Below are positions 1-64,000 of a stretch of 64,000 nt of DNA, piece by piece (position 1 is the first letter of the stretch; every line of letters begins with the position of its first letter). Below the pieces are notes generated by a model, which was not told where the DNA came from, did not search any database, and saw nothing but the letters and a program-made list of their open reading frames with translations. The DNA is taken from the NCBI GenBank assembly GCA_030867875.1, contig JAOWCC010001751.1, forward strand, positions 25,970,369 through 26,034,368, in the 5' to 3' direction. A program made the translations under genes and the position numbers. The stretch comes from Actinernus sp. WN-2022. Its lineage: Eukaryota; Cnidaria; Anthozoa; Actiniaria; Actinernidae.

Positions 1-4
1 TCCC

Positions 5-1904
5 TTGGCATGGACGACATATAGGTTCTTCAGACAGGAGGTAAAACGTGAAATTCGAATTGCAGAAAGGGATTTTGTCGCTGAGCAGATACAGAAAAAT
101 CCAAACAACACCAACAGTATTTGGAAAACAATCCGTCACTGCATACCAAACAAGTCTAAATCACAGCGTATCTTTAGCAAAGACGATAAAACTGTTGCTG
201 ACGAATTCAATAAGTTTTTCGTTTCTGTCGGTCAAACTACCATCGAGAATATCAAATCGCTGGCCAATGAATACAATATTGTGACAGGAAGCAGCGATAA
301 CTTCATCCCAAGAGAATACCAAACATGCGAACAATTCTCACTGAGCCCCATTGTTTGTAAACACGTCGAGGATATAATATTATCTATGCCCTCTAACAAA
401 GCTCCAGGGATTGATAAGATTCCGATCCGTGTAATTAAGGACTGCCTAGGCCCTATTCTCCCAGTTTTTACTTCCATTGCAAACACTTCAATAGCCATGC
501 ACCAACACCTTCCCTGCACAATGGAAACTAGCTGAAATTACCCCAATACCTAAAGATGTAGACTATGAACAAGCGAATAAAAATAGACCGATTTCGCTCC
601 TACCAATATTATCGAAAGTCTGTGAAAGGATCGTCCACAATCAATTGACATCATATCGCATATCAAAGGGAAGGCTGTCAAATAACCAAAGTGGAAACAA
701 GAAATTTCACTCTACAGAAACTTCTGTCATTGAAATAACAGACAAGATTCTCCAGGCCATTGACAACAAAAAACTAACTGCTCTGGTTCTTTTAGACATG
801 AGTAAGGCTTTCGACAGCGTCGACCACAAACTGATGATCACTAAACTACAAGATGTAGGGGCTTCACCTTCATGCACAGACTGGTTTCGTAGCTACTTGA
901 GTGACAGACGACAAGTTGTCCGAATTAACTCAGCCCTATCTGAGCCTCTTACTATGGTCAGCGGCGTGCCTCAAGGGAGCATACTGGCACCACTCCTATT
1001 CAGTATATATACGAATGATCTCACCTCTGTACCACAGAAATGTATTGCAACGAGTTATGTGGACGACACCAAACTACTTATATCATTCAATCTGAGAGAG
1101 AGGACATCTACAATAACTGATATAGAAGAAGATTTATTGAACATCAGCAAGTGGTGCTGTCAGAACCGCTTATTATTAAACCCAGATAAAACTAAACTCT
1201 TAGTATTTGGTAGTAAACAGAAGATAGCTGAACTAGAATATTTTAAGATTTCATTGCTAGGAAAGGAGCTGTTACCAGTATCCAGTGCCAAAGACTTGGG
1301 CGTGATCTTAGACATGAACTTAACCTACGACGAACACATTACTAAGACCGTTTCTTCATGCTTTTCTCGACTAGCACAAATAAACCGTGTTAAACACGCG
1401 TTTAATAAGAACACTTTAATTACTGTTATTAATACATTAGTATTTAGTAAGTTGCTTTACTGCTCGAATGTATGGGCAAATACATCTAATAGAAACATAC
1501 GTAAGCTACAATCATGTCAAAACTATGCCTGTCGTATTGTTAGCGGGGCCAAAAAGTATAACCATATTACACCTATACTAAAAGAGCTAAATTGGCTCCC
1601 AGTAGATAAGCTAGTGTATTTTAGAAGTGCCACTCTGGCATTCAAATGTATGACTGATTCCGCACCAGGTTATTTAATATCTAAATTCACGAAGCGCTTC
1701 AATATTAGTGGTCGTGAAACTCGAAACTCGCAATTATTACAAATCCCCTTATTCAAATCTGCGAGTGGTCAGAGAAGTTTTTATTACAGAACAGTAAAAA
1801 TATGGAATTCACTAGATAATGAACTGAAATTAAGTAAAGACGTTTTAAGTTTCAAGCGAAAGCTGAAGAGCAAATTATATCAAACTCAAAATAGGTTAAA
1901 TTAA
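5..1904 (+). pseudogene. LINE ORF2 reverse transcriptase, frameshifted
   Basis: Two reading frames, 5-535 and 645-1904 (open upstream into the gap), belong to one protein. The first has the segment before the RT fingers (NKAPGIDKIP-type motif near 395-425). The second has the finger/palm motifs (LLDMSKAFDSVDH, SGVPQGSILAPLLF) and the catalytic YVDD box near 1057, where most LINEs have FADD. It ends in the C-terminal CR1-like region with WNSL before the TAA at 1902. The frame change lies near 505-515. The product would copy element RNA at a nicked target. No endonuclease domain is present in the window. Confidence 0.8.
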
Positions 1905-1993
1905 TAGATGTAATTCAAATTATCATGTACACTGTATAGTTGTATTGTATTTGTATTTTGTCTTTGAAAAGCCTTTTTAAGGAAAGATAAATA

Positions 1994-2020
1994 AAGTATG
2001 AAGTATGAAGTATGAAGTAT
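1994..2020 (+). repeat. LINE 3' tail, AAGTATG tandem repeat
   Basis: About four tandem copies of a 7-bp unit end the + strand LINE. CR1/L2 elements use such short 3' repeats in place of a poly(A) tail. Confidence 0.7.
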
Positions 2021-2973
2021 ATTAGGGACAGCCTTGAGATATTTTTCTGGTTTGTAATCCGTTTTAAACAATCTATATGTTCTAAGTTTGTTGCGGTGGT
2101 GGGGATTTTTTCTTTGGTCGTTAAATACGTCACTTAGCCAATGTTGGTATTCCATGTCTTGTAATCTCAACGTAATCAGATATGTCTTGTTGCGATAGCC
2201 AGATATGACCAAAGCCAAGTTTATATATTTTATGTCTTATTTTTTCTCCCCAGAATACAGGTTTTGGGGACTGGAGACATTCTATATAGGCAATTTTTGA
2301 AAGCTCAAAATTTTCCTTTGTTATTAACTTTGACCAATATTTAATGCTTCTAAAAGTAGATTATAATTTAATTGGATATCTACCCAGTTCCGCTCTGCAT
2401 CCATTGTTGGCAGATGTTTTACTGGTATCATTCTCGAGTGGGTCATTTTGAATCAGGCGGTCTTTATCATCCGCTCCCCATATTTCACTCCCGTAGAGTA
2501 AGATTGGTTTAACTAGCGTGTCAAATAGTTTTATAGATAGACTTATGTTCGATCTGAAGGGGACACCGGTTTCCTTCCTTATTTTGTACAATGCCTTCAT
2601 TGCAGTTTTTTTTAGTTCTTGTTTGGCTAAACTAAAATTACCGAATGTACTTAGGGTGCGACCAAGGTATTTATACATTGGGGTATTTATTAATTGATCG
2701 TTTTTAAAGTAAAATTTGTAGTTATTCATTCTTTTGCCATTATTGTTGAAGATCATTACTTTAGTTTTTGTAATATTAACATCCAGACGGTTACTGTTAC
2801 AGTAATCCTCAAGTGTCTTTAAATGATCTTGAAGGCCTTTAGAGGTTGTTGATAGCAGGACTATGTCATCTGCGTAAAGGAGGCAATTCATATTGTTATT
2901 TCCTAGTGTGACTCTCTCTTCAACGCCCGATTGTTCGAATTTGTCGGGTAGGTCACTAATGAATAAGTTAAAC
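2021..2973 (-). pseudogene. second LINE, C-terminal half of reverse transcriptase (left of the Polinton)
   Basis: Read on the minus strand from 2979 downward, the frame holds the second half of a LINE RT: LYADDIVLLS (catalytic ADD box near 2860), the thumb region and IWGADD, then a C-terminal LRTYRLFKTDY segment near 2060-2090 in a shifted frame. It begins exactly where the right-hand fragment (19466-20560) ends, so the two were one gene before the Polinton inserted. The 3' end is cut at 2021 by the + strand LINE. Frameshifts near 2400 and 2200 show decay. Confidence 0.8.
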
Positions 2974-2979
2974 AGCGTA
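2974..2979. repeat. target site duplication, left copy (AGCGTA)
   Basis: AGCGTA sits directly before the AG terminus of the element and recurs directly after its CT terminus at 19460-19465. Six-bp duplications are the rule for Polinton/Maverick insertions. Confidence 0.95.
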
Positions 2980-3467
2980 AGTAGTATAGAGGGTGGGGGC
3001 ACCGGACCATTTCAATCTCTTCGAGATCAAAATAATCCGTTGTCGACCTCAAAGAAGGTCTCGACCTCAAGAAGGTCTCTCCCCACCCTCGATACTACTG
3101 TACTACTGTACTACTATCCTTGGAATTATTTAGGGCGTGGTCAATTTAGGGCGTGGTCGAATTCTTGAAATTCTTCATAACCGGTTTAACCAGTTCAATC
3201 TTTGGATGTCAAATTCTTGGAAATCTCCATAACCGGTTTCAATCTTTGGATGTCGAATTCTTGGATATCGAATTCTTCTCTTCATTCTTCTCTTACTATA
3301 GTATTCAACTTTTCATAGTTGCATTCTAGGCTATCCATTCTAATGGCTTCATTACCTTGCCAGCTATCCGCTATTGCCATATATTGGCTTCTGCGAGTTT
3401 CTTCTATTTCATAGTGCATTCGAGGTATCTTGCATCTTCTCTATGTAATGGATGCTGGTGCATGGTA
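2980..3467. repeat. Polinton left terminal inverted repeat
   Basis: Matches the reverse complement of 18937-19459. Positions 2980-3250 are identical to the other end. Further in, the arms differ by small substitutions, a block swap near 3250-3275 and an insertion of about 16 bp in the right arm. Inside the arm are short direct repeats (CTACTGTA x2, AGGGCGTGGTC x2, GGTTTCAATCTTTGGATGTC-like x3). A near-perfect inverted copy of the terminus lies at 3081-3099. Confidence 0.95.
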
Positions 3468-3475
3468 CTCTATAT

Positions 3476-3500
3476 TTAATATCTAATATAGTAGTATAGG
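3476..3500 (+). promoter_or_regulatory. putative Polinton start-proximal promoter motif
   Basis: AT-rich run with TAATATCTAATATAG lies immediately before the ATG at 3501. It shares the TATAT-near-ATG pattern with the other Polinton genes. Function is inferred. Confidence 0.4.
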
Positions 3501-4097
3501 ATGAACTGCAATTCAGAAATCCATGATGAGATGAAAGACTTTGGAGAGTTGTGTCCTTTCTGCAATGAGCGATTGATAGATTACGTACGCAAGAAAGAGA
3601 GTGAGTCGTGTTGTGGCAATACAGAGATAATTAATGATAATGGTATGTATGTTTGCAAAAGCTGTGGTGTAGTTCATTCATATCGTTTGGTGAATGGATA
3701 TATCGATTACTACGAAAATAGGTACCGAATGAGACGTAAGTCTATCTACCATAGGAAATACCATATTGACAATATATTCATTGCGAAATTTGATTTACGA
3801 TATGGTGAGTGCATTGATATTCGTAGGATGTTCAATAAATTCGAAAGTGCTATTGATGTTATATTGAAACGGAAGAGGTATCCAATACTAGATTTCGTGT
3901 TCTATAAGTTGTTCGAAATGAAGTTTCGCGAATCTGGAATCGATAACTATCGCATCCATATGCAAAAGTGTACTAGGTACATATCGAAGATTACTGTTAA
4001 ACGATATGTTAGGATATGGAAGAAGATCTGTGATATGAATGAATGGTTATACATAGAGACTCATAATGGCGTTTTTGCAAGAAGTGAAGATAATTGA
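3501..4097 (+). CDS. zinc-ribbon protein, putative VLTF3/TFIIB-like transcription factor
   Basis: A 198-residue protein. The N-terminus has cysteine pairs at 18/21, 37/38 and 52/55; the stretch ending YVCKSCGVV resembles the zinc ribbon of TFIIB and of the late factor VLTF3 family found in large DNA viruses and related mobile elements. A basic, tyrosine/histidine-rich region follows (RRKSIYHRKYHI, about 79-89), which also fits VLTF3-like proteins, then a helical C-terminus. It is the leftmost gene, reading inward from the left TIR, and its stop lies 11 bp from the convergent membrane-protein gene. If it is a late transcription factor it could act at the TATAT-like motifs before the Polinton genes. 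Family assignment is by motif only. Confidence 0.55.
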   Translation: MNCNSEIHDEMKDFGELCPFCNERLIDYVRKKESESCCGNTEIINDNGMYVCKSCGVVHSYRLVNGYIDYYENRYRMRRKSIYHRKYHIDNIFIAKFDLRYGECIDIRRMFNKFESAIDVILKRKRYPILDFVFYKLFEMKFRESGIDNYRIHMQKCTRYISKITVKRYVRIWKKICDMNEWLYIETHNGVFARSEDN

Positions 4098-4108
4098 TAT
4101 GGCAATGA

Positions 4109-4606
4109 TCAACTAGTTGCGTACTTCTTGTTGTATCTCTCTCTGAATCTATCAACTAGTGGACATAGGTCACTAACTTGATCGTCCAACCAGTTCAACT
4201 CTAATGTAAATCTTTCGATGTCGAGTTCTTCTCCACGCAGATATGCCCTTATTTTATTCAAGATCTTCTGATATGATGTGTACGCAAATTTGCTCATTTC
4301 CGTCTTCCTATTGTAGTTTTTCATTTTTAGTAGTCCTTGAAGCAATAGTCCTGATCCCGATATTGTACCGAGAATGATTGGATTTAGTGTTATAGACCCA
4401 ATGATTACGCCTGTACTTGTGAGACCAATTGACGATAAGTGTAGAATTGTATTAACCTTCTTGAATCGTTTGTATGCTTGCTTGTGGTAGAAGCATTTTT
4501 TGTGGTAGTGAGAATACAGGTTTTTTAGCATTTCGACATCTGCTTCACTCAAGTCCTTGTCTATATGATTGAAGTTGAATATGTCTACTTTCAACGTCTT
4601 TGCCAT
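4109..4606 (-). CDS. Polinton membrane protein, unknown function
   Basis: A 165-residue protein not recognised as a known family. The N-terminal 50 residues are polar and helical with Lys/Tyr/His-rich stretches. Two hydrophobic helices (about 52-71 and 74-94, rich in Gly, Ile, Leu, Ser) are joined by a short turn, suggesting a hairpin membrane anchor. The C-terminal 70 residues are charged and probably helical. It is the last gene of a three-gene minus-strand block (ATPase, coiled-coil protein, this gene). Its ATG lies 11 bp beyond the stop of the coiled-coil gene, with GTATAGCTAT just before it. A virion membrane or assembly role is possible but only inferred. Confidence 0.6.
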   Translation of the reverse strand: MAKTLKVDIFNFNHIDKDLSEADVEMLKNLYSHYHKKCFYHKQAYKRFKKVNTILHLSSIGLTSTGVIIGSITLNPIILGTISGSGLLLQGLLKMKNYNRKTEMSKFAYTSYQKILNKIRAYLRGEELDIERFTLELNWLDDQVSDLCPLVDRFRERYNKKYATS

Positions 4607-4617
4607 ATAGCTATACG

Positions 4618-5778
4618 TTACATAAATTGTTGATACATCTGTTTGTATTCGTCGTCGTCAATCAAGCCATCGTTAGAAAGCTTATTGAGTATCTCGACGG
4701 CTTCGTTAGAAAGTTCGATACTATTATTTCCAGCGTTTTTCGATGCTATTATTAACTCTAGTCTTTCACATAGCTCATTCGGGTTGTTGTAGTACTTTAT
4801 ACGACTTTTGTTACAACCACCTGATTTTTTCGTTCCTAAGTCGATCTTACCACTTTTAGACGTATATGGAGAGATTCCCGAGAGCTTAATCAGCTTGTTG
4901 AATATCCTTTGAGCATCATCAGTGTACAGTCTTCTAGGATTGTAGCGTTTCGTTAGCAACTCCATAAATGAATTATCGACCTTATGGTTTAGTATCTTCT
5001 TACCACTACCATTGTAAGCCTCTAATCTCATCTCTAATAATTTAGCTGGATCGATATACAAATTTCCAAACGTATAATCGGACCCTATTTTTAGACCTGT
5101 GCCAGTCGTTTTCTTAGATGACTTTGGCGTTTCTATGACGTCCTCATCTGGTACGAATACGACTTCCTTCTCTGGTGTCTTTAGTTTTAGCACTTCCTTC
5201 AAGTACTTGCTTGCTGCTAATTTTTGATTGCCTAGTATCTTTATTGTCGTGGGTGATTTAGATGATTTGATTTGCTTGTTCAGTATCGTTATGGCATTCT
5301 GTATTAAGTATTCTGAAGGTATGTCTTTTAAGCTTGGATCGAACCCTAGTTTTTCTAGTCGTTTAGATTCTTGTGCTCCAAAAATTGGTTTTGTACCATC
5401 AATGGCTCCTTTGTCGTTCTCTTCGTCTTCATCTTCGTCTTCCTCGTAATGCAATGGCAGTTTACCAATCCACGATTCTAAGCCTTTAGTAGATCCTTGT
5501 GTTGAGATGGCTTCACTAAGTGTATCGATTGCTCCAGTGATGTTCTCTTGGTTTTCTTGTAGCTGTTCAATCATCTCATCTTGTTTCTTATCAGCCGATT
5601 TCTGCGCCTTTTCGACTGAAGCTGTTACGGGTTGGTATAGCTTTTCGCCAGCTTCTCGTAATGATTGATCACCTAGCTTTTTATTGAGTAATCGTTTCTT
5701 TAAGATTTGCCTATTTTTCAAGAATTCGTTAATTAAGCTTGCTCTTTCTTCTACTGTCTTAATAGTTCTGAACGACAT
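4618..5778 (-). CDS. Polinton coiled-coil protein, unknown function
   Basis: A 386-residue protein. The N-terminal about 110 residues are predicted helical/coiled coil (Lys/Glu/Gln-rich, DKKQDEMIEQLQENQENI). An acidic patch EDEDEDEEN follows near 113-121, then a linker with Lys/Ser/Thr, and a C-terminal domain from about 235 starting FGNLYIDPAKL with YNPRRLYTDDAQRIFNKL. The layout (helical, acidic linker, compact C-terminal domain) suggests a structural or scaffolding protein. No enzymatic motif is seen. It sits between the ATPase and the membrane protein on the minus strand, with TAATATGTATACGT just before its ATG. I do not recognise a named family with certainty. Confidence 0.7.
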   Translation of the reverse strand: MSFRTIKTVEERASLINEFLKNRQILKKRLLNKKLGDQSLREAGEKLYQPVTASVEKAQKSADKKQDEMIEQLQENQENITGAIDTLSEAISTQGSTKGLESWIGKLPLHYEEDEDEDEENDKGAIDGTKPIFGAQESKRLEKLGFDPSLKDIPSEYLIQNAITILNKQIKSSKSPTTIKILGNQKLAASKYLKEVLKLKTPEKEVVFVPDEDVIETPKSSKKTTGTGLKIGSDYTFGNLYIDPAKLLEMRLEAYNGSGKKILNHKVDNSFMELLTKRYNPRRLYTDDAQRIFNKLIKLSGISPYTSKSGKIDLGTKKSGGCNKSRIKYYNNPNELCERLELIIASKNAGNNSIELSNEAVEILNKLSNDGLIDDDEYKQMYQQFM

Positions 5779-5800
5779 ACGTATACATATTAGTTACATA
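5779..5800 (-). promoter_or_regulatory. putative start-proximal promoter motif
   Basis: On the minus strand the ATG at 5778 is immediately preceded by TAATATGTATACGT, containing the GTATAC palindrome also seen at 6566-6592 and 12901-12916. Inferred function. Confidence 0.4.
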
Positions 5801-5878
5801 ATTCGTTACTCTAAGTTAGCGTAACTTTTTGAAATCGTATGTAAATCACACGAAAACCCTCGAATTCTCATTCTCTAA

Positions 5879-6565
5879 CTACGTATTATGCACGTATAAA
5901 CCGTCGAAGTTCTTTCGATACATCTCGGGAATATGCTTAGAAGTCTTATCCAACACCATGAAATCGAATGGTTCTATCGTAGCTTCTCGATATATGTCTT
6001 CGAATTGTTTCCGACTGATGTTTTTACAGTTATCATCAGCAATGTGTCTGATGTCCTTGTTATCTAATCCGCCAAATAGAACGAAGCACTTAGTATTGCG
6101 TCGAATGTATTTTGGCACATCGTAATAGCTTTGACACAAGTAAATGCAGTTACAGTTCTTATTTCTAGATAGCGAAAAGTATTCCTTAACGTTGTTCATA
6201 TTTTTTTTGTCGATCTTAATATCATCGAATACGATAACCTTATTAGCGTCATCATCTAAATCTTCAACTGGTATGATGTCTTCTGGATTGCATAATTCGA
6301 CATTACACGCATCGTCGTCGTCATCTAATTCCTCGTTAATGATATCATGGAATTCTTTTATTAGACTGTACTTATCCTGATGAGGATTTAGAGTATGTAT
6401 CTTACAAGAATCGTACTTCATCCATTTTAAAAGCATATTGGTAAGCAGATTCGTTTTACCTTGACCCGTACTACCAACTAGCATAAAATGGCAATCAGGA
6501 AGCAAGAAGTGATGTTTTGGTTTCTGACTTATTTTTTCAGTATCGTCAAAGTTGATTATATTCAT
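5879..6565 (-). CDS. FtsK/HerA-type genome-packaging ATPase
   Basis: A 228-residue P-loop ATPase. Walker A is GSTGQGKT at 31-38 and Walker B is VIVFDD at 110-115. A sensor-like Gln follows in a strand (IYLCQS, near 142). Size and motifs match the A32-like/FtsK-HerA packaging ATPases that Polintons, adintoviruses and NCLDVs use to pump DNA into capsids. An acidic Asp/Glu run (about 79-85) lies between the two Walker motifs. The gene is divergent from the first fibre gene across a 27-bp shared promoter region. Motifs are intact, so it is probably functional. Confidence 0.92.
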   Translation of the reverse strand: MNIINFDDTEKISQKPKHHFLLPDCHFMLVGSTGQGKTNLLTNMLLKWMKYDSCKIHTLNPHQDKYSLIKEFHDIINEELDDDDDACNVELCNPEDIIPVEDLDDDANKVIVFDDIKIDKKNMNNVKEYFSLSRNKNCNCIYLCQSYYDVPKYIRRNTKCFVLFGGLDNKDIRHIADDNCKNISRKQFEDIYREATIEPFDFMVLDKTSKHIPEMYRKNFDGLYVHNT

Positions 6566-6592
6566 CTACTATAATGTACGTATACAATATAG
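6566..6592. promoter_or_regulatory. 27-bp divergent promoter candidate
   Basis: Only 27 bp separate the minus-strand ATPase ATG from the plus-strand fibre ATG. The core ACGTATAC is nearly self-complementary and is flanked by TATAAT and ATATAG, so both genes see the same motif just before their start. Confidence 0.5.
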
Positions 6593-7213
6593 ATGAGTTT
6601 TACGAAATTTGGAACGATTCGAACTGGAAGCCGCAATGAGTGCATGCATGAGCAAACACCAGTAAGAATAGTTAGTATTAATGCGAAAGAGATTTCACTC
6701 TTATGGCTTCAACGCGATACGGATTGGATGGATATACCCAATTACGAAATACAGCTAACACCAAAAGGTACGAATATGATGAGACTATCATGCCGCCTAT
6801 ACATCTCAAACAACACTGGAGGAGGTAATTTTTGGTTCCGATGGGTCCTATTAACGCCAACGCCAGTTCCAGGGCACCATTTACAAACGATTATTGGTGT
6901 AAGTAATTTACCAGATGCAGCAATTGGCTTGAGAACCAGATGTGCATTTGCGGCACAACCGCCAAGAGATCCAGAGACAGTCGTTTGTATTTCAGACGTC
7001 TCTTTTCATGAGAATTTCGGTAACGGCATCCTACACACGTATAAGCTGCAGTGTAAGATCACTGATACAGGAACGATGGTATTGAATAGACTGTATAATG
7101 GCGCTAATGCGGCATGGAATGGATACGTGAAATCATCAATAATGGTTGAGGAAATCACAGGGATTACTAAAAAAGTTGCTCAAAATGGAATCAACGAATA
7201 CGCATCAAACTAA
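6593..7213 (+). CDS. stalkless fibre/knob-like protein
   Basis: A 206-residue beta-rich protein. From about residue 23 to the end it is clearly homologous to the last about 185 residues of the next gene (shared pattern RIVSINAKEISLLW versus RTVAYIAKEISNLW, FWFRWV versus VWFRWV, HTYKLQCKI versus HTYKLQIKV). The N-terminal peptide MSFTKFGTI also matches the next protein's MSYSIFGTL. It therefore looks like an alternative fibre with the same capsid-anchoring peptide and the same head domain but no collagen stalk. Receptor binding or capsid decoration is inferred. It is divergent from the ATPase and 21 bp upstream of the collagen-fibre gene. Confidence 0.65.
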   Translation: MSFTKFGTIRTGSRNECMHEQTPVRIVSINAKEISLLWLQRDTDWMDIPNYEIQLTPKGTNMMRLSCRLYISNNTGGGNFWFRWVLLTPTPVPGHHLQTIIGVSNLPDAAIGLRTRCAFAAQPPRDPETVVCISDVSFHENFGNGILHTYKLQCKITDTGTMVLNRLYNGANAAWNGYVKSSIMVEEITGITKKVAQNGINEYASN

Positions 7214-7234
7214 TGTAATCATATAATATAAGAG
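7214..7234 (+). promoter_or_regulatory. putative start-proximal promoter motif
   Basis: The 21-bp gap contains TCATATAATATAAGAG directly before the ATG; nearly the same TCATATAATATA lies before the major capsid gene. Confidence 0.45.
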
Positions 7235-8857
7235 ATGAGTTACTCAATATTTGGAACGCTTTACAATGGTACGATAGAGCAAAAGGAAGGTAAGCGTGGA
7301 CCAAAAGGCGATCAAGGAAGCCAAGGAAGCCAAGGGATTCGAGGAATGAAGGGCGATCAAGGAAGCCAAGGAATGAAAGGCGATCAAGGAGGCCAAGGGA
7401 TTCGAGGAATGAAAGGCGATCAAGGAAGCCAAGGAATGAAAGGCGATCAAGGAGGCCAAGGGATTCGAGGAATGAAAGGCGATCAAGGAAGCCAAGGAAT
7501 GAAAGGCGATCAAGGAGGCCAAGGGATTCGAGGAATGAAAGGCGATCAAGGAAGCCAAGGAATGAAAGGCGATCAAGGAGGCCAAGGGATTCGAGGAATG
7601 AAAGGCGATCAAGGAAGCCAAGGGATTCGAGGAATGAAAGGCGATCAAGGAAGCCAAGGAATGAAAGGCGATCAAGGAAGCCAAGGAATGAAAGGCGATC
7701 GAGGAAGCCAAGGGATTCGAGGGTCTGGGCCTGGGTCAAGTGTTATGCATAGTAGTCTAACATTCAATTGTGGCAATTTCCTTATGAAGTCTGGTAATTG
7801 GGCATCATCGAGCAGTGTAAGCTCATTTATGGTTGTATATGACGCATACTCTATGAATAACATCACTCCAGAACATCGAGGTTTTAGGATCCTAGAGACT
7901 TTTAAACCGAACTCAACAGAAACGTTGACTATGACTATACCAAAAAATGATAATACGACTTTAGGGTTAAAAGGCAACAGCACATACACAGTTCGGGTCG
8001 AAGCTTATGCAAACAACATTGGATCCATAATACTAAGCTCTTTATCAATTGAAGAGAATTTGACTTTCATATCAAACACGATAAAAAGTGGAAGGATAGG
8101 ATCTACAAACACTGCTTTCCAAGAGCTAAGCATAACAACATCTGCCAATAGCACAGGTAAACTATCATTTACTTTGAGTCATAATCAGTCAACCAATCAG
8201 CTAATAACTATCTATGTTGCAATCATTGCTGGAGCATTAGATGCAAATACTTTTGTGAATCCTACTGTCTTCGATGATAATGAGTACATTATTGAACAAA
8301 GAGTGCAAGAAGTGGTTCCTATTAGGACAGTCGCTTATATAGCAAAGGAAATTTCGAATTTATGGAGTCATGCAGACATGGAGTGGGGAGACATACCACA
8401 TTTCTCCATCACGATATCTCCCAAGGAAGCAACGAATTTAATTCGATTATCGTGTACGATTTACCTTGGATGTGACGCTGGAGGAGCTAATGTGTGGTTT
8501 CGATGGGTCGTAACTACAGGTCAAGGATTACTGGCTTATGTCAGTACGAATTCATTACCAAATAATATCCTTCAAACCCGTAACAGAGCTAGCTTTGGCT
8601 CGCAATTAGCCATCAATCCAGAAACTCTTGCCTGCGTGTCCCATACTGGGTTCCACGTCCCATTTAATAAAACCCCACATACATATAAATTACAGATAAA
8701 AGTGAAAGACACAGGAACCGTTACAATCAATAGAATATACAACAATGGAAACGCTAAGTGGAATAGTTACGTTACCTCAAGTATGATTTTAGAAGAAGTC
8801 TCAGGGATCGCGAGGAGTTTCGCTAGTAATGGGGATGTGATATGTTCATCAGAATAA
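7235..8857 (+). CDS. collagen-stalk fibre-like protein
   Basis: A 540-residue protein in four parts. An N-terminal peptide MSYSIFGTL is shared with the preceding gene. A collagen-like stalk of roughly 49 Gly-X-Y triplets spans about residues 19-167 (units such as GMKGDQGSQ and GGQGIR). A beta-rich domain spans about 168-350. A head domain at about 355-535 is homologous to the whole preceding protein. Collagen triplets imply a trimer, so a trimeric fibre projecting from the capsid is the natural reading. The stalk DNA is a 63-bp tandem repeat and so can change length easily. The start at 7235 is favoured by the TATAAT-like motif just before it. Confidence 0.75.
   Translation: MSYSIFGTLYNGTIEQKEGKRGPKGDQGSQGSQGIRGMKGDQGSQGMKGDQGGQGIRGMKGDQGSQGMKGDQGGQGIRGMKGDQGSQGMKGDQGGQGIRGMKGDQGSQGMKGDQGGQGIRGMKGDQGSQGIRGMKGDQGSQGMKGDQGSQGMKGDRGSQGIRGSGPGSSVMHSSLTFNCGNFLMKSGNWASSSSVSSFMVVYDAYSMNNITPEHRGFRILETFKPNSTETLTMTIPKNDNTTLGLKGNSTYTVRVEAYANNIGSIILSSLSIEENLTFISNTIKSGRIGSTNTAFQELSITTSANSTGKLSFTLSHNQSTNQLITIYVAIIAGALDANTFVNPTVFDDNEYIIEQRVQEVVPIRTVAYIAKEISNLWSHADMEWGDIPHFSITISPKEATNLIRLSCTIYLGCDAGGANVWFRWVVTTGQGLLAYVSTNSLPNNILQTRNRASFGSQLAINPETLACVSHTGFHVPFNKTPHTYKLQIKVKDTGTVTINRIYNNGNAKWNSYVTSSMILEEVSGIARSFASNGDVICSSE
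7352..7603 (+). repeat. 63-bp coding tandem repeat of the collagen stalk
   Basis: Four consecutive identical 63-bp units (starts 7352, 7415, 7478, 7541), each encoding seven Gly-X-Y triplets, with variant and partial units on both sides. Unit length is a multiple of nine, so gain or loss keeps both frame and triplet register. Confidence 0.9.
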
Positions 8858-8874
8858 TCTAACCAAACTGTATA

Positions 8875-9615
8875 ATGCAAACTACGTTATTCTTTGATAG
8901 TAAGAAAGGATCTGGTTCATCTGAAAACTTCACGACATACTTCAATCCTCCATTGGAGCTAGATATTACGAAAAACTATCAAATCTCGTTAATCAATGCA
9001 TCTATGTGGTACTCTTGGTACAACATAACGAGTGCAAATAACAAGTTCAAATACTACAATGGTACAGCTTGGAAGACGATAACATTATCACCAGGAGCAT
9101 ACAACGTAATTGACATAAACGACACTATGAAGCACCATATGAAGCAAAATAGCGATTGGGACGTTGCTAACAGTAAGTACTATGTCGATATTAAACCTAA
9201 TTACAACACACTGAAGTCTATGATTGAGATACGAAATGGTTATAAAGTGGATTTCACTATTGACGAAAGTTTTAGGACGATACTTGGTTTCGAATCTAAG
9301 ATAGTTCAAGGCAACGGCTTTCACGATAGCGATAAGATTGTGCAAATCACGGAGGTCGATACTATTCAAGTACACTGCGATCTAGTAACAGATTCTTACA
9401 TAAATGGCAGTACAAGTTCGGTCATCTACTCATTCGTTCCATCGGTTCCTCCAGGTTACTTGATCAACATCCATCCTAACCAACGATTCGATATGAACAT
9501 ATCGAAAAGATCGATTAACAGTATATCGTTCTCGCTTAGAGATCAAAGTGGTAATTCGATAAGAATGAATAATGAGAGAGTTACGTATTACATCCATCTT
9601 AGTGAGATTGTGTAA
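8875..9615 (+). CDS. penton-like minor capsid protein
   Basis: A 246-residue protein with the pattern of Polinton penton (single jelly-roll) proteins. It opens with LFFDSKKGSGSSENFTTYF and NPPLELD, followed by NYQISLINASMWYSW, FRTILGF near residue 141, an N-linked-rich loop, and a C-terminal VTYYIHLSEIV strand. It would sit at the capsid vertices and probably anchor the fibre-like proteins encoded just upstream. Length is normal for the family and the frame is intact. It is located between the fibre and major-capsid genes, as expected for a capsid module. Confidence 0.85.
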   Translation: MQTTLFFDSKKGSGSSENFTTYFNPPLELDITKNYQISLINASMWYSWYNITSANNKFKYYNGTAWKTITLSPGAYNVIDINDTMKHHMKQNSDWDVANSKYYVDIKPNYNTLKSMIEIRNGYKVDFTIDESFRTILGFESKIVQGNGFHDSDKIVQITEVDTIQVHCDLVTDSYINGSTSSVIYSFVPSVPPGYLINIHPNQRFDMNISKRSINSISFSLRDQSGNSIRMNNERVTYYIHLSEIV

Positions 9616-9620
9616 CCAAT

Positions 9621-9953
9621 ATGTATATGCTATTAACGAGAGAACGATATACCAAAAGGAAAGTCATTGGTGGAAACCTCATTGGGAACGTATTAGACAA
9701 AGCAAAGAGTACGCTTTCAACAGCTAGCAAGATAATAACGAGACCCATTAATGCTTTAAAACCCGTTATTACTAAGGCTCTTCCATATGTTAAACAGAAA
9801 GCCATCAATGTTGGCACTAAAGCGATCCTTCAAAAAGTAAAGCAGGGCGTTAGAGACGTTTCGTCAAATCCAGAGGTTCGGAAAGTCTTGAATGACCGGT
9901 CGAGAGCTATCTTATCGAATCTTATTGCTGGAAGTGGCATGAAACGATTGTAG
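9621..9953 (+). CDS. small basic Polinton protein, possible core/minor virion protein
   Basis: A 110-residue Lys/Arg-rich protein starting 5 bp after the penton gene; a second in-frame ATG lies two codons downstream. After a basic N-terminus with VIGGN, a central helical region and a C-terminal GSGMKRL follow. The GG-type sites near both ends could be cleavage sites for the element's own adenain-like protease, by analogy with adenoviral core precursors. That analogy is inference; no domain is recognised. Position between the penton and major capsid genes supports a virion role. Confidence 0.6.
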   Translation: MYMLLTRERYTKRKVIGGNLIGNVLDKAKSTLSTASKIITRPINALKPVITKALPYVKQKAINVGTKAILQKVKQGVRDVSSNPEVRKVLNDRSRAILSNLIAGSGMKRL

Positions 9954-9957
9954 TGAC

Positions 9958-9978
9958 TTTTGTATAATCATATAATAT
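9958..9978 (+). promoter_or_regulatory. putative promoter of the major capsid gene
   Basis: TATAATCATATAATAT lies directly before the ATG at 9979, closely similar to the motif before the collagen-fibre gene. Confidence 0.45.
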
Positions 9979-11397
9979 ATGACTGAAGTAATTAGCCAAT
10001 ATTTTCAATTCGATGAATCGAACATTATCGATAACTCAACTACGAAATTCGAATATATCGAATACCTTCCAAGAGACTCTAATAACATGGATAAAGATGG
10101 CCAAAGGATCATCGAGACTCGAGATGAAGACGTATACCTGCTCCCACATAAGGCTATGTTGGAGGTGCGTGGTAAGCTGCAAACAGCTGCTAATGCTGAT
10201 TATAATGCAACAGATATTGTATCGCTTGTGAATAATGCGTGGAGTCTATTTTCAAGTGCTCAATATCAGATTAACAACCAAATAGTAGAAAGTGTGAATG
10301 ACTACCTACCAGAAGCAAGCACAATTCTAAACACAGTCATGTTTTCTGATGACTATAGCCGTAGTACTGCTAGTAATATGCTTTGGTTTAGAGATACATC
10401 AACGGGTACACCAACTTTAAAGTACACAACTGCAATTGCTGCAGTCGATGATGCTGCTAATGCAGCTACCGTTCGAACAGGAACGCAAGCCTTAGTTGTT
10501 GCATACATACAAGACCAAACAGCTAATCTAGGTTTCACTGCTCGACAGGCTATCACGACAGGAGCTAAACAAGTATCCCTGCTTCTACCACTATCGCAAG
10601 TTTTCGGATTCTGTAAGGATGTAGATACTGTGTTTCGGAGTGTCAAACATACGCTTATCCTAAACAGAGCAACAGCAAACCAGTATATCATGAAAGATAA
10701 TGCTGCAGGCGTTGGTAAATTTAAGATTACTCACCTATCACTATGGATGCCTAAAGTCGTTCCTTCACTAGAAATTCAATCATACATTGATGCCAAACTA
10801 GTAAGTGGTTACATAAAGGACCTATACTTCGAGCAGGTACGTGTATACAGAACGATGTTCCAAGCCGTTGAAACGAACCCAACATGGAGAATTACAACAC
10901 AGCCAGGTAGCGAACTTCCAAGACATGTCTTCATTGCATTACAGTCTAGTGATCGTCATCCAACAGCTAATGCACAGAATGTCAATAATATGATCTTCGA
11001 TAATGGGAACCTAACGAGAATCAGTGTTCGAATCAATAGTGTACAACATCCAGAAAGAGAAGTAGAATGTAACTTCACTCCAGCTAATAGGAACTATAAT
11101 AGATCGTACATGATGTTCATGGATGCCGTTAACAAATACCAAGATACCGATACAGGTAGTCAGCTTAGTGTTGAGGATTGGGCATCATTGTATCCAATAC
11201 ATCATTTCGACGTTAGTAAGCATTCAGAGCAGCTGAAAACAAGCATGGCTGATATTGAAGTCCGATTTACCCTAGGTGGGAACTTCAGAAACATAGCTAA
11301 CAATGCTGATATACCTTATTATGTTTATGCCGTAATCCTATCCGATAGGCACTTACAACTACAAGGCTTGTCTGGTAGAATGAATGTAATCGTGTAA
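9979..11397 (+). CDS. major capsid protein (hexon-like, double jelly-roll)
   Basis: A 472-residue protein with the hallmark start of Polinton major capsid proteins: MTEVISQYFQFDES, then EYLPRDSNN and the LLPHKAMLEVRGKL strand near 53-66, QYQINNQIVESVNDYLPEA, a long insertion with HPTANAQN near 330, and a C-terminal VRFTLGGNF and VYAVILSDR. Two stacked jelly rolls form trimeric capsomers in this family. Length is typical and the frame is intact. The gene sits between the penton/small-basic pair and the two paralogous hydrophobic proteins, with a TATAAT-like motif touching its ATG. Confidence 0.93.
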   Translation: MTEVISQYFQFDESNIIDNSTTKFEYIEYLPRDSNNMDKDGQRIIETRDEDVYLLPHKAMLEVRGKLQTAANADYNATDIVSLVNNAWSLFSSAQYQINNQIVESVNDYLPEASTILNTVMFSDDYSRSTASNMLWFRDTSTGTPTLKYTTAIAAVDDAANAATVRTGTQALVVAYIQDQTANLGFTARQAITTGAKQVSLLLPLSQVFGFCKDVDTVFRSVKHTLILNRATANQYIMKDNAAGVGKFKITHLSLWMPKVVPSLEIQSYIDAKLVSGYIKDLYFEQVRVYRTMFQAVETNPTWRITTQPGSELPRHVFIALQSSDRHPTANAQNVNNMIFDNGNLTRISVRINSVQHPEREVECNFTPANRNYNRSYMMFMDAVNKYQDTDTGSQLSVEDWASLYPIHHFDVSKHSEQLKTSMADIEVRFTLGGNFRNIANNADIPYYVYAVILSDRHLQLQGLSGRMNVIV

Positions 11398-11426
11398 ATT
11401 TTATCTAATTATACTACATATACGAA
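11398..11426 (+). promoter_or_regulatory. putative start-proximal promoter motif
   Basis: CTACATATACGAA directly precedes ATG; TATACGAA is repeated exactly before the phospholipase gene at 12909-12916. Confidence 0.45.
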
Positions 11427-11894
11427 ATGAGCTATATTAGAACAGGATTGAGTCTAAGCGAATCTCAAAAAGAATCAATTAAGAATGCTTACATCAATAA
11501 GAAAACAGTTAGCTTGAGATTGAACAACAATCAACTAACAGGAAGCGACTTTCTAGGACTGACTAAAGCGCAACGTAAGAAGGTGGTTGAAGCTAAAAGA
11601 GGAATGTCTGGAGTCCAACTAAAAATTAGTAAGACGCAAGTCTCAAAACAAGGCGGATTTTTAGGTGGATTGGGTAATTTAGTGAAAATGATTGCTCCTA
11701 TGTTCTTGAAGAAAATCCTACCAGCTCTTGGAATGGCTGCTGCAACTGGAGCAATATCTGGTTCTGTCTCTAAGGCTGTACAAGGAAAAGGCATTAAGAA
11801 AAAGAGATGTAGACCAAAAAAGAAGGGCAAAGGCTTGATACTAGGACCAAATTCGCCTTTTAAGGGCATACCATTACTTGGAGCAATTCTCTAA
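11427..11894 (+). CDS. hydrophobic/basic Polinton protein, copy 1
   Basis: A 155-residue protein of a family that recurs in cnidarian Polintons but has no firm function. The N-terminal third is polar (SLSESQKESIKNA), then LTKAQRKKVVEAK, and the anchor KTQVSKQGGFLGGLG near residue 70. A hydrophobic Gly/Ala/Leu-rich segment follows (about 78-115), then a Lys/Arg cluster and the ending KGLILGPNSPF. It is a tandem paralogue of the next gene (KTQLSKQGGFIGALL). A minor virion protein, perhaps membrane-active after proteolysis, is an inference from hydrophobic plus basic composition and position beside the protease. Confidence 0.65.
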   Translation: MSYIRTGLSLSESQKESIKNAYINKKTVSLRLNNNQLTGSDFLGLTKAQRKKVVEAKRGMSGVQLKISKTQVSKQGGFLGGLGNLVKMIAPMFLKKILPALGMAAATGAISGSVSKAVQGKGIKKKRCRPKKKGKGLILGPNSPFKGIPLLGAIL

Positions 11895-11905
11895 TCATAT
11901 TCAAA

Positions 11906-11932
11906 TTATTGTCTAACGATATCATATATAGA
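11906..11932 (+). promoter_or_regulatory. putative start-proximal promoter motif
   Basis: ACGATATCATATATAGA precedes the ATG at 11933 and supports that start over the upstream in-frame TTG at 11909. Confidence 0.45.
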
Positions 11933-12448
11933 ATGCCAACGAATTATGTAGAAACATCATTAAAGTTGTCTGAGGCACAGAAACGTAAGATAGCTTCAGC
12001 TGTTCAAAACAAGACATCGACTACCATTAGACTATCATCTAGCGACTATCAAGGTAGCGATAAGATTAAATTGACTAAGCAGCAAATCGATAGAATCCAT
12101 AAAGCTAAATCGAAAAACGTCGGAGTAGATATTAAACTCAGTAAGACGCAGTTAAGTAAGCAAGGCGGGTTCATTGGGGCTTTGCTTGGTGGCTTAGCGG
12201 CAAGCCTGCTTCCCAATCTCTTAGGCGGTATCTTCGGTAAAGGAATCGCTCTACCAGGTACTAATCCAAAGTCAAGTGGAAGAGGATTCAATCTTTCAGC
12301 CCTACGACCACCACCGTTTATTGGATCTTGGAATTCTGATGGTACGATTGGTTATGGAGTAAAAAAAAAGATCTCAAGAAAGAAAACAGCCAAAGGCCTC
12401 GTGCTTCCAGGGACAATCCTAAAGCGTCCATATTACGGAACGCGCTAA
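11933..12448 (+). CDS. hydrophobic/basic Polinton protein, copy 2
   Basis: A 171-residue paralogue of the preceding protein with the same order of parts: SLKLSEAQKRKIA, LTKQQIDRIHKAK, KTQLSKQGGFIGALL, a hydrophobic Gly/Leu segment with GGIFGKG, a basic patch and AKGLVLPGTIL near the end. The ATG at 11933 is chosen because the promoter-like ATATAG motif sits just before it. A run of nine A at 12361-12369 lies in the basic patch, where the -1 frame leads without a stop into the protease. The zero-frame C-terminus still matches the paralogue, so I treat this gene as normally terminated. Confidence 0.68.
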   Translation: MPTNYVETSLKLSEAQKRKIASAVQNKTSTTIRLSSSDYQGSDKIKLTKQQIDRIHKAKSKNVGVDIKLSKTQLSKQGGFIGALLGGLAASLLPNLLGGIFGKGIALPGTNPKSSGRGFNLSALRPPPFIGSWNSDGTIGYGVKKKISRKKTAKGLVLPGTILKRPYYGTR

Positions 12449-12480
12449 GACCACTGAGCAACATCGATATCGATAGCATT

Positions 12481-12900
12481 ATGAAAAAACTAAAGATCGC
12501 CAACTACATAGGTGCTTACAGTAAAGATATGCTACCTGATAGGATCAATAATGACGGGTGTGTAGTAATCAATATTCAAGACTATTTTAAAGGCGATGGT
12601 ACTCACTGGGTTGCCGTATATAACAATCATGATAATAACTACATCGAACACTTCGATTCATTCGGCCTATTGCCAGCAGAAGAGGTAATAGAGCTTATGG
12701 AAACAAGCAACAAACAAATAGAGTACAATAGCTCGCAGATTCAAGATATGGATAGCATTATGTGTGGTTATTATTGCATATTCTACATTCTAGAACGCTC
12801 AAATGGTAGAAAACCTATCGACATCTTGTTAGACTTTCAGTTCAAACCATCTATGTTCAATGAATTGCTTATACAGCACTTCGCTTACGATATTATGTAA
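12481..12900 (+). CDS. adenain-like cysteine protease
   Basis: A 139-residue protease of the adenovirus/Ulp1 type. The catalytic order is visible: His42 in GTHWVAVY, Asp59 in EHFDSFG, Gln86 in SSQIQDMD and Cys95 in MCGYYC. In this family the enzyme matures capsid and core precursors. The ATG at 12481 leaves a short N-terminus. Nine upstream in-frame codons (PLSNIDIDSI-like) resemble the usual N-terminal helix and the frame stays open back to 12340 without an ATG, so the true start may be upstream or non-AUG. No clear TATAT motif precedes the ATG, unlike most neighbours. Confidence 0.88.
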   Translation: MKKLKIANYIGAYSKDMLPDRINNDGCVVINIQDYFKGDGTHWVAVYNNHDNNYIEHFDSFGLLPAEEVIELMETSNKQIEYNSSQIQDMDSIMCGYYCIFYILERSNGRKPIDILLDFQFKPSMFNELLIQHFAYDIM

Positions 12901-12916
12901 CGATATTGTATACGAA
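12901..12916 (+). promoter_or_regulatory. putative promoter that fixes the phospholipase start
   Basis: CGATATTGTATACGAA directly precedes the ATG at 12917. The GTATAC/TATACGAA core recurs at 6566-6592 and before 11427, so this ATG is preferred over an upstream in-frame start near 12860 that overlaps the protease. Confidence 0.5.
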
Positions 12917-13777
12917 ATGACTAAGATATATTGTCTAAGACAAAAGAAACAAACTGAGACGAAAGACGAGCATATCGTAAAGACTCAAAATGGAAGGACT
13001 CGTCTGGTAGGTGCATGTGTAGAATGCGGAAGTCAAAAGTCGAAATTCGTGAAATCTACACAAGGCGGTAGTATGTTGCCAGGAGCACTAGCTATTTCAG
13101 CTGGAATACCACTTCTTGCTGGAGCCGCCGCATTATCAATGGTTCCAGGTAGTGGAAAGCTATTTTCGACACTTGCTAAGGGTGCTACACAGGCAATAGG
13201 TAAGAAGATAAGAAGCAAAGCTGCCGATTTCATCCAAAAAGAAGGTCGAACCATATTGAATCTAGCATCTAAGAAAGTTCGTGGTGGCCAGATACAACAT
13301 CCAATGAGTATGTATACTGACGTAACAGATCCAGCATCCGAATTCTATGATGATCATATGAAAACTATGAAGAAAGGAGGTAAGTTAGACATTCATAAAG
13401 CAATATTAAAGGTTGCACCTAAAAAGGGATTCACGCTACCAGGTCATCATTATACAGGACCTGGGAATCCCTTAGAAAATCAATTGACTTATGATAAGAC
13501 AGGTCGAATATTAGAGATTTACGATAAGCCAACTGGCAAAACTGATGCTGTGAGTATGCAACACGATGTCGATTATTCTATCTGTGATGATGACGTCAAA
13601 TGCAAAAATGAAGCTGATCGAAAAATGGTCAAATCATTAGACGAAATTCCATGGAAGGATCGCCAATGGGGTCATGCCTTAGCAAGGAATGCTATCGCGA
13701 CTAAAGCAAAGCTTGGAATGGGTGCTAAGAAGCCAAAAAACGGAAAAAGCCGTCGAGTGAAGAAAACTGGCAAGTAA
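12917..13777 (+). CDS. phospholipase A2-domain virion protein
   Basis: A 286-residue protein. The N-terminus (YCLRQKK, NGRTRLVG and CVECGSQKSKF, residues 5-44) looks like a DUF5679-type small zinc domain missing one cysteine. A hydrophobic Gly/Ala stretch spans about 53-75. The C-terminal half has a parvovirus-VP1-like phospholipase A2: calcium loop YTGPGNPLE at 179-187 and catalytic QHDVDY at 215-220 (His216, Asp217). Such domains breach endosomal membranes in parvoviruses; the same role is inferred here. The last codons form a Lys-rich tail carrying the slippery heptamer A AAA AAC at 13735-13741, where the integrase frame begins in -1. Confidence 0.82.
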   Translation: MTKIYCLRQKKQTETKDEHIVKTQNGRTRLVGACVECGSQKSKFVKSTQGGSMLPGALAISAGIPLLAGAAALSMVPGSGKLFSTLAKGATQAIGKKIRSKAADFIQKEGRTILNLASKKVRGGQIQHPMSMYTDVTDPASEFYDDHMKTMKKGGKLDIHKAILKVAPKKGFTLPGHHYTGPGNPLENQLTYDKTGRILEIYDKPTGKTDAVSMQHDVDYSICDDDVKCKNEADRKMVKSLDEIPWKDRQWGHALARNAIATKAKLGMGAKKPKNGKSRRVKKTGK

Positions 13778-13828
13778 AACTAGCAGATGAATTGCATAGA
13801 CCAATAAGACGTAAATTTACTCGGCGGC
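13735..13828 (+). promoter_or_regulatory. candidate -1 programmed ribosomal frameshift signal
   Basis: A AAA AAC (13735-13741) is in exact zero-frame register of the phospholipase gene. A 7-nt spacer (13742-13748) follows. Then 13749-13761 can pair with 13816-13828 as a 13-bp stem with two wobbles (13753/13824 and 13759/13818), closing a 54-nt loop. A -1 slip enters the integrase frame, which is open from 13729 on. Heptamer, spacer and stem match the classical layout. Activity is untested, and a fixed 1-nt indel is the alternative. Confidence 0.6.
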
Positions 13829-14700
13829 GCGTTATAGCTAATCACATTGATGAAATATGGTGTTCTGATCTCGTTGAGATGCAACAGTTTAGCAAATGGA
13901 ATAAGGGCTATCGATACCTTCTCATGGTTCTAGACGTCTTTAGCAAGTTTGGTTGGATCTTACCATTGAAAGATAAGAAAGGCGAAACAGTTATGAAAGC
14001 TTTTCAAACGATATTCAAGGAAGGTAGAGAGCCAAAATATCTATGGGTTGATAAGGGTAAGGAGTACTACAATAAGAATGTGAAAGAGCTATTGGACAAA
14101 CATAGTATACAAATGTATTCAACTGAGAATGAAGAAAAGTCTTCTGTTTGCGAGAGATGGAATAGAACGATCAAAACTAAAATGTGGAAGCAATTCACTG
14201 TCCAAGGCAATACGCAGTATTTAGATATGCTGCCTAGAATATTGATACAGTACAATGGTACAAAACATTCAAGCATCAAAATGACTCCTATCGAAGCATC
14301 TAAGAAGAAGAACGAAGGAACTGTGTACTTCAATCTATATGGCAATATGGAGTCATTACAATCGAAACCAAAATTTAAGGTTGGCGATAAGGTTCGAATA
14401 AGTAAGTACAAGCGTAAAGTGTTTGACAAAGGCTATACTCCGAATTGGACTGAAGAAGTGTTTACAGTTGATAGAATCCAATATACGAACCCTATTACAT
14501 ACAAATTGAAGGACTCGAATGGTGAAGAAATACAAGGTTCTTTCTACGAACCTGAACTATCGAAAGCGACTCAAGAAATCTTCAGAATCGATAAAGTCAT
14601 TAGAAGGAACTACAAGAAAAAACAAGCTCTAGTATCGTGGAAAGGGTATAGCGATGAATTCAATAGTTGGATACCATTTAAGAATCTAGATTCGATATAG
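13741..14700 (+). CDS. RVE-family integrase with chromodomain, reached by presumed -1 frameshift
   Basis: Counted from 13741 the frame gives 319 residues. A basic N-terminus (LADELHRPIRRKF) is followed by the catalytic triad Asp43 (WCSDLVEM), Asp104 (VDKGKEYY) and Glu138 (CERWNR). An SH3-like domain (FKVGDKVRISKYK) comes next, and a C-terminal chromodomain (about 282-319, VSWKGYSDEFNSW) likely to read histone marks. It joins element ends to the target, giving the 6-bp duplication. There is no in-frame ATG between the stop at 13726 and the Met after Asp43, so a normal start would delete a catalytic residue. The nearest alternative is TTG at 13792. No promoter-like motif precedes it. Confidence 0.9.
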   Translation, partial: RKKPSSEENWQVKLADELHRPIRRKFTRRRVIANHIDEIWCSDLVEMQQFSKWNKGYRYLLMVLDVFSKFGWILPLKDKKGETVMKAFQTIFKEGREPKYLWVDKGKEYYNKNVKELLDKHSIQMYSTENEEKSSVCERWNRTIKTKMWKQFTVQGNTQYLDMLPRILIQYNGTKHSSIKMTPIEASKKKNEGTVYFNLYGNMESLQSKPKFKVGDKVRISKYKRKVFDKGYTPNWTEEVFTVDRIQYTNPITYKLKDSNGEEIQGSFYEPELSKATQEIFRIDKVIRRNYKKKQALVSWKGYSDEFNSWIPFKNLDSI

Positions 14701-14756
14701 ATGCATGCTAAATTAATCAATTAACCACGTTTGAACGCACATATTAAATTGACAAT

Positions 14757-14782
14757 AATTTATATATATAGTCGTTATATAC
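14757..14782 (+). promoter_or_regulatory. putative start-proximal promoter motif
   Basis: TTTATATATATAGTCG followed by TTATATAC touches the ATG at 14783. Confidence 0.45.
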
Positions 14783-15025
14783 ATGAACGATAACAATACC
14801 ATAGAACCAATCAAAAGACTAAGAGGTCGACCACGAATGTATGACGACATTGAAAGGAAGCATCGAAAAACTAAGTACATGCTAAGTAAATCATGGTTCT
14901 GCTTAACGTGCGAAATCTATAAAGACTACACGATGGCTGGTAAATCAAGTCATATTAAGACCAAGAAGCACAAACGCAGCCAAACGCACCTAGGTTTAAA
15001 AACATATTTTTTTATCTATAGTTAA
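14783..15025 (+). CDS. small AT-hook and C2H2 zinc-finger protein
   Basis: An 80-residue basic protein. Residues 13-20 (LRGRPRM region) are a good AT-hook core. Cys40, Cys43, His57 and His63 form a C-x2-C-x13-H-x5-H finger of the matrin/U1-like type (WFCLTCE and SHIKTKKHKR). Both parts bind nucleic acid in other proteins, so an AT-rich DNA-binding role is likely: regulation, packaging or origin binding at the element ends. It lies between integrase and polymerase with a strong TATATA motif before it. Specific function unknown. Confidence 0.65.
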   Translation: MNDNNTIEPIKRLRGRPRMYDDIERKHRKTKYMLSKSWFCLTCEIYKDYTMAGKSSHIKTKKHKRSQTHLGLKTYFFIYS

Positions 15026-15033
15026 TATATAGG
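15014..15033 (+). promoter_or_regulatory. putative promoter of the polymerase gene
   Basis: TATAGTTAATATATAGG directly precedes the ATG at 15034 and overlaps the end of the zinc-finger gene. Confidence 0.45.
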
Positions 15034-18000
15034 ATGATGAACGAATCGAATCTCAATAAATTGTCTAAATCGAAACTTATCGAATTGATCTTGAAACAAA
15101 ATACTATAAGACGTCCAAAAATTGATGAAAACATCCTCTTACCACCAGCTCAATTCAGAGACAACCGACCAGTTCCTACTCCACGAAGAAGCGTTAAGGA
15201 CATGATCGAACGCTACGAGGAAAACATCATCCTACCACCAACTCGATTCAGAGATGACTACAAACCAATCCCAGCTCAGAGGACTATCAAAAGACCTGTT
15301 CCTGCTACAAGAACTAAGATCATACAACTAGATAGAGCTATGAAAGGTTCAATCAGATCATTTGAAGTCGCCATTAAGAATCAAAAGGACCCACTAGTAC
15401 AACTAACCACTACAAGAAGAGGCATTCAGAATCAATTCGAAAAGCTATTGATTGAGACCAAAGGTTACAAATTCGTTGAAACAATAAAGGTTACATTCGA
15501 AAAACAGCTAGACGAAGACAAGACAACAATCAAAACGGCTTATTTCAACAGCAATGCATTCACAGTAATCAATAAAACCAACATCGTGGAAGGACTACAA
15601 TCATCCAAACAACAAATACTAAACAAAATAGCGCAATGGATCTCAGAGGGTTCAGGATGGACCATAGAGACAATTGACAAACACTACATCAACATAGTCA
15701 AGTATGAGCCTATGAAAGGAAGCAGCTACATCAAACTACCAGCAGAGCTTAGAAATTCGGCTAAAGGCTTGATCAACATGAAAAACATCGACGACGAATG
15801 CTTCAGATGGTGCCACGTAAGGCACTTGAATCCACAGGAAAAATATCCTCAGAGAATCAAGAAGAGCGATAGAAAATCTGCGAAGGACCTAGACTATTCT
15901 AACATCGAATTTCCAGTAGCTACCAAACAGTACAATAAAATCGAAAAGCAAAACAATATTAGTATCAGTGTCTTTGGATACGAAGAAAGGAAGCCATATC
16001 CCATATTCGTATCAAAAGAAAAGTACGACGATCATATGGATCTGTTACTGATTACGGAGAATACGAACAAGCATTACGTGTTAATAAAAGACTTCGACAA
16101 GTTCATGTATAACCAAACGAAACACAAGGAGAGAAAGCACTTTTGCAAGTATTGCCTACAATGCTTCAAATCAGAAAGAGTCCTAATCAACCATAAAGAA
16201 GTATGCATTGAAGTAAATGGTGAGCAAGCAATCCAAATGCCTACCAAATCGAACAATATGCTACGATTCAAGAACTATAACAAGAAACTACCAGCTATAT
16301 TCGTTATCTATGCAGACTTCGAAAGCATAACACGCAAAATCGATGGATGCATGCCTAACAATAACGACTCATATACGGAAGCATATCAAAAGCATATCGA
16401 CTGTAGTTATGGATACAAACTAGTTTGCCGCTATGATGATCGATACAGCAAGCCCTTGAAAACGTATCGAGGAGAGAACAGTGCATACAAATTCCTTGAA
16501 GAAATGCTTAATGAAGTAAAATGGTGTCAAAATACGATAAAGAACAATTTCAATAAAGATATGGTGATGACCAAGAAAGACAAACTAGACTTCAAAGATG
16601 CTACCAAATGCCATATCTGCGATATCGAATACCTAGTAAACGACATCAGAGTTCGAGATCACTGCCATATCACTGGAAAATACAGAGGATCGGCTCATCA
16701 AATATGCAATCTCAACTTCGACATAAAAGCTGAAGAAATCAAGATCCCAATCTTCTTTCACAATCTTCGAGGATATGACTCTCATCTAATTATGCAACAG
16801 ATCGGCAAAGTCATCAAGAATCATCCATACATAGACAAGAATGGTAATAAAAAATACCATAATCTCAACGTAATCCCTAATAATATGGAGAAGTATATGG
16901 CATTCATGCTAGGCAATAACCTCACATTTCTCGATAGTTTCCAATTTATGGGTCAATCACTTAGCACATTAGCAACTAATCTTCCAGAAGACAAATTTAT
17001 ATACACCAAGAAAGACTTCGCAAACGACAAGCAATTTGAATTAGTAAAAAGGAAAGGAATCTATCCATACGACTTCATGGACGACTTCGAAAAATTCGAC
17101 TACAAACTACTTCCAATAAAGGAGGACTTCTATAGTATCCTAAACGATGAACACATTTCCAACGAAGACTACGAACATGCTCAAAACGTCTGGAATTCTT
17201 TCAAAATGGAATCAATGGGTAATTATCATGACATCTATTTGAAAATCGACATACTTCTCTTGGCAGACGTCTTCGAAAATTTCAGATCTATGTCGATTTC
17301 GAATTACGGCCTCGACCCATGTCACTATTTCACGACTCCCGGTCTAAGTTTCGATGCTATGCTTAAAATGACCAAAGTCGAATTAGAGCTGATCACTGAC
17401 ATAGATATCTACCAGTTCATTGAGAAGGGCATGAGGGGTGGCACTAGTTACATAGCTCATAGATACGCTAAAGCTAATCATGAATATCTAAACGATTACA
17501 ATAAAGACGCTCCAAATAGCCATATAATCTACCTCGATGCTAATAACCTTTATGGCTATGCCATGAGCGAATACCTACCTACTGGAGGATTCAGATGGCT
17601 AACCAAAAAAGAGATCGAAAATACGAACCTAGCTAAGTATGACGAGCATAGCAAAAAAGGACTCATAATCGAGGTCGATTTAGAATACCCTAAATCTATA
17701 CATGACGATCATAACGACTATCCGTTAGCAGTAGAAAAGATGTGCATAGATAACGACATGCTATCAGACTATTGCAAAGACATCCAAAAGAAGCACAATA
17801 TGTCAATTGGTACTACACGCAAGCTTGTTCCGAATCTAAACGATAAGACTAAATATGTGCTTCATTATAGAAATCTACGATTATACACCCGCCTAGGAAT
17901 GAAGATCATAAGGGTTCATCGAGTTCTAGAGTTCAACCAAAGTCCATGGCTAAGAGAATATATCGATTTCAACACTCAGAAGAGAACCATAGCTACGAAT

Positions 18001-18798
18001 CAATTCGAAAAAGACTACTATAAGCTTCAAAACAACAGTATCTTTGGTAAGACCATGGAGAACGTGAAAAAACGATGCAACGTGAAACTACTAACCGATA
18101 AGAAAAAACTATTGGAACTAGCTAGCAAACCAACATATGTGAGCAGTAAGATCTTCAATGAAGACCTAGTAGCTGTCCACCAAATCAAGAATACGATAAC
18201 ATTGGATAAACCGATATATGTTGGAATGTGCATACTAGACCTATCCAAAACGTTAATGTACGACTTCCACTACAATTACATTAAGAAGAAATACGCAAAT
18301 CCTCAACTACTGTTCACAGATACAGACAGCCTAATGTATCAGATCGAAACTAAGAACGTATATAGAGATTTCCAGATCGACAAAGATAGATTCGACAACA
18401 GCGACTATCCAGTCGATTGTCCATTCTACGATAAGAATAACAAGAAAGTAATTGGTAAGTTCAAGAACGAATGTGCTAATGGCTTCAAACACATAATCGA
18501 ATTCGTAGGATTGAGATCAAAGATGTACAGCTATATGAAAGACGACAATTCAAATTCGAAAACGGCAAAGGGCATTAAGAAGAACACCATCAAGAAACAG
18601 ATCAAACATGCCAACTATAGAGATACATTGCTAAATAGGACTAAGATGTCACATACAATGAAGACAATTCGAAGCGTGAATCATCAATTGGGAAGCTATG
18701 AGATCAATAAGACAAGTCTATCATGCTACGATGATAAAAGATACATATTAGAAGATGGAATTGAGAGTTACGCATATGGACATTATAAAATACAATAA
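15034..18798 (+). CDS. polB: protein-primed family B DNA polymerase
   Basis: A 1254-residue intact polymerase. The N-terminal about 360 residues are basic and Pro/Arg-rich. A C2H2-like finger (HFCKYCLQCF) lies near 369-378. Exonuclease motifs are YADFES (426-431), NLRGYDSHL (about 577-585) and YLKIDILLLADVF (735-747). An HNH/endonuclease VII-like insert (CHICD...RDHCHITGKYRG) lies at about 527-560. Polymerase motifs A, B and C are YLDANNLYGYAM (833-844), NNSIFGKTMEN (1000-1010) and FTDTDSLMY (1094-1102). Polinton PolB is thought to replicate the element from its ends using a terminal protein. All key residues are present. It reads toward the right TIR. Confidence 0.96.
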   Translation: MMNESNLNKLSKSKLIELILKQNTIRRPKIDENILLPPAQFRDNRPVPTPRRSVKDMIERYEENIILPPTRFRDDYKPIPAQRTIKRPVPATRTKIIQLDRAMKGSIRSFEVAIKNQKDPLVQLTTTRRGIQNQFEKLLIETKGYKFVETIKVTFEKQLDEDKTTIKTAYFNSNAFTVINKTNIVEGLQSSKQQILNKIAQWISEGSGWTIETIDKHYINIVKYEPMKGSSYIKLPAELRNSAKGLINMKNIDDECFRWCHVRHLNPQEKYPQRIKKSDRKSAKDLDYSNIEFPVATKQYNKIEKQNNISISVFGYEERKPYPIFVSKEKYDDHMDLLLITENTNKHYVLIKDFDKFMYNQTKHKERKHFCKYCLQCFKSERVLINHKEVCIEVNGEQAIQMPTKSNNMLRFKNYNKKLPAIFVIYADFESITRKIDGCMPNNNDSYTEAYQKHIDCSYGYKLVCRYDDRYSKPLKTYRGENSAYKFLEEMLNEVKWCQNTIKNNFNKDMVMTKKDKLDFKDATKCHICDIEYLVNDIRVRDHCHITGKYRGSAHQICNLNFDIKAEEIKIPIFFHNLRGYDSHLIMQQIGKVIKNHPYIDKNGNKKYHNLNVIPNNMEKYMAFMLGNNLTFLDSFQFMGQSLSTLATNLPEDKFIYTKKDFANDKQFELVKRKGIYPYDFMDDFEKFDYKLLPIKEDFYSILNDEHISNEDYEHAQNVWNSFKMESMGNYHDIYLKIDILLLADVFENFRSMSISNYGLDPCHYFTTPGLSFDAMLKMTKVELELITDIDIYQFIEKGMRGGTSYIAHRYAKANHEYLNDYNKDAPNSHIIYLDANNLYGYAMSEYLPTGGFRWLTKKEIENTNLAKYDEHSKKGLIIEVDLEYPKSIHDDHNDYPLAVEKMCIDNDMLSDYCKDIQKKHNMSIGTTRKLVPNLNDKTKYVLHYRNLRLYTRLGMKIIRVHRVLEFNQSPWLREYIDFNTQKRTIATNQFEKDYYKLQNNSIFGKTMENVKKRCNVKLLTDKKKLLELASKPTYVSSKIFNEDLVAVHQIKNTITLDKPIYVGMCILDLSKTLMYDFHYNYIKKKYANPQLLFTDTDSLMYQIETKNVYRDFQIDKDRFDNSDYPVDCPFYDKNNKKVIGKFKNECANGFKHIIEFVGLRSKMYSYMKDDNSNSKTAKGIKKNTIKKQIKHANYRDTLLNRTKMSHTMKTIRSVNHQLGSYEINKTSLSCYDDKRYILEDGIESYAYGHYKIQ

Positions 18799-18936
18799 AC
18801 TAAAATCGATCTTCAATTTCTTCATTCATTGCTCTTTGATTTCTTCATTCGTTACTCTTTACTCTTTGATTTCTTCATTCATTACTCTTTCCATATGCTA
18901 GCATTCATCATTCTTTCGCACACTACTCTTCGCTCT
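18799..18936. repeat. TTCATTC-rich short repeats between polB and the right TIR
   Basis: Three imperfect copies of TTTGATTTCTTCATTC plus TTACTCT lie at about 18834-18892, continuing as ATTCATCATTCTTTCGC. No gene is seen. Confidence 0.7.
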
Positions 18937-19459
18937 TACCATGCACCAGCATCCATTACATAGAGAAGATGCAAGATACCTCGAACGCACTATGAAATAG
19001 AAAGAAAGGAAAATACTATAGAAGAAACTCGCAGAAGCCAATATATGGCAATAGCGGATAGCAGGCAAGGCAATGAAGCCATTAGAATGGATAGCCTAGA
19101 ATGCAACTATGAAAAGTTGAATACTATAGTATGAGAAGAACGAAGAGAAGAATTCGACATCCAAAGATTGAAACCAGCCATGGAGATTTCCAAAGATTGA
19201 AACCGGTTATGGAGATTTCCAAGAATTTGACATCCAAAGATTGAACTGGTTAAACCGGTTATGAAGAATTTCAAGAATTCGACCACGCCCTAAATTGACC
19301 ACGCCCTAAATAATTCCAAGGATAGTAGTACAGTAGTACAGTAGTATCGAGGGTGGGGAGAGACCTTCTTGAGGTCGAGACCTTCTTTGAGGTCGACAAC
19401 GGATTATTTTGATCTCGAAGAGATTGAAATGGTCCGGTGCCCCCACCCTCTATACTACT
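18937..19459. repeat. Polinton right terminal inverted repeat
   Basis: Reverse complement of 2980-3467, slightly longer because of an insertion of about 16 bp and one extra GGTTTCAATCTTTGG-like unit. It ends in CT before the duplicated AGCGTA. The inverted copy of the terminus lies at 19340-19358. Confidence 0.95.
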
Positions 19460-19465
19460 AGCGTA
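19460..19465. repeat. target site duplication, right copy (AGCGTA)
   Basis: Identical to 2974-2979 and directly adjacent to the CT end of the Polinton. Confidence 0.95.
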
Positions 19466-20560
19466 GGGCTAAGCATGCAGCCTTGTTTAACTCCAATATG
19501 GCATCTAAATTTCTCTGTTTTTACATGACCTATCTTAACTGCTGAAAAATCATTTGGGGAATGAGTACATAGTTCGTAGAACGTTATAAAAATTATCTTC
19601 GATTCCCGCTTTTTGTATTTTGTTAAATAGTTTTTCCTTAGGTATACTATCAAATGCCTTTTTGAAATCAACAAAACAGGAAAACAGAACATTGTTTTTC
19701 TTTTTAGGCTTACTCTTAACGTATTTGTCGATGAGAGTTTTTAGTATAAAAATACTATCCGCTGTGGAGTGGTGTTTTCTAAAACCACCCTGTTCTTTTT
19801 TTTAAATGCCATTACTCTCCAAATATTCGGTTAATCTATGGTTGAGGACTGAAGTGAATACTTTACTTAGCGCGGAAAGTAAAGTAATGCCTCTGTAGTT
19901 ATTTACATCCGAACGATCTCCCTTTTTATGAATGGGGATTATGAATTCCATATTCCATTCTTGAGGGTACTCGCCTGAGGCTAGAATTATATTGAAGAGT
20001 GATCTTAATGGTAGTATTAGACTATCTTTGCCATATTTTAAAATTTCATTTAAAATGTTGTCGTGCCCAGGTGCTTTGTTGTTCTTTAGTTTATTTATGG
20101 CATCTCTGATCTCCTTATTTGTTATTTCGTAGTCTAATGGACCTTACTCTGTGGGACTGCTAGGTATAGGGTTTATTTCAGAAGTATTTTGTTCTTTAAA
20201 ATGTTTGTGAAATTCTTCTAATTCCACTGGGTAGCACTGTGTGTCCCGATTTTTGCCTATTTGGAAAATGTTTTTTTAATTTCCTCCATAGTTTCTTTGG
20301 ATTTTTTAAATCTAGCTCTTTCAGGCGAGCATTGATTGCATGGGCTTTCTTATTTTTACACAACTTTTTAAAACGCTTCTTTTTTATGAATAGGTTCGTC
20401 CTTAGCTCATCATCGTCAGGACTGCTGCAGACTTTATGCCCTAGTGATTTCAGATTCTCCTTCTCTGTACTGCATTCTTCGTCAAACCAATCTGGCTTCG
20501 AGTTTCTTGATTTACATAGATTGGCTACTTGGTATTTCATTCCCGCTTTTTCACTGCTCT
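19466..20560 (-). pseudogene. second LINE, N-terminal half of reverse transcriptase (right of the Polinton)
   Basis: Minus-strand pieces in shifting frames show the pre-RT basic region (20196-20540, PKKLWRKLKKHFPN), NNKAPGHDNILNE near 20060, NYRGITLLSALSKVF near 19890, FVDFKKAFDS near 19670 and GVKQGCMLSPT ending at the Polinton border. The catalytic half continues at 2979 on the other side. Several stops and frameshifts show the LINE was already decaying. No endonuclease domain is recognisable upstream. Confidence 0.85.
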
Positions 20561-20848
20561 GTTAGTCAGGGATGTCTGGGATCCCACCGCGGCATATAAC
20601 TGGGAATGTGCGAGAAGGAAAGGATTACGTGATAATGACTTTTTAGTTGGAAGAGAATAATAGAAACGTACATTAGGGGCCTTTAATCTCTCCCTCCTTT
20701 TTATAAAGGAAGTTGCCATGATCAGTTCTTTAAAGTTAACCCGCTTCAACCAGATATCTCTGACCATTGTCAAATATCGTACGGCCTTAAGATAAACAAA
20801 CTTAAGTATTCAAAACAAACACAATGCACTAGTGAACTGCATCCTCGC

Positions 20849-21584
20849 TTAAAGGGATACCCGAGTGAAAAACACATTGGGGCTCAAAAGAATCTTCAAC
20901 ATGTTCTTTGTTCAGAAAATGTATTAAAATTTGATCAAACGTTTTTAGTATTAAGAACGAGCACCTCAAAGTTGGCCCTGCGAAGACATGGGCGCCGCCA
21001 TCTTTGTTTGCATTTACGAAAGTGACGTCACTTCGTCCCACCAGCGTATCGCAGCTACTTGTCTTTGTATGATTTTCACACGCTCGGAATTAAAGTGGAT
21101 ATATTTTCATCGAGATTGCAGAGGAATTCTTACAGCAACCGGAATTATGATGAAGACGACATTATGAGAAAAGTTCAGAAGACTGGGAGGAGGAAGAAAA
21201 GCATTGGGAAGGCGAGAAATTATCAGACGAACAACAAGGTCTCGTAACTGCCATTTAATAACAGCAAAACAACATGGCTTAAAAGACTCGAGTGACTTCT
21301 GAATAAGTATAAGAACTACAATGTATGTGAGGTACAGTTAAGGCGTTTATCATCCTAAAAACACCTAATAAGTGAGAGAGTGAGAACGCTGGTGGGACGA
21401 AGTGACGTCACTTCCGTAAATGCAAACAAAGATGGCGGCGCCCATGTCTTCGTGGGGCCAACTTTGAGGTGCTCGTTCTTAATACTAAAAACCTTTGATC
21501 AAATTTTAATACATTTTCTGAACAAAGAACATGTTGAAGATTCTTTTGAGCCCCAATGTGTTTTTCACTCGGGTATCCCTTTAA
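20849..21584. mobile_element. fold-back element with 199-bp arms, TTAA-flanked
   Basis: Arms 20849-21047 and 21386-21584 are inverted copies with few mismatches. Outer ends read TTAAAGGGATACCC and GGGTATCCCTTTAA, so a piggyBac-like TTAA target is possible. The arms include TGACGTCACTTC and GCGCCGCCATCTTTG. The 338-bp centre has an open frame of 62 codons with nothing recognisable. Confidence 0.75.
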
Positions 21585-22136
21585 TATTTAATGAAAATAC
21601 AAAAGACAAAATTCGGCAACAATTCTCGAATCGGAAGAATACAAATGCAAATTCGAGAGTATCATCAATGAATTTAATGCTAACGAACCGAACTCAGTAT
21701 GTGCAGTTACAAAAAAAATCACAAAGGTCCTCATTGAAATCATCCCGTTTTATCAATCGCTGCATATATCCCTAGTCAATACTTATTTTGATACAGATAT
21801 TATTCCATAGCAACTGTTCTCAAATATCCTTCACATTGTCCCCGGCATTATTAGTTCAGCAGAGCTAGCACAACCCATTGGCAAGCTTTAAAACACTTTT
21901 GTAAGATACATAATGTCACCCGGTATGTTTCGACAGTCAAAAATATCCCTTATGCCGGCATCCAATCCCCTATCTATTTAAAGTCTTTCGTTGAGTACAC
22001 CTCAAAGAGATATGTGAAGGTAATTAAAACAATATAACTTCATGAGAACATATTTAAACTTGTTTTTCCTGTTTTATTTCCAGTTTCTTCCGTTCACACA
22101 ACCTAAGCATTAAACATTTCGAAAACAACAAAGGCA
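21585..22136 (+). other. MFSD6-like 5' flank with a splice acceptor
   Basis: No gene is seen in 21585-22083. A long pyrimidine tract ending TTTATTTCCAG at 22083 is a strong acceptor, so 22084-22136 is probably the 5' UTR start of the coding exon and a further 5' UTR exon lies upstream. Confidence 0.5.
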
Positions 22137-24167
22137 ATGGCCCTAGATGACAAAGAACTCACTGTGGAAGAAGAACAAGATGAAGAAATAGGGGAATGCA
22201 AGAAAAGCTTTTGCGTCAACAACACAGGGTTCTTCCTCTGGTACAAAGCCTTCTATATGTTTTTCATTGGTGCTTTTTGGATGAAAATCGTCTATCTACC
22301 GCTGTACTTTAAGCAGATTGGTCTACCAGCGCATTACGTTGGGGTACTCTCAGGGATTGCTCCATTCCTCCGTGGGGCTGGGTCCTTTTTCTTTGGTTTA
22401 CTAGGACAGAAACCAGCGACCCGTAAAATGTTTATGCTAATAAGCCTTGTGGCTCAAACACTCACACCATTGCTGTGTTTAATACCGCGACCCGAGCCCG
22501 CATCACCAACTTTCTTGACAGAAAACCCATTAGATTTTAACTCCAGTAGGTTTGTCAACCGGTCCACTGTTTTTCCTGATAAAGATCAAGGAGAGATGGC
22601 CGTGATACAAAACTGCAGCCAAAATACCATCGGATGTTTTCAAGATCAAGTCTTCAACAAAGCGATTACTTTCAATAGTTCAAGCCTTACTCTAAACCTG
22701 ACGCAAGTTATTAATGCAATGAATGGACCAAGTGCTCTATCAAATAAAACGGCGGGATCAGGAAGTGAGATTCATATCAAACTAGACGTGATGTCGACAT
22801 TCTGGATCAATCTCATTATTATTACAATAGGGGAGTTCCTTGGTGGTCCAGCTCGTAGCTTAGCCGACACCGCAACTTTACAAGCACTAGGAAAGGACAA
22901 AAAGAGGTTTGGGTACATCCGCTCATGGGGTAACATTGGTCAATTGCTGATCACGGGAATTATCTACTTGGAGCTTAGGTACGAACACGTGACCGTGCAC
23001 GGAGTGAAGCAGGCGAATTATGAATTCGCAATATACGCCACAGCAGTCTGGATGGCGTTGTCATTCCCAACAGCGCTTGGTTTTGTGTGCGATCATAGAG
23101 ATGACTCCGTGTGGGATGGAGAAGAGAACGGGGTCGATGCGGGAAATGACAATAGTGTCGAGCTATCAGATGTGTTGTTCAGTTTCCAATCCTTGACAAT
23201 CCTCATCATAATCTTCTGCGTTGGGGTCCTAAACGGAACCTTCAATATATTTATGTTCTGGTTTGTTATGGATATAGCTCGAAGTAAAGCCAACTTGATC
23301 ATAACGGTGGCTTTAGTGGTCAGGATCGTCCATATGATTATCACTTTCCAAGTGTCTGGACCTGTAATTCACACGTTTGGTGTAACGAATGTCATTCACT
23401 TCTCCCTTGTGGTGTACTGTGGTACATACGTCCTATACGGGTTCATGAGGAACCCATGGCTGGCGATTATCCCAGAGGCAGTACAGAGTGTGGCCATGGC
23501 TCTCACAGAAGTTGGAGCGATTTTATTCTTTGGAGAGATCACCCCACCGAAGTGGACAGCTACAGTGCAAGGTAAAGATACAAAATGATACTTCCACGTC
23601 AATGTACATACATACTCGCTTACCCTTATAGTGCAAATACATCAGTGGAAAATAACACTATCCTAATAGGAAATAAAGAGGTTATTATACGAAAAGTTGT
23701 GTAATACGGCTGGGTATGTCCGAAAGGCTGTAAGGCCAGGCTGTATTACACAACTTTGTGTGTAATAAATAGTTACGAAAAAAAGTGTTTATTTTCATTT
23801 ACCTTAGAGCTTTGTATGAAGAAACGAGGACAGGCATTTTGGAATTGACAGAGACATAAAGGCCTTAGGAATCCGAATACCCTACATGTAATGCATTTTT
23901 TCACTTCAACATTCTTATTTCTTTGTAGGAATCGTTCAGTGCCTTCTTAACGGTTTAGGGTTTGGTATCGGCCCAATCATTGGTGGATTTCTAGTGACCT
24001 CATATGGAATACAATCGACGTTCATGGTGTTCGCCGCCTTAGCTGCAGGTGTGACTATATTCTCACTTTGGGCTCACGCAATCCACTGGTTTATGCCACG
24101 CACTAAGAGTGACGACAAGCCACTGATGTATAAGCCACTGAGTGATACTGATGACTGGAGCAGTTGA
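22137..24167 (+). CDS. MFSD6: MFSD6-like major facilitator protein, two coding exons
   Basis: Exon 1 is 22137-23571 and exon 2 is 23929-24167, joined by a GT-AG intron that splits a Gly codon; the product is 557 residues. It starts with an acidic cytoplasmic tail, then FLWYKAFYMFFIGAFWMKI (first helix) and the MFSD6 features YLPLYFKQIGL and APFLRGAGSF. A long extracellular loop with about six N-glycosylation sequons spans about 118-205. Helices resume from about 220 with GEFLGGPARSLADTATL and FGYIRSWGNIGQ. Exon 2 encodes the last two helices (GFGIGPIIGGF) and a polar tail. MFSD6 proteins are poorly understood multipass membrane proteins. The ATG has a good context (GCAATGG). No defect is seen. 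Confidence 0.88.
23682..23769. repeat. hairpin in the MFSD6-like intron
   Basis: TTATTATAC...AAGTTGTGTAATAC and its inverted copy GTATTACACAACTTTGTGTGTAATAA flank about 30 nt. It looks like a short palindromic MITE inside the intron. Confidence 0.6.
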
Positions 24168-24243
24168 TCCACGTCTTCTTTGGATCAATACTGATCAATT
24201 CATTGTGAGTAGTAGGAGAGGGATGGAATTAGCCAGGTTTTTG

Positions 24244-24404
24244 GGGGTGAATACATAATTAGGGAGGTGAATCTCATTATAAAGGGGATCTGAATAAATT
24301 ATCTTCAATGACGTCACGGTTCTATTGTCTTGTACTCATGAATAAAATGGGGTGAATACATAATTAGGATACATAATTAGGGGTGAATATATAATTTTTA
24401 AGGC
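24244..24404. repeat. degenerate GGGGTGAATACATAATTAGG repeats
   Basis: Three to four copies of a roughly 20-bp unit follow the MFSD6-like stop; AATAAA at 24341 could be its polyadenylation signal. Confidence 0.6.
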
Positions 24405-24458
24405 GTTCTCATTAATTGAATGAATCATGGATCTATTGTCTTTCCGCATAAACAAAGT

Positions 24459-24738
24459 GCGGATGATTTTCATTGAAGGGGTGGTGTATAAATTAAATGC
24501 GGAGGATTCTCATTAAAGGGGTGGTATATAAATTAAATGCGGAGGATTATCATTAAAGGGGTGGTGTATAAATTAAATGCGGAGGATTCTCATTAAATGG
24601 GTGGTGTATAAATTAAATGCGGAGGATTCTCATTAAAGGGGTGGTGTATATATTAAATGCGGAGGATTCTCATTAAAGGGGTGGTATATAAATTAAATGC
24701 GGAGGATTCTCATTAAAGGGGTGGTGTATAAATTAAAT
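24459..24738. repeat. 40-bp minisatellite, seven copies
   Basis: Seven head-to-tail units of exactly 40 bp start at 24459, 24499, 24539, 24579, 24619, 24659 and 24699 (core GCGGAGGATTCTCATTAAAG, GGGTGGTGTATAAATTAAAT). Two truncated units follow to about 24775. Copies differ by only one to three bases. Confidence 0.92.
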
Positions 24739-24775
24739 GCGGAGGAATACGTTAAATGCGGAGGATTTCATTATC

Positions 24776-25109
24776 AATTGTTTTCAATTGCGGAGTATTT
24801 CATTATCTATTGTTTCTGTGGGTGAGGTCATGGTTCTATTTTGGGATCCTATTGTTTGGAGCGGCCATAAAGCCAGAACCGGCCGTCTCGAATCCATTCG
24901 AAGTTGAATGAAAAAAAGCAAAACATACCTCGCAATATCTGAAACCCCGTAAATAGTAAGAACAAACTACTCGTGATAGGCTCTAAAATGTCTTTATTAT
25001 TTTCATTTACAGTTAATAACTCATAAGATAATTATGAGTTCAGAATATTTGTAAACCTTTACAGTAAATCCGGTATGGTTCATTAGATCAACTCTGCTTT
25101 TGTTCTTAG
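24776..25109. other. intergenic, no gene seen
   Basis: AT-rich sequence without a recognisable frame, RNA or clear repeat. Confidence 0.5.
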
Positions 25110-25413
25110 GAGGGGAACATTGGGGGTTGCGGTGTTGCGGTGTGGGCCAGTTTTTAGTGCAGTATTTCGGTGAATTTAAATCCTATATTGCGGTGATCTC
25201 AAATCCTGCGGTGTGCGTTGTTTGTGTTTTCAAACCTGCGGTGTTCGGTGAAACGTTTATTTACAAAGTCAAATCCATGTAAATCACAAGACTCTTAAAC
25301 AAATTATTGCGTCATTGCGGTGTCGGTATTTTGTTAACATTACATGCGGTGTTGCGGTGTTTCGGATTATTTTTGCGGTGTTGCGGTATTGAGAGCCCCC
25401 AATGTCCCCCTCT
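25110..25413. mobile_element. small inverted-repeat element filled with TGCGGTG repeats
   Basis: Ends GAGGGGAACATTGGGGG and CCCCCAATGTCCCCCTC form a 17-bp inverted repeat. Between them TGCGGTG or close variants occur about a dozen times, sometimes as the pair TTGCGGTGTTGCGGT. It appears to be a MITE built on a simple repeat. Confidence 0.6.
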
Positions 25414-25905
25414 CATTTAGGGACTGTTAGCGATAACTGAAGGGCCATCGGTACAGTATGTCAGAAACAATAGCGCTATTGTTTGGAGGAAAACAATCTT
25501 ATAGGCAAATTCTTCTCTGTAACGAAACTACCATTATTAACATAATCAACAAAACAAAATACTCGGAACAAGATTTTATTGATTCAAACCATGTTAAGCG
25601 ATAAGACTTACAAAAGAATTAAAGAGTATTTTAGCATTTAAGGTTTGTTTGCAATCAGGCCTCATGTACACGACGTAATTGAAGTGTGCCGCATTACTGG
25701 GTCCAGGCTTGAGCCCAATTTGACAAACCAAGTCTTGTTTTGTAGCAAATTATCTATCAATTTGGGTTGATTTTCATAAATGTCATGGAAATTCTGGTTA
25801 ATAAAAATACCTTCACTACTTTTTATTTTGCAAACCCAGTCGGACTCTGAAGACATAGACATTTTTATTTGGAGTCGTATATGTACTATTTACAATATGA
25901 ATAGC
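25414..25905. other. intergenic, no gene seen
   Basis: Short open frames on both strands lack any recognisable domain and are not supported. Confidence 0.5.
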
Positions 25906-25957
25906 GATGTTGTATCGGATATACATTGGCGAGCCATTGTATATCCGATACAACATT
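25906..25957. repeat. 23-bp stem hairpin
   Basis: ATGTTGTATCGGATATACA and TGTATATCCGATACAACAT face each other across about 10 nt. Confidence 0.75.
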
Positions 25958-26259
25958 CCACGAATATTGTAATGTAGTTATGATATGCACCACATAAAAT
26001 TTTAAGCTCTGATTTCTCCTACCTTGCTATCGATGTGAGATGAATGAGTTTCTCACAAAAACATGTCCCACATTGAAGAGTGTGTATGCAATAAAAGAGC
26101 AGATCGTAGCGTGCAGAAAAATAGGTCCCACATGGAAGGATGGTGTGTACATAATAAGAGAGCAGATGTACTTTGTCATTTCACCCGGCCGGGTTAGGGG
26201 AAGTCAGTTATCGGTCGTGAGACCTCCTCATACTCTTACTAATGCCAGCATGTTATTAT

Positions 26260-26369
26260 CCTGTATCATTCCATACAGGATTCTAGTTGGCTTATAGTTA
26301 GTACTCTGTATCATTTGATACAGAATACTAATAGGGCTTATTAGAATTCTGTATCATTTTATACAGAAT
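26260..26369. repeat. three short palindromes in series
   Basis: CTGTATCATTCCATACAG, CTGTATCATTTGATACAG and CTGTATCATTTTATACAG are spaced about 45 bp apart. The stems are conserved and only the centre changes. Confidence 0.7.
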
Positions 26370-26483
26370 ATTAAAAGCTAACTAGAATTTTGTATGGAGT
26401 TTACAGTGTATCCACATGACCCGAATGCTGAGTCTTGATTGGCTAGTACCCTTATGAATTATTAATGAATATTAAATATATAT

Positions 26484-26594
26484 AAATTTGTGCATGAAAA
26501 ACTTGAACAGGAGCAACTCATGACTGTTGTTAATTATATAAATTTTAACAACGGTCATGAGTTGCTCCTGTTCAAGTTTTTCATACACAAATTT
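26484..26594. repeat. 50-bp near-perfect hairpin
   Basis: Arms 26484-26533 and 26545-26594 match at 48 of 50 positions around an 11-nt loop. Transcribed, it would form a long hairpin RNA of pre-miRNA or siRNA-precursor type; a recent short MITE is the simpler reading. Confidence 0.85.
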
Positions 26595-26667
26595 AGAATA
26601 TATCTTTGAACAAGAACTGTGAATCATCTCGATCCTCTTGGCTGGACAAGTCGTTGGCATAGTACAA

Positions 26668-28850
26668 TAGGCCTTTTGCATCAATTGATCACGTGACGAT
26701 TTTCCCATAGCAACGTAGCCATTCTAACATTCCTTGACAACAGAGAGAGCGCGAGAGACGCCAGCGTGAAACCTCAATACTAGAAGTTCTGCCGGTTCCT
26801 TTGTTATTCGTTTTAGCTTTAAATCTTAAAGTTCAGTGTTAGAGGATTTTAAGAGCCGTAAGACGATCGGAAATAGCTTTCTGAAGCCAAAACCGAACCG
26901 GACTCTGTGAGTTACTCGCAACATGATGGTGGCCTCAACAGACGGTAAGAAGCTGACTTCGGGAATGTACTTTTCTTCCACGCTTTAAATCGTTTTTTTG
27001 TTCTAGAAAAAATATCTGATGACAGGAGATGTATCCTGATTTAATACTCTACCATAGCCGAGGAGATGCTAGGAGACGCTGGTGTTGTATAAACTGTAAC
27101 GCGCTACCACTGTTGCGTGCCACAAATATGCAGTGGTGATTCACGCTACAACGATGGACTTTCCTTTCATCGCAAAAATTCCCCGGTAAAGACATGGGAT
27201 TAAGGTCTCAGTGGATCACCAAAATTCGAAGTAACGAGGAGCTTTATTTCAATATTACCGAACTCTAGTGTTGCTGGTGATTTGAAAAAAAGAGAACCTG
27301 TCACATAGGAAAACCAGCTATTCAACAACCTATATCAAGTTGTTATTCGTACATCAGTTTATAATATCCCTGTAGCTATGGTAGAGCACACCGCGGCAAA
27401 ACGGTATGCTCCGCTGGCCAAAAGAATGAAGGCTCTGCTATCAAATACAAATTACCGAAGGTTTCAACTTTTTTAGTAAATAATTTTATAACTTAGTAAA
27501 CTCACAGTGAATTACAAATTAAGAAAACTTCAACCTGTTAAAGTCTTAGGCTTATCTTTTAAGTAGTTTTCTTATTTTTTGACAAAACAGTTCACAAATG
27601 GATACTTTTAAGCAGAAATTTTAAAATCACGGGTATGTGCTTGTTGTTTCATTTCAGTTTTCGCGGGAAACTGGGGGTGGCCGCGCCGACAAGAAATAGC
27701 AAATGCGCGTAACGTTCTGCCGCGGTGTAATGGTAGAGTAACATACATCATTCTCCTGTCATCACATAATTTTCTAGAACATAAAGACGATTTAAAGCGT
27801 GGAAAAAAAGTACATTCCCGAAGTCAGCTTATTACCGGCGCCGGCTGTTGTCTGTTGAGGCACAGGCAGCCCACACTCGACATATATTTCCCGCTTTTTG
27901 GGTTACCTGTGGTATGTTTCATAAGCGATCTCGGAAGAGTTTATATAATTGCTCCTTGTGAATTCTCTTTTCCGATTCCTACGAAATAAATCTTCAATAA
28001 TAAAAGATTGATACTTAATGAAGTCGTGTGAGTGGTTTTGGGGTGATTTGGGGACTTCTAAAGCAGTTTATTAGGCCTCGAGGTTTTGACGGTTGGCCGC
28101 GTGTCTACCTCAAAAAGACACAAATATACACAAGGTATGCAGCTTCGAGGCGCTTTTCATCGATGTGACCTCACTCGCCGCCGAAATTCGACAAGAAATT
28201 CAAATCGATTTCGCCGCCGCTTTCGGCAGACAAATCCAGAGATGTGTAAGCACTTCTCATCTACGTTTCAGGCCAAACGACGTGAAAACGGCCTGGAAAA
28301 TAAATTCCGAATTCAAAATATTTCTCTCTGTATACGATCTGCAGATTGATCGGTCCACAAATCAGCGGTAGACATCGCAGGCGGTGCTTTCAAGATGCAG
28401 TTGCCATGCCCACGTATCAATCTATCTTTTATTATTGAAGATTTATTTCGTAGGAATCGGAAAAGAGAATTCACAAGGAGCAATTATATAAACTCTTCCG
28501 AGATCGCTTATGAAACATACCACAGGTAACCCAAAAAGCGGGAAATATATGTCGAGTCTGGGCTGCCGGTGGTTGAGGCCGCCATCATGTTGCGAGTAAC
28601 TCGCAGAGTCCGGTTCGGTTTTGACTTCAGAAAGCTATTTCTGATCGAATTACGGCTCTTAAAATCCTGTAACACTTAACTTTAAGATTTAAAGCTAAAT
28701 AGTTCTGATAAATTTGGGCTGAAAACGAACAACAAAGGAACCGGCAGAACTTCTAGTATTGAGGTTTCACGCTGGCGTCTCACGCTCTCTCTGTTGTCAA
28801 GGAATTGCTATGGGAAAATCGTCACGTGATCAATTGATGCAAAAGGCCTA
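26668..28850. mobile_element. nested inverted-repeat mosaic
   Basis: Three inverted-repeat pairs interlock. Outer arms are 26668-26942 and about 28571-28850. The pair 26944-27058 / 27730-27834 lies inside. The pair about 27860-28008 / 28425-28560 follows. The segment beside the outer arm (CCTCAACAGAC) reappears at about 27848, so the structure arose from repeated copying of one palindromic unit. Two overlapping frames at 28086-28371 in the last spacer have no recognisable domain. Confidence 0.75.
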
Positions 28851-28855
28851 CTGGA

Positions 28856-29623
28856 CCAAAATGGTTGTCCTTAACAAAAATACTAATATAAGTGTATACT
28901 GTAAGTAATGTTTTGTGGAATAATGCTAATGTCAATACTTAAAATTATGAGATGTTGTCCAAAATATATTTTCTGATTGGCCTGAGCCCCAAGACATCTG
29001 AAAAATGTATTTTGACCGCAATGATATGATAAGAAATATAGCTGAAGAATATATTTGTCTATTTTAGGATGGTAATGAACAAATATATATTGCGCCCTCG
29101 AGTTTATATATCTGATAAAACACTGCTGCTCGTTTATTAAACTATACATAAAACACGATGGGCATTTGAGACCATGAGAGAAATGTCAAAACACAAGCCG
29201 ATCGAAGGCGCGTACTTTCAACATTTCTCGAGTGTTCTCAAATAACCAGTGTTTTATGATAGTATAAAACATGGATTTAAGGCTTCTTTATCTGTTTTAT
29301 AACATAGATTTCACACGCGCGATGAAAGGAACGGCCAGTTGACATCAATAAAACACGGCAAGCCATGTTATATACTCTGATAAAACATGGCTTTTTAGCC
29401 AATCAGAGCGCGCGTACTATCGTACCCATATTATAATTTCTGGTATGCCATTCTGGTTAAAACATTTTTCAAATGTCTTGGGGGTCAAGCCAATCAGAAA
29501 AATAATATAGTTTGGAGAACGTTCCATTATTATTGTATAAGTATTGATATTAGCATTATTCCATGAAAAGGTACTTACAGTATATACTTATATTAGTATG
29601 TTTGTCAAGGGCAACCATTTTGG
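28856..29623. mobile_element. fold-back MITE
   Basis: Outer ends CCAAAATGGTTGTCC and GGCAACCATTTTGG, with arms of about 165-190 bp sharing ACTAATATAAGTGTATACTG. The centre carries another palindromic unit with GATAAAACA and CCAATCAGAGCGCGCG. It directly adjoins the nested mosaic. Confidence 0.75.
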
Positions 29624-29856
29624 CATTGACTATATATAATATCTAAGTGGAATAAAATCAGGTGAATTGTCCAATCAATGTGCTCCCTGTAGAAGGATCG
29701 TAAGAGGATTCCAAGTCTGCTCTCCAATACGTAAGAACGTATAATGTGAAGGATTTAGGAGGCAGGCAACTTCTGACAGTCCAATAATATATTTTAAGAC
29801 GTTTCTGTTTCAGCCTTCTTCAATTAAAAAACAAAAACGATGAAAAGCTAAGAATA

Positions 29857-30240
29857 AGGTGAAATATTATAATGGCTGGTAAATATAATAAGTAAAGAAG
29901 CGGTTACGTAATACATAAGTGTAAAAACTGAGAATGTAGAATGTTACGTAATAAATAGTTAAAATGGAACTAATGTAAGACAGCCAGTCGAAAAGCTATT
30001 TAATTAAACCAAGCAATGTAAGATAAAAGTTGTACAGCTGGCAAAAAGTAAATATTATATAACGATTACGTAATCAATAATTAAATGGGATTTAGATCTA
30101 AGAATCGCAGCCATTATAACTTGTCTTAGCATAATTAGAGTTTTTGAACCAGCTTCTCTTCTATTAATCCCATTTAATTATTGATTACGTAACCGCTTCT
30201 TTCTCATTATATATACCAGCCATTATAATATTTCACCTTA
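29857..30240. mobile_element. inverted-repeat MITE
   Basis: AAGGTGAAATATTATAATGG and its inverted copy at 30219-30240 form the ends; GAAGCGGTTACGTAA is repeated inside both arms. Confidence 0.65.
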
Positions 30241-30600
30241 GGCTTAGCAACACATTCCCAAAGTTTTGATGCTGTGTTCTGGCCTTTGGACGATAGAAAT
30301 TGTTATTAGCTGAATATCTAGTATTATAGCTGTTGACATTTGATATCGGTGTAAGGAAGTCATGAAATATCGCGGGGCTACTAGATTGGTTATTAGGCAG
30401 TTTATGGACAAAAGCAGCAATCTTTAATTTAACATTATTGTCAAAGTTAAGAATGTCGAGGATCTTAAAATAGTTGTTTGGAGACTCCCTATTACTTGCA
30501 TAGAAAATACTGCGAATGCATTTATTTTGCTTGGTACAGAATTTTGTTAAATTAGTTGGAGTAAACGAATGATCACGACAAAAATAAACGAATGTCTCTT
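30235..30600 (-). pseudogene. LINE reverse transcriptase C-terminal fragment
   Basis: A minus-strand frame contains the typical tail of LINE ORF2: LTKFCTKQNKCIRSIFYASN, NNYFKILDILNFD, FVHKLPNNQ and a final NTRYSA...YRPKARTQHQNFG segment. The frame runs on upstream to 30835 without homology I can recognise. It is a truncated, dead LINE piece. Confidence 0.6.
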
Positions 30601-30835
30601 TACTTCCGGTAATTATTTTCTTTTTCTTTTTAATCAACATAACTTTGAAACAGTTGATACAAGAAGTACATGTAAAAGGTATCTTACGACAAACATGCGG
30701 TTTTGCCATCTGATAATGAAAAAGTGGCCAACGAATTAAGAACACATGTCCATAATAACTGTATGATGTCTGAAATTTATTCTCTTTCAGGCCATAAAAT
30801 ATGGGATCCATTAAGATGTACACTGTTGAAGCCAA

Positions 30836-31594
30836 AAGACAAACAGAGATGGAGGAAATTGATCTTAGCTTGAGAATAAAATATAAGTACCGCTACACTA
30901 TAGCTAATAGCTAATAGTGTTATTTTAGTTTTGTCAGCAGGAGACTCTTAACCATTTAACTTTGGAACAAGATGGGCTCATAAATAACTGTTTTCCTTCT
31001 CAGTTCGGCTTGATCTGTCATGGAAAACGATACTAGTAAATGCGAACACATAAAGACAACGCAATCCAGGAGTGGAATAGAAACTTGATTGTCTCTATTT
31101 CTTTTCTTATTATGTACTATTTATAAAATGAGAGGCCGTGTATCGGAAGATATAGATCCTGTAGATCCGAGCCCTTCGGACTCGAATTTTATAAATTACT
31201 ACTAAAACTTCAAGATGTAGAGTCATGTTGTTCAGTTATTTTGGCGATACGACTTATTTTGGCCGAGAAAATCAGTTTAAAAAAAGTTAAAGTTTGTGTA
31301 AATGAAACAGTTCTATATCACATTTATAAACACCCTTGACTTAAACATTCATTTCTTTTGTTTTTTTCCTCATGAATAATTATTTATGAGTTTTAGAAAT
31401 AAGTATTAATTAATGTATCAGTGCAGTAAACCTCGAGTTTCACTAGCAACCGCAGACGCAGTGAATGCATTGATCATCAGCGGCGCTTGTTCTTCCACAG
31501 ATGTGATTACTGCGTCTGCGTGCGTATATTCAGCCTTATGCCAGTGCTGGGCTAAACACTCGAACATTTCCACTGTTGATCATTTACTATTTTA
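30836..31594. other. intergenic, no gene seen
   Basis: AT-rich; no frame, RNA or strong repeat recognised. Confidence 0.5.
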
Positions 31595-32065
31595 GCACCA
31601 CATATTGGACGATGTTGGGCCAATATATTTTGTTGGATGAAAGCCGGTTTCTTTGCCATTAAATATTTCGCCCAACAAAATGGATATTGAGGGGCCGGGG
31701 GAGGGACTGTGTACATTTTCAGTATGGTTGAGGGGGAATGTATGTTTTCCTCTTTGCCTGCGAGGGGGTATACATGTTGTTTAATGGTTCCTCCATGGCA
31801 TAACCAGCCCCCCCCCCCCTCCACCCCCCCGGTCTGGTGTAATTAATGAACTAGCCAAGCCATTGATGGTCAATGATTGTCTTGTATGAACTCCAGCATG
31901 GAGGTTCAGTTTGCATTAAGTAAGTCTTGAGTATAGAACAATGACATCCAATCCCATGCTGATTTTGTAGATAAACATCCTGCCTAGCTATATGTTCAAG
32001 CCTTTATTAATAAGCGATAAATTCTCAGCTGCAGCTACCAATACGCCACTACTACTCAAGCCAAC
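31595..32065. repeat. left part of a 15-kb-spaced inverted duplication
   Basis: Segments 31595-31680 and 31889-32052 recur in inverted orientation and matching order at about 47207-47320 and 46690-46836 (for example CCAATCCCATGCTGATTTTG / CAAAATCAGCATGGGATTGG). A G-run/C-run tract lies between them at about 31692-31832. Confidence 0.75.
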
Positions 32066-32309
32066 TAAAGCCTGGAATTTCATGGAAGCGAGGCTAAATT
32101 AAAAAATACAGCACAGACGTCCCAGTCCAAATATTTATCGAAAGTGTCATATTTGCATGTTTTGACGAATTACGTACATTGGTGATGGTTTAGTTACTGG
32201 GGTTTCATTGAAATATGCGGTGGTGGGGATCATAGATAAGTAAAATCAAAATTAGCTTTCTGTTTTCTTGCATTGAGGGTCACGGAATCATGTTTGGGCC
32301 GGTAGACTA

Positions 32310-33149
32310 CAGTCAACTCTCGTTATAGCGGACACCCTCGGGACCGTGATTTGGTGTCCGTAATAGCGAGAGTCCGCAATAGTGGGGTGCGAGAAAAAAA
32401 ACGTTATACAGCGTGAAAATGTTTATTTACGCACATGTAGTGGATAACACTGTTAACTGACCAATTTTTCACAATCTTACGAGTCTTGAGAGCTTTTATA
32501 ACAAAGTAATGATCACATGCGTGTTCTTGAACTGTAATTTTCTGTATTGTACTGAGATTGATTTAGTTTAAACGCTTATCGTTTCGCACAAGCATGCTCT
32601 AAGGATCTATGAAAGCGTTGACAAGTCATACGTTCCGTGTAACCTGCGTTCAGTCAGTCAGACCGAGATATCCAAGTCATTCTTTCACGAAAAAGTGTCC
32701 GATGCTGCTCTGTGACTTTCTGCATTTGGCAGCAGTTTCACTAACTTTCTCCCCAAGCCTGTTAAACTTTCTTGCAAATGCAAATTGACCGCGCTCTAGA
32801 AGAAACAACGTTATTGACATTTAGTCCCCAAATGTTCACTAAGGTGGAGCGTTTACAGAGGGATATTGTTACATTACGGCAATCAACTAATTGTAGCTGA
32901 GATTGTTTAGACTGTGGGAAGGTTTGGAAGGACACATGTCCGGACAAGTAAGAACATATATTTGAAGGCCTGGGTGTCCGCTATAACGAGAGCCGAAACT
33001 TACAATAAAAATGTTACGGTGGGACCGTGTGAAGTATCCGCATGAGTCCGCAATAGCGCGAGTTATTCTCGGTCAAACCTCTTTATCTTTTGCCGGGGAT
33101 CTGTCTGCTGTCCGTAATAGCGGGGTGTCTGCAAGGCGAGAGTTGACTG
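32310..33149. mobile_element. pogo/Tigger-like MITE
   Basis: Ends CAGTCAACTCTCGTTATAGC and AGGCGAGAGTTGACTG, flanked by TA on both sides (32308-32309, 33150-33151). GTCCGTAATAGCG-type subrepeats recur inside both ends. No transposase frame is present, so it is non-autonomous. Confidence 0.85.
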
Positions 33150-33416
33150 TATTATGCTTTAAGGCGAAATTATGCAAAATAGGTCACGTGACTTCGAATA
33201 TTATCTCCTTAACCAATAAACATAGTCCAGGTGCTAAATCGTCGTCATCCCCGCAGAGTGTAGTCTAAATGCGTGGAAAGTATCATGTTTCCTGTTTTCC
33301 TCTTTTGTTTAATCTTCTGACGAAAAAATAAAGTTGTATAGCATCCCTGTGCAAATTAAGGCACGTTTTAGTTATGTTTTTGTTGCGGGCAAAAATTCCA
33401 GGCCTAATATAAATGA

Positions 33417-33711
33417 GCTTTACGGTATCAACGGTCCAACAAGGACTGGCCTTTGACTACCCTGGATCAGAGGTTGGAAATCCGCTTCTCCTAGCTTATA
33501 ATATCGACAACGTAGCTCACAATATATTTTCAACACGGCTGCGACTCTTTTACGTCAGCGACTCGGTCTGACGTAAAAGAGGTCTCGCTTCGCTCAACGG
33601 CTAAGACGTCTCGCTTCGAGCCTCTGGCATCCAGGTTAGCCTTTGACACGAAATCATAGAAAGAAAAATTGGATCGTGATAAAGTAAAAAGGGATAATTA
33701 TGCGGCTTAAC
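33417..33711. repeat. GPCR 5' flank shared with an inverted copy at 46590-46690
   Basis: 33417-33443 and 33650-33711 match the inverted sequence at 46595-46690, including the GPCR ATG and its next three codons (MRLN in both, with one synonymous change). The 205 bp between the two pieces here are an insertion. Confidence 0.75.
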
Positions 33712-34770
33712 GCATCTGAAATACGTCTTGACCTTTACAGACTTGGGATGGCCTTGAAATCTAGAGGAAGTACAATCACCGTTGTGGAGTTTCTAGTTAT
33801 GTTTCTTATAATAACTGTTGCCATCAGTGGAAACACTCTGGTTTGTGTAGCAATCTATAGACAGCCACGGCTACGAGTAACTACCAACTACTATATCGTG
33901 GCCCTGGCCGTGTTTGATGTCCTCATCGCCACTCTAACTATGACACTCACCCTCGGTGTAATCATCAAAGGAAGATGGGTGTACGGTCATGTTGTATGTC
34001 AAGTACAAGGACTGGCTGTCCCTACTCTTGGGCTTTGCTCTATTATCATCATGACTTTGATCTCCTTGAACCGCTATGTCAAAGTCATTAAACCCGCTCG
34101 ATATAACAGGTACTTCTCTCCAAAGAAAACCATCGCATCGATCATTAGCGCATTTCTCTTCGGCCTCGTAGGAAGCCTTATAATCAACACAAAATTTTAT
34201 TTTCACCCTGGAAAGCTATTCTGCATTTACGATATCGATAATATTTCTTATGCTAATTTTGTTGTAGTTGTAGTAGTTTGGTTTATCATGCCATTTTCCA
34301 TAATCGTCCTTTGCTATTTGAAAGTTTATTTGAAAATTCGAGAGCACAAGAAGCGGATTTCAAGTGTGAGACTGAGGGCAAAGGGAGAACAAGGCCCAAA
34401 CATCATGGACATCAACACCACTAAAGCTCTGTTTGCTGTACTGCTCGCGTTTTGTCTCTGCTACCTTCATATTCCTGTGATTGATTTGCTCTCTACCTTT
34501 CTCCCCCGGTTTCCTCGACAAGTATACGTGTACTATACGTTCATGGGCAGTGTATCGAGCGCTGTTAACCCTATCATCTACAATGCTATGAATAGCACAT
34601 TCAAGACTGAATTCAAAAGGATTTTGGCATGTTTACACACGCGCTCTAGTTCTGTGAGTTCTCAGTTTACGACAAACTTGGCAGATCATAACACTAACAA
34701 CAGGAAACAAACATCGAAGTGTGTTTACCCTAACTCCATTCTTCAGCTAGCTGAAGACATTGGATCTTGA
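33700..34770 (+). CDS. intronless class A (rhodopsin-like) GPCR
   Basis: A 356-residue seven-helix receptor. It has GN at 44-45 (helix 1), Asp73 in LAVFDVLIA (helix 2) and Cys100 at the top of helix 3 with Cys175 in loop 2 as the likely disulfide. NRY at 124-126 replaces DRY, a helix 6 CYLHIP lacks the usual Trp of CWxP, and NPIIY lies at 290-294 (helix 7). N4 could be glycosylated. The pattern resembles the large melatonin/amine-like orphan families of cnidarians; the ligand is unknown. NRY and the missing Trp suggest altered activation. Single-exon structure is usual in that expansion. Frame intact. Confidence 0.88.
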   Translation: MRLNASEIRLDLYRLGMALKSRGSTITVVEFLVMFLIITVAISGNTLVCVAIYRQPRLRVTTNYYIVALAVFDVLIATLTMTLTLGVIIKGRWVYGHVVCQVQGLAVPTLGLCSIIIMTLISLNRYVKVIKPARYNRYFSPKKTIASIISAFLFGLVGSLIINTKFYFHPGKLFCIYDIDNISYANFVVVVVVWFIMPFSIIVLCYLKVYLKIREHKKRISSVRLRAKGEQGPNIMDINTTKALFAVLLAFCLCYLHIPVIDLLSTFLPRFPRQVYVYYTFMGSVSSAVNPIIYNAMNSTFKTEFKRILACLHTRSSSVSSQFTTNLADHNTNNRKQTSKCVYPNSILQLAEDIGS

Positions 34771-34920
34771 AACGAGATAGTGCGGCCTGCATGAGTGACC
34801 CTTTAGCAAAATGATATCACACTTAGCACTTTATGGCCTAGTTCAATTTAGACGCTTGTTTTAACGATAAACATAAAGACTTTTGCTTCCTCTCCTTTCT
34901 CCTACATGTATTTATAAAAA

Positions 34921-34970
34921 CCTCGTCCCCAGGGTCTTCTCGGTCAGATCCAAGATGGCGGCGTCACGTA
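34921..34970. repeat. CCTCGTCCCCAGGGTCTTCTC repeat fragment
   Basis: More than 40 bp match, inverted, 42349-42390 (TCTTGGATCTGACCGAGAAG). A third relative lies at about 60745-60895. It is one end of a dispersed MITE family containing AAGATGGCGGC. Confidence 0.7.
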
Positions 34971-35530
34971 TTCTGAAATATGCATTAAGGACTGTCTGGC
35001 TTAAAGCCAATAAATTAAGTTTGAACGTCGCTAAAACTGAATTCTTGTTGATAGGTTCGAGACAGAGATTGGCCAGAGTAAATGATAAAATTAATATTTA
35101 TATTGACAACAAGAATATTTAGAGGGTCGGGACGACAAAATATCTGGGCGTTATTTTTGACGAATGCCTCTCTTGGACGAGTCACGTCGAGTATATCGTA
35201 AATAAAATTTTATCTGGCCTTGGTTCCCTTAAGAGAATGAAGCCCTTTGTACCAAAGGACATTCTAATAACTATTTATAAGACTATAGTTATGCCTCATT
35301 TCGAATACTGTTCGCCAGTTTGGGACATCGTAAACAAATAAATGATTGAGAAATTACAAAAGCTACAGAATAGAGCAGCCCGAATTATTTCGTGATTGCC
35401 ATTTGATACTAGCAGAGTCATTTTATTGGAGTCTCTAAACTGGTTGAATATTTCTGAACGCCATAATGAGCTAAAAGTTATTACTATGTTTAAAGTCTTG
35501 AACGGTTTACTACCGTTTACTAGCTCTTAT
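34971..35530 (+). pseudogene. LINE reverse transcriptase thumb/C-terminal fragment
   Basis: Reading frame pieces WLKANKLSLNVAKTEFLLIG, YLGVIFDECLSWTSHVEY, YKTIVMPHFEYCSPVWD and KLQNRAARIIS are those of a CR1/L2-type RT, interrupted by stops at about 35120, 35341 and 35393. It is 5'-truncated and dead. Confidence 0.8.
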
Positions 35531-35582
35531 AGATTAGAATAGAGGAAAAGATAAAATAAAACTGAGAAAGGAGAAAAAGAAT

Positions 35583-35660
35583 AACTGGCTTCTGTGGAAT
35601 CGAACTCCTAATCGTTGGATTCGAGGCGCGCGCTCTAAACCACTTTACCATAGAGCCGAT
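35583..35660 (-). repeat. tRNA-like sequence, probable SINE head or tRNA pseudogene
   Basis: The minus strand has a good A box (TGGTAAAGTGG inside a perfect GCTCTA/TAGAGC arm) and a B box-like AGTTCGATTCC about 33 nt later, as in RNA polymerase III promoters of tRNAs. The acceptor stem does not pair well, so a functional tRNA is unlikely. Confidence 0.5.
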
Positions 35661-36237
35661 TCGCCTGTAGACAAATTTCAAAATAAGGTATATAATATAT
35701 AAGTTCTGAGCCCGTGATCGTTGGGAACTAGCCGTCGTCAAGCGTTGTCAACTTGTTTGAAATTGTAGCCACGCGATTGGCTACTCAGTACAATAGGCGG
35801 CACGTTAGACCCCATTTTATTGACTGTCAGGCCTCTGCCGGAAAGAGGAATTTTGACAGCATGCCCGAATTACGGCTAACACGTAGTTTCTGACGAAGAA
35901 TGAGAGGGCTTTTTCAAAGAAATGAGAACATTTGGAAGAGTTAGGACAATGATTTCTCAAGTCTGAAAACTTCTGGGGTAAGAAAAACTATCTACCTTTC
36001 ACCTGACGGAGGAAATTACGCCGATCGGACGGGTTTTCGTGAGAAAAATCGGCCTCAAGTGCCTCGTGGTTTGAATTTGAGTGTGCAGCCTTTCCTTTCT
36101 TTTAGACAGAGAAGAGAGAAAAACCCAAAGTGAGAGAAATGCCCCATAACCGCCATTTCTAGACCCCAGAGAAACAACAGGACAACAACAAACTCTTAAG
36201 GTAAGTTTATTTTCTTTATCTGAGAATTTTGTGAAAT

Positions 36238-36322
36238 AATAGTGTAATATTCCGCCCTGGGTATTGTTATTAATGACATGTAAATAAGGTATGGAGAATC
36301 GGTCTGGCCTGGGACAAGCCCT
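36238..36322 (-). repeat. direct repeat B2 candidate of the minus-strand YR element
   Basis: 85 bp nearly identical to 36509-36593 (TATTCCGCCCTGGGTATTG...). Placement beyond the recombinase gene fits the B1-A2-B2 tail of Ngaro-type split direct repeats. Confidence 0.6.
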
Positions 36323-36508
36323 AACCAAAGCGAAGGAGTAGTCACGTATGTCGAAACCCGTCTTCCTCGCTGGGAGGGCGGGCGGGCGGGTTGCTAGCAC
36401 TGTGCACTACGGCGGCCTCGAGTCGAATGAATAGATTGAACCACGTGTATTGTTTTATATCCTAATTACCATATCCCCAGGGCATTTTTAACAATTGAAA
36501 TGGCTTTA

Positions 36509-36593
36509 AATAGTGTAATATTCCGCCCTGGGTATTGTTATTAATGACATGTAAATAAGGTATGGAGAATCGCTCTGGCCTTCCCCAAGCCCT
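36509..36593 (-). repeat. direct repeat B1 candidate of the minus-strand YR element
   Basis: Partner of 36238-36322, offset 271 bp, four to five mismatches. The intervening 36323-36508 would be A2; no A1 partner is found because the 5' end is missing. Confidence 0.6.
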
Positions 36594-36752
36594 GCACTTA
36601 CACTCATAAACACATACTTTATATAGCCATCCTACAATATATTTATTATACTAGAAGGGAATATAGACATGAAAACCTGATATCTCCAACCCTCTTTTCC
36701 CAATCCTTATCTTACCCCTTCAGTATAACACAAATTACTATTCATCACGGTG

Positions 36753-38096
36753 CTAGTCTCCGAAGAGTGGCAAAAATCCATCCAGGTTATTCAAGTTCAT
36801 GTATGTTTTACCGATGTCATAATCCAAATCTGCTAATTGTGCAGCCGCCCCCGCTGGATTTACTACTTGCCGAAGCTTGATATAATGCATGGCCGTCCTG
36901 CTTCTCTTCCAACCTACATGGTCCATAATTTCATGAAGAGAGACCCCTGCAAGAGCCAACGAGATCGCTGCACCGCTGCGAAAACCATGGAGAGTATATA
37001 GCGCTCCCTAGTTAAATGGCCTCGCAACGAATCCGAACTAATATATACATTTAGCCTAGCTTGGGCTGCTTGTGGCTCTAAAGATTTATCGGACACAGCC
37101 CCTGACTTTGTAACAGAGCGAAACAAAAAATCCGACCCTAAGGCGATCCCTAGAGACTTACAAATAGCAAAATACAATTCCAGGCCTTTAACTGGGCATA
37201 CTACTGACTTACTACCTCTTCTAAACGCAAACACATTAGCGTCACCTGACCTAAGCGATTTAGTCCAAACATGATTTAATAATAATCCAGAGTTGTCTGG
37301 AAAGCCCAAAATATCAACAAATCAGCGCCTCGATCGCCTGCAAAGAACATTGCCTTAAACACAGCTTGATCCCGTGCGAATATATAAATCGGCGTGGCGT
37401 CCGTATTTGCACACTGCTTGAGTTGCAAATGAACAAGTTGCGAGAGTTTGATCAAATCCCCAACTAGAAGAGGCTCTGCCTGGTGCGGAACTACTCTAGC
37501 CTTAAGCTGTTCCTCCCTTATGTCTGATAAATAACGTTTAACTGACCGATCCGCGGCCGGATTTCCAACCCCCATAAGGGAATGCCATTCAGAACCTCTT
37601 CCGTTCTCGGCAAAAATTGCACATAACTTTCCTATAAGAGAATCGACCGTTCCATAAACCAAACGCTTAGGACAATGGCACGCCACCACTCGGGTCGTAC
37701 TATTTCCTGACGCAGAGCAATCAGGACCATGAACTCGAGTTCTCCCCCCTCGATCCTTCCAAACAAGAAATGATGACATCTGCTGGTAACGCCGTGGCAA
37801 GGGATCTTGGTGACGACACGCTAGCTAGAAAACTTGCCAGCTCTCGTTCCAGTGCACTCTTCTGACGAACATAGCTTGACGATCCCCGCTGTTGCGCCAG
37901 TTGTTCCAATCGTTCACAAATTACATCCTCTTGTACTTTGACTAATGTCTTTCTTACGCGACTGCTCTTCATCAATCCCAGGAGCCCTCTTTCGCATATA
38001 TCCGCACTGCTGACAAAACCTGAACGTTTCATCATTGGCATACGAACAAGACGGGCATGCAACGAAGGGAATGATTAACTTAGGAATTTTCGGCAA
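36753..38096 (-). pseudogene. tyrosine recombinase of the YR retroelement, frameshifted
   Basis: Pieces in shifting frames: a zinc ribbon CPSCSYANDETFRFCQQCG near 38030-38090, a helical N-terminal domain (37276-37800) with the first catalytic Arg in FARDQAVFKAMFFAGDRGADL, then TLHGFRSGAA (second Arg, near 36975), DHVGWKRS (His) and MHYIKL (nucleophile Tyr, near 36880). These enzymes insert circular cDNA by recombination without target duplication. At least three frame changes break the gene. The zinc ribbon resembles one in the plus-strand element at 55240-55310. Confidence 0.82.
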
Positions 38097-38372
38097 CGTC
38101 TGGAAGCAGAATCAGAAGAAATACCCATGATTCTTAACAAAGTCAAAAACGGGACACTCTACACGCCCAAAGGGGAAGTGAACAAGCCGTTGCCCTGTAG
38201 CCACCATTTGTGGGAACCAGAAGGACATCCTCGGCACCATATCCACCTAGGTAGATTTTTCGAGACGAACGAGCCATCAACTCAGGCCACCAATACAGGC
38301 ACGGTTGGAGGTGTGAGACAACAATCGTAAAAGGGATACGAAAGTTATACAGAAACTTCAATACCGGACCCA

Positions 38373-39105
38373 CTAACCCAAATGGCGGGAAACATACGGA
38401 TTCGACATGTCCCTCCTGTCATAAAGCTGTTGAGAGAACAGGTTCACGCCGTCCGAACCAGGAGAGGGGTAAGGTGAAAAATAGGGAAGTGGAAGATTAT
38501 TCTGTCCCCTCATAACATTAGAGTCCACGGCCATTAGGTCGAACGAATGTCCGGTGGCACCCCCAAACGCCTGTTCAACCTTTTCCCACGCCATCTCCGA
38601 TAATCGAGAATCGATGCTGGATAGGCGCCGGGAAGGACCATGTGCTAGATTCTCTTTCGATGGAACGTGCGTCAGCTTGAGCTGTAAATTCCGGCTAGAT
38701 AACACAACGAACAACTCCTTAGTTGCACTTGTCAGTTCGGGCGACTTCTTACTACCCTGGCCCTCCCAGCAGCCAATAACCACGAGGCTGTCGACATGGG
38801 CGTCAATCCTGCAATTCCTGATATTATCAGGGAGGGACTTCACCGCATTAACCAAAGCAAGCATATCCTTGGTCGAGATGTTCAAGTTCTTGCTCTCTTC
38901 CGCCCAATAATCGTGATATGTTTGATCACCAGACGCAAGGTGCAAGCCACACCCCCATCCGTAACCCGAGGCATCTGTGGATAATGACAAACTAATATGT
39001 TTCTCATCTCACCATGGTAGACAATCTGACCATGTGTCCAAGAAACGCCAGTAAGATAACTCTTCCCTTAAAGGCGTGGATAGCAATGCTCGACCATCCG
39101 CCCCG
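38373..39105 (-). pseudogene. RNase H domain of the YR retroelement
   Basis: STDASGYGWG at the start of the long frame (38990) holds the first RNase H Asp; DAHVDSLVVIGCWEG and THVPSKENLA follow in the usual order. It is the C-terminal part of the RT protein; a frameshift near 39110 and a stop near 39010 separate the two. It would degrade template RNA during cDNA synthesis. Confidence 0.75.
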
Positions 39106-40007
39106 CTAGACGCAATAGCATGCATGACTCATTTCCCTTATGAATAACTTCGCTGCTGGAACAGCCAACGAGAACGAGATGCATTTTCCCTGGAATCTTT
39201 GAAGGGGTTTCACGTCAATCGTCTTCTTCAACCGCAGGATTTCCTCCCTTAGTGCCGCCCATGAATCCAATTTCCGTCTCGGTACAAGAAAAGACTGTTT
39301 TACGGAATCCACAATAAAACCCAGATACTGTACCGTGGTGGTCGGTTGGAACACAGACTTGCTAATCCCAATTGTATAACCGAGGTCAACGAGAAATTGT
39401 AGGACACAAAAAATGGCAGCTGTAGCAGCCTTGTATCTGTATTCTTCTCCCCTGCATAGCGGCAGCACCGACCACGGCCCCTCAGACGTCAAGAGTTCCC
39501 CATTAAGGCGATCATCGATATACAATGAGCACGGGACACCATGGGTTCTCAGACATCCAGAAGCGACCAGACCGATGGCATTGTAAATATAGGGAGAAAT
39601 TTTCCATCCAAATGGGAGGGTAGTGCATACGAACCAGAACCCCTCCCATTCAAAACCGACATACGTCTGTGAACTCAGGACGAGGGAGACATGATCGTAC
39701 CCCGACTTATCATCACACTTGGTCATGAAAGAACCGCTATAGACATATCTAGGGACGTCACCCAACTTATCGAGGGAAAACGGCATATCTTTCATCCAGA
39801 AATTCAAAAATCTCGCATCAAAACGAAGCCTAGGCTTTGTGGGCTCCACGGTTAACGGTAAAACTAGATGTGGCGGAGAATCCGTATCTACTTTCCCCCA
39901 CACTCTGATTGCTCCAGGCGTAACACGTTTCAAGATCTCATGTGCTACGTATCGTGAAAACGCCTTACACGATACATGGTTTTTAAAACGCTTGGAAGGC
40001 GGAAAAT
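39106..40007 (-). pseudogene. reverse transcriptase of the YR retroelement
   Basis: Palm and finger motifs of DIRS/Ngaro RT: PLTVEPTKPRLRFDARFLN, KCDDKSGYDHVSL, FGWKISPYIY, catalytic SLYIDDR near 39515, and VQYLGFIVD. In-frame homologous codons extend upstream of the first ATG to about 40007, so the gene is 5'-truncated, not started at 39933. It loses its frame near 39110 before RNase H. Confidence 0.85.
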
Positions 40008-40010
40008 ATT

Positions 40011-40465
40011 AAGCGTTCTAAGGGCCTTGTTACATGATCCCGGGTAAAAGGATTACCCCTGAAGCAGGGACAATTAACTTTACCGAGCGTTTATATGGAA
40101 AGCTAACCTCGACGACACATTTTTGATCATTCCAAGAATCGCATCACAGTGCGCGTGCTCTGTGTGATCGATTTGCCCGAGTTGTCCCAGTGAGAAGGGA
40201 CAAAGTGTTTATATGGCGTATTGATGTCGGAAAGAAGGGACACCCTTCTCGTCGAGACGAGATATCCCTGGGTCAGGGACAACCCTTCTACCCGGGATGA
40301 GTTTATTCGCAATGTAAATAGTTGCTTGTGGTTTACAGAGAAATGTATGGAAAGTTGTCCCTCCCCGGGTAACTCGGCTAGAAGGGTTTTTCCTTGTTCC
40401 CGGGACAACTTGCAGGTATTGGTAACATGTTGCCGTTCCTAGACAGAGACGAGTCCATCAGAACA
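40011..40465. other. repeat-rich stretch, no gene seen
   Basis: GATCCCGGGTAAAAGG, CCTGGGTCAGGGACAAC, CCTCCCCGGGTAACTC and TTCCCGGGACAAC suggest a degraded palindromic element around the 5' truncation of the YR element. No coding support. Confidence 0.45.
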
Positions 40466-42569
40466 TAGCCTGATTTTCAGACCGTACGAGGTCGTCCGCT
40501 CACTTCCTCCCACCTCCCCGTCTGATGGACTTTGGCAGAAACCGTGTTCTGGCCATTGTTTCATTTCGACCAATCAGTGCGAAGGTTTCATTTTTGGAGA
40601 ACTGAGATATGCGTGGAATGTTTAGTGGAGTCTGCATGAAGGTGAAGCCAAATGGCGGAAGATACAAACGGACTTGATATGGCTTTGGAGAAAGCGTGGG
40701 AAACTTTCGGCATTTCTGAATTATTTCCCGAACAGAGAAAGGCATTATTATCCTTCGTTTCCCGGAAGGACCTTGGCCATCAACAGCTGCATCTATAGGC
40801 GACGACCAGGTAGAGAATCTAGAGAGGAGAAATTATGTAGAATTCTACAGCTCGCCAGAATCACGCACTTTCCTGCACTGCAGAATTCTTATATGTTTTA
40901 CAGCTTCAAACTTATGTCGATTTCTCAGAACTAACCCTAACCATATCCTGTTTGAGCTGCTCTGGTTTTTTGGGCAGCAGGAACTTTTTAAACAGGATTT
41001 TTCGTACGGTATTTCAAGCGCATGGTCACAACACTGATCTAACGACCGGATTTGTTGTACTTTACAATTTGTCAAAATCAAGACTGTTCAAAATTCTGAA
41101 AACATATATATTTAGGCAAATGTAATCCAACTTTTACCATGACATATTCATATGTGTTCACTCCTGTAGAAATTTCATGCCATTCCATGAAAGATTTCAT
41201 ACTTAGTATGTGTTTTCACTGCTGTAAAAAATCATTACATTTCATGAAAGATTTGGTCTTCTAAATGCCAACATTCTAGGAGACATTATATTTTAATACG
41301 GCATACAAAGCGGTCTAGGATCGGAAGATTAATGATTTTCCAAAGCCCGTGCAGTGAAAACAGGTCTACTAAATGGCTTGAAATGGAGTTTACTTGGATA
41401 AAGAACCAGTGGAAAGGTTTCACAAAGCTACCAGGATGTATCTAAGCTAGAAGAGAATCCTAAGAAGCCGTTCATTTTCCGTTAGCGTTGAAGCGAAGCG
41501 ATCGATCGCACATGTTCAGGTTTAAAGTGCCTATAACTCTTTTGCAATTTTGATAGCTTATGAACCTCCGAAAGGTTTTGAGTACTTCTGTGAAGAAAGT
41601 TTTGGTTTACAGTGAATACTTTATGTTCTACGCTTGTTTGAAATCGTGTAAATGTGACCTTTTGTGACCTTTCCTGACCCATGTAAAAGTAAAAGCCTGG
41701 GTCGAAACCTGTATGTACGTCACCTCAGCAATGCATTATTCTCCATGGCGCCTTTCTATCACAACAACATCGATGCATAGAAAATATACACAGTTTGTGA
41801 GTTGTCAGTAAAGAAAAAAGTCATTTTAGTCAACATGTTAAGTATTTATTGAAATGATTGCAAAGCCGAATTAATTATATGACGTCAAGATGACGTAAAT
41901 ACAGGCTTTTGCTTACGCGGTCATGGATCAGGAAAGGTCACATTTACACGATTTCAAAGAAGCGTAGAACATAGAGTATTCACTCAAAACCAAAACTTTC
42001 TTCACAGAAGTACTCAAACCTCTTCGGAGGTTCGTAAGCAATAAAAATTGCAAAAGGGTTATAGGCACTTTAATGGCTTCTCCTGGCTTTCCCACTGATG
42101 AACCTTACCAGAAAACTACACAGTAATGCACTTCATCTATTGCTCTATCTACACAACGTGTTTTAAGGTTATTTAAAATCGTTTTATTGATAAAATTTGA
42201 GCAATCTAAACTATATACGAGTTCATCTCTCTGGACTAAATCCGATTGGCCAATAAAAAGCATTGTTAGAACAACCCTTGCGTCATAATCGAAGAGCCAA
42301 TCAGAATACGTGACAGTTCAGCCTTTACCAGGGTCTTCTCTCTGAGTAGCCGCCATCTTGGATCTGACCGAGAAGACCCTGGGGACGAGGTTGCATGCAG
42401 GCTCCACTAGACATTCCACGCATTCCACGCAGTTCTCCAAAAATAAAACCTTCGCTCTGATTGGTCGAAATTACATGACGTCAGGAACACGATTTCTGCC
42501 AAAGTCCATCAGACGGGGAGGTGGGAGGGAGTGAGCGGACGACCTCGTACCGTCTGTAAATCAGGCTAA
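40466..42569. mobile_element. composite fold-back element with a second one inside
   Basis: Outer arms about 40466-40640 and 42395-42569 are inverted (CGAGGTCGTCCGCTCAC / GTGAGCGGACGACCTCG). An independent pair, 41522-41715 and 41880-42073, lies inside (AAAGTGCCTATAACTCTTTT / inverted copy). A CCAGGGTCTTCTC palindrome is at 42329-42383. No transposase is seen. Confidence 0.75.
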
Positions 42570-44742
42570 TCAGAACACCGATGTTACGGGCTTTAGAATG
42601 AGTAGGAAAACATGCAAAACGTTGGTATGGCGTCATCAGAAAATTGTAAAACATGTCTGAGTATATCGAATTGACTTCGAAATACTGTAATAGGACTCTG
42701 GATTGTCGTAAAAATAGAATAATTTACATGTAGGTTTGGAAATTGGGACGATGGGCTTTGCTGAACATTTCTGTCTCCGGCCCATCCAAAAGGGTTAGTG
42801 TGGGAATCGGAATGGCTTGCATATTGCCTATAATTTTGTATAATCGATCCGTAGTCCAATATAGTATTTCAGAAATAATTCAGGTTTTTATGTCGGTTTC
42901 AGACAATAGACCAAAGTGATTGCTCATATGTGCATTCAATAGTCTTGTATACTAATTATTACAGTCACGAACAGACCATGCATGTATAGCGTAATTAGTT
43001 TTCATTTTATTTTCCAGCTGTGTACATGCATGATATCATCGCAACCACTATTTTATTAAGCGTTAATACTTTCAAAACGAACAAACAAACAAACCTGTAT
43101 ACAGCCCGAGTTAAGGCTGCATGCAGCCTCTTGTTTTTTTTTGTTCAGTGCAGCAAAATTTATGCGCACGTTAAATTATGCATTTAACCTCGTGGATTGA
43201 ATTTCTCTCCTGTGACGCTATTCTTGTCATCACATACTCTGAGGAGGTCAAATGAGGGATTTTGATTGTCGACTGTTTACCGCCGAGTTCTCATCGTTCA
43301 ATCTTCATTGTTGTTTTTCCATTCTCATTTCTGTGCACTTGATTCTCCTACGGATTGTGACAGCAAGTGATTATATTAAATTCCCTAAAATTTGGAGAGT
43401 AGTTTCGATGATTGTAATACGCAGGGATCGACAGCCAGTCAGCCAGCCTCGGAAACACTTTACTGAGGTACATATGTAGGAGCTATCGATCTGTAGTGAT
43501 TTTATTGCTTAATTACTTCACGATTGTTTTTCAAAATGTTCTGACTACGACACAGCGACTAGCTTCCGGCGCTACATGTAGTGGGCGGCTGGTGCCAATA
43601 TTTTGAAATTGTATCGGTTTATATTTATTTATAGTTTCCATGGTCGAAAAGAGCTATGGAAATGTATGCTAAGCTATGATAGGAGTGAAAAATATATTCG
43701 CTTAGATATTATTTCAGCAGCACTTCGAGTTTTGTGCATTGTAATGTATCCTGTGTTTCTTGTTTCCAACAAGATAGAGTTGAGAATTTCCTAGACTCTG
43801 AAAAAACTCGGAATTTTAAATGCAACCTGAAACAATTAACTGGTTGAATCTAATCAAAGCGAGAACCCAACTTAAATAGGAGCCGAACAAAGAGTGACAG
43901 CTAAACTCTAGGAAAACCATTGGCCGACTTCTGCAACACCTGAGTTTAGGACTATATAGCTACAGAACTGCTCCAAATAAATCCCAATAAATGTAGCATC
44001 GAGGCCTAGGTGATTACTATTAAAACTGAATTAATGACCAGTCTAAAAGTAATCAATCTTAGTTTGGGAGGAGGTTCAAAGGAACATTGTAATTGTTTAA
44101 GAACTTGTGTTGTTAATATTTTACTTGGTATCAGGCCTCTTGGTTCTGCCCTGAAAACCATGCCTTGAACCATGTGATTTTTTTTATTTAAACAATATTA
44201 AAGTGTAATTAAACCATGTTTACAAATTGATATTGAACAGCAGGACAGGGCAGAATTAACCGCACTGGTCACTATGATTCACATACATGTATATTATCAA
44301 AGAGTGCATAACATCACTCTACAGGCCTTATCTACTGCTAGAAACAGCATGGCTGCAATTTGCTTTCTATGGCAGTTAGCATCTCAGGCACTCTAAAATA
44401 AGATTCTTTTACAAGACATATTCTTATGGAGATAGTTATACGGCTTCTCTGGGACAAAGAACCACAATTCTTCTTAGTTAAAGACACAAGCATCTTGACA
44501 AAAACAAGCAAACATTATAATTGACATGTATATTTCTCTCAAAAGGCTAAAAAAAGTATTGCAAGTGTAAAAAACTTTTAATCGAACGTGCTAAGTTGTA
44601 TCCACCCCCACCCCGCTTTAAATAAAGGTAAGAAAGCTGTTTGGCGGCCAATCATAAGGACACTACTCGGCAGCTGGTCTTTCACAAAACAATCTACATT
44701 CACATTTCGCACAATCATCGCATGGATATTAAATAAATTACA
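42570..44742. other. intergenic, no gene seen
   Basis: About 2.2 kb of AT-rich sequence. Frames up to 88 codons show no domain, and codon content gives no support. Confidence 0.45.
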
Positions 44743-44869
44743 GGGATGTGTGCAACAAAGGCGTAAGTGACTCCTGATCACGTTCAAATTCTCCTTCAAA
44801 TTCTTTGTTTTCTAAGGGAGAATGTAGAATGTGATCAGGAGTTACTTACGCCCTTGTTGCACATAACCC
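44743..44869. repeat. hairpin MITE with 38-bp arms
   Basis: TGTGCAACAAAGGCGTAAGT and its inverted copy ACTTACGCCCTTGTTGCACA, both flanked by CTCCTGATCAC / GTGATCAGGAG. Confidence 0.8.
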
Positions 44870-46198
44870 TTCTTATTTTAACTACAGCCTCTTGTTCCAT
44901 AAGTGAACGCCCCTATAGTTGAACGATCTTTGGCCTGAAGGCTTCTTGGTGTTCAAACGTGCTGATCAGGGAAACACCAAAGAAATGCCATTACCAGAAA
45001 TCTAGGAATTTTTTGAACCTGCGTATAAATGTACTGCGGCTTTCGCCAGTTACTAGTGCGTATGCTCAGTTTGGTATTTCCAAGATGGTGGACCGAGTAG
45101 AAAGAAGGGGTGATTACTGTTATTAAATGCTTTGAGCAGTGACGTGTGGACTTCAGGATCGGCTATATATATATTCAATTCAACTATGAAGGCAGCAGAA
45201 ATTGTACGAATTAAAGAAAAATCAATTCTTATATTATAATCTCAGTTCTATGCAATTCCTTCTTAATCCATGGCGATAATAATGGGATTGGCTCACTTAC
45301 TTTAGCAAACACCGGGTTCTCCGGTTTTCCTTCCTCCACAATTCGATCTTTGGATTAGCCGGGTCCTGACTTTAATCAGCCCCTATGGTTGTTTCAAGTC
45401 CCGTTAGAGATTTCAGTAGTTCAGAGTTTAAGGGCTCTATTGAGGTTTCTGTTGGCAAGATTTGCTAATAGAGCGTACTAAATTGCAGCGAAATTAAGAA
45501 GAACTTCGCCTTTCCTAATTTGCTTTCTATCGAAACTGAAACTTGTCGCTTTGTCGAAGTCTTTTTGAAATTAATACGCCTGCTTTATCATCCTTTACTG
45601 AAGGTATTTGATAATCATAATAACCGTACTGAAGGATCGAGAACTCAATATTTTGTATCTAATTGGCGTTAATCAAAGGGCATTACTTAAGGCTTTTATT
45701 AAATTGGATCGCTGGTGTTCATAACGTTAAATTTCAAGGTAATAAATCTTGCATGCTACAATGGCAGCCAAAATGACTTGGGACAGAGACCATTCTCTTC
45801 GAATTCTTTAAATTACCCCTCCCCCTCCCTCAATGTTGTTTTAGGTACACGTTCAATCTGAAATTCATTCACTACTAACATTGAAAGAACCAGACTGTAC
45901 CGCTCGAAACGAGCCACAGTATTGGCTTACCGGCCCACAATACAAAATTTTCTAACCTGTAGAACGAGCAGTACAAAAGCAATAGAGCTACTAACAGTAT
46001 AATGGTCCAATCAGATTACAAGTCTCGAGCAGACTGTAATTACTCCATTGAAAGGGGGGAGGGGGAGTTTGGGAAGCTTCATCTGTTTTAACTTTGTGTC
46101 CAGTATTTTTTTCTCATATAACAACTATTTTTGTCGAGTGTCTCCGAAATTACCTCTGTCTTATACCTGTTTCTAGTTAAACATCTAGGCTCTGTTGT
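44870..46198. other. intergenic, no gene seen
   Basis: No supported frame. A segment near 45345-45425 (TTAGCCGGGTCCTGAC, CAGCCCCTATG, CCCGTTAGAGATTTCAG) is repeated at about 46480-46562. Confidence 0.45.
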
Positions 46199-46326
46199 TC
46201 AAAGGGTGGATAACTTTATCCACCGGATAAATCCTTATCCTGCAGTGGATAAAATAAGCTAGTTTGGTTAATGCACTTAACCACTGGATATAGGGATTTA
46301 TCCGGTGGATAATGTTATCCACCCTT
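46199..46326. repeat. palindromic MITE with 34-bp arms
   Basis: AAAGGGTGGATAA...TATCCACCGGATAAATCC and its inverted copy GGATTTATCCGGTGGATAA...TTATCCACCCTTT flank about 60 bp. Confidence 0.85.
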
Positions 46327-46589
46327 TAAACAACCGCACCCTGCTGAATAACACCGCGAAACTCATATCAGTAAGACCGGCGCTTCCCGGTGAAAGCAAG
46401 TTCCCTTTATGATGTGATTTGAACTCATGGCAAGAAAAAAAATGAAAGCTTCCTGCTTTTATCGTACGCTAATTATAAATTCCAATTCGATCTGTAGTTT
46501 AGCCGGGCCTGGCTTTGATCAGCCCCTATGCCGGGTTGTTTCAGGTCCTGTTAGAAATTCAGAGTATTTTTCTATCTTAGTAAACCTAA

Positions 46590-47320
46590 GGTTCAACCGC
46601 ATAATTATCCCTTTCTGCTTTATCACGATCCAGTTTTAATTTTCTTTCTATGGTTTCGTTGGATCGTTGATACCGTAAAGTAAACCTATAGTAGTGGCGT
46701 ATCAGGGTAGCTGCAGCTAAAGGCTTGAACATATATCTAGGCAGGATTTGTATCTACAAAATCAGCATGGGATTGGATGTCATTGTTCTATACTCAAGAC
46801 TTAATTAATGCAAACTGAACTTCCATGCTGGAGTTCATACACGGCAATCATTGACCATCAATGGCTAGCTAATTTCACGAAGATCGAGATGTCGGCACTT
46901 ACTGATCACGAGCGATAGATCACACTGTAGGCAAGGTGTTTTTCAGTGCAATGAATAACTATATTCTGTTAAAACTTGCGTAGGCGTGCTTTGGCATGGG
47001 GGGGGTGAGCTATAGTTATGGATATTAATGAACAATTTTTTCACCGAAGTGGAGGTGAATAGCAAAGGATATTCACCTCCGGAGTATAGCCAATCAGAGC
47101 TATATAGCAGGTATATACTAATTGGTTTTACAAACTAAAAGCAACTCACAACCAAGATATATCGCGCAAATTTATAGACAGTCCTTAAACTGACTTTTTT
47201 TTGTTGGGCGAAATGTTTAAGGGCAAACAAACGTTCATCAAACAAAATATGTTGTCGGGCCCAACATGGCCCAACATGGTCCAACATGTGGTGCTAAATT
47301 AGTCTTACATTGTTGGAACC
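46590..47320 (-). repeat. inverted partial copy of the GPCR 5' region
   Basis: Read on the minus strand it repeats, in order, 31595-31680, 31889-32052 and 33417-33711, without the pogo MITE and other insertions seen there. It ends just after an ATG with the codons MRLN, then loses similarity. An unrelated fold-back unit (about 46985-47130, TATTCACCTCCGGAG) sits inside. Confidence 0.7.
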
Positions 47321-47423
47321 AACCGTGTTGGCAAGTTTTGTCACAGCAATTAACGTTCGAATGTTAGGCCTGTCTTTTAACTAACCGTGGTTTAACAAGG
47401 ATCCGCACTATAAACTGGAAAAG

Positions 47424-47470
47424 ACCCCCCCCCCCCCCCCCCCCCCCTCCCCCCTCCCCCCCTCCCCCCT
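47424..47470. repeat. poly(C)/CCCCCCT tract
   Basis: Over 20 consecutive C followed by CCCCCCTCC-type units; the G-rich complement could form a quadruplex. Length is prone to assembly error. Confidence 0.9.
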
Positions 47471-48272
47471 TATCGCCCTTTGGGATTCGAAAGTTGAATT
47501 TCAAATTCAGAACAGTCGAGCGAGTAAGCAAGTAAGCAGTCTTCTCCTGTTAGAATACTAAATGTTTGAAGCTAAAATTGAAATAAGCCGAGTAAAAGTA
47601 AACAGCAGGAAGCTTCAAGAGTTGCCGTTCACTGTCAGGTTATCGGTCCGGCTGTCAATAGCGTTTTAGAACCGTTTACAAACCCTTTAATGTATTTTTC
47701 GATTTGAATAGCCCATTACCCGAGCATCAGTGTCTCTGAAATCGTGCATTGAAGTGAGATTTGGCAATGTTTGGACCAGAGATTGAGCAATATAATGAAC
47801 TTAAGTTCCCCTTTAATTAGATGATTTCGCTGGCCAGCGTGTAACTGTAAATCTCCCCAGCAGCCCTTCACCTCTCAAAACCTTGCATTTTATTGGACCC
47901 ATTTGGACTGCACTGACAAAGAATTGCATTGTTTTAGGGTTAGGGTTTGTATTGTTTCAGGGTTAGGCATTGTTTTGATAGCCAATGACTTAAGGGAAAA
48001 CACAATCAATGTTGTGAATAGAAAATTAAATTTACAGAAACCGAAATTTCAAGACGAAAATGTAGTTTTTAATTTACTAATAGATCCGCCTTTAATATTA
48101 CAAAAAGAAGTTTGTAAATATATACATGACTGCTTCAAAAAACGCAAAAATAATAGTTAAAATAACTACATATAACACATATACTCCTATACCTGTATCT
48201 TACCTTACGTTTGTTAGCTTCCTCAGCAGGTCTGAGACCTATGTACAATTTGTATATGGTGCCAATAAACAC
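47471..48272. other. intergenic with a possible LINE 3' end
   Basis: No supported gene. TTTTAGGGTTAGGGTTTG and CAGGGTTAGGC near 47934-47968 are short telomere-like units. The sequence before the ATCT microsatellite resembles a LINE 3' UTR, but this is weak. Confidence 0.35.

Positions 48273-48309
<37 letters not shown>
48273..48309. repeat. ATCT microsatellite
   Basis: About nine tandem ATCT units. Confidence 0.95.
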
Positions 48310-49082
48310 GCCAGTACTATTCCACGTTCCGAGGAGGTGAAGGCCGCCCCGTAAATCTAAACACCGGGAAAGCAGATAAAATTATGTATTGCTTTCGAGG
48401 TGACTTGATACGACGGTCAAACACGCAGAACGAGTTTTCTTACATGAAATCATTAGGGAAGTATAACGTTTGTCTGGTATTTTGCTGCATACAATTAGTA
48501 ATCAGTTGTGTTACGAATCTTTCTCCCCCGTCTTCTAATGGCTATACGACCCAAAGTAAAACTGGTGCCCCTTTAAAATTTGTCCATGGTAAAATTACGG
48601 CTAAAGCCCAGTCTATAACCTAAGATATCACGAAAGGACGGACGTTTACATGCATAGCATGCTAACGGTTTCAACCTTCGATGGCCCTCTTACTTGTTCC
48701 TGGCTGGCGTGTTATAATTAGTCTTTTTCCGGTGACAAGTTGCAGGGGATTGGGAGGGACATGTATTTGGGGCTTCCCGCATCGATTACCAGTGGTCGCA
48801 TATCAGTGGTGTTGGTACGTTGAACATCGGAATCCAGAAATCCCTAGCACGTTGACTGATAACCGAGTGTTGCGATTGGTCAGCGAATTATTGGGGAACC
48901 AATTAGTGCTCTAATCGAACTATCTGAATAACATAACCAAGGGGGCTGGAGTTCAGAGTAAGGCATGGGCATAAATGACCCAAAAATCGCCAGGGTTGGT
49001 GTATTTGTCTATATCTTAAAAACTTTCAACAGTACAATAATTATTTTTTGAGGAGAGGTTTAGAGTAGTGAACAAAATTTTG
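48310..49082. other. intergenic, no gene seen
   Basis: Short frames only; nothing recognised before the A1 repeat of the Ngaro-like element. Confidence 0.45.
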
Positions 49083-49242
49083 CATTCTCACTGAGAGAAA
49101 CGCGCTAAAATGGTCATTTAACCCCAGGGGTGTTATGTAACGCCACGTGAGCATCCTAATTAACTAGGCTATATATTGTACGCCCATCTTAAGTCCATGT
49201 AGTTAGCAGAACTCGGTCAGAAGACGCCATCCTTCCGGCGAG
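49083..49242 (+). repeat. split direct repeat A1 with probable promoter
   Basis: 160 bp, identical to A2 apart from one GA insertion. It contains GGCTATATATTG (TATA box-like) about 45 bp before AGCAGAACTCGGTCAG, and ends just before the gag ATG at 49247. Confidence 0.85.
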
Positions 49243-49246
49243 CAGC

Positions 49247-52200
49247 ATGGCTGACAATAATCTCCATCCCGTTTATGCTCAGGCTATTAGAAATTTGGAT
49301 CCTGCAATTCCTGCTCCGCAAGTTCCTCCTGTTCTTCGGGCACAAGCCGATCCGCCTGCTCTCGACCAAGTTAACGCGGAGCCGCGTGAGGTAATATACA
49401 GAGCTTCTATCTTCGGTTGTTTTCTCAGTGTTCTCTATTTGTGTTTTAGCGACGAGTTTTTTCTAGTTCCCTCGTTGTTGGGATTTATCTTTCACTCGAT
49501 TTTACCTTTTCCTCGGGTACCTTATAGGAAGTTTTCACCTTCAGCGTTCAGTTATTTGCGTTCATGTAGATTTGTTATTTCGCGGCCAGCTTGTTAGTTT
49601 ATAGTGGTGTTTATTGCTATCTTATAGCATTCCTACCTTTTGTTTCTTCATTTACCTTTTGGCTTTATCACGTGTTGGACTGACCCGTTGTTCAGTCGTC
49701 ATATTTTCCACTTTCGGTTTGTTATTCCGACCCGTTGTTCCGTCTAACAATGGTTGTAATTTTATCAGGTGATGGACTGACACGTTGTTCAGTCGTCATA
49801 TTTTCCATTTTTCTGCTGGTGGTACCGACCCGTTGTTCGGTCATAATGTTGTTTATAATTACTCGGGCTGCCTGTGGCAGCGCCGAGTCTTAAAATGCAA
49901 GTCGTTATTTTTTTTTTTATTCTGTGCAACAAGTCTTCTGCGCATGCGTTAAAGGTCAAATTCACACCAATCAGATTACACTGTGCTGGTCACGCAGCAA
50001 TCGCTAGATTAATTTATTTACATAATTTAATACAGTAGAGCAAGATGGCGGAAGACCCGCGAGGAACTTTCTCTCTAATTTGGGAGTCTCATCTCTCAAA
50101 TGTAAGCCAGTTTAATGTTTTATTTAACTTCACTCGTGCGAAAACCTTCCAACAGGCTCAGGATATTTCAACTGGCGCTATTGTCGGAGCCGAAGGACCG
50201 CGTTTTTTACCCAGATGGCCAGTGATTTTATTATACGACACGTACGACGAACTGAAGCCAGTGTAGACCCAGTGTAGGGGCCAGGATCCGGAAAGCTAAA
50301 ATTCGAAGAAATAGATATTGGAATCTATAAGCCTCGGCTCGCTGTGCTGCATTTAAAACATCCGAGGAGAACATCTTATTTTGGGTGAAGGCACTTCAAG
50401 ACCAATATTATGAGTCTTTTAAAAACTGTCAGAGATTTAAATTTACCGTAAGTTGGATCAGAGAGTATTGAGATCAAGTTATTTCGTTCCAGCGAGGATA
50501 TTGACCTAGCGGAAACGGTACAAGCTGTCGAAGGATTTTACTTATAATCATCCACGTCTACTTAACAACAGGAATAGTTATGTGCCAAGGCATGGGCAAA
50601 GATTGAGTTTCCTAGATTACAGATGAAAGTAGAGAACTTGATGAACGAAGAAACAGAGGTCACGCGCGACATGCTTGATAACATGAACATGTTCAACACT
50701 TTATGTTATACTAAGAAAACAAAACAAATTACAGAGCCTGCAAGTTCACAAGTCAATGAAAAACCCCAAGAGCCTGTAGTTTTGGATCAACATATCCTTG
50801 AAAACTCCAAAAGCAACATACACATGAGTCAAATTCAAACCGGAAGAGACGGAATTCTTTAGATTCTTCACGAGGATAAAAATATTTGTTAGCCCGCAAT
50901 AAGAACTCTCTCGCTGCTTTAACACCTTGATTTGTAACATGGAGGCTGACCTAACTGATATGCGTAATGAATTCTTACTCTCGTCACATCAAAACACGAA
51001 TCAAGAAACCAAACTCAGTCATTTGGAAGACAAATTAGTGCAGCAAGATAATATATACAAGACCGAAATCAAGATGCTGTCATCTCGAATATATTATTGA
51101 CCTAGAAGTTGAAAATGGCGAGTTGAAAGCGGATATAATAAAGCTGGGATCCGACTTTCAAACTTTAAAAAAATAATCAAGAATACAAAAAAGAAGACAA
51201 TGTTCCGAGACTACCCAACCTACTGAAGCTTATCAGTTTGTTCAAGAGCCATCTTTCTTACATGACAACCCGATCCCTATTCATCAGAATACATTTTCTG
51301 TGTTAAATGACGAGAGTTTACAATCACCTGACCGACAACCCACTACTAAAGAAAGGGACCATGAAGTACGGTAGTACGGTTAATTCTCGGGTTCAAAACA
51401 ATGAATATATGCCTGCTCAAATGCAGTGTGTTAAACGAATAAGTAGTGTTTAAATTAAAAGGTCAACATACGAGAAAACAAAAATATTAAATTACATATA
51501 TACTAGTGGAGCAGAGAATGCATGAAAGTCACCGCGCTGCCGGCCACTCCTAAAGACTGCTAAATTCAGCTAATAATTCTTCCCTTTGGTTATTACTAAG
51601 AGGATTTCAAATGAAAGTGTATTTCATCTTCAATCTAATGTGGCCCGAGTGAAAGCCCAGATGGGCTCTTGTTTTATTACGTGTTGGACTGACCCGTTGT
51701 TCAGTCGAATTTGGATTGGACTGACCCGTTGTTCAGTCGAATTTGTGGTACCGACCAGTTGTTCGGTCAGACGTTGTTTGTAATTTTATCACGTGTTGGA
51801 CTGACCCGTTGTTCAGTCGTACTATTTTTCACTTTCGGTTTGTTGTACCGACCCGTTGATCGGTCAAAAATTGTTAATTTCGTAACACGTGTCGGACTGA
51901 CCTGTTGTTCAGTCGAGTATGTGGTACCGACCAGTTGTTCGGTCAAAATATTGTTTCTAATTTAATCACGTGTTGGACTGACCCGTTGTTCAGTCGTAAT
52001 ATTTTCCAATTTCGGTTTGTTGTACCGACCCGTTGATCGGTCAAAAATTGTTAATTTCGTAACACGTGTCGGACTGACCTGTTGTTCAGTCGAGTATGTG
52101 GTACCGACCAGTTGTTCGGTCAAAATATTGTTTCTAATTTAATCACGTGTTGGACTGACCCGTTGTTCAGTCGTAATATTTTCCAATTTCGGTTTGTTGT

Positions 52201-53512
52201 ACCGACCCGTTGATCAGTCAAAAAAAAATTAATTTCGTAACACGTGTCGGACTGACCTGTTTTTCAGTCGAGTATGTGGTACCGACAGGTTGTTCGGTCA
52301 AAACGTTGTTTGTAATTTGATCATGTGTTGGACTGACCCGTTGTTCAGTCGTAATATTCAGTTCCATTTTTGGTTTAAATACCGACCGGTTGTTCGGTCA
52401 AAATTGGTAATTTTCGTATTGTCGTATTATATGTGGACTCACCTGTTGTTCAAACGTTTTGTTTTTCACTTTCGATGTATTTTACCAACCCGTTGTTCGG
52501 TCAAAAGCATTATAATTTTATGATCACGTGTTGGACTGACCTGTTGTTCAGTCGTAATTGTTTCCATGTTTGGTTTGTGGTACCTATCCGTTGATCGGTT
52601 TGAATGGCTATAATTTATTTCCACGTTTGTTTGTTTGTGATATTTGGCCTCAAGAGCGCAGGAGGTTATGGCAATAGGACTCTAGGTCCATTTCTAGGCC
52701 TGCCTCCGTGGGACCTACGATGTTACGTCTTTATTGGAAAAGACTTAAAGATCTAGCCATTTGCAGTGTTGTCACCAAGGCAGCACTTTCTACTCAGTTA
52801 TTTTCATACCCTGAGTGTTGGCCGTGTCTTGTTTAGCTCTAGGGCCATACCGTCTCCGGCTCTATTTGGGCAGTTTGGGGCCCTATCCTATAGCGTATTA
52901 TAGTCCTATATATTAGTTTTCCTCTTTGCTTTTTCCTTACTCGCCACTTCGTCAGCATTGCCGTCCCTCAAGTACGGGTGTCTTATGCCTTTATGCCTCA
53001 TCGAGGTTGCTTGGGGATCGACAGAGCTGGCGGGTTGCGCTTTAGCCCCCTGTTACATTTCATGTTTGCACTATCAGTTTCTCCGTTTCCCAATATCTAG
53101 ATTGTGTGCATCGGGGGGTTAACACGCCCGCCTGTCGTTTCCCAGGCCTTACTGGATTTTTGCCCTATTATACCGTGATTTGCGTGAGTTTGCTTGTTCG
53201 TTTCTATTCCTGTTTCAGCCGGCTCGGCTGGTGCACGAGCTGCAAAATGACTTTGCTTCGTTTAAGGGTGAAACGACTCAGACCGCCCTTCTGCAGGCTC
53301 TCGCATTTGTGCAGCAATTGGCATCCCGCCCACTGACGATTTTTGACGCCCATGCATCCTTAGCCGCGTTAGAAAATCTATGCGATGAAGCGATGCGTGC
53401 AGGGTATGTCAATTTAAAACGGTACCAGGCCATCCTTAGGCAGTGCCGCCCACTTAGGGAGTCCCCTGACCTGCCTGTCATCCTTACGAGGCTTCTAGGG
53501 GATAAGGAGTGA
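49247..53512 (+). CDS. gag-like protein of the Ngaro element, two exons
   Basis: Exon 1 (49247-49390, 48 codons, MADNNLHPVYAQAIRNLDPA) ends at GAG|GTAATA. A pyrimidine-rich acceptor CTATTCCTGTTTCAG ends at 53218, and exon 2 (53219-53512) resumes in the same phase with ARLVHELQNDFASFKGET to a stop after LLGDKE. The predicted protein is 145 residues of helical gag-like sequence. A CCHC knuckle (RCFQCGQVGHTQRTCRV, 53637-53690) lies downstream in another frame and probably belonged to the same gag. The 3.8-kb intron holds the hairpin repeat array and an insertion. Splicing is inferred from consensus sites and phase. Confidence 0.55.
49667..49850. repeat. hairpin-unit array, first block
   Basis: Four units alternate between GACTGA-CCCGTTGT-TCAGTC and ACCGA-CCCGTTGT-TCGGT types, the same as at 51675-52600. 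Confidence 0.85.
49851..51674. other. insertion splitting the hairpin array; decayed coding remnants
   Basis: About 1.8 kb with broken frames: 50045-50266 (MAEDPRGTFSLIWESHLSNV), 50623-50862 (LMNEETEVTRDMLDNMNMF) and a coiled-coil-like piece at 50940-51100 (LEDKLVQQDNIYKTEIKML). The pieces could be one dead gene or a LINE ORF1-like protein; I do not recognise it. The start has CGGGCTGCCTGTGGCAGCGC. Confidence 0.4.
51675..52600. repeat. hairpin-unit array, main block (about 21 units)
   Basis: GGACTGACCCGTTGTTCAGTC and TACCGACCAGTTGTTCGGTC types alternate roughly every 45-55 bp, with a higher-order period of 177 bp (for example 51966 to 52143). The loop CC(C/A/T)GTTG(T/A) is constant while the stem differs in a compensated way between types. 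Confidence 0.9.
52601..53218. other. 3' part of the gag intron, no gene seen
   Basis: No supported frame; ends in the splice acceptor at 53218. Confidence 0.5.
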
Positions 53513-53619
53513 GGTATGATGTCCATCGTCCATTGCCCAGGTTATGAAGCAACAGCCACGACTCAACCCCAGGGCTTCCCCTTACTCCATTCCTTCCCAT
53601 CCTATTACATACACCGCCG

Positions 53620-53700
53620 GTAAGTCATTTCGTGGCCGGTGTTTTCAGTGTGGTCAGGTCGGGCACACCCAGAGGACATGCAGAGTCCAACCTTCGGGTA
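53620..53700 (+). pseudogene. gag CCHC zinc-knuckle fragment
   Basis: CFQCGQVGHTQRTC has the C-x2-C-x4-H-x4-C spacing of retroelement nucleocapsids. It is out of frame with exon 2 of the gag-like gene. Confidence 0.7.
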
Positions 53701-54203
53701 GACGTGGGAGACGATAGAATTTTCAGTGCATGGCCGTTGCTTCCGGTTGTTAGACTCGCTCATAGAACATGCGTATCGCTACCCTGGACTGGTCGCGGTG
53801 CTAGACAGTATCTCACAACTAGGCGTTTATAGCATCTCGCTTCGAGGCTATTATGTTATCTGTTTATTTGTTGTGTATTGCATGATTCCTTGGATGCAAT
53901 AAAATTAACATATCTTGGATACCTTGGTTCTTGTTTCCTTTGTCCTTTGTCCCCTTATTTACATTTCTTTAGTTGGCGAGTTATTGGCCATCCATTACCC
54001 CTTTCGTTTTTTTTTCTTTCTTTCCCTAGCCTCCTTTTAAAAAGGAAAAAGTTCAGGGGTACACGTCTTCCGGGGAGTTCTATGACATCCTCCCCTCCTC
54101 GGTATCTTGGTGCGATATCACTGGCGCCTCCCGTCCCCCATATGGACCTCTCCCTGATCCAGTTCTCGTGTTCCAACAATAGATATGGGGGTCCCCCACC
54201 ATA

Positions 54204-55264
54204 TTGCAGTTTAGAGGCCCTACTACCTTTGTTGCCGGAGGGCTTCATAATCATGTTGACTCGTGGAAGGTCGTGTTAGAGCATTTCCACAAGAAATATG
54301 AGATATTTTCTTATATCGCCCAGGGTGTACATGTGTTGGATTTCATTAGTCCCTTCATAGGAACTTTCTTAGGGAAAACCTATGATTCGTACTTCCCTCC
54401 TACAGTCTCGTTCCCTAACCGTCCGGCTTTACCTCATATCCGACACCATTATAGAGCGTGTCAGGAATTGGTTCTCTTTTTGTTTGGGGAAAAGGTGGTC
54501 AGGTTTCACCCCCATATTTGGTAATGCCTATTGTCATCGAACCTACTAAGCCCCGGATGTGCCACGATGAAAGGTTTCTGAACCTGTGGATCACCACATA
54601 ACGTAGTCTAGTTACGCTAGACTACCCTTCAGGGCTGCTCTCATTTTCAAACTGTTATGGACGACAAGAATGGCTATAACTATATCCGTCTTACAAGAGA
54701 GAGCTCCGAATATTTGGTCTCGAGTGGAACGGCTAGTTTTTCTGCTATACCACTTTACCTTTTGGTTGGAAAGGCAGTGCCTACATTTACCACACGACTG
54801 GTTTAGCGGCAACTAGTTACATCAGGTCCTTGTGCGTTCCTTGTTCTCAATACATTGACGACAGACATATTGGTCAACTTGCCTCGTCGTCTAAGAGCCA
54901 ACGGGTCGCAAAATGGTCTGGTTTCCAGCTTGCAGAGGCAGCCGCGTATATCGCGTGTCATACCCTAGTAAACTTGGGTTATTCTATCGCCCTGTCCAAG
55001 TCATTCCTCACCCCATGTAAGGTAGTACAGTACCTTGGCTTCTTGGTTGACTCCCAACGATTGGCATTTATTCTTACTATAGAAAAGAGAGCTCGCTTCG
55101 CAGCACTTAGGGATTCCATCCTTGAACATGAATCCATTTCACTTAAAAATTTACAAAGATTTTGTGGCAAGGCGAACTCCTTCAGTATGGCTTCTTTGTC
55201 TCTAGATCGGGGTTTCCCAGGTTTGTGGACCAGCAGCAGCGTGCAAGGAGTGTGGTTATGCTAA
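54204..55264 (+). pseudogene. Ngaro-type reverse transcriptase, broken
   Basis: Pieces in several frames: VDSWKVVLEHFHKKYEIF near 54260, CHDERFLNLW-like codons near 54560-54595, and SQYIDDRHIGQL (catalytic YIDD, near 54848), SIALSKSFLTP, VVQYLGFLVDS and FCGKANSFSMA in the frame 54830-55264. The motifs match the minus-strand RT at 39106-40007 but are clearly diverged. RNase H does not follow; sequence jumps to the recombinase zinc ribbon. Confidence 0.8.
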
Positions 55265-55520
55265 CGATGATTGCTTCCATTTCTGCCAAAATTGCGGATC
55301 TCAGAGACACTCGGCGGTCTCGCTTCTAGATCTCTTGAGATAGATACTCAACCGTTAGACATAAGGATAAACGAGCTACAATCCAAGAAATCTGGGAAAC
55401 CTTACGAGAAGCAAAAACGCAGCATTCAGGCGGAATTGTCTAGCTTCCTTATGCATCTGCTTACCCCGAAGAATCTCCGGTCGTGCTCCTCGCTGGACGT
55501 AGTGCGCTTCTTAGTGTGTT
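55236..55520 (+). pseudogene. N-terminal zinc ribbon of a deleted tyrosine recombinase
   Basis: CKECGYANDDCFHFCQNCG parallels the zinc ribbon at about 38030-38090 in the other YR element, followed by a basic helical region and LDVVRFLV. The catalytic core is absent. Confidence 0.7.
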
Positions 55521-55921
55521 AACCCGGGGTTACCATATCAGGCAGAGCTTATTGCCGCAGAATACTCCTCCAAAAACTCCCTACAGGGCCTCGAGATGGC
55601 TTTTCCTTAGATTTTGCACGTATTGGTATATGTAAGTTCGCGTCCTCTCCCACATTGATCCCATGTAACATTTGGACATTTATTTATTAAACTTGGTTTA
55701 GTGTGTTTGTACGAGATGAGTATTGGTGGTTCGGGGGTTTGGGGAGAGGTGAGTTACGGGGTCACATTGGGTTAGGTTCGGAGGGAAGACTCGGGTTTTG
55801 GGGGTTTGGGGGTGAGGCGAGTTATGGGTCAGTGTCACATTGGGTTAGGTTCGGAAGGGTTAGACTTCCCCCTTAGGGTTTCCTAGTATTATAGAATGGG
55901 GATAAGCTCTGCGGCGAGGGA

Positions 55922-55995
55922 TTATCTTATCCCATATCTTAATCAACCATGCCTAATGGCCATTGTGAGCGGGGCAACCAGTGAGAATAATACCA
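55922..55995 (+). repeat. split direct repeat B1
   Basis: 74 bp matching 56269-56342 with one or two differences (CATGCCTAATGGCCATTGTG); runs straight into A2. Confidence 0.85.
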
Positions 55996-56153
55996 CATTC
56001 TCACTGAGAAACGCGCTAAAATGGTCATTTAACCCCAGGGGTGTTATGTAACGCCACGTGAGCATCCTAATTAACTAGGCTATATATTGTACGCCCATCT
56101 TAAGTCCATGTAGTTAGCAGAACTCGGTCAGAAGACGCCATCCTTCCGGCGAG
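55996..56153 (+). repeat. split direct repeat A2
   Basis: 158 bp copy of A1. It stops just before the position of the gag ATG in A1. Confidence 0.9.
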
Positions 56154-56268
56154 TAGTTGGGCGGAACCTATCTTGCACGTTACTGGATGGGTGGTGGGGA
56201 GGGGCGGTGGTTTTCCCTCCCACCCTTCCCTATCTTCCTGGAGCTCTCGCTCCAATGCGTCATCGGGC

Positions 56269-56342
56269 TTATCTTATCCCATATCTTAATCAACCATGCC
56301 TAATGGCCATTGTGAGCGGGGCGACCAGTGAGAATAATACCA
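56269..56342 (+). repeat. split direct repeat B2, element 3' end
   Basis: Second copy of B1; similarity ends at AATAATACCA. Confidence 0.85.
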
Positions 56343-58757
56343 TGTTTAGTAAGTTTAACGCGAACATCTTAATGACGTCACAATGACGTCATTTATCGGC
56401 CATATATAATAGGTTTCTCCATATTTTCAAATACCTGTAAGATGCTAAAATGTTACATTTTTCGATTCTCCTCTTGTTGGGAACAAAGTAATCGAAAACC
56501 CGATTTCGATTGGTTAAGAGGAAGAAAAGTTATTGAATTTTGAATGTTCGTAATTTTCCCGCCAAGTTTTGGCGGGAAATAAACAACATAAGAGCATTTA
56601 TGAAACATATTTCTTGAAATAACTTTTGGAATCTTAAATATTATTACATGGCAATTTAGAAACTTAAACCTTAGTACCTAAAATCGTATGTTTTTAGAAT
56701 TGTAATTTTTAATAGATAAATGCTTTGCTTACATTGAAAAAAAAAAAACGTAAAAGGCATCACTATGACGTCTTAAGTATTTGAAAACGCCCTCTAAATA
56801 TAGGTGAGTGAGCATTATATCTATATAATTTTAGGACTGCCCTTCTAACAAACTAAGTATTTGCAATATCGAGTTTTTGTTTTACAGTAGAAAGCACATT
56901 ACGTCAGATATGACGTCATGAAAATATTAAATCCTTAATAACTTTGGTAATATTTATCATAGACTTCAAAATTGTGCCAAATGAAAACGCATCGCCATAC
57001 CTTCGTTATATCATACTTTACTTTAAACGTCTATTTAAAGAGGAATTTGACCCAAAAAGGAGCTAATTCTTATGACATCGCAATAATGTACAATTGAGTG
57101 GGGGGTACATTTTTTGATGATAAAAAATGGGCAGGGTACAGTTTTAGCTTTTGTGTTTTCGTGCAATAGGGTGACTTTTAATTCAAACTATTCAACAACA
57201 CTAAAAATAACTTTAGATTTTCAAGGATTTTTTAACTGTGTTTGAATGGAGCAATATTGACAGCTATTTTGGGCTCCCTGTTGGGTGCAACATCACAGGA
57301 AGCCCAAATTTCCGTGCCCAGTCCCTAGTCTACTCGTCCACTAAGAGGGTTTTCAAAGATGGCAGATCAGAGGGGGGTAAAATTTTTGTACTGGAAAGAA
57401 AGGCATGGCGATTACGCCGTAATGGTCGCCAATAAGTCTGTACGGCCAAATGTACTGAATCCTTTAAATAGTAAAATTAATATCTAAGTCGGCATAGATC
57501 TGGCTGATCGGCGCAGCGGGGCTGGAGTGGCCGCAGGATCGATCTTGTGGCAGCCGAGGGTCCAAGGGAGGCAACTGTACTTCAGTTATTACAACTGAAC
57601 TAGTACTGAGGCTGGTGGCGGTGTTCTTTGTAACCAAATTAATCATATGCTCAACGAAATTTCTCGATTCTGATTGGCTGAGAGAGAAACAATTACATCC
57701 GTAATTGCAAAGTTTGGGACCGAGGTGTGTTTGAATATAACTGTACTTAAAATCAGAATTGACAATCTCTAAATCAAAAGCTTCAGAATGATATCAAAGT
57801 ACCAAAAACATGGCTGTGAACAACTTTACGTGGAGGAGTTTTTCTGAAGATATTCCGAAAATGCCATTACTGCGCTGTGGTAATGGCAAAAACATGTCAA
57901 ACACTGTTAAGTTATTTTACAGATTTTCCTGGTATTTCCGAAGATTGTCCAACTGAATCGAGAAATGTTGTTGAGTTTTCTTGTGCAATTTGGGATTAAT
58001 TTAAACTCATGTTTTTGAAAGAGCTCAAATAAACTGTATGACGGCAACGACAGTGACGCAACTACTTTAATATCCACCTTCAATACGTTAAAACTATAAC
58101 GGATTTCCAAAGTGTTTATATAGAACTACCCCACAGCCCACTAAATATAGCTATAACAATTAATTATGATGATGAAAATATACGTAAAATATTGATATAA
58201 ATTGGTAAGAGTTCAGTAGAGTAAATTATATTATTTTATCTTCAATGAGTGTGTATTGGCAACAGCATTTGTACTGGCTTGTTTTTAAGATTAATTTAAC
58301 CTCTCTACCGCAATTTTGTAACGGATTTAAAGTATTTTGCATGCAAAGGATTGTGGGTAAAGGTACAAGTCACCATCTTTCTCGGTACTGTGAACTGGCT
58401 GACTATAAACCTAAGGAGAGAACTCACATTCTAAAAATACACATAAAGCACTTTATGATGTAAACTGGCCTAAGTATGTAGCTTTTATACGATTACATAC
58501 TGTCAGTGCTTACAGTTTATGCTCACTATCAGCCCCTAATCAATATTTAAAAAAATTATTAGAAAAACAAAAGAAGTACTAAAGGACATTCCAGGACTGA
58601 CAGCTGCTTAAGGATTTTAATAATTTGCCATCACAAATAAGATGCATCACCAAGTTAAGTATCCTAAATTTATTAGAATGGTTCAAATGATTGTTCTTAT
58701 TTAGGGCCAACAAACAGTAATATCCATTATCATTTCTATTTGGCACCACTATTGAAC
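56343..58757. other. intergenic, no gene seen
   Basis: AT-rich. Frames at 57238-57435 and 58245-58463 show no domain. The LINE-free stretch includes GACGTCACAATGACGTCA near 56375. Confidence 0.45.
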
Positions 58758-58945
58758 CGGCAGGTGTAAAGTACAGGTCAGGTTACAGGTCAGGTCACTT
58801 CTTGTTTACCTGTGAACCCTAGCTCTAGGTGAGTGAGAACCCGTCGTTTACCTGTGAACTTGTCCGATGGTTAGGGTTAGGTTTGTGGTTCGGATTAGGA
58901 TTTGACTTAGAATTAACAACCTGACCTGTACTTTACACCTGCCGC
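58758..58945. repeat. MITE with 26-bp inverted ends
   Basis: CGGCAGGTGTAAAGTACAGG and CCTGTACTTTACACCTGCCG form the ends; internal CAGGTCAGGT and TTTACCTGTGAAC repeats. Confidence 0.8.
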
Positions 58946-59491
58946 TATTGAACGTCTGTTCTATTTATTGCTTATTTATTACTCATCTTAGACATTGTGC
59001 CTATTTATTCTTTCCTGCTGATTTTGTAGTTAGCTTGTATCTCCATATGGTTATCATATTACTATTATTGTTAATAATTATTACCATTTTTTACTTTAAC
59101 TTGTAACTTTATTCATTAGATCATTACCAAGGTTTTATTTGCATTGGTAGCCACAATGAAGAACATTATTTTTATTATTAGTAGTAATAGTATTTAAGAG
59201 ACATTTTATTTTTTAGCATCAGTAACATTAATTCTATATTAGCAAAATTTGTACATTTATATTAATAGGCAAAGAGCCACCTAGTGGCTATAGTAAGAAT
59301 GAGTAATGATCCCAGCTTCCCTGTTTTGTATAGTTTCTGGAGTCTCTCGGACAGACATTTACCTCCCCATGTGATGCTGCAACAGTTGAAATATGGCAGC
59401 CCCAATGCTTTATAGTTACATCATAATTACAGTTTTGTGAGGTACAAGGGTCCTTACACTATATCATAGCCCAAGCCTATGATCTGTATAT
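58946..59491. other. intergenic, no gene seen
   Basis: AT-rich, rich in TTATTA; nothing recognised. Confidence 0.45.
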
Positions 59492-59893
59492 TACAATGTA
59501 AGTGATTACAAGAAGGTATATGGGAATTTCACTATTATCGCTGTGATGCTCTTAAATCTAACAAAATGTTTCAGAAACCTCTGCCTTCCCTTGTAGTCAT
59601 TACCTTTAATGTTTATGGGGATTCCTGGGCCCTTTAGCCACGATTCAGGGTGGTTTTTGATTTTGTGATTTTCTCCCCTAAGAAGAAAATTAATATTACA
59701 GTATAGCAGAGTGAAAAATCATGAAATCAAAAAACACCCTGAATTAAGGCAAAATGGTCCAGGAATCGCCATAGACATTAAAGGTAATGACTACAAGGGC
59801 AAGTGAAGGTTTTTGAAACATTTTATTAGATGTATAAAGTGCATCACAGCAATAATAGAGAAATATCCATACATTCTCTTGTAACTGTAAGTA
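59492..59893. mobile_element. fold-back MITE downstream of the uricolytic gene
   Basis: Arms 59492-59676 and 59709-59893 are inverted copies (CTTGTAGTCATTACCTTTAA / TTAAAGGTAATGACTACAAG). The right arm carries, on the minus strand, the AATAAA at 59822-59827. Confidence 0.85.
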
Positions 59894-59975
59894 ATAGATA
59901 CAGAATGAGTGGCCATGCTTTATGGGAGATCAGAGGTGCCCTATATAGTGTATTCTGTAGGCGGTTTAGCTGATT

Positions 59976-60509
59976 TTAGAGTTTTGATTCTCCGCATTCA
60001 ACTAAATCTTTGAGCCTGAGTAGCATAATTTTCTTCACCTCCTCTATTCCAGTGTGAAGCTCTGTTTGAGGGTCGTTCCTGACTCTGCGCTGAATCCCAT
60101 TTAGAATGGCCTCCTTTTTGTTCTGACGAGCACAAATTATGAATGGAAATCCAAACTTGTGACGATAGTTATAATTACAAGAAGCAAGGATATCGGTCTC
60201 TTCCTTAGTCAGGTTGCCAAGCCCAGCTTGTGCCTGTTCTCGCTTGGATGCAGCTGTTAGTGCATCCATACTGGCCAGACGTCCAGCGAGATCAGGATGA
60301 CATCGAAGAATCCCTTCCTTCCCAATCGTTGGCAAATCGTCAATAAATTCGCAGAGAGCGTCGTATAGATGATCAAACGTTGCAAATGGACGCTTCATAC
60401 ATATGGCCGCAGAGCAAAGTGAAGTCATTTCTACTACGTTTCCAAATCGCTCAATGAATTCTTCTGAGCTTAGGCTGTTCACATCCGACATAACCAGTTT
60501 GTTTGCCAT
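59976..60509 (-). CDS. URAD: OHCU decarboxylase (uric acid degradation), peroxisomal
   Basis: A 177-residue enzyme that decarboxylates 2-oxo-4-hydroxy-4-carboxy-5-ureidoimidazoline to S-allantoin, the last step of urate oxidation. The catalytic His71 is in RCHPDLAG; SKREQAQAGL (88-97), YRHKFGFPFI (115-124) and RRVRNDPQTEL (141-151) are family hallmarks. It ends in SKL, a canonical PTS1 peroxisome signal, where the pathway works. Length is normal and the coding part is one exon. A TTTTTCAG acceptor just upstream (about 60532) suggests a 5' UTR exon. AATAAA for polyadenylation is at 59827-59822, inside a MITE arm. Confidence 0.93.
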   Translation of the reverse strand: MANKLVMSDVNSLSSEEFIERFGNVVEMTSLCSAAICMKRPFATFDHLYDALCEFIDDLPTIGKEGILRCHPDLAGRLASMDALTAASKREQAQAGLGNLTKEETDILASCNYNYRHKFGFPFIICARQNKKEAILNGIQRRVRNDPQTELHTGIEEVKKIMLLRLKDLVECGESKL

Positions 60510-60744
60510 CTCATAACTGTACCCGTACCTGAAAAAGATGAGTGTACTTTACCCACAATCCTTTGCGCGCGAAACCTCAAATGGTAGTAAAAATAACAAA
60601 ATCTTAAAAATAACAAAATCTTAAAAAAACAAAACTTAAAAACAAGTACAGTCTAAGTGCTGTTGCCAATACACTATCATTGAAATGACTAGAGGGTTTC
60701 TACGTGTTTCTTTTACTGTGCTGGTCAAATGTTTTCGGTGGGCA

Positions 60745-60895
60745 ACCTCGTCCCCAGTGTCTTCTGATAACGTCAACGTCAACCTCGTAACCAGGGATCC
60801 AAGATGGCGGCTATACACTCTTCACTCTTCACGCTTCACGCGCCTAATTTTTGTCAAATACATAGGCGCATAAAGACCCCTGGGAACGAGGTTGC
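60745..60895. repeat. palindromic MITE of the AAGATGGCGGC family
   Basis: CAACCTCGTCCCCAGTGTCT and CCCCTGGGAACGAGGTTGC are inverted ends; related to 34921-34970 and 42329-42390. It lies between the divergent URAD and SLC5A-like genes. Confidence 0.7.
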
Positions 60896-61148
60896 TTTTC
60901 TCTCCCAACGTGTTCTCGAGGTTTAAAATTACGATTATCGTAAATTATTATTGGCCGCTGATGGGCTCCTGCTTTTGTCTGTTTTAGAATGTATTATTTT
61001 TGTTATTTAGGAAAATTTCGTTAATAAGTTCATGGCCACGGGAAAATGAAAAAAAGTTCCCAGGCATCTTTACGCGCCTAATATTTATTTAACAACATTT
61101 TCACTGACCTTCGCCATCACGGGCTCAGCTGGAGCAAGAAAAATCAAC

Positions 61149-61493
61149 ATGGCGCCTCTTCACGCGCACTTAAGTACCATAGATTTTGTCGTCTTTTCCT
61201 TAACCCTTGCTGGATCAGCCGGTATAGGGATCTATTTTGCAAGGGCTGGCTCTGGACAGCAAAGTAATAACGAATACTTAATGGCTGGTCGAAGCATGTC
61301 CGCTATTCCAGTCGCGATTTCTGTTCTGGCTTCGTTCGTGTCGTCAATAGCTGTTTTGGGAACACCAAATGAAGTTTACACGTTCGGTGTTCAATATTGG
61401 TTGTTAGTTTTCTCAACGTTTATTACTATTCCACTTGTTGCATACGTTTATTTGCCGGTTTATTACAATTTGCGGTTGACAAGCGCGTATGAG
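61149..61493 (+). CDS. SLC5A-type sodium-coupled transporter, first coding exon
   Basis: 115 codons ending in phase at GAG|GTGAGT (donor at 61494). The sequence has helix 1 (FVVFSLTLAGSAGIGIYFA), then NNEYLMAGRSMSAIPVAIS, the strongest mark of the SLC5A5/6/8/12 branch, LLASF-like SVLASFVSSIAVLGTPNEVY, and the start of helix 3. These proteins import monocarboxylates, iodide or vitamins with sodium. The rest of the gene must lie beyond 64000; no second exon is seen in 61494-64000. The gene is head to head with URAD, about 640 bp apart. The substrate cannot be told from this exon. Confidence 0.88.
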
Positions 61494-61534
61494 GTGAGTT
61501 TTTTATGTAATATAACTGGCAATCCCTTTATGTA

Positions 61535-61667
61535 CATGTAGGACGACACGAATTTTTACCAAAAATACAATAGAATACAACACAATACAATTCAATACAA
61601 CAATAGAACGCAACACAATACAATACAATAGAATACAATTTGGTAGCAATTCGTGTCGTCCTACATG
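61535..61667. repeat. MITE with ACAATAC microsatellite core in the intron
   Basis: CATGTAGGACGACACGAATT and AATTCGTGTCGTCCTACATG are perfect inverted ends around AATACAAC/AATACAAT repeats. Confidence 0.85.
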
Positions 61668-62384
61668 AAGGGATGGCCAATATAACTAATATAACTAATA
61701 AATAACGTTCTATTTTAGATACATGTAGGTGTTACCCCATTTCAGACCACGTGATAGTTCTCCAGAGGATACAGTACTTTGTTTTCTAATTATAGAAATT
61801 GGTACATGTACATTTCCTCTTGGGATATTGAAAAACAAAAAAGCATTACTCAAGGGAAAAGTCACGTGCTCTGAAATGGGACAACAAAGGGTAATTACAA
61901 TGAACCAATCACGAACTAAAGTGAATACTGATTGGTTTCAATGGCACGAGAAAGCAACCAATCAGGAGGAAAAGTAAACACAATTGTGGATTGATGGCGT
62001 GACGGACCAAAACCACAATTGGTTTTACTCTGGAATTTGATTCGCTGACTAATTACCGTACAAAACATTTTCACAGCAATAGAAAAGCTAAGTAAATGCT
62101 AAATCAAAACAATCACCAAAAACTTTTGACACTCAATTGAAACCTGCTCTAACTTAATATGTATATAAAGATCAATCAGTCACATGATATTTAATGTTGT
62201 TATATATTACGTCGCGTAAAAAGGATGTGGTACAATTATAGAATACTCGCATGTTGAAAGATCACTTGAAATTGCCATAATTTATAGTGCAGGTGCAATT
62301 GTAGAGTCATTCTAATAATGACTATGAATGATTTTTGGTCGAAAATGGTTAGTTTAAAAAAAAAAAATTCAGGGTTAGCTTTTT
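61668..62384. other. intron sequence of the SLC5A-like gene, no exon seen
   Basis: No frame with transporter similarity; AT-rich. Confidence 0.5.
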
Positions 62385-63190
62385 CAAGTGAATAGTATTT
62401 AAATATTTCTTAAATGTGGTGTCTACATGTATGTTAATTGCAGTTGAAATTGACCATTCAGTTCAATTTGACCATCAGTCATATTCAACTAGTTCATTTT
62501 GACCTAGTCAAACCAATGGTCAGTTCGACCCAGGTTTCACTATCAATGATTCTAAAAATAATTCGCCCTCCCCTCCCTTCCTTTCCTTCCATCCCTTCCC
62601 TCCTCTCTCTCCTCTCTCTCCCCTCCCATATACTTACACTTACCTTTCATTCAGATGCACTGTAATACAAATGTACCAACTACTGAACTCAGAGGGATTT
62701 GAACTCAGCAGCTCTGCCTTGACACCCAGTTTTCCACTGACTTAACACACTGTGCCACACAAACGCTTGTTGATTTGGAAGCAACATTTATTATATAAGT
62801 AACTTAAACCAGAACCTACATTGTAGATCCTCTTGGGTCAACAAGTCAACACTTACATGAAGTAGTAACCCACATGGAATCTTACATGAATTTTTTTTTG
62901 CTTTAGTTTGCTTTAAACAATCAATAATTATGTGAACTAATCCAAATCCTACCCCTACATTTAAAAAAGCCCTAACTGTCAACAATGTGTGCTCACTATA
63001 AATTTGTTTGAGTCAAATTAAACTAGTTTGTTTTCACCATGGTCATTTTGAACTAGTTTGTTTTGACCCATGGTCAAATTGAACTGAATGGTCAATTTCA
63101 ACTACAACATCTACAAGTTAGAATAATTATTATAACTTGTAGATGCAACATTTAAGAAATATTTTACTATTCACCTACATACATGTAATG
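62385..63190. mobile_element. fold-back element in the SLC5A-like intron
   Basis: GTTGAAATTGACCATTCAGT and its inverted copy at about 63080-63105 lie in long arms that also share TTAAATATTTCTTAAATG-like and ACATGTATG outer parts. TTTGACC/GGTCAAA repeats fill the arms. A pyrimidine tract (62570-62635) sits inside. Confidence 0.65.
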
Positions 63191-63372
63191 TATTATCAAG
63201 TTTATTGTATGTCACATACTTATCATAATTATTTGAAATATAAACTATAACTAATTATAATATAGATTGTAGTATCAAATAATTATGGTAATTAATTGTG
63301 ACATATATTATATACAATAGATTTGACAGTATACGTGCTCAGATTGGGGACGGACCATTAGAAAAGTGATGT

Positions 63373-63392
63373 GGGGGGGGGGGGGGGGGGGG
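63373..63392. repeat. poly(G) tract followed by poly(A)
   Basis: Twenty G, then AAAAGC and runs of A at 63404-63414 and 63462-63473. Confidence 0.9.
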
Positions 63393-63677
63393 CAAAAGCA
63401 AAAAAAAAAAATATTTCCAGAAAAAATGTGTTAAAATTTTTTTTTTCTTCCTGTTACCTAAAAAAAAAAAAAATAATTTGCCAGCTGAAGATTGGTGTGT
63501 CATATATTTTTTTATTATCACAGTACAGCAGCATTCCTCCATAATTATCAGAGTAATATGCAAATATTAAATATATGCTTAATATCTTTGCTCAAATTGA
63601 CCTGCATTAGCCATATTGCCTATTTGAGGCATGCAATCAATACTACAAAATTAAAATATTCAAAAGAGCGTTGTGTT

Positions 63678-64000
63678 ATGGCCAAAACTAGAGATAATGC
63701 GCAAAAGGGGAACAAGAAAGGTAAATCAACGGGTTGTACCAAGAAGGGAGAGGGCCGGATATCAAAATCTAAATCGCGTCGAAAGGCAACGCCGCAAACT
63801 AGAGCGAAGGGAAAAGCGAGTGGCAGGCAACCTCGTGCTCCGAACATTGATGTTGATCCTAAACCTGCTATGTTAGCTGCGATGATTCCTTCAGTTCCGC
63901 AAAATCGACCGGCTGAACTTTGCTCAAGTTCACGTTTTAGAACTCCTGGATTGACCACGGCCCAGGTTGGAAACTGCGAGTCACCCAAGACATTAGAATC
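63678..64000 (+). CDS. start of an unidentified Lys/Arg-rich protein, runs off the window
   Basis: An open frame starts at ATG 63678 and is still open at 64000 (107 codons). The first 55 residues are very basic and low-complexity (KKGKSTGCTKKGEG, SKSKSRRKATPQTRAKGK), then a Pro/Ala-rich segment. It looks like the disordered N-terminus of a nucleic-acid-binding protein, such as the gag/ORF1 of a retroelement lying inside the intron. No domain is recognised. Confidence 0.45.
   Translation, partial: MAKTRDNAQKGNKKGKSTGCTKKGEGRISKSKSRRKATPQTRAKGKASGRQPRAPNIDVDPKPAMLAAMIPSVPQNRPAELCSSSRFRTPGLTTAQVGNCESPKTLE

Follow-up and report, generated by a model that had tools for sequence, protein, structure and literature searches.

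A candidate −1 programmed frameshift joining a phospholipase A2 to the integrase of an Actinernus Polinton

Introduction

Programmed −1 ribosomal frameshifting on the heptamer A AAA AAC is a familiar device of retroviruses, where it operates at sites such as the gag-pro junctions of MMTV and HTLV, and in bacterial IS elements, transposase frameshifting takes place on sites of the A AAA AAG type. The stable structure that accompanies eukaryotic −1 frameshift signals usually lies ≈5 to 9 nt downstream of the heptamer. Polintons encode capsid proteins and are presumed to assemble into virions. In the adintoviruses, −1 sites have been proposed from sequence at the C-termini of Penton and between Hexon and Adenain (yielding “Hexain”) (PMC11071296).

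Here we describe a Polinton in which the gene for a parvovirus-type phospholipase A2 (PLA2) is followed, in the −1 register, by an integrase frame that has no usable start codon. It lies in a 64,000-nt stretch of the Actinernus sp. WN-2022 genome (the window), which is part of a contig (C813) of a 1.39-Gb assembly. Our literature search, which covered few subscription journals, found no publication on a PLA2–integrase frameshift. Like the retroviral A AAA AAC sites, the junction has this same heptamer, the usual spacer length, and a downstream stem, and it would join an enzyme, also an rve-fold integrase, to the product of another ORF. It differs from them in that the Polinton is a DNA-replicating element and no retroelement, and in that the upstream protein is a phospholipase rather than Gag; any packaging or polyprotein cutting would be hypothetical here. 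With the bacterial IS elements, the locus shares the dependence of a DNA element's integration enzyme on a −1 slip, whereas the Polinton is eukaryotic and virus-like, its integrase is of the retroviral type, and its upstream ORF itself encodes an enzyme. The sites proposed in adintoviruses belong to a virus group that is related in the wide sense and invoke the same mechanism, again proposed from sequence, but the excerpted account (PMC11071296) concerns other genes and includes no PLA2–integrase case, and the Polinton described here comes with a survey of 70 copies.

If the proposal is true, the dose and delivery of the integrase would be set at translation, as they are in retroviruses, and the locus would stand as a clear instance of −1 frameshifting in a DNA-type mobile element of eukaryotes. 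It would also account for the truncation or splitting of the integrase by gene callers in such elements, and it bears on how a Polinton integrase gets to a new host genome.

Results and discussion

The Polinton and its gene content

The window contains a complete, intact Polinton/Maverick element of 16,480 bp (2980–19459), which is bounded by identical terminal inverted repeats (2980–3250 and 19189–19459; 271 nt each and 100% complementary to one another, with additional arms farther in) and by a 6-bp target duplication, AGCGTA, directly at both sides. Pfam identifies a double-jelly-roll capsid protein (PF21738, E = 5.9e-22), a packaging ATPase of the A32 type (PF04665, E = 3e-5, above its cutoff), and an rve integrase with a chromodomain (PF00665, E = 8.1e-11; PF00385, E = 7.8e-6). 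The protease is weakly similar to ASFV S273R (E = 2.3e-4), and its Pfam C48 and C5 matches fall below the cutoff. A Pfam search of the polymerase-type ORF at 15022–18798 gave no polymerase match; the motifs YGYAMS and FTDTDS were noticed in it by eye. The same ORF holds an Endonuclease VII-like stretch (Endonuclease_7, residues 518–564, below the Pfam cutoff). A collagen-like protein is encoded 5′ of the capsid gene, at 7232–8857, and contains direct repeats at spacings of 27, 9, and 27 nt, and a reverse transcriptase ORF (495–1904; PF00078, E = 2.3e-30) lies beyond the limits of the Polinton.

The named protein matches are to hexacorals (Oculina patagonica, Stylophora pistillata, and Corynactis), and one PLA2 homolog (P0220) is annotated within a “Corynactis coral adintovirus.” The adintovirus is defined, in the excerpted source, by an OTU-bearing PolB together with a BLAST-recognizable Hexon (PMC11071296).

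The junction between PLA2 and integrase

The PLA2 gene, identified by translation and Pfam, occupies 12917–13777 on the + strand, as do all features described below, and we take its frame as the 0 frame. Its 286-residue product begins with a DUF5679 domain, continues with a phospholipase A2 domain of the parvovirus type, and ends in a tail of basic character (Pfam matches PF18930, E = 4.7e-9, and PF08398, E = 1e-7 at residues 170–262). The DUF5679 domain that opens the protein (12917–13050) also has an HNH_5 match below the cutoff, and some fused relatives begin likewise. The integrase frame, which encodes the rve core and the chromodomain, extends from 13729 to 14700 in the −1 register relative to PLA2 and is open after a stop at 13726. 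Its next ATG, at 13879, corresponds to residue 51 of P0122 and thus lies beyond Asp47, a residue that is invariant in 25/25 aligned integrases and that we take to be the first catalytic aspartate. Most normally starting ORFs of the element have an AT-rich box directly 5′ of the ATG, which by eye is absent at 13879.

Within the overlap of the two frames lies the heptamer A AAA AAC (13735–13741), in 0-frame register and followed by a 7-nt spacer (13742–13748). Heptamers of the form X XXY YYZ occur in register nine times across the 4779 codon positions of 14 ORFs of the element; two of the nine are AAAAAAC, including the one at the junction, which is the only such heptamer within the PLA2 ORF. 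An earlier note on this DNA had claimed this −1 layout and the heptamer with its spacer, which were recovered here at the same positions, as well as the lack of a promoter-like motif before the integrase, judged here by eye.

We consider it probable, on the sequence evidence, that −1 programmed frameshifting at this site yields a PLA2–integrase fusion. Most ribosomes would terminate at 13775–13777 and release PLA2 by itself. The stem 7 nt downstream would pause a minority of them, which would slip one base back on A AAA AAC and read on in the integrase frame to produce the fusion. We infer both the occurrence of the slip and its frequency. We see no other way in the sequence by which a complete integrase could be made. 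Through the fusion, the integrase would be placed alongside a protein of the capsid or one active on membranes, in which case the integrase might travel in particles and PLA2 might have a role in the virion.

Two other routes to an integrase can be weighed at the junction itself. The first is internal initiation of a separate integrase, which could use a non-AUG codon or, in relatives, an ATG lying inside the PLA2 gene. Among the best 120 of 5227 integrase matches, 13 of the 89 unfused clusters start with MG.., and several of these starts are consistent with an ATG that the conserved QWGH stretch of the PLA2 gene contains when read in the −1 frame, so that some relatives could initiate internally. 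In the window, however, the ATG of that stretch (13666), although in frame, is separated from the integrase by stops at 13702 and 13726, and the sole CTG, GTG, TTG, or ACG codon of the integrase frame between 13729 and 13879 is a TTG at 13792. Many database records of 316 residues with an “LSEEEN” start look like TTG starts assigned by a bacterial gene caller, as we infer from the replacement of L by M. Internal initiation is accordingly a very improbable account of this locus.

The second is that splicing or an alternative transcript connects the integrase frame with a start farther upstream, a route to which we assign a marginally higher but still very small probability. NCBI gene models of Oculina patagonica do fuse PLA2 and integrase (P0080, P0251, P0253, and P0254), but these models leave out either the junction or some of the integrase, which to us suggests software dodging the frame change. 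The 11 AG dinucleotides within 13691–13800 are each preceded by 20 nt of at most 45% pyrimidine; splicing therefore lacks an acceptor with a pyrimidine tract near the junction. In addition, the excerpted description of 134 intact vertebrate Mavericks reports intronless ORFs (PMC8097293).

The downstream stem

Frameshifting would draw on a stem whose 5′ arm (13749–13761, GCCGTCGAGTGAA) is coding in both frames and whose 3′ arm (13816–13828, TTTACTCGGCGGC) is coding in the integrase frame alone. The arms form 13 bp, two of them G-U, and the distance of 7 nt from the heptamer is within the range of ≈5 to 9 nt given above for eukaryotic signals. The minimum free energy (MFE) of 13742–13850 is −25.9 kcal/mol (z = −2.23), a value equaled or bettered by 4/200 shuffles. 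When codons across 13780–13849 were redrawn synonymously with the dual-coded part kept fixed, an equally stable stem starting 4 to 10 nt past the heptamer arose in 1/2000 draws, and an overall MFE as low arose in 56/2000. A sliding scan of the element found a stem at least as good at 2/4034 positions, the site's own neighborhood included. The arginine codons of 12 element ORFs are dominated by AGA (85), followed by CGA (38), AGG (22), CGT (17), CGC (14), and CGG (6), and two of the six CGG codons sit in the 3′ arm. Both the 13-bp stem and the GC-rich arginine codons of its 3′ arm in an AGA-preferring element had been pointed out in the earlier note, and both hold up. The stem is real and rare, and it may stimulate slipping.

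Copies in the same genome

With the integrase as query, 124 copies were scored in the same genome as the best matches among 6399 first-look candidates, and the junctions of 70 of these were read (30 returned automatically and 40 picked for variety). The heptamer is exactly AAAAAAC in 68/70 junctions. Of the two exceptions, L068 keeps the register with a longer run of As, and L087 has one extra A, which produces an in-frame fusion with a single open frame of 622 residues. In 68/70, the integrase frame itself has no upstream ATG, the exceptions being L087 and L088. The PLA2 frame ends with the usual basic tail in 66/70; it is fused in L087 and broken by small indels in L088, L101, and L118. Thirteen of the 124 integrase copies, L087 among them, fall within 8 Mb of one contig (C635, 140.24–148.11 Mb), a local pile-up of Polintons.

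These counts bear on the reading of the locus as a degenerate copy, in which a one-base indel would have split an ancestral in-frame fusion and left no product. In-frame fusions are indeed known in other lineages. Against this, the inverted repeats of the element are identical, the split register is the same in 68/70 copies, the integrase match is free of internal stops in 121/124, and the PLA2 tail is conserved in 107 of the best 120 of 1363 PLA2 clusters. On these grounds, the pseudogene reading was set aside, and as a general case, it is hardly tenable. The Polinton is young and mobile: the integrase is identical across all 322 residues in 12 copies, the window's included, and therefore elements so arranged must have moved recently, barring a master copy as the source of the enzyme.

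Among the 43 haplotypes, the heptamer varies at 0/7 sites (the inserted As of L068 and L087 are not counted as sites), the spacer at 4/7, with changes that jointly alter residues of both frames, the 5′ arm at 1/13, and the 3′ arm at 2/13. Variable sites number 12/54 between the arms (13762–13815), 22/72 in 13829–13900, and 15/30 in the stretch 5′ of the heptamer, in which exchanged PLA2 genes are included. Taken alone, the lack of variation in the heptamer is unremarkable because the neighboring 13762–13815 varies at just 12/54 sites. The copies read, which are 88.75 to 100% identical over 13780–14100, are not independent because they are closely related, partly recombined, and best-scoring.

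Folding of each of the 43 haplotypes gave a complete helix except in four: L110 and L115 have one disrupted pair, as has L108, and L088, whose integrase frame has an upstream ATG, has lost four arm bases. In the 17 distinct rows, 98.6% of stem cells are paired, as opposed to 30 to 44% for slid versions of the stem. Covariation was sought in these 17 rows, and 0/13 pairs had changed on both sides, with a score equal to that of shuffles. A one-sided change from G-U to G-C is present in 7 of the 17, and the T/C variation at 13818 in the 3′ arm retains pairing with G. Covariation is hard to expect in this stem because the 5′ arm is locked by coding in two frames. The three 4-fold degenerate third positions of the 3′ arm are invariant, whereas elsewhere in 13780–14170, 25/37 such sites vary; this invariance is only suggestive. 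Residues TRRRV at the 3′ arm are found in 52/59 PSSEE-type rows, 0/16 NAKNL-type rows, 10/24 short-start rows, and 11/32 other rows; this difference follows the tree and was set aside as evidence at the RNA level.

The frameshift fusion put forward in the earlier note is thus upheld in part. The heptamer, the −1 register, and the lack of an upstream ATG are retained in sister copies, of which only 1/70 is an in-frame fusion, but the stem covariation that the note had named as support was not found among the 13 pairs.

PLA2 genes apparently exchanged at the cassette border

Twelve longer stretches around sister junctions were compared with the window. Their PLA2 proteins are 81 to 97% identical to that of the window in six and 36 to 40% identical in the other six (in L131, this refers to the main match). 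Five of the six diverged PLA2 genes run into the window's cassette with the register unchanged; the sixth (L118/L131) has its frame interrupted by a small indel 5′ of the heptamer. At the DNA level, 5/9 copies compared have an identity to the window of only 50 to 62% until 53 nt before 13780, then 88 to 100% in the last 8 nt 5′ of the heptamer and 93 to 98% onward to 13779. Two copies, L110 and L115, have just 3/8 matches in those 8 nt, a low score that arises because a 3-nt insertion, with both frames kept, shifts the fixed windows. In L104 and L124, the drop in identity lies farther upstream (41 to 43% beyond 350 nt). An abrupt change in DNA identity 8 nt 5′ of the heptamer was seen in L077, L084, L094, L102, and L118. 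The pattern is best explained if PLA2 genes recombine onto a common integrase cassette that would start at the slip site. On this explanation, these copies also cannot count as wholly independent evidence.

Relatives in protein databases

Beyond this genome, we considered the best 120 clusters of 5227 for the integrase, of 1363 for PLA2, and of 3108 for a fusion (P0002). Among the 120 PLA2 clusters, the C-terminal pattern KN[GV]K[SGNR][RLC] occurs in 107 and a longer tail in 101, and the residue before KN is S in 60, P in 41, T in 4, and K in 2. For the seven peptide pairs tried, with P, S, or T before KN, the −1 text KKR.KP... permits only NCA AAA AAC. Read in two frames, 107 of these 120 PLA2 clusters would therefore imply the same heptamer. 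This presumes that the −1 text, known from records that are fused or longer, comes from the very copies in question, a point that protein records are unable to establish.

Among the 120 integrase clusters, 31 carry PLA2 within a single record, and the search with the P0002 fusion added 36 new clusters, 34 of which also hold PLA2. The junctions of the resulting 65 fused clusters comprise 8 whose text is that predicted for a run lengthened by one A, 17 of the NAKNL type, 5 of the ALSxND type, 4 that read the 0 frame beyond the heptamer and then join, and 31 that are otherwise built or look spliced. A PLA2–integrase protein therefore recurs in these Polintons, and in our reading, the junction type of the window makes this protein from two frames. 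In a FastTree tree rooted on one long outgroup branch, with labels set by text patterns, the NAKNL fusions form one side of a branch with an SH-like support of 99, outside all PSSEEN-labeled rows, and the ALSxND fusions fall among the PSSEEN-labeled rows. The PSSEEN-type label needs 19 changes on this tree, in part a consequence of classing truncated gene calls as “other.” An AlphaFold model of one natural fusion (P0256) has a mean pLDDT of 55.7 and a pTM of 0.28, with values under 50 at residues 235–279; this interval between PLA2 and integrase is predicted to be a flexible linker.

The main rival to ribosomal frameshifting is transcriptional slippage, in which the polymerase would add an A on the A6 run so that some mRNAs encode PLA2 and integrase in a single frame; the protein product is nearly identical. 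The 8 clusters with the text of one extra A are what such slippage would lead one to expect, as are the A6 run at this junction, the A9 run at the protease overlap described below, and the longer genomic runs that exist at both places (L068 and L087 at the junction and L064 at the protease run). Cellular polymerases, however, usually need longer runs for slippage, the run is exactly six in 68/70 copies, and slippage has no need for a stem 7 nt downstream. We regard it as unlikely, though less so than the other alternatives, and retain ribosomal frameshifting as the preferred reading.

Scans of IMG/VR with the window integrase, an integrase alignment, an 18-base junction pattern, and a PLA2 alignment gave no relative; of the 49 loci with the 18-base pattern, 0 had a PLA2 or integrase gene by tblastn. 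GTDB contigs gave five loci. The best of them (L001) encodes an integrase that is 39% identical and has its own ATG and a longer N-terminus, and tblastn found no PLA2 at that locus. The contig that carries this Polinton-type integrase is filed under a Candidatus Nomurabacteria MAG and looks like eukaryotic or viral contamination.

A possible second recoding site at the protease

The cysteine protease frame (12340–12900) is −1 to the ORF at 11933–12448, and its first ATG, at 12481, falls in a stretch that, as we take it, resembles the first helix of adenain. In the overlap of the two frames (12340–12448), the sequence A AAA AAA (12361–12367) lies inside a run of nine As, in the register of the upstream ORF. 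The A9 run is kept in 24 loci and is A10 in one (L064). In the six longer stretches that resemble the window, no ATG precedes the equivalent of 12481, and the L129 frame is open no earlier than the run. The protease frame is thus a possible second recoded enzyme, a lead and not a result. A broader and rather doubtful reading would have −1 recoding used twice in this Polinton, to append the protease to a small upstream protein (at 12361) and the integrase to PLA2; both enzymes would then be limited, particle-carried extensions of virion proteins, with the integrase tethered to a membrane-active enzyme. In four of the six diverged stretches, an ATG stands immediately 5′ of the protease domain, and the protease there may start normally; L131 lacks such an ATG.
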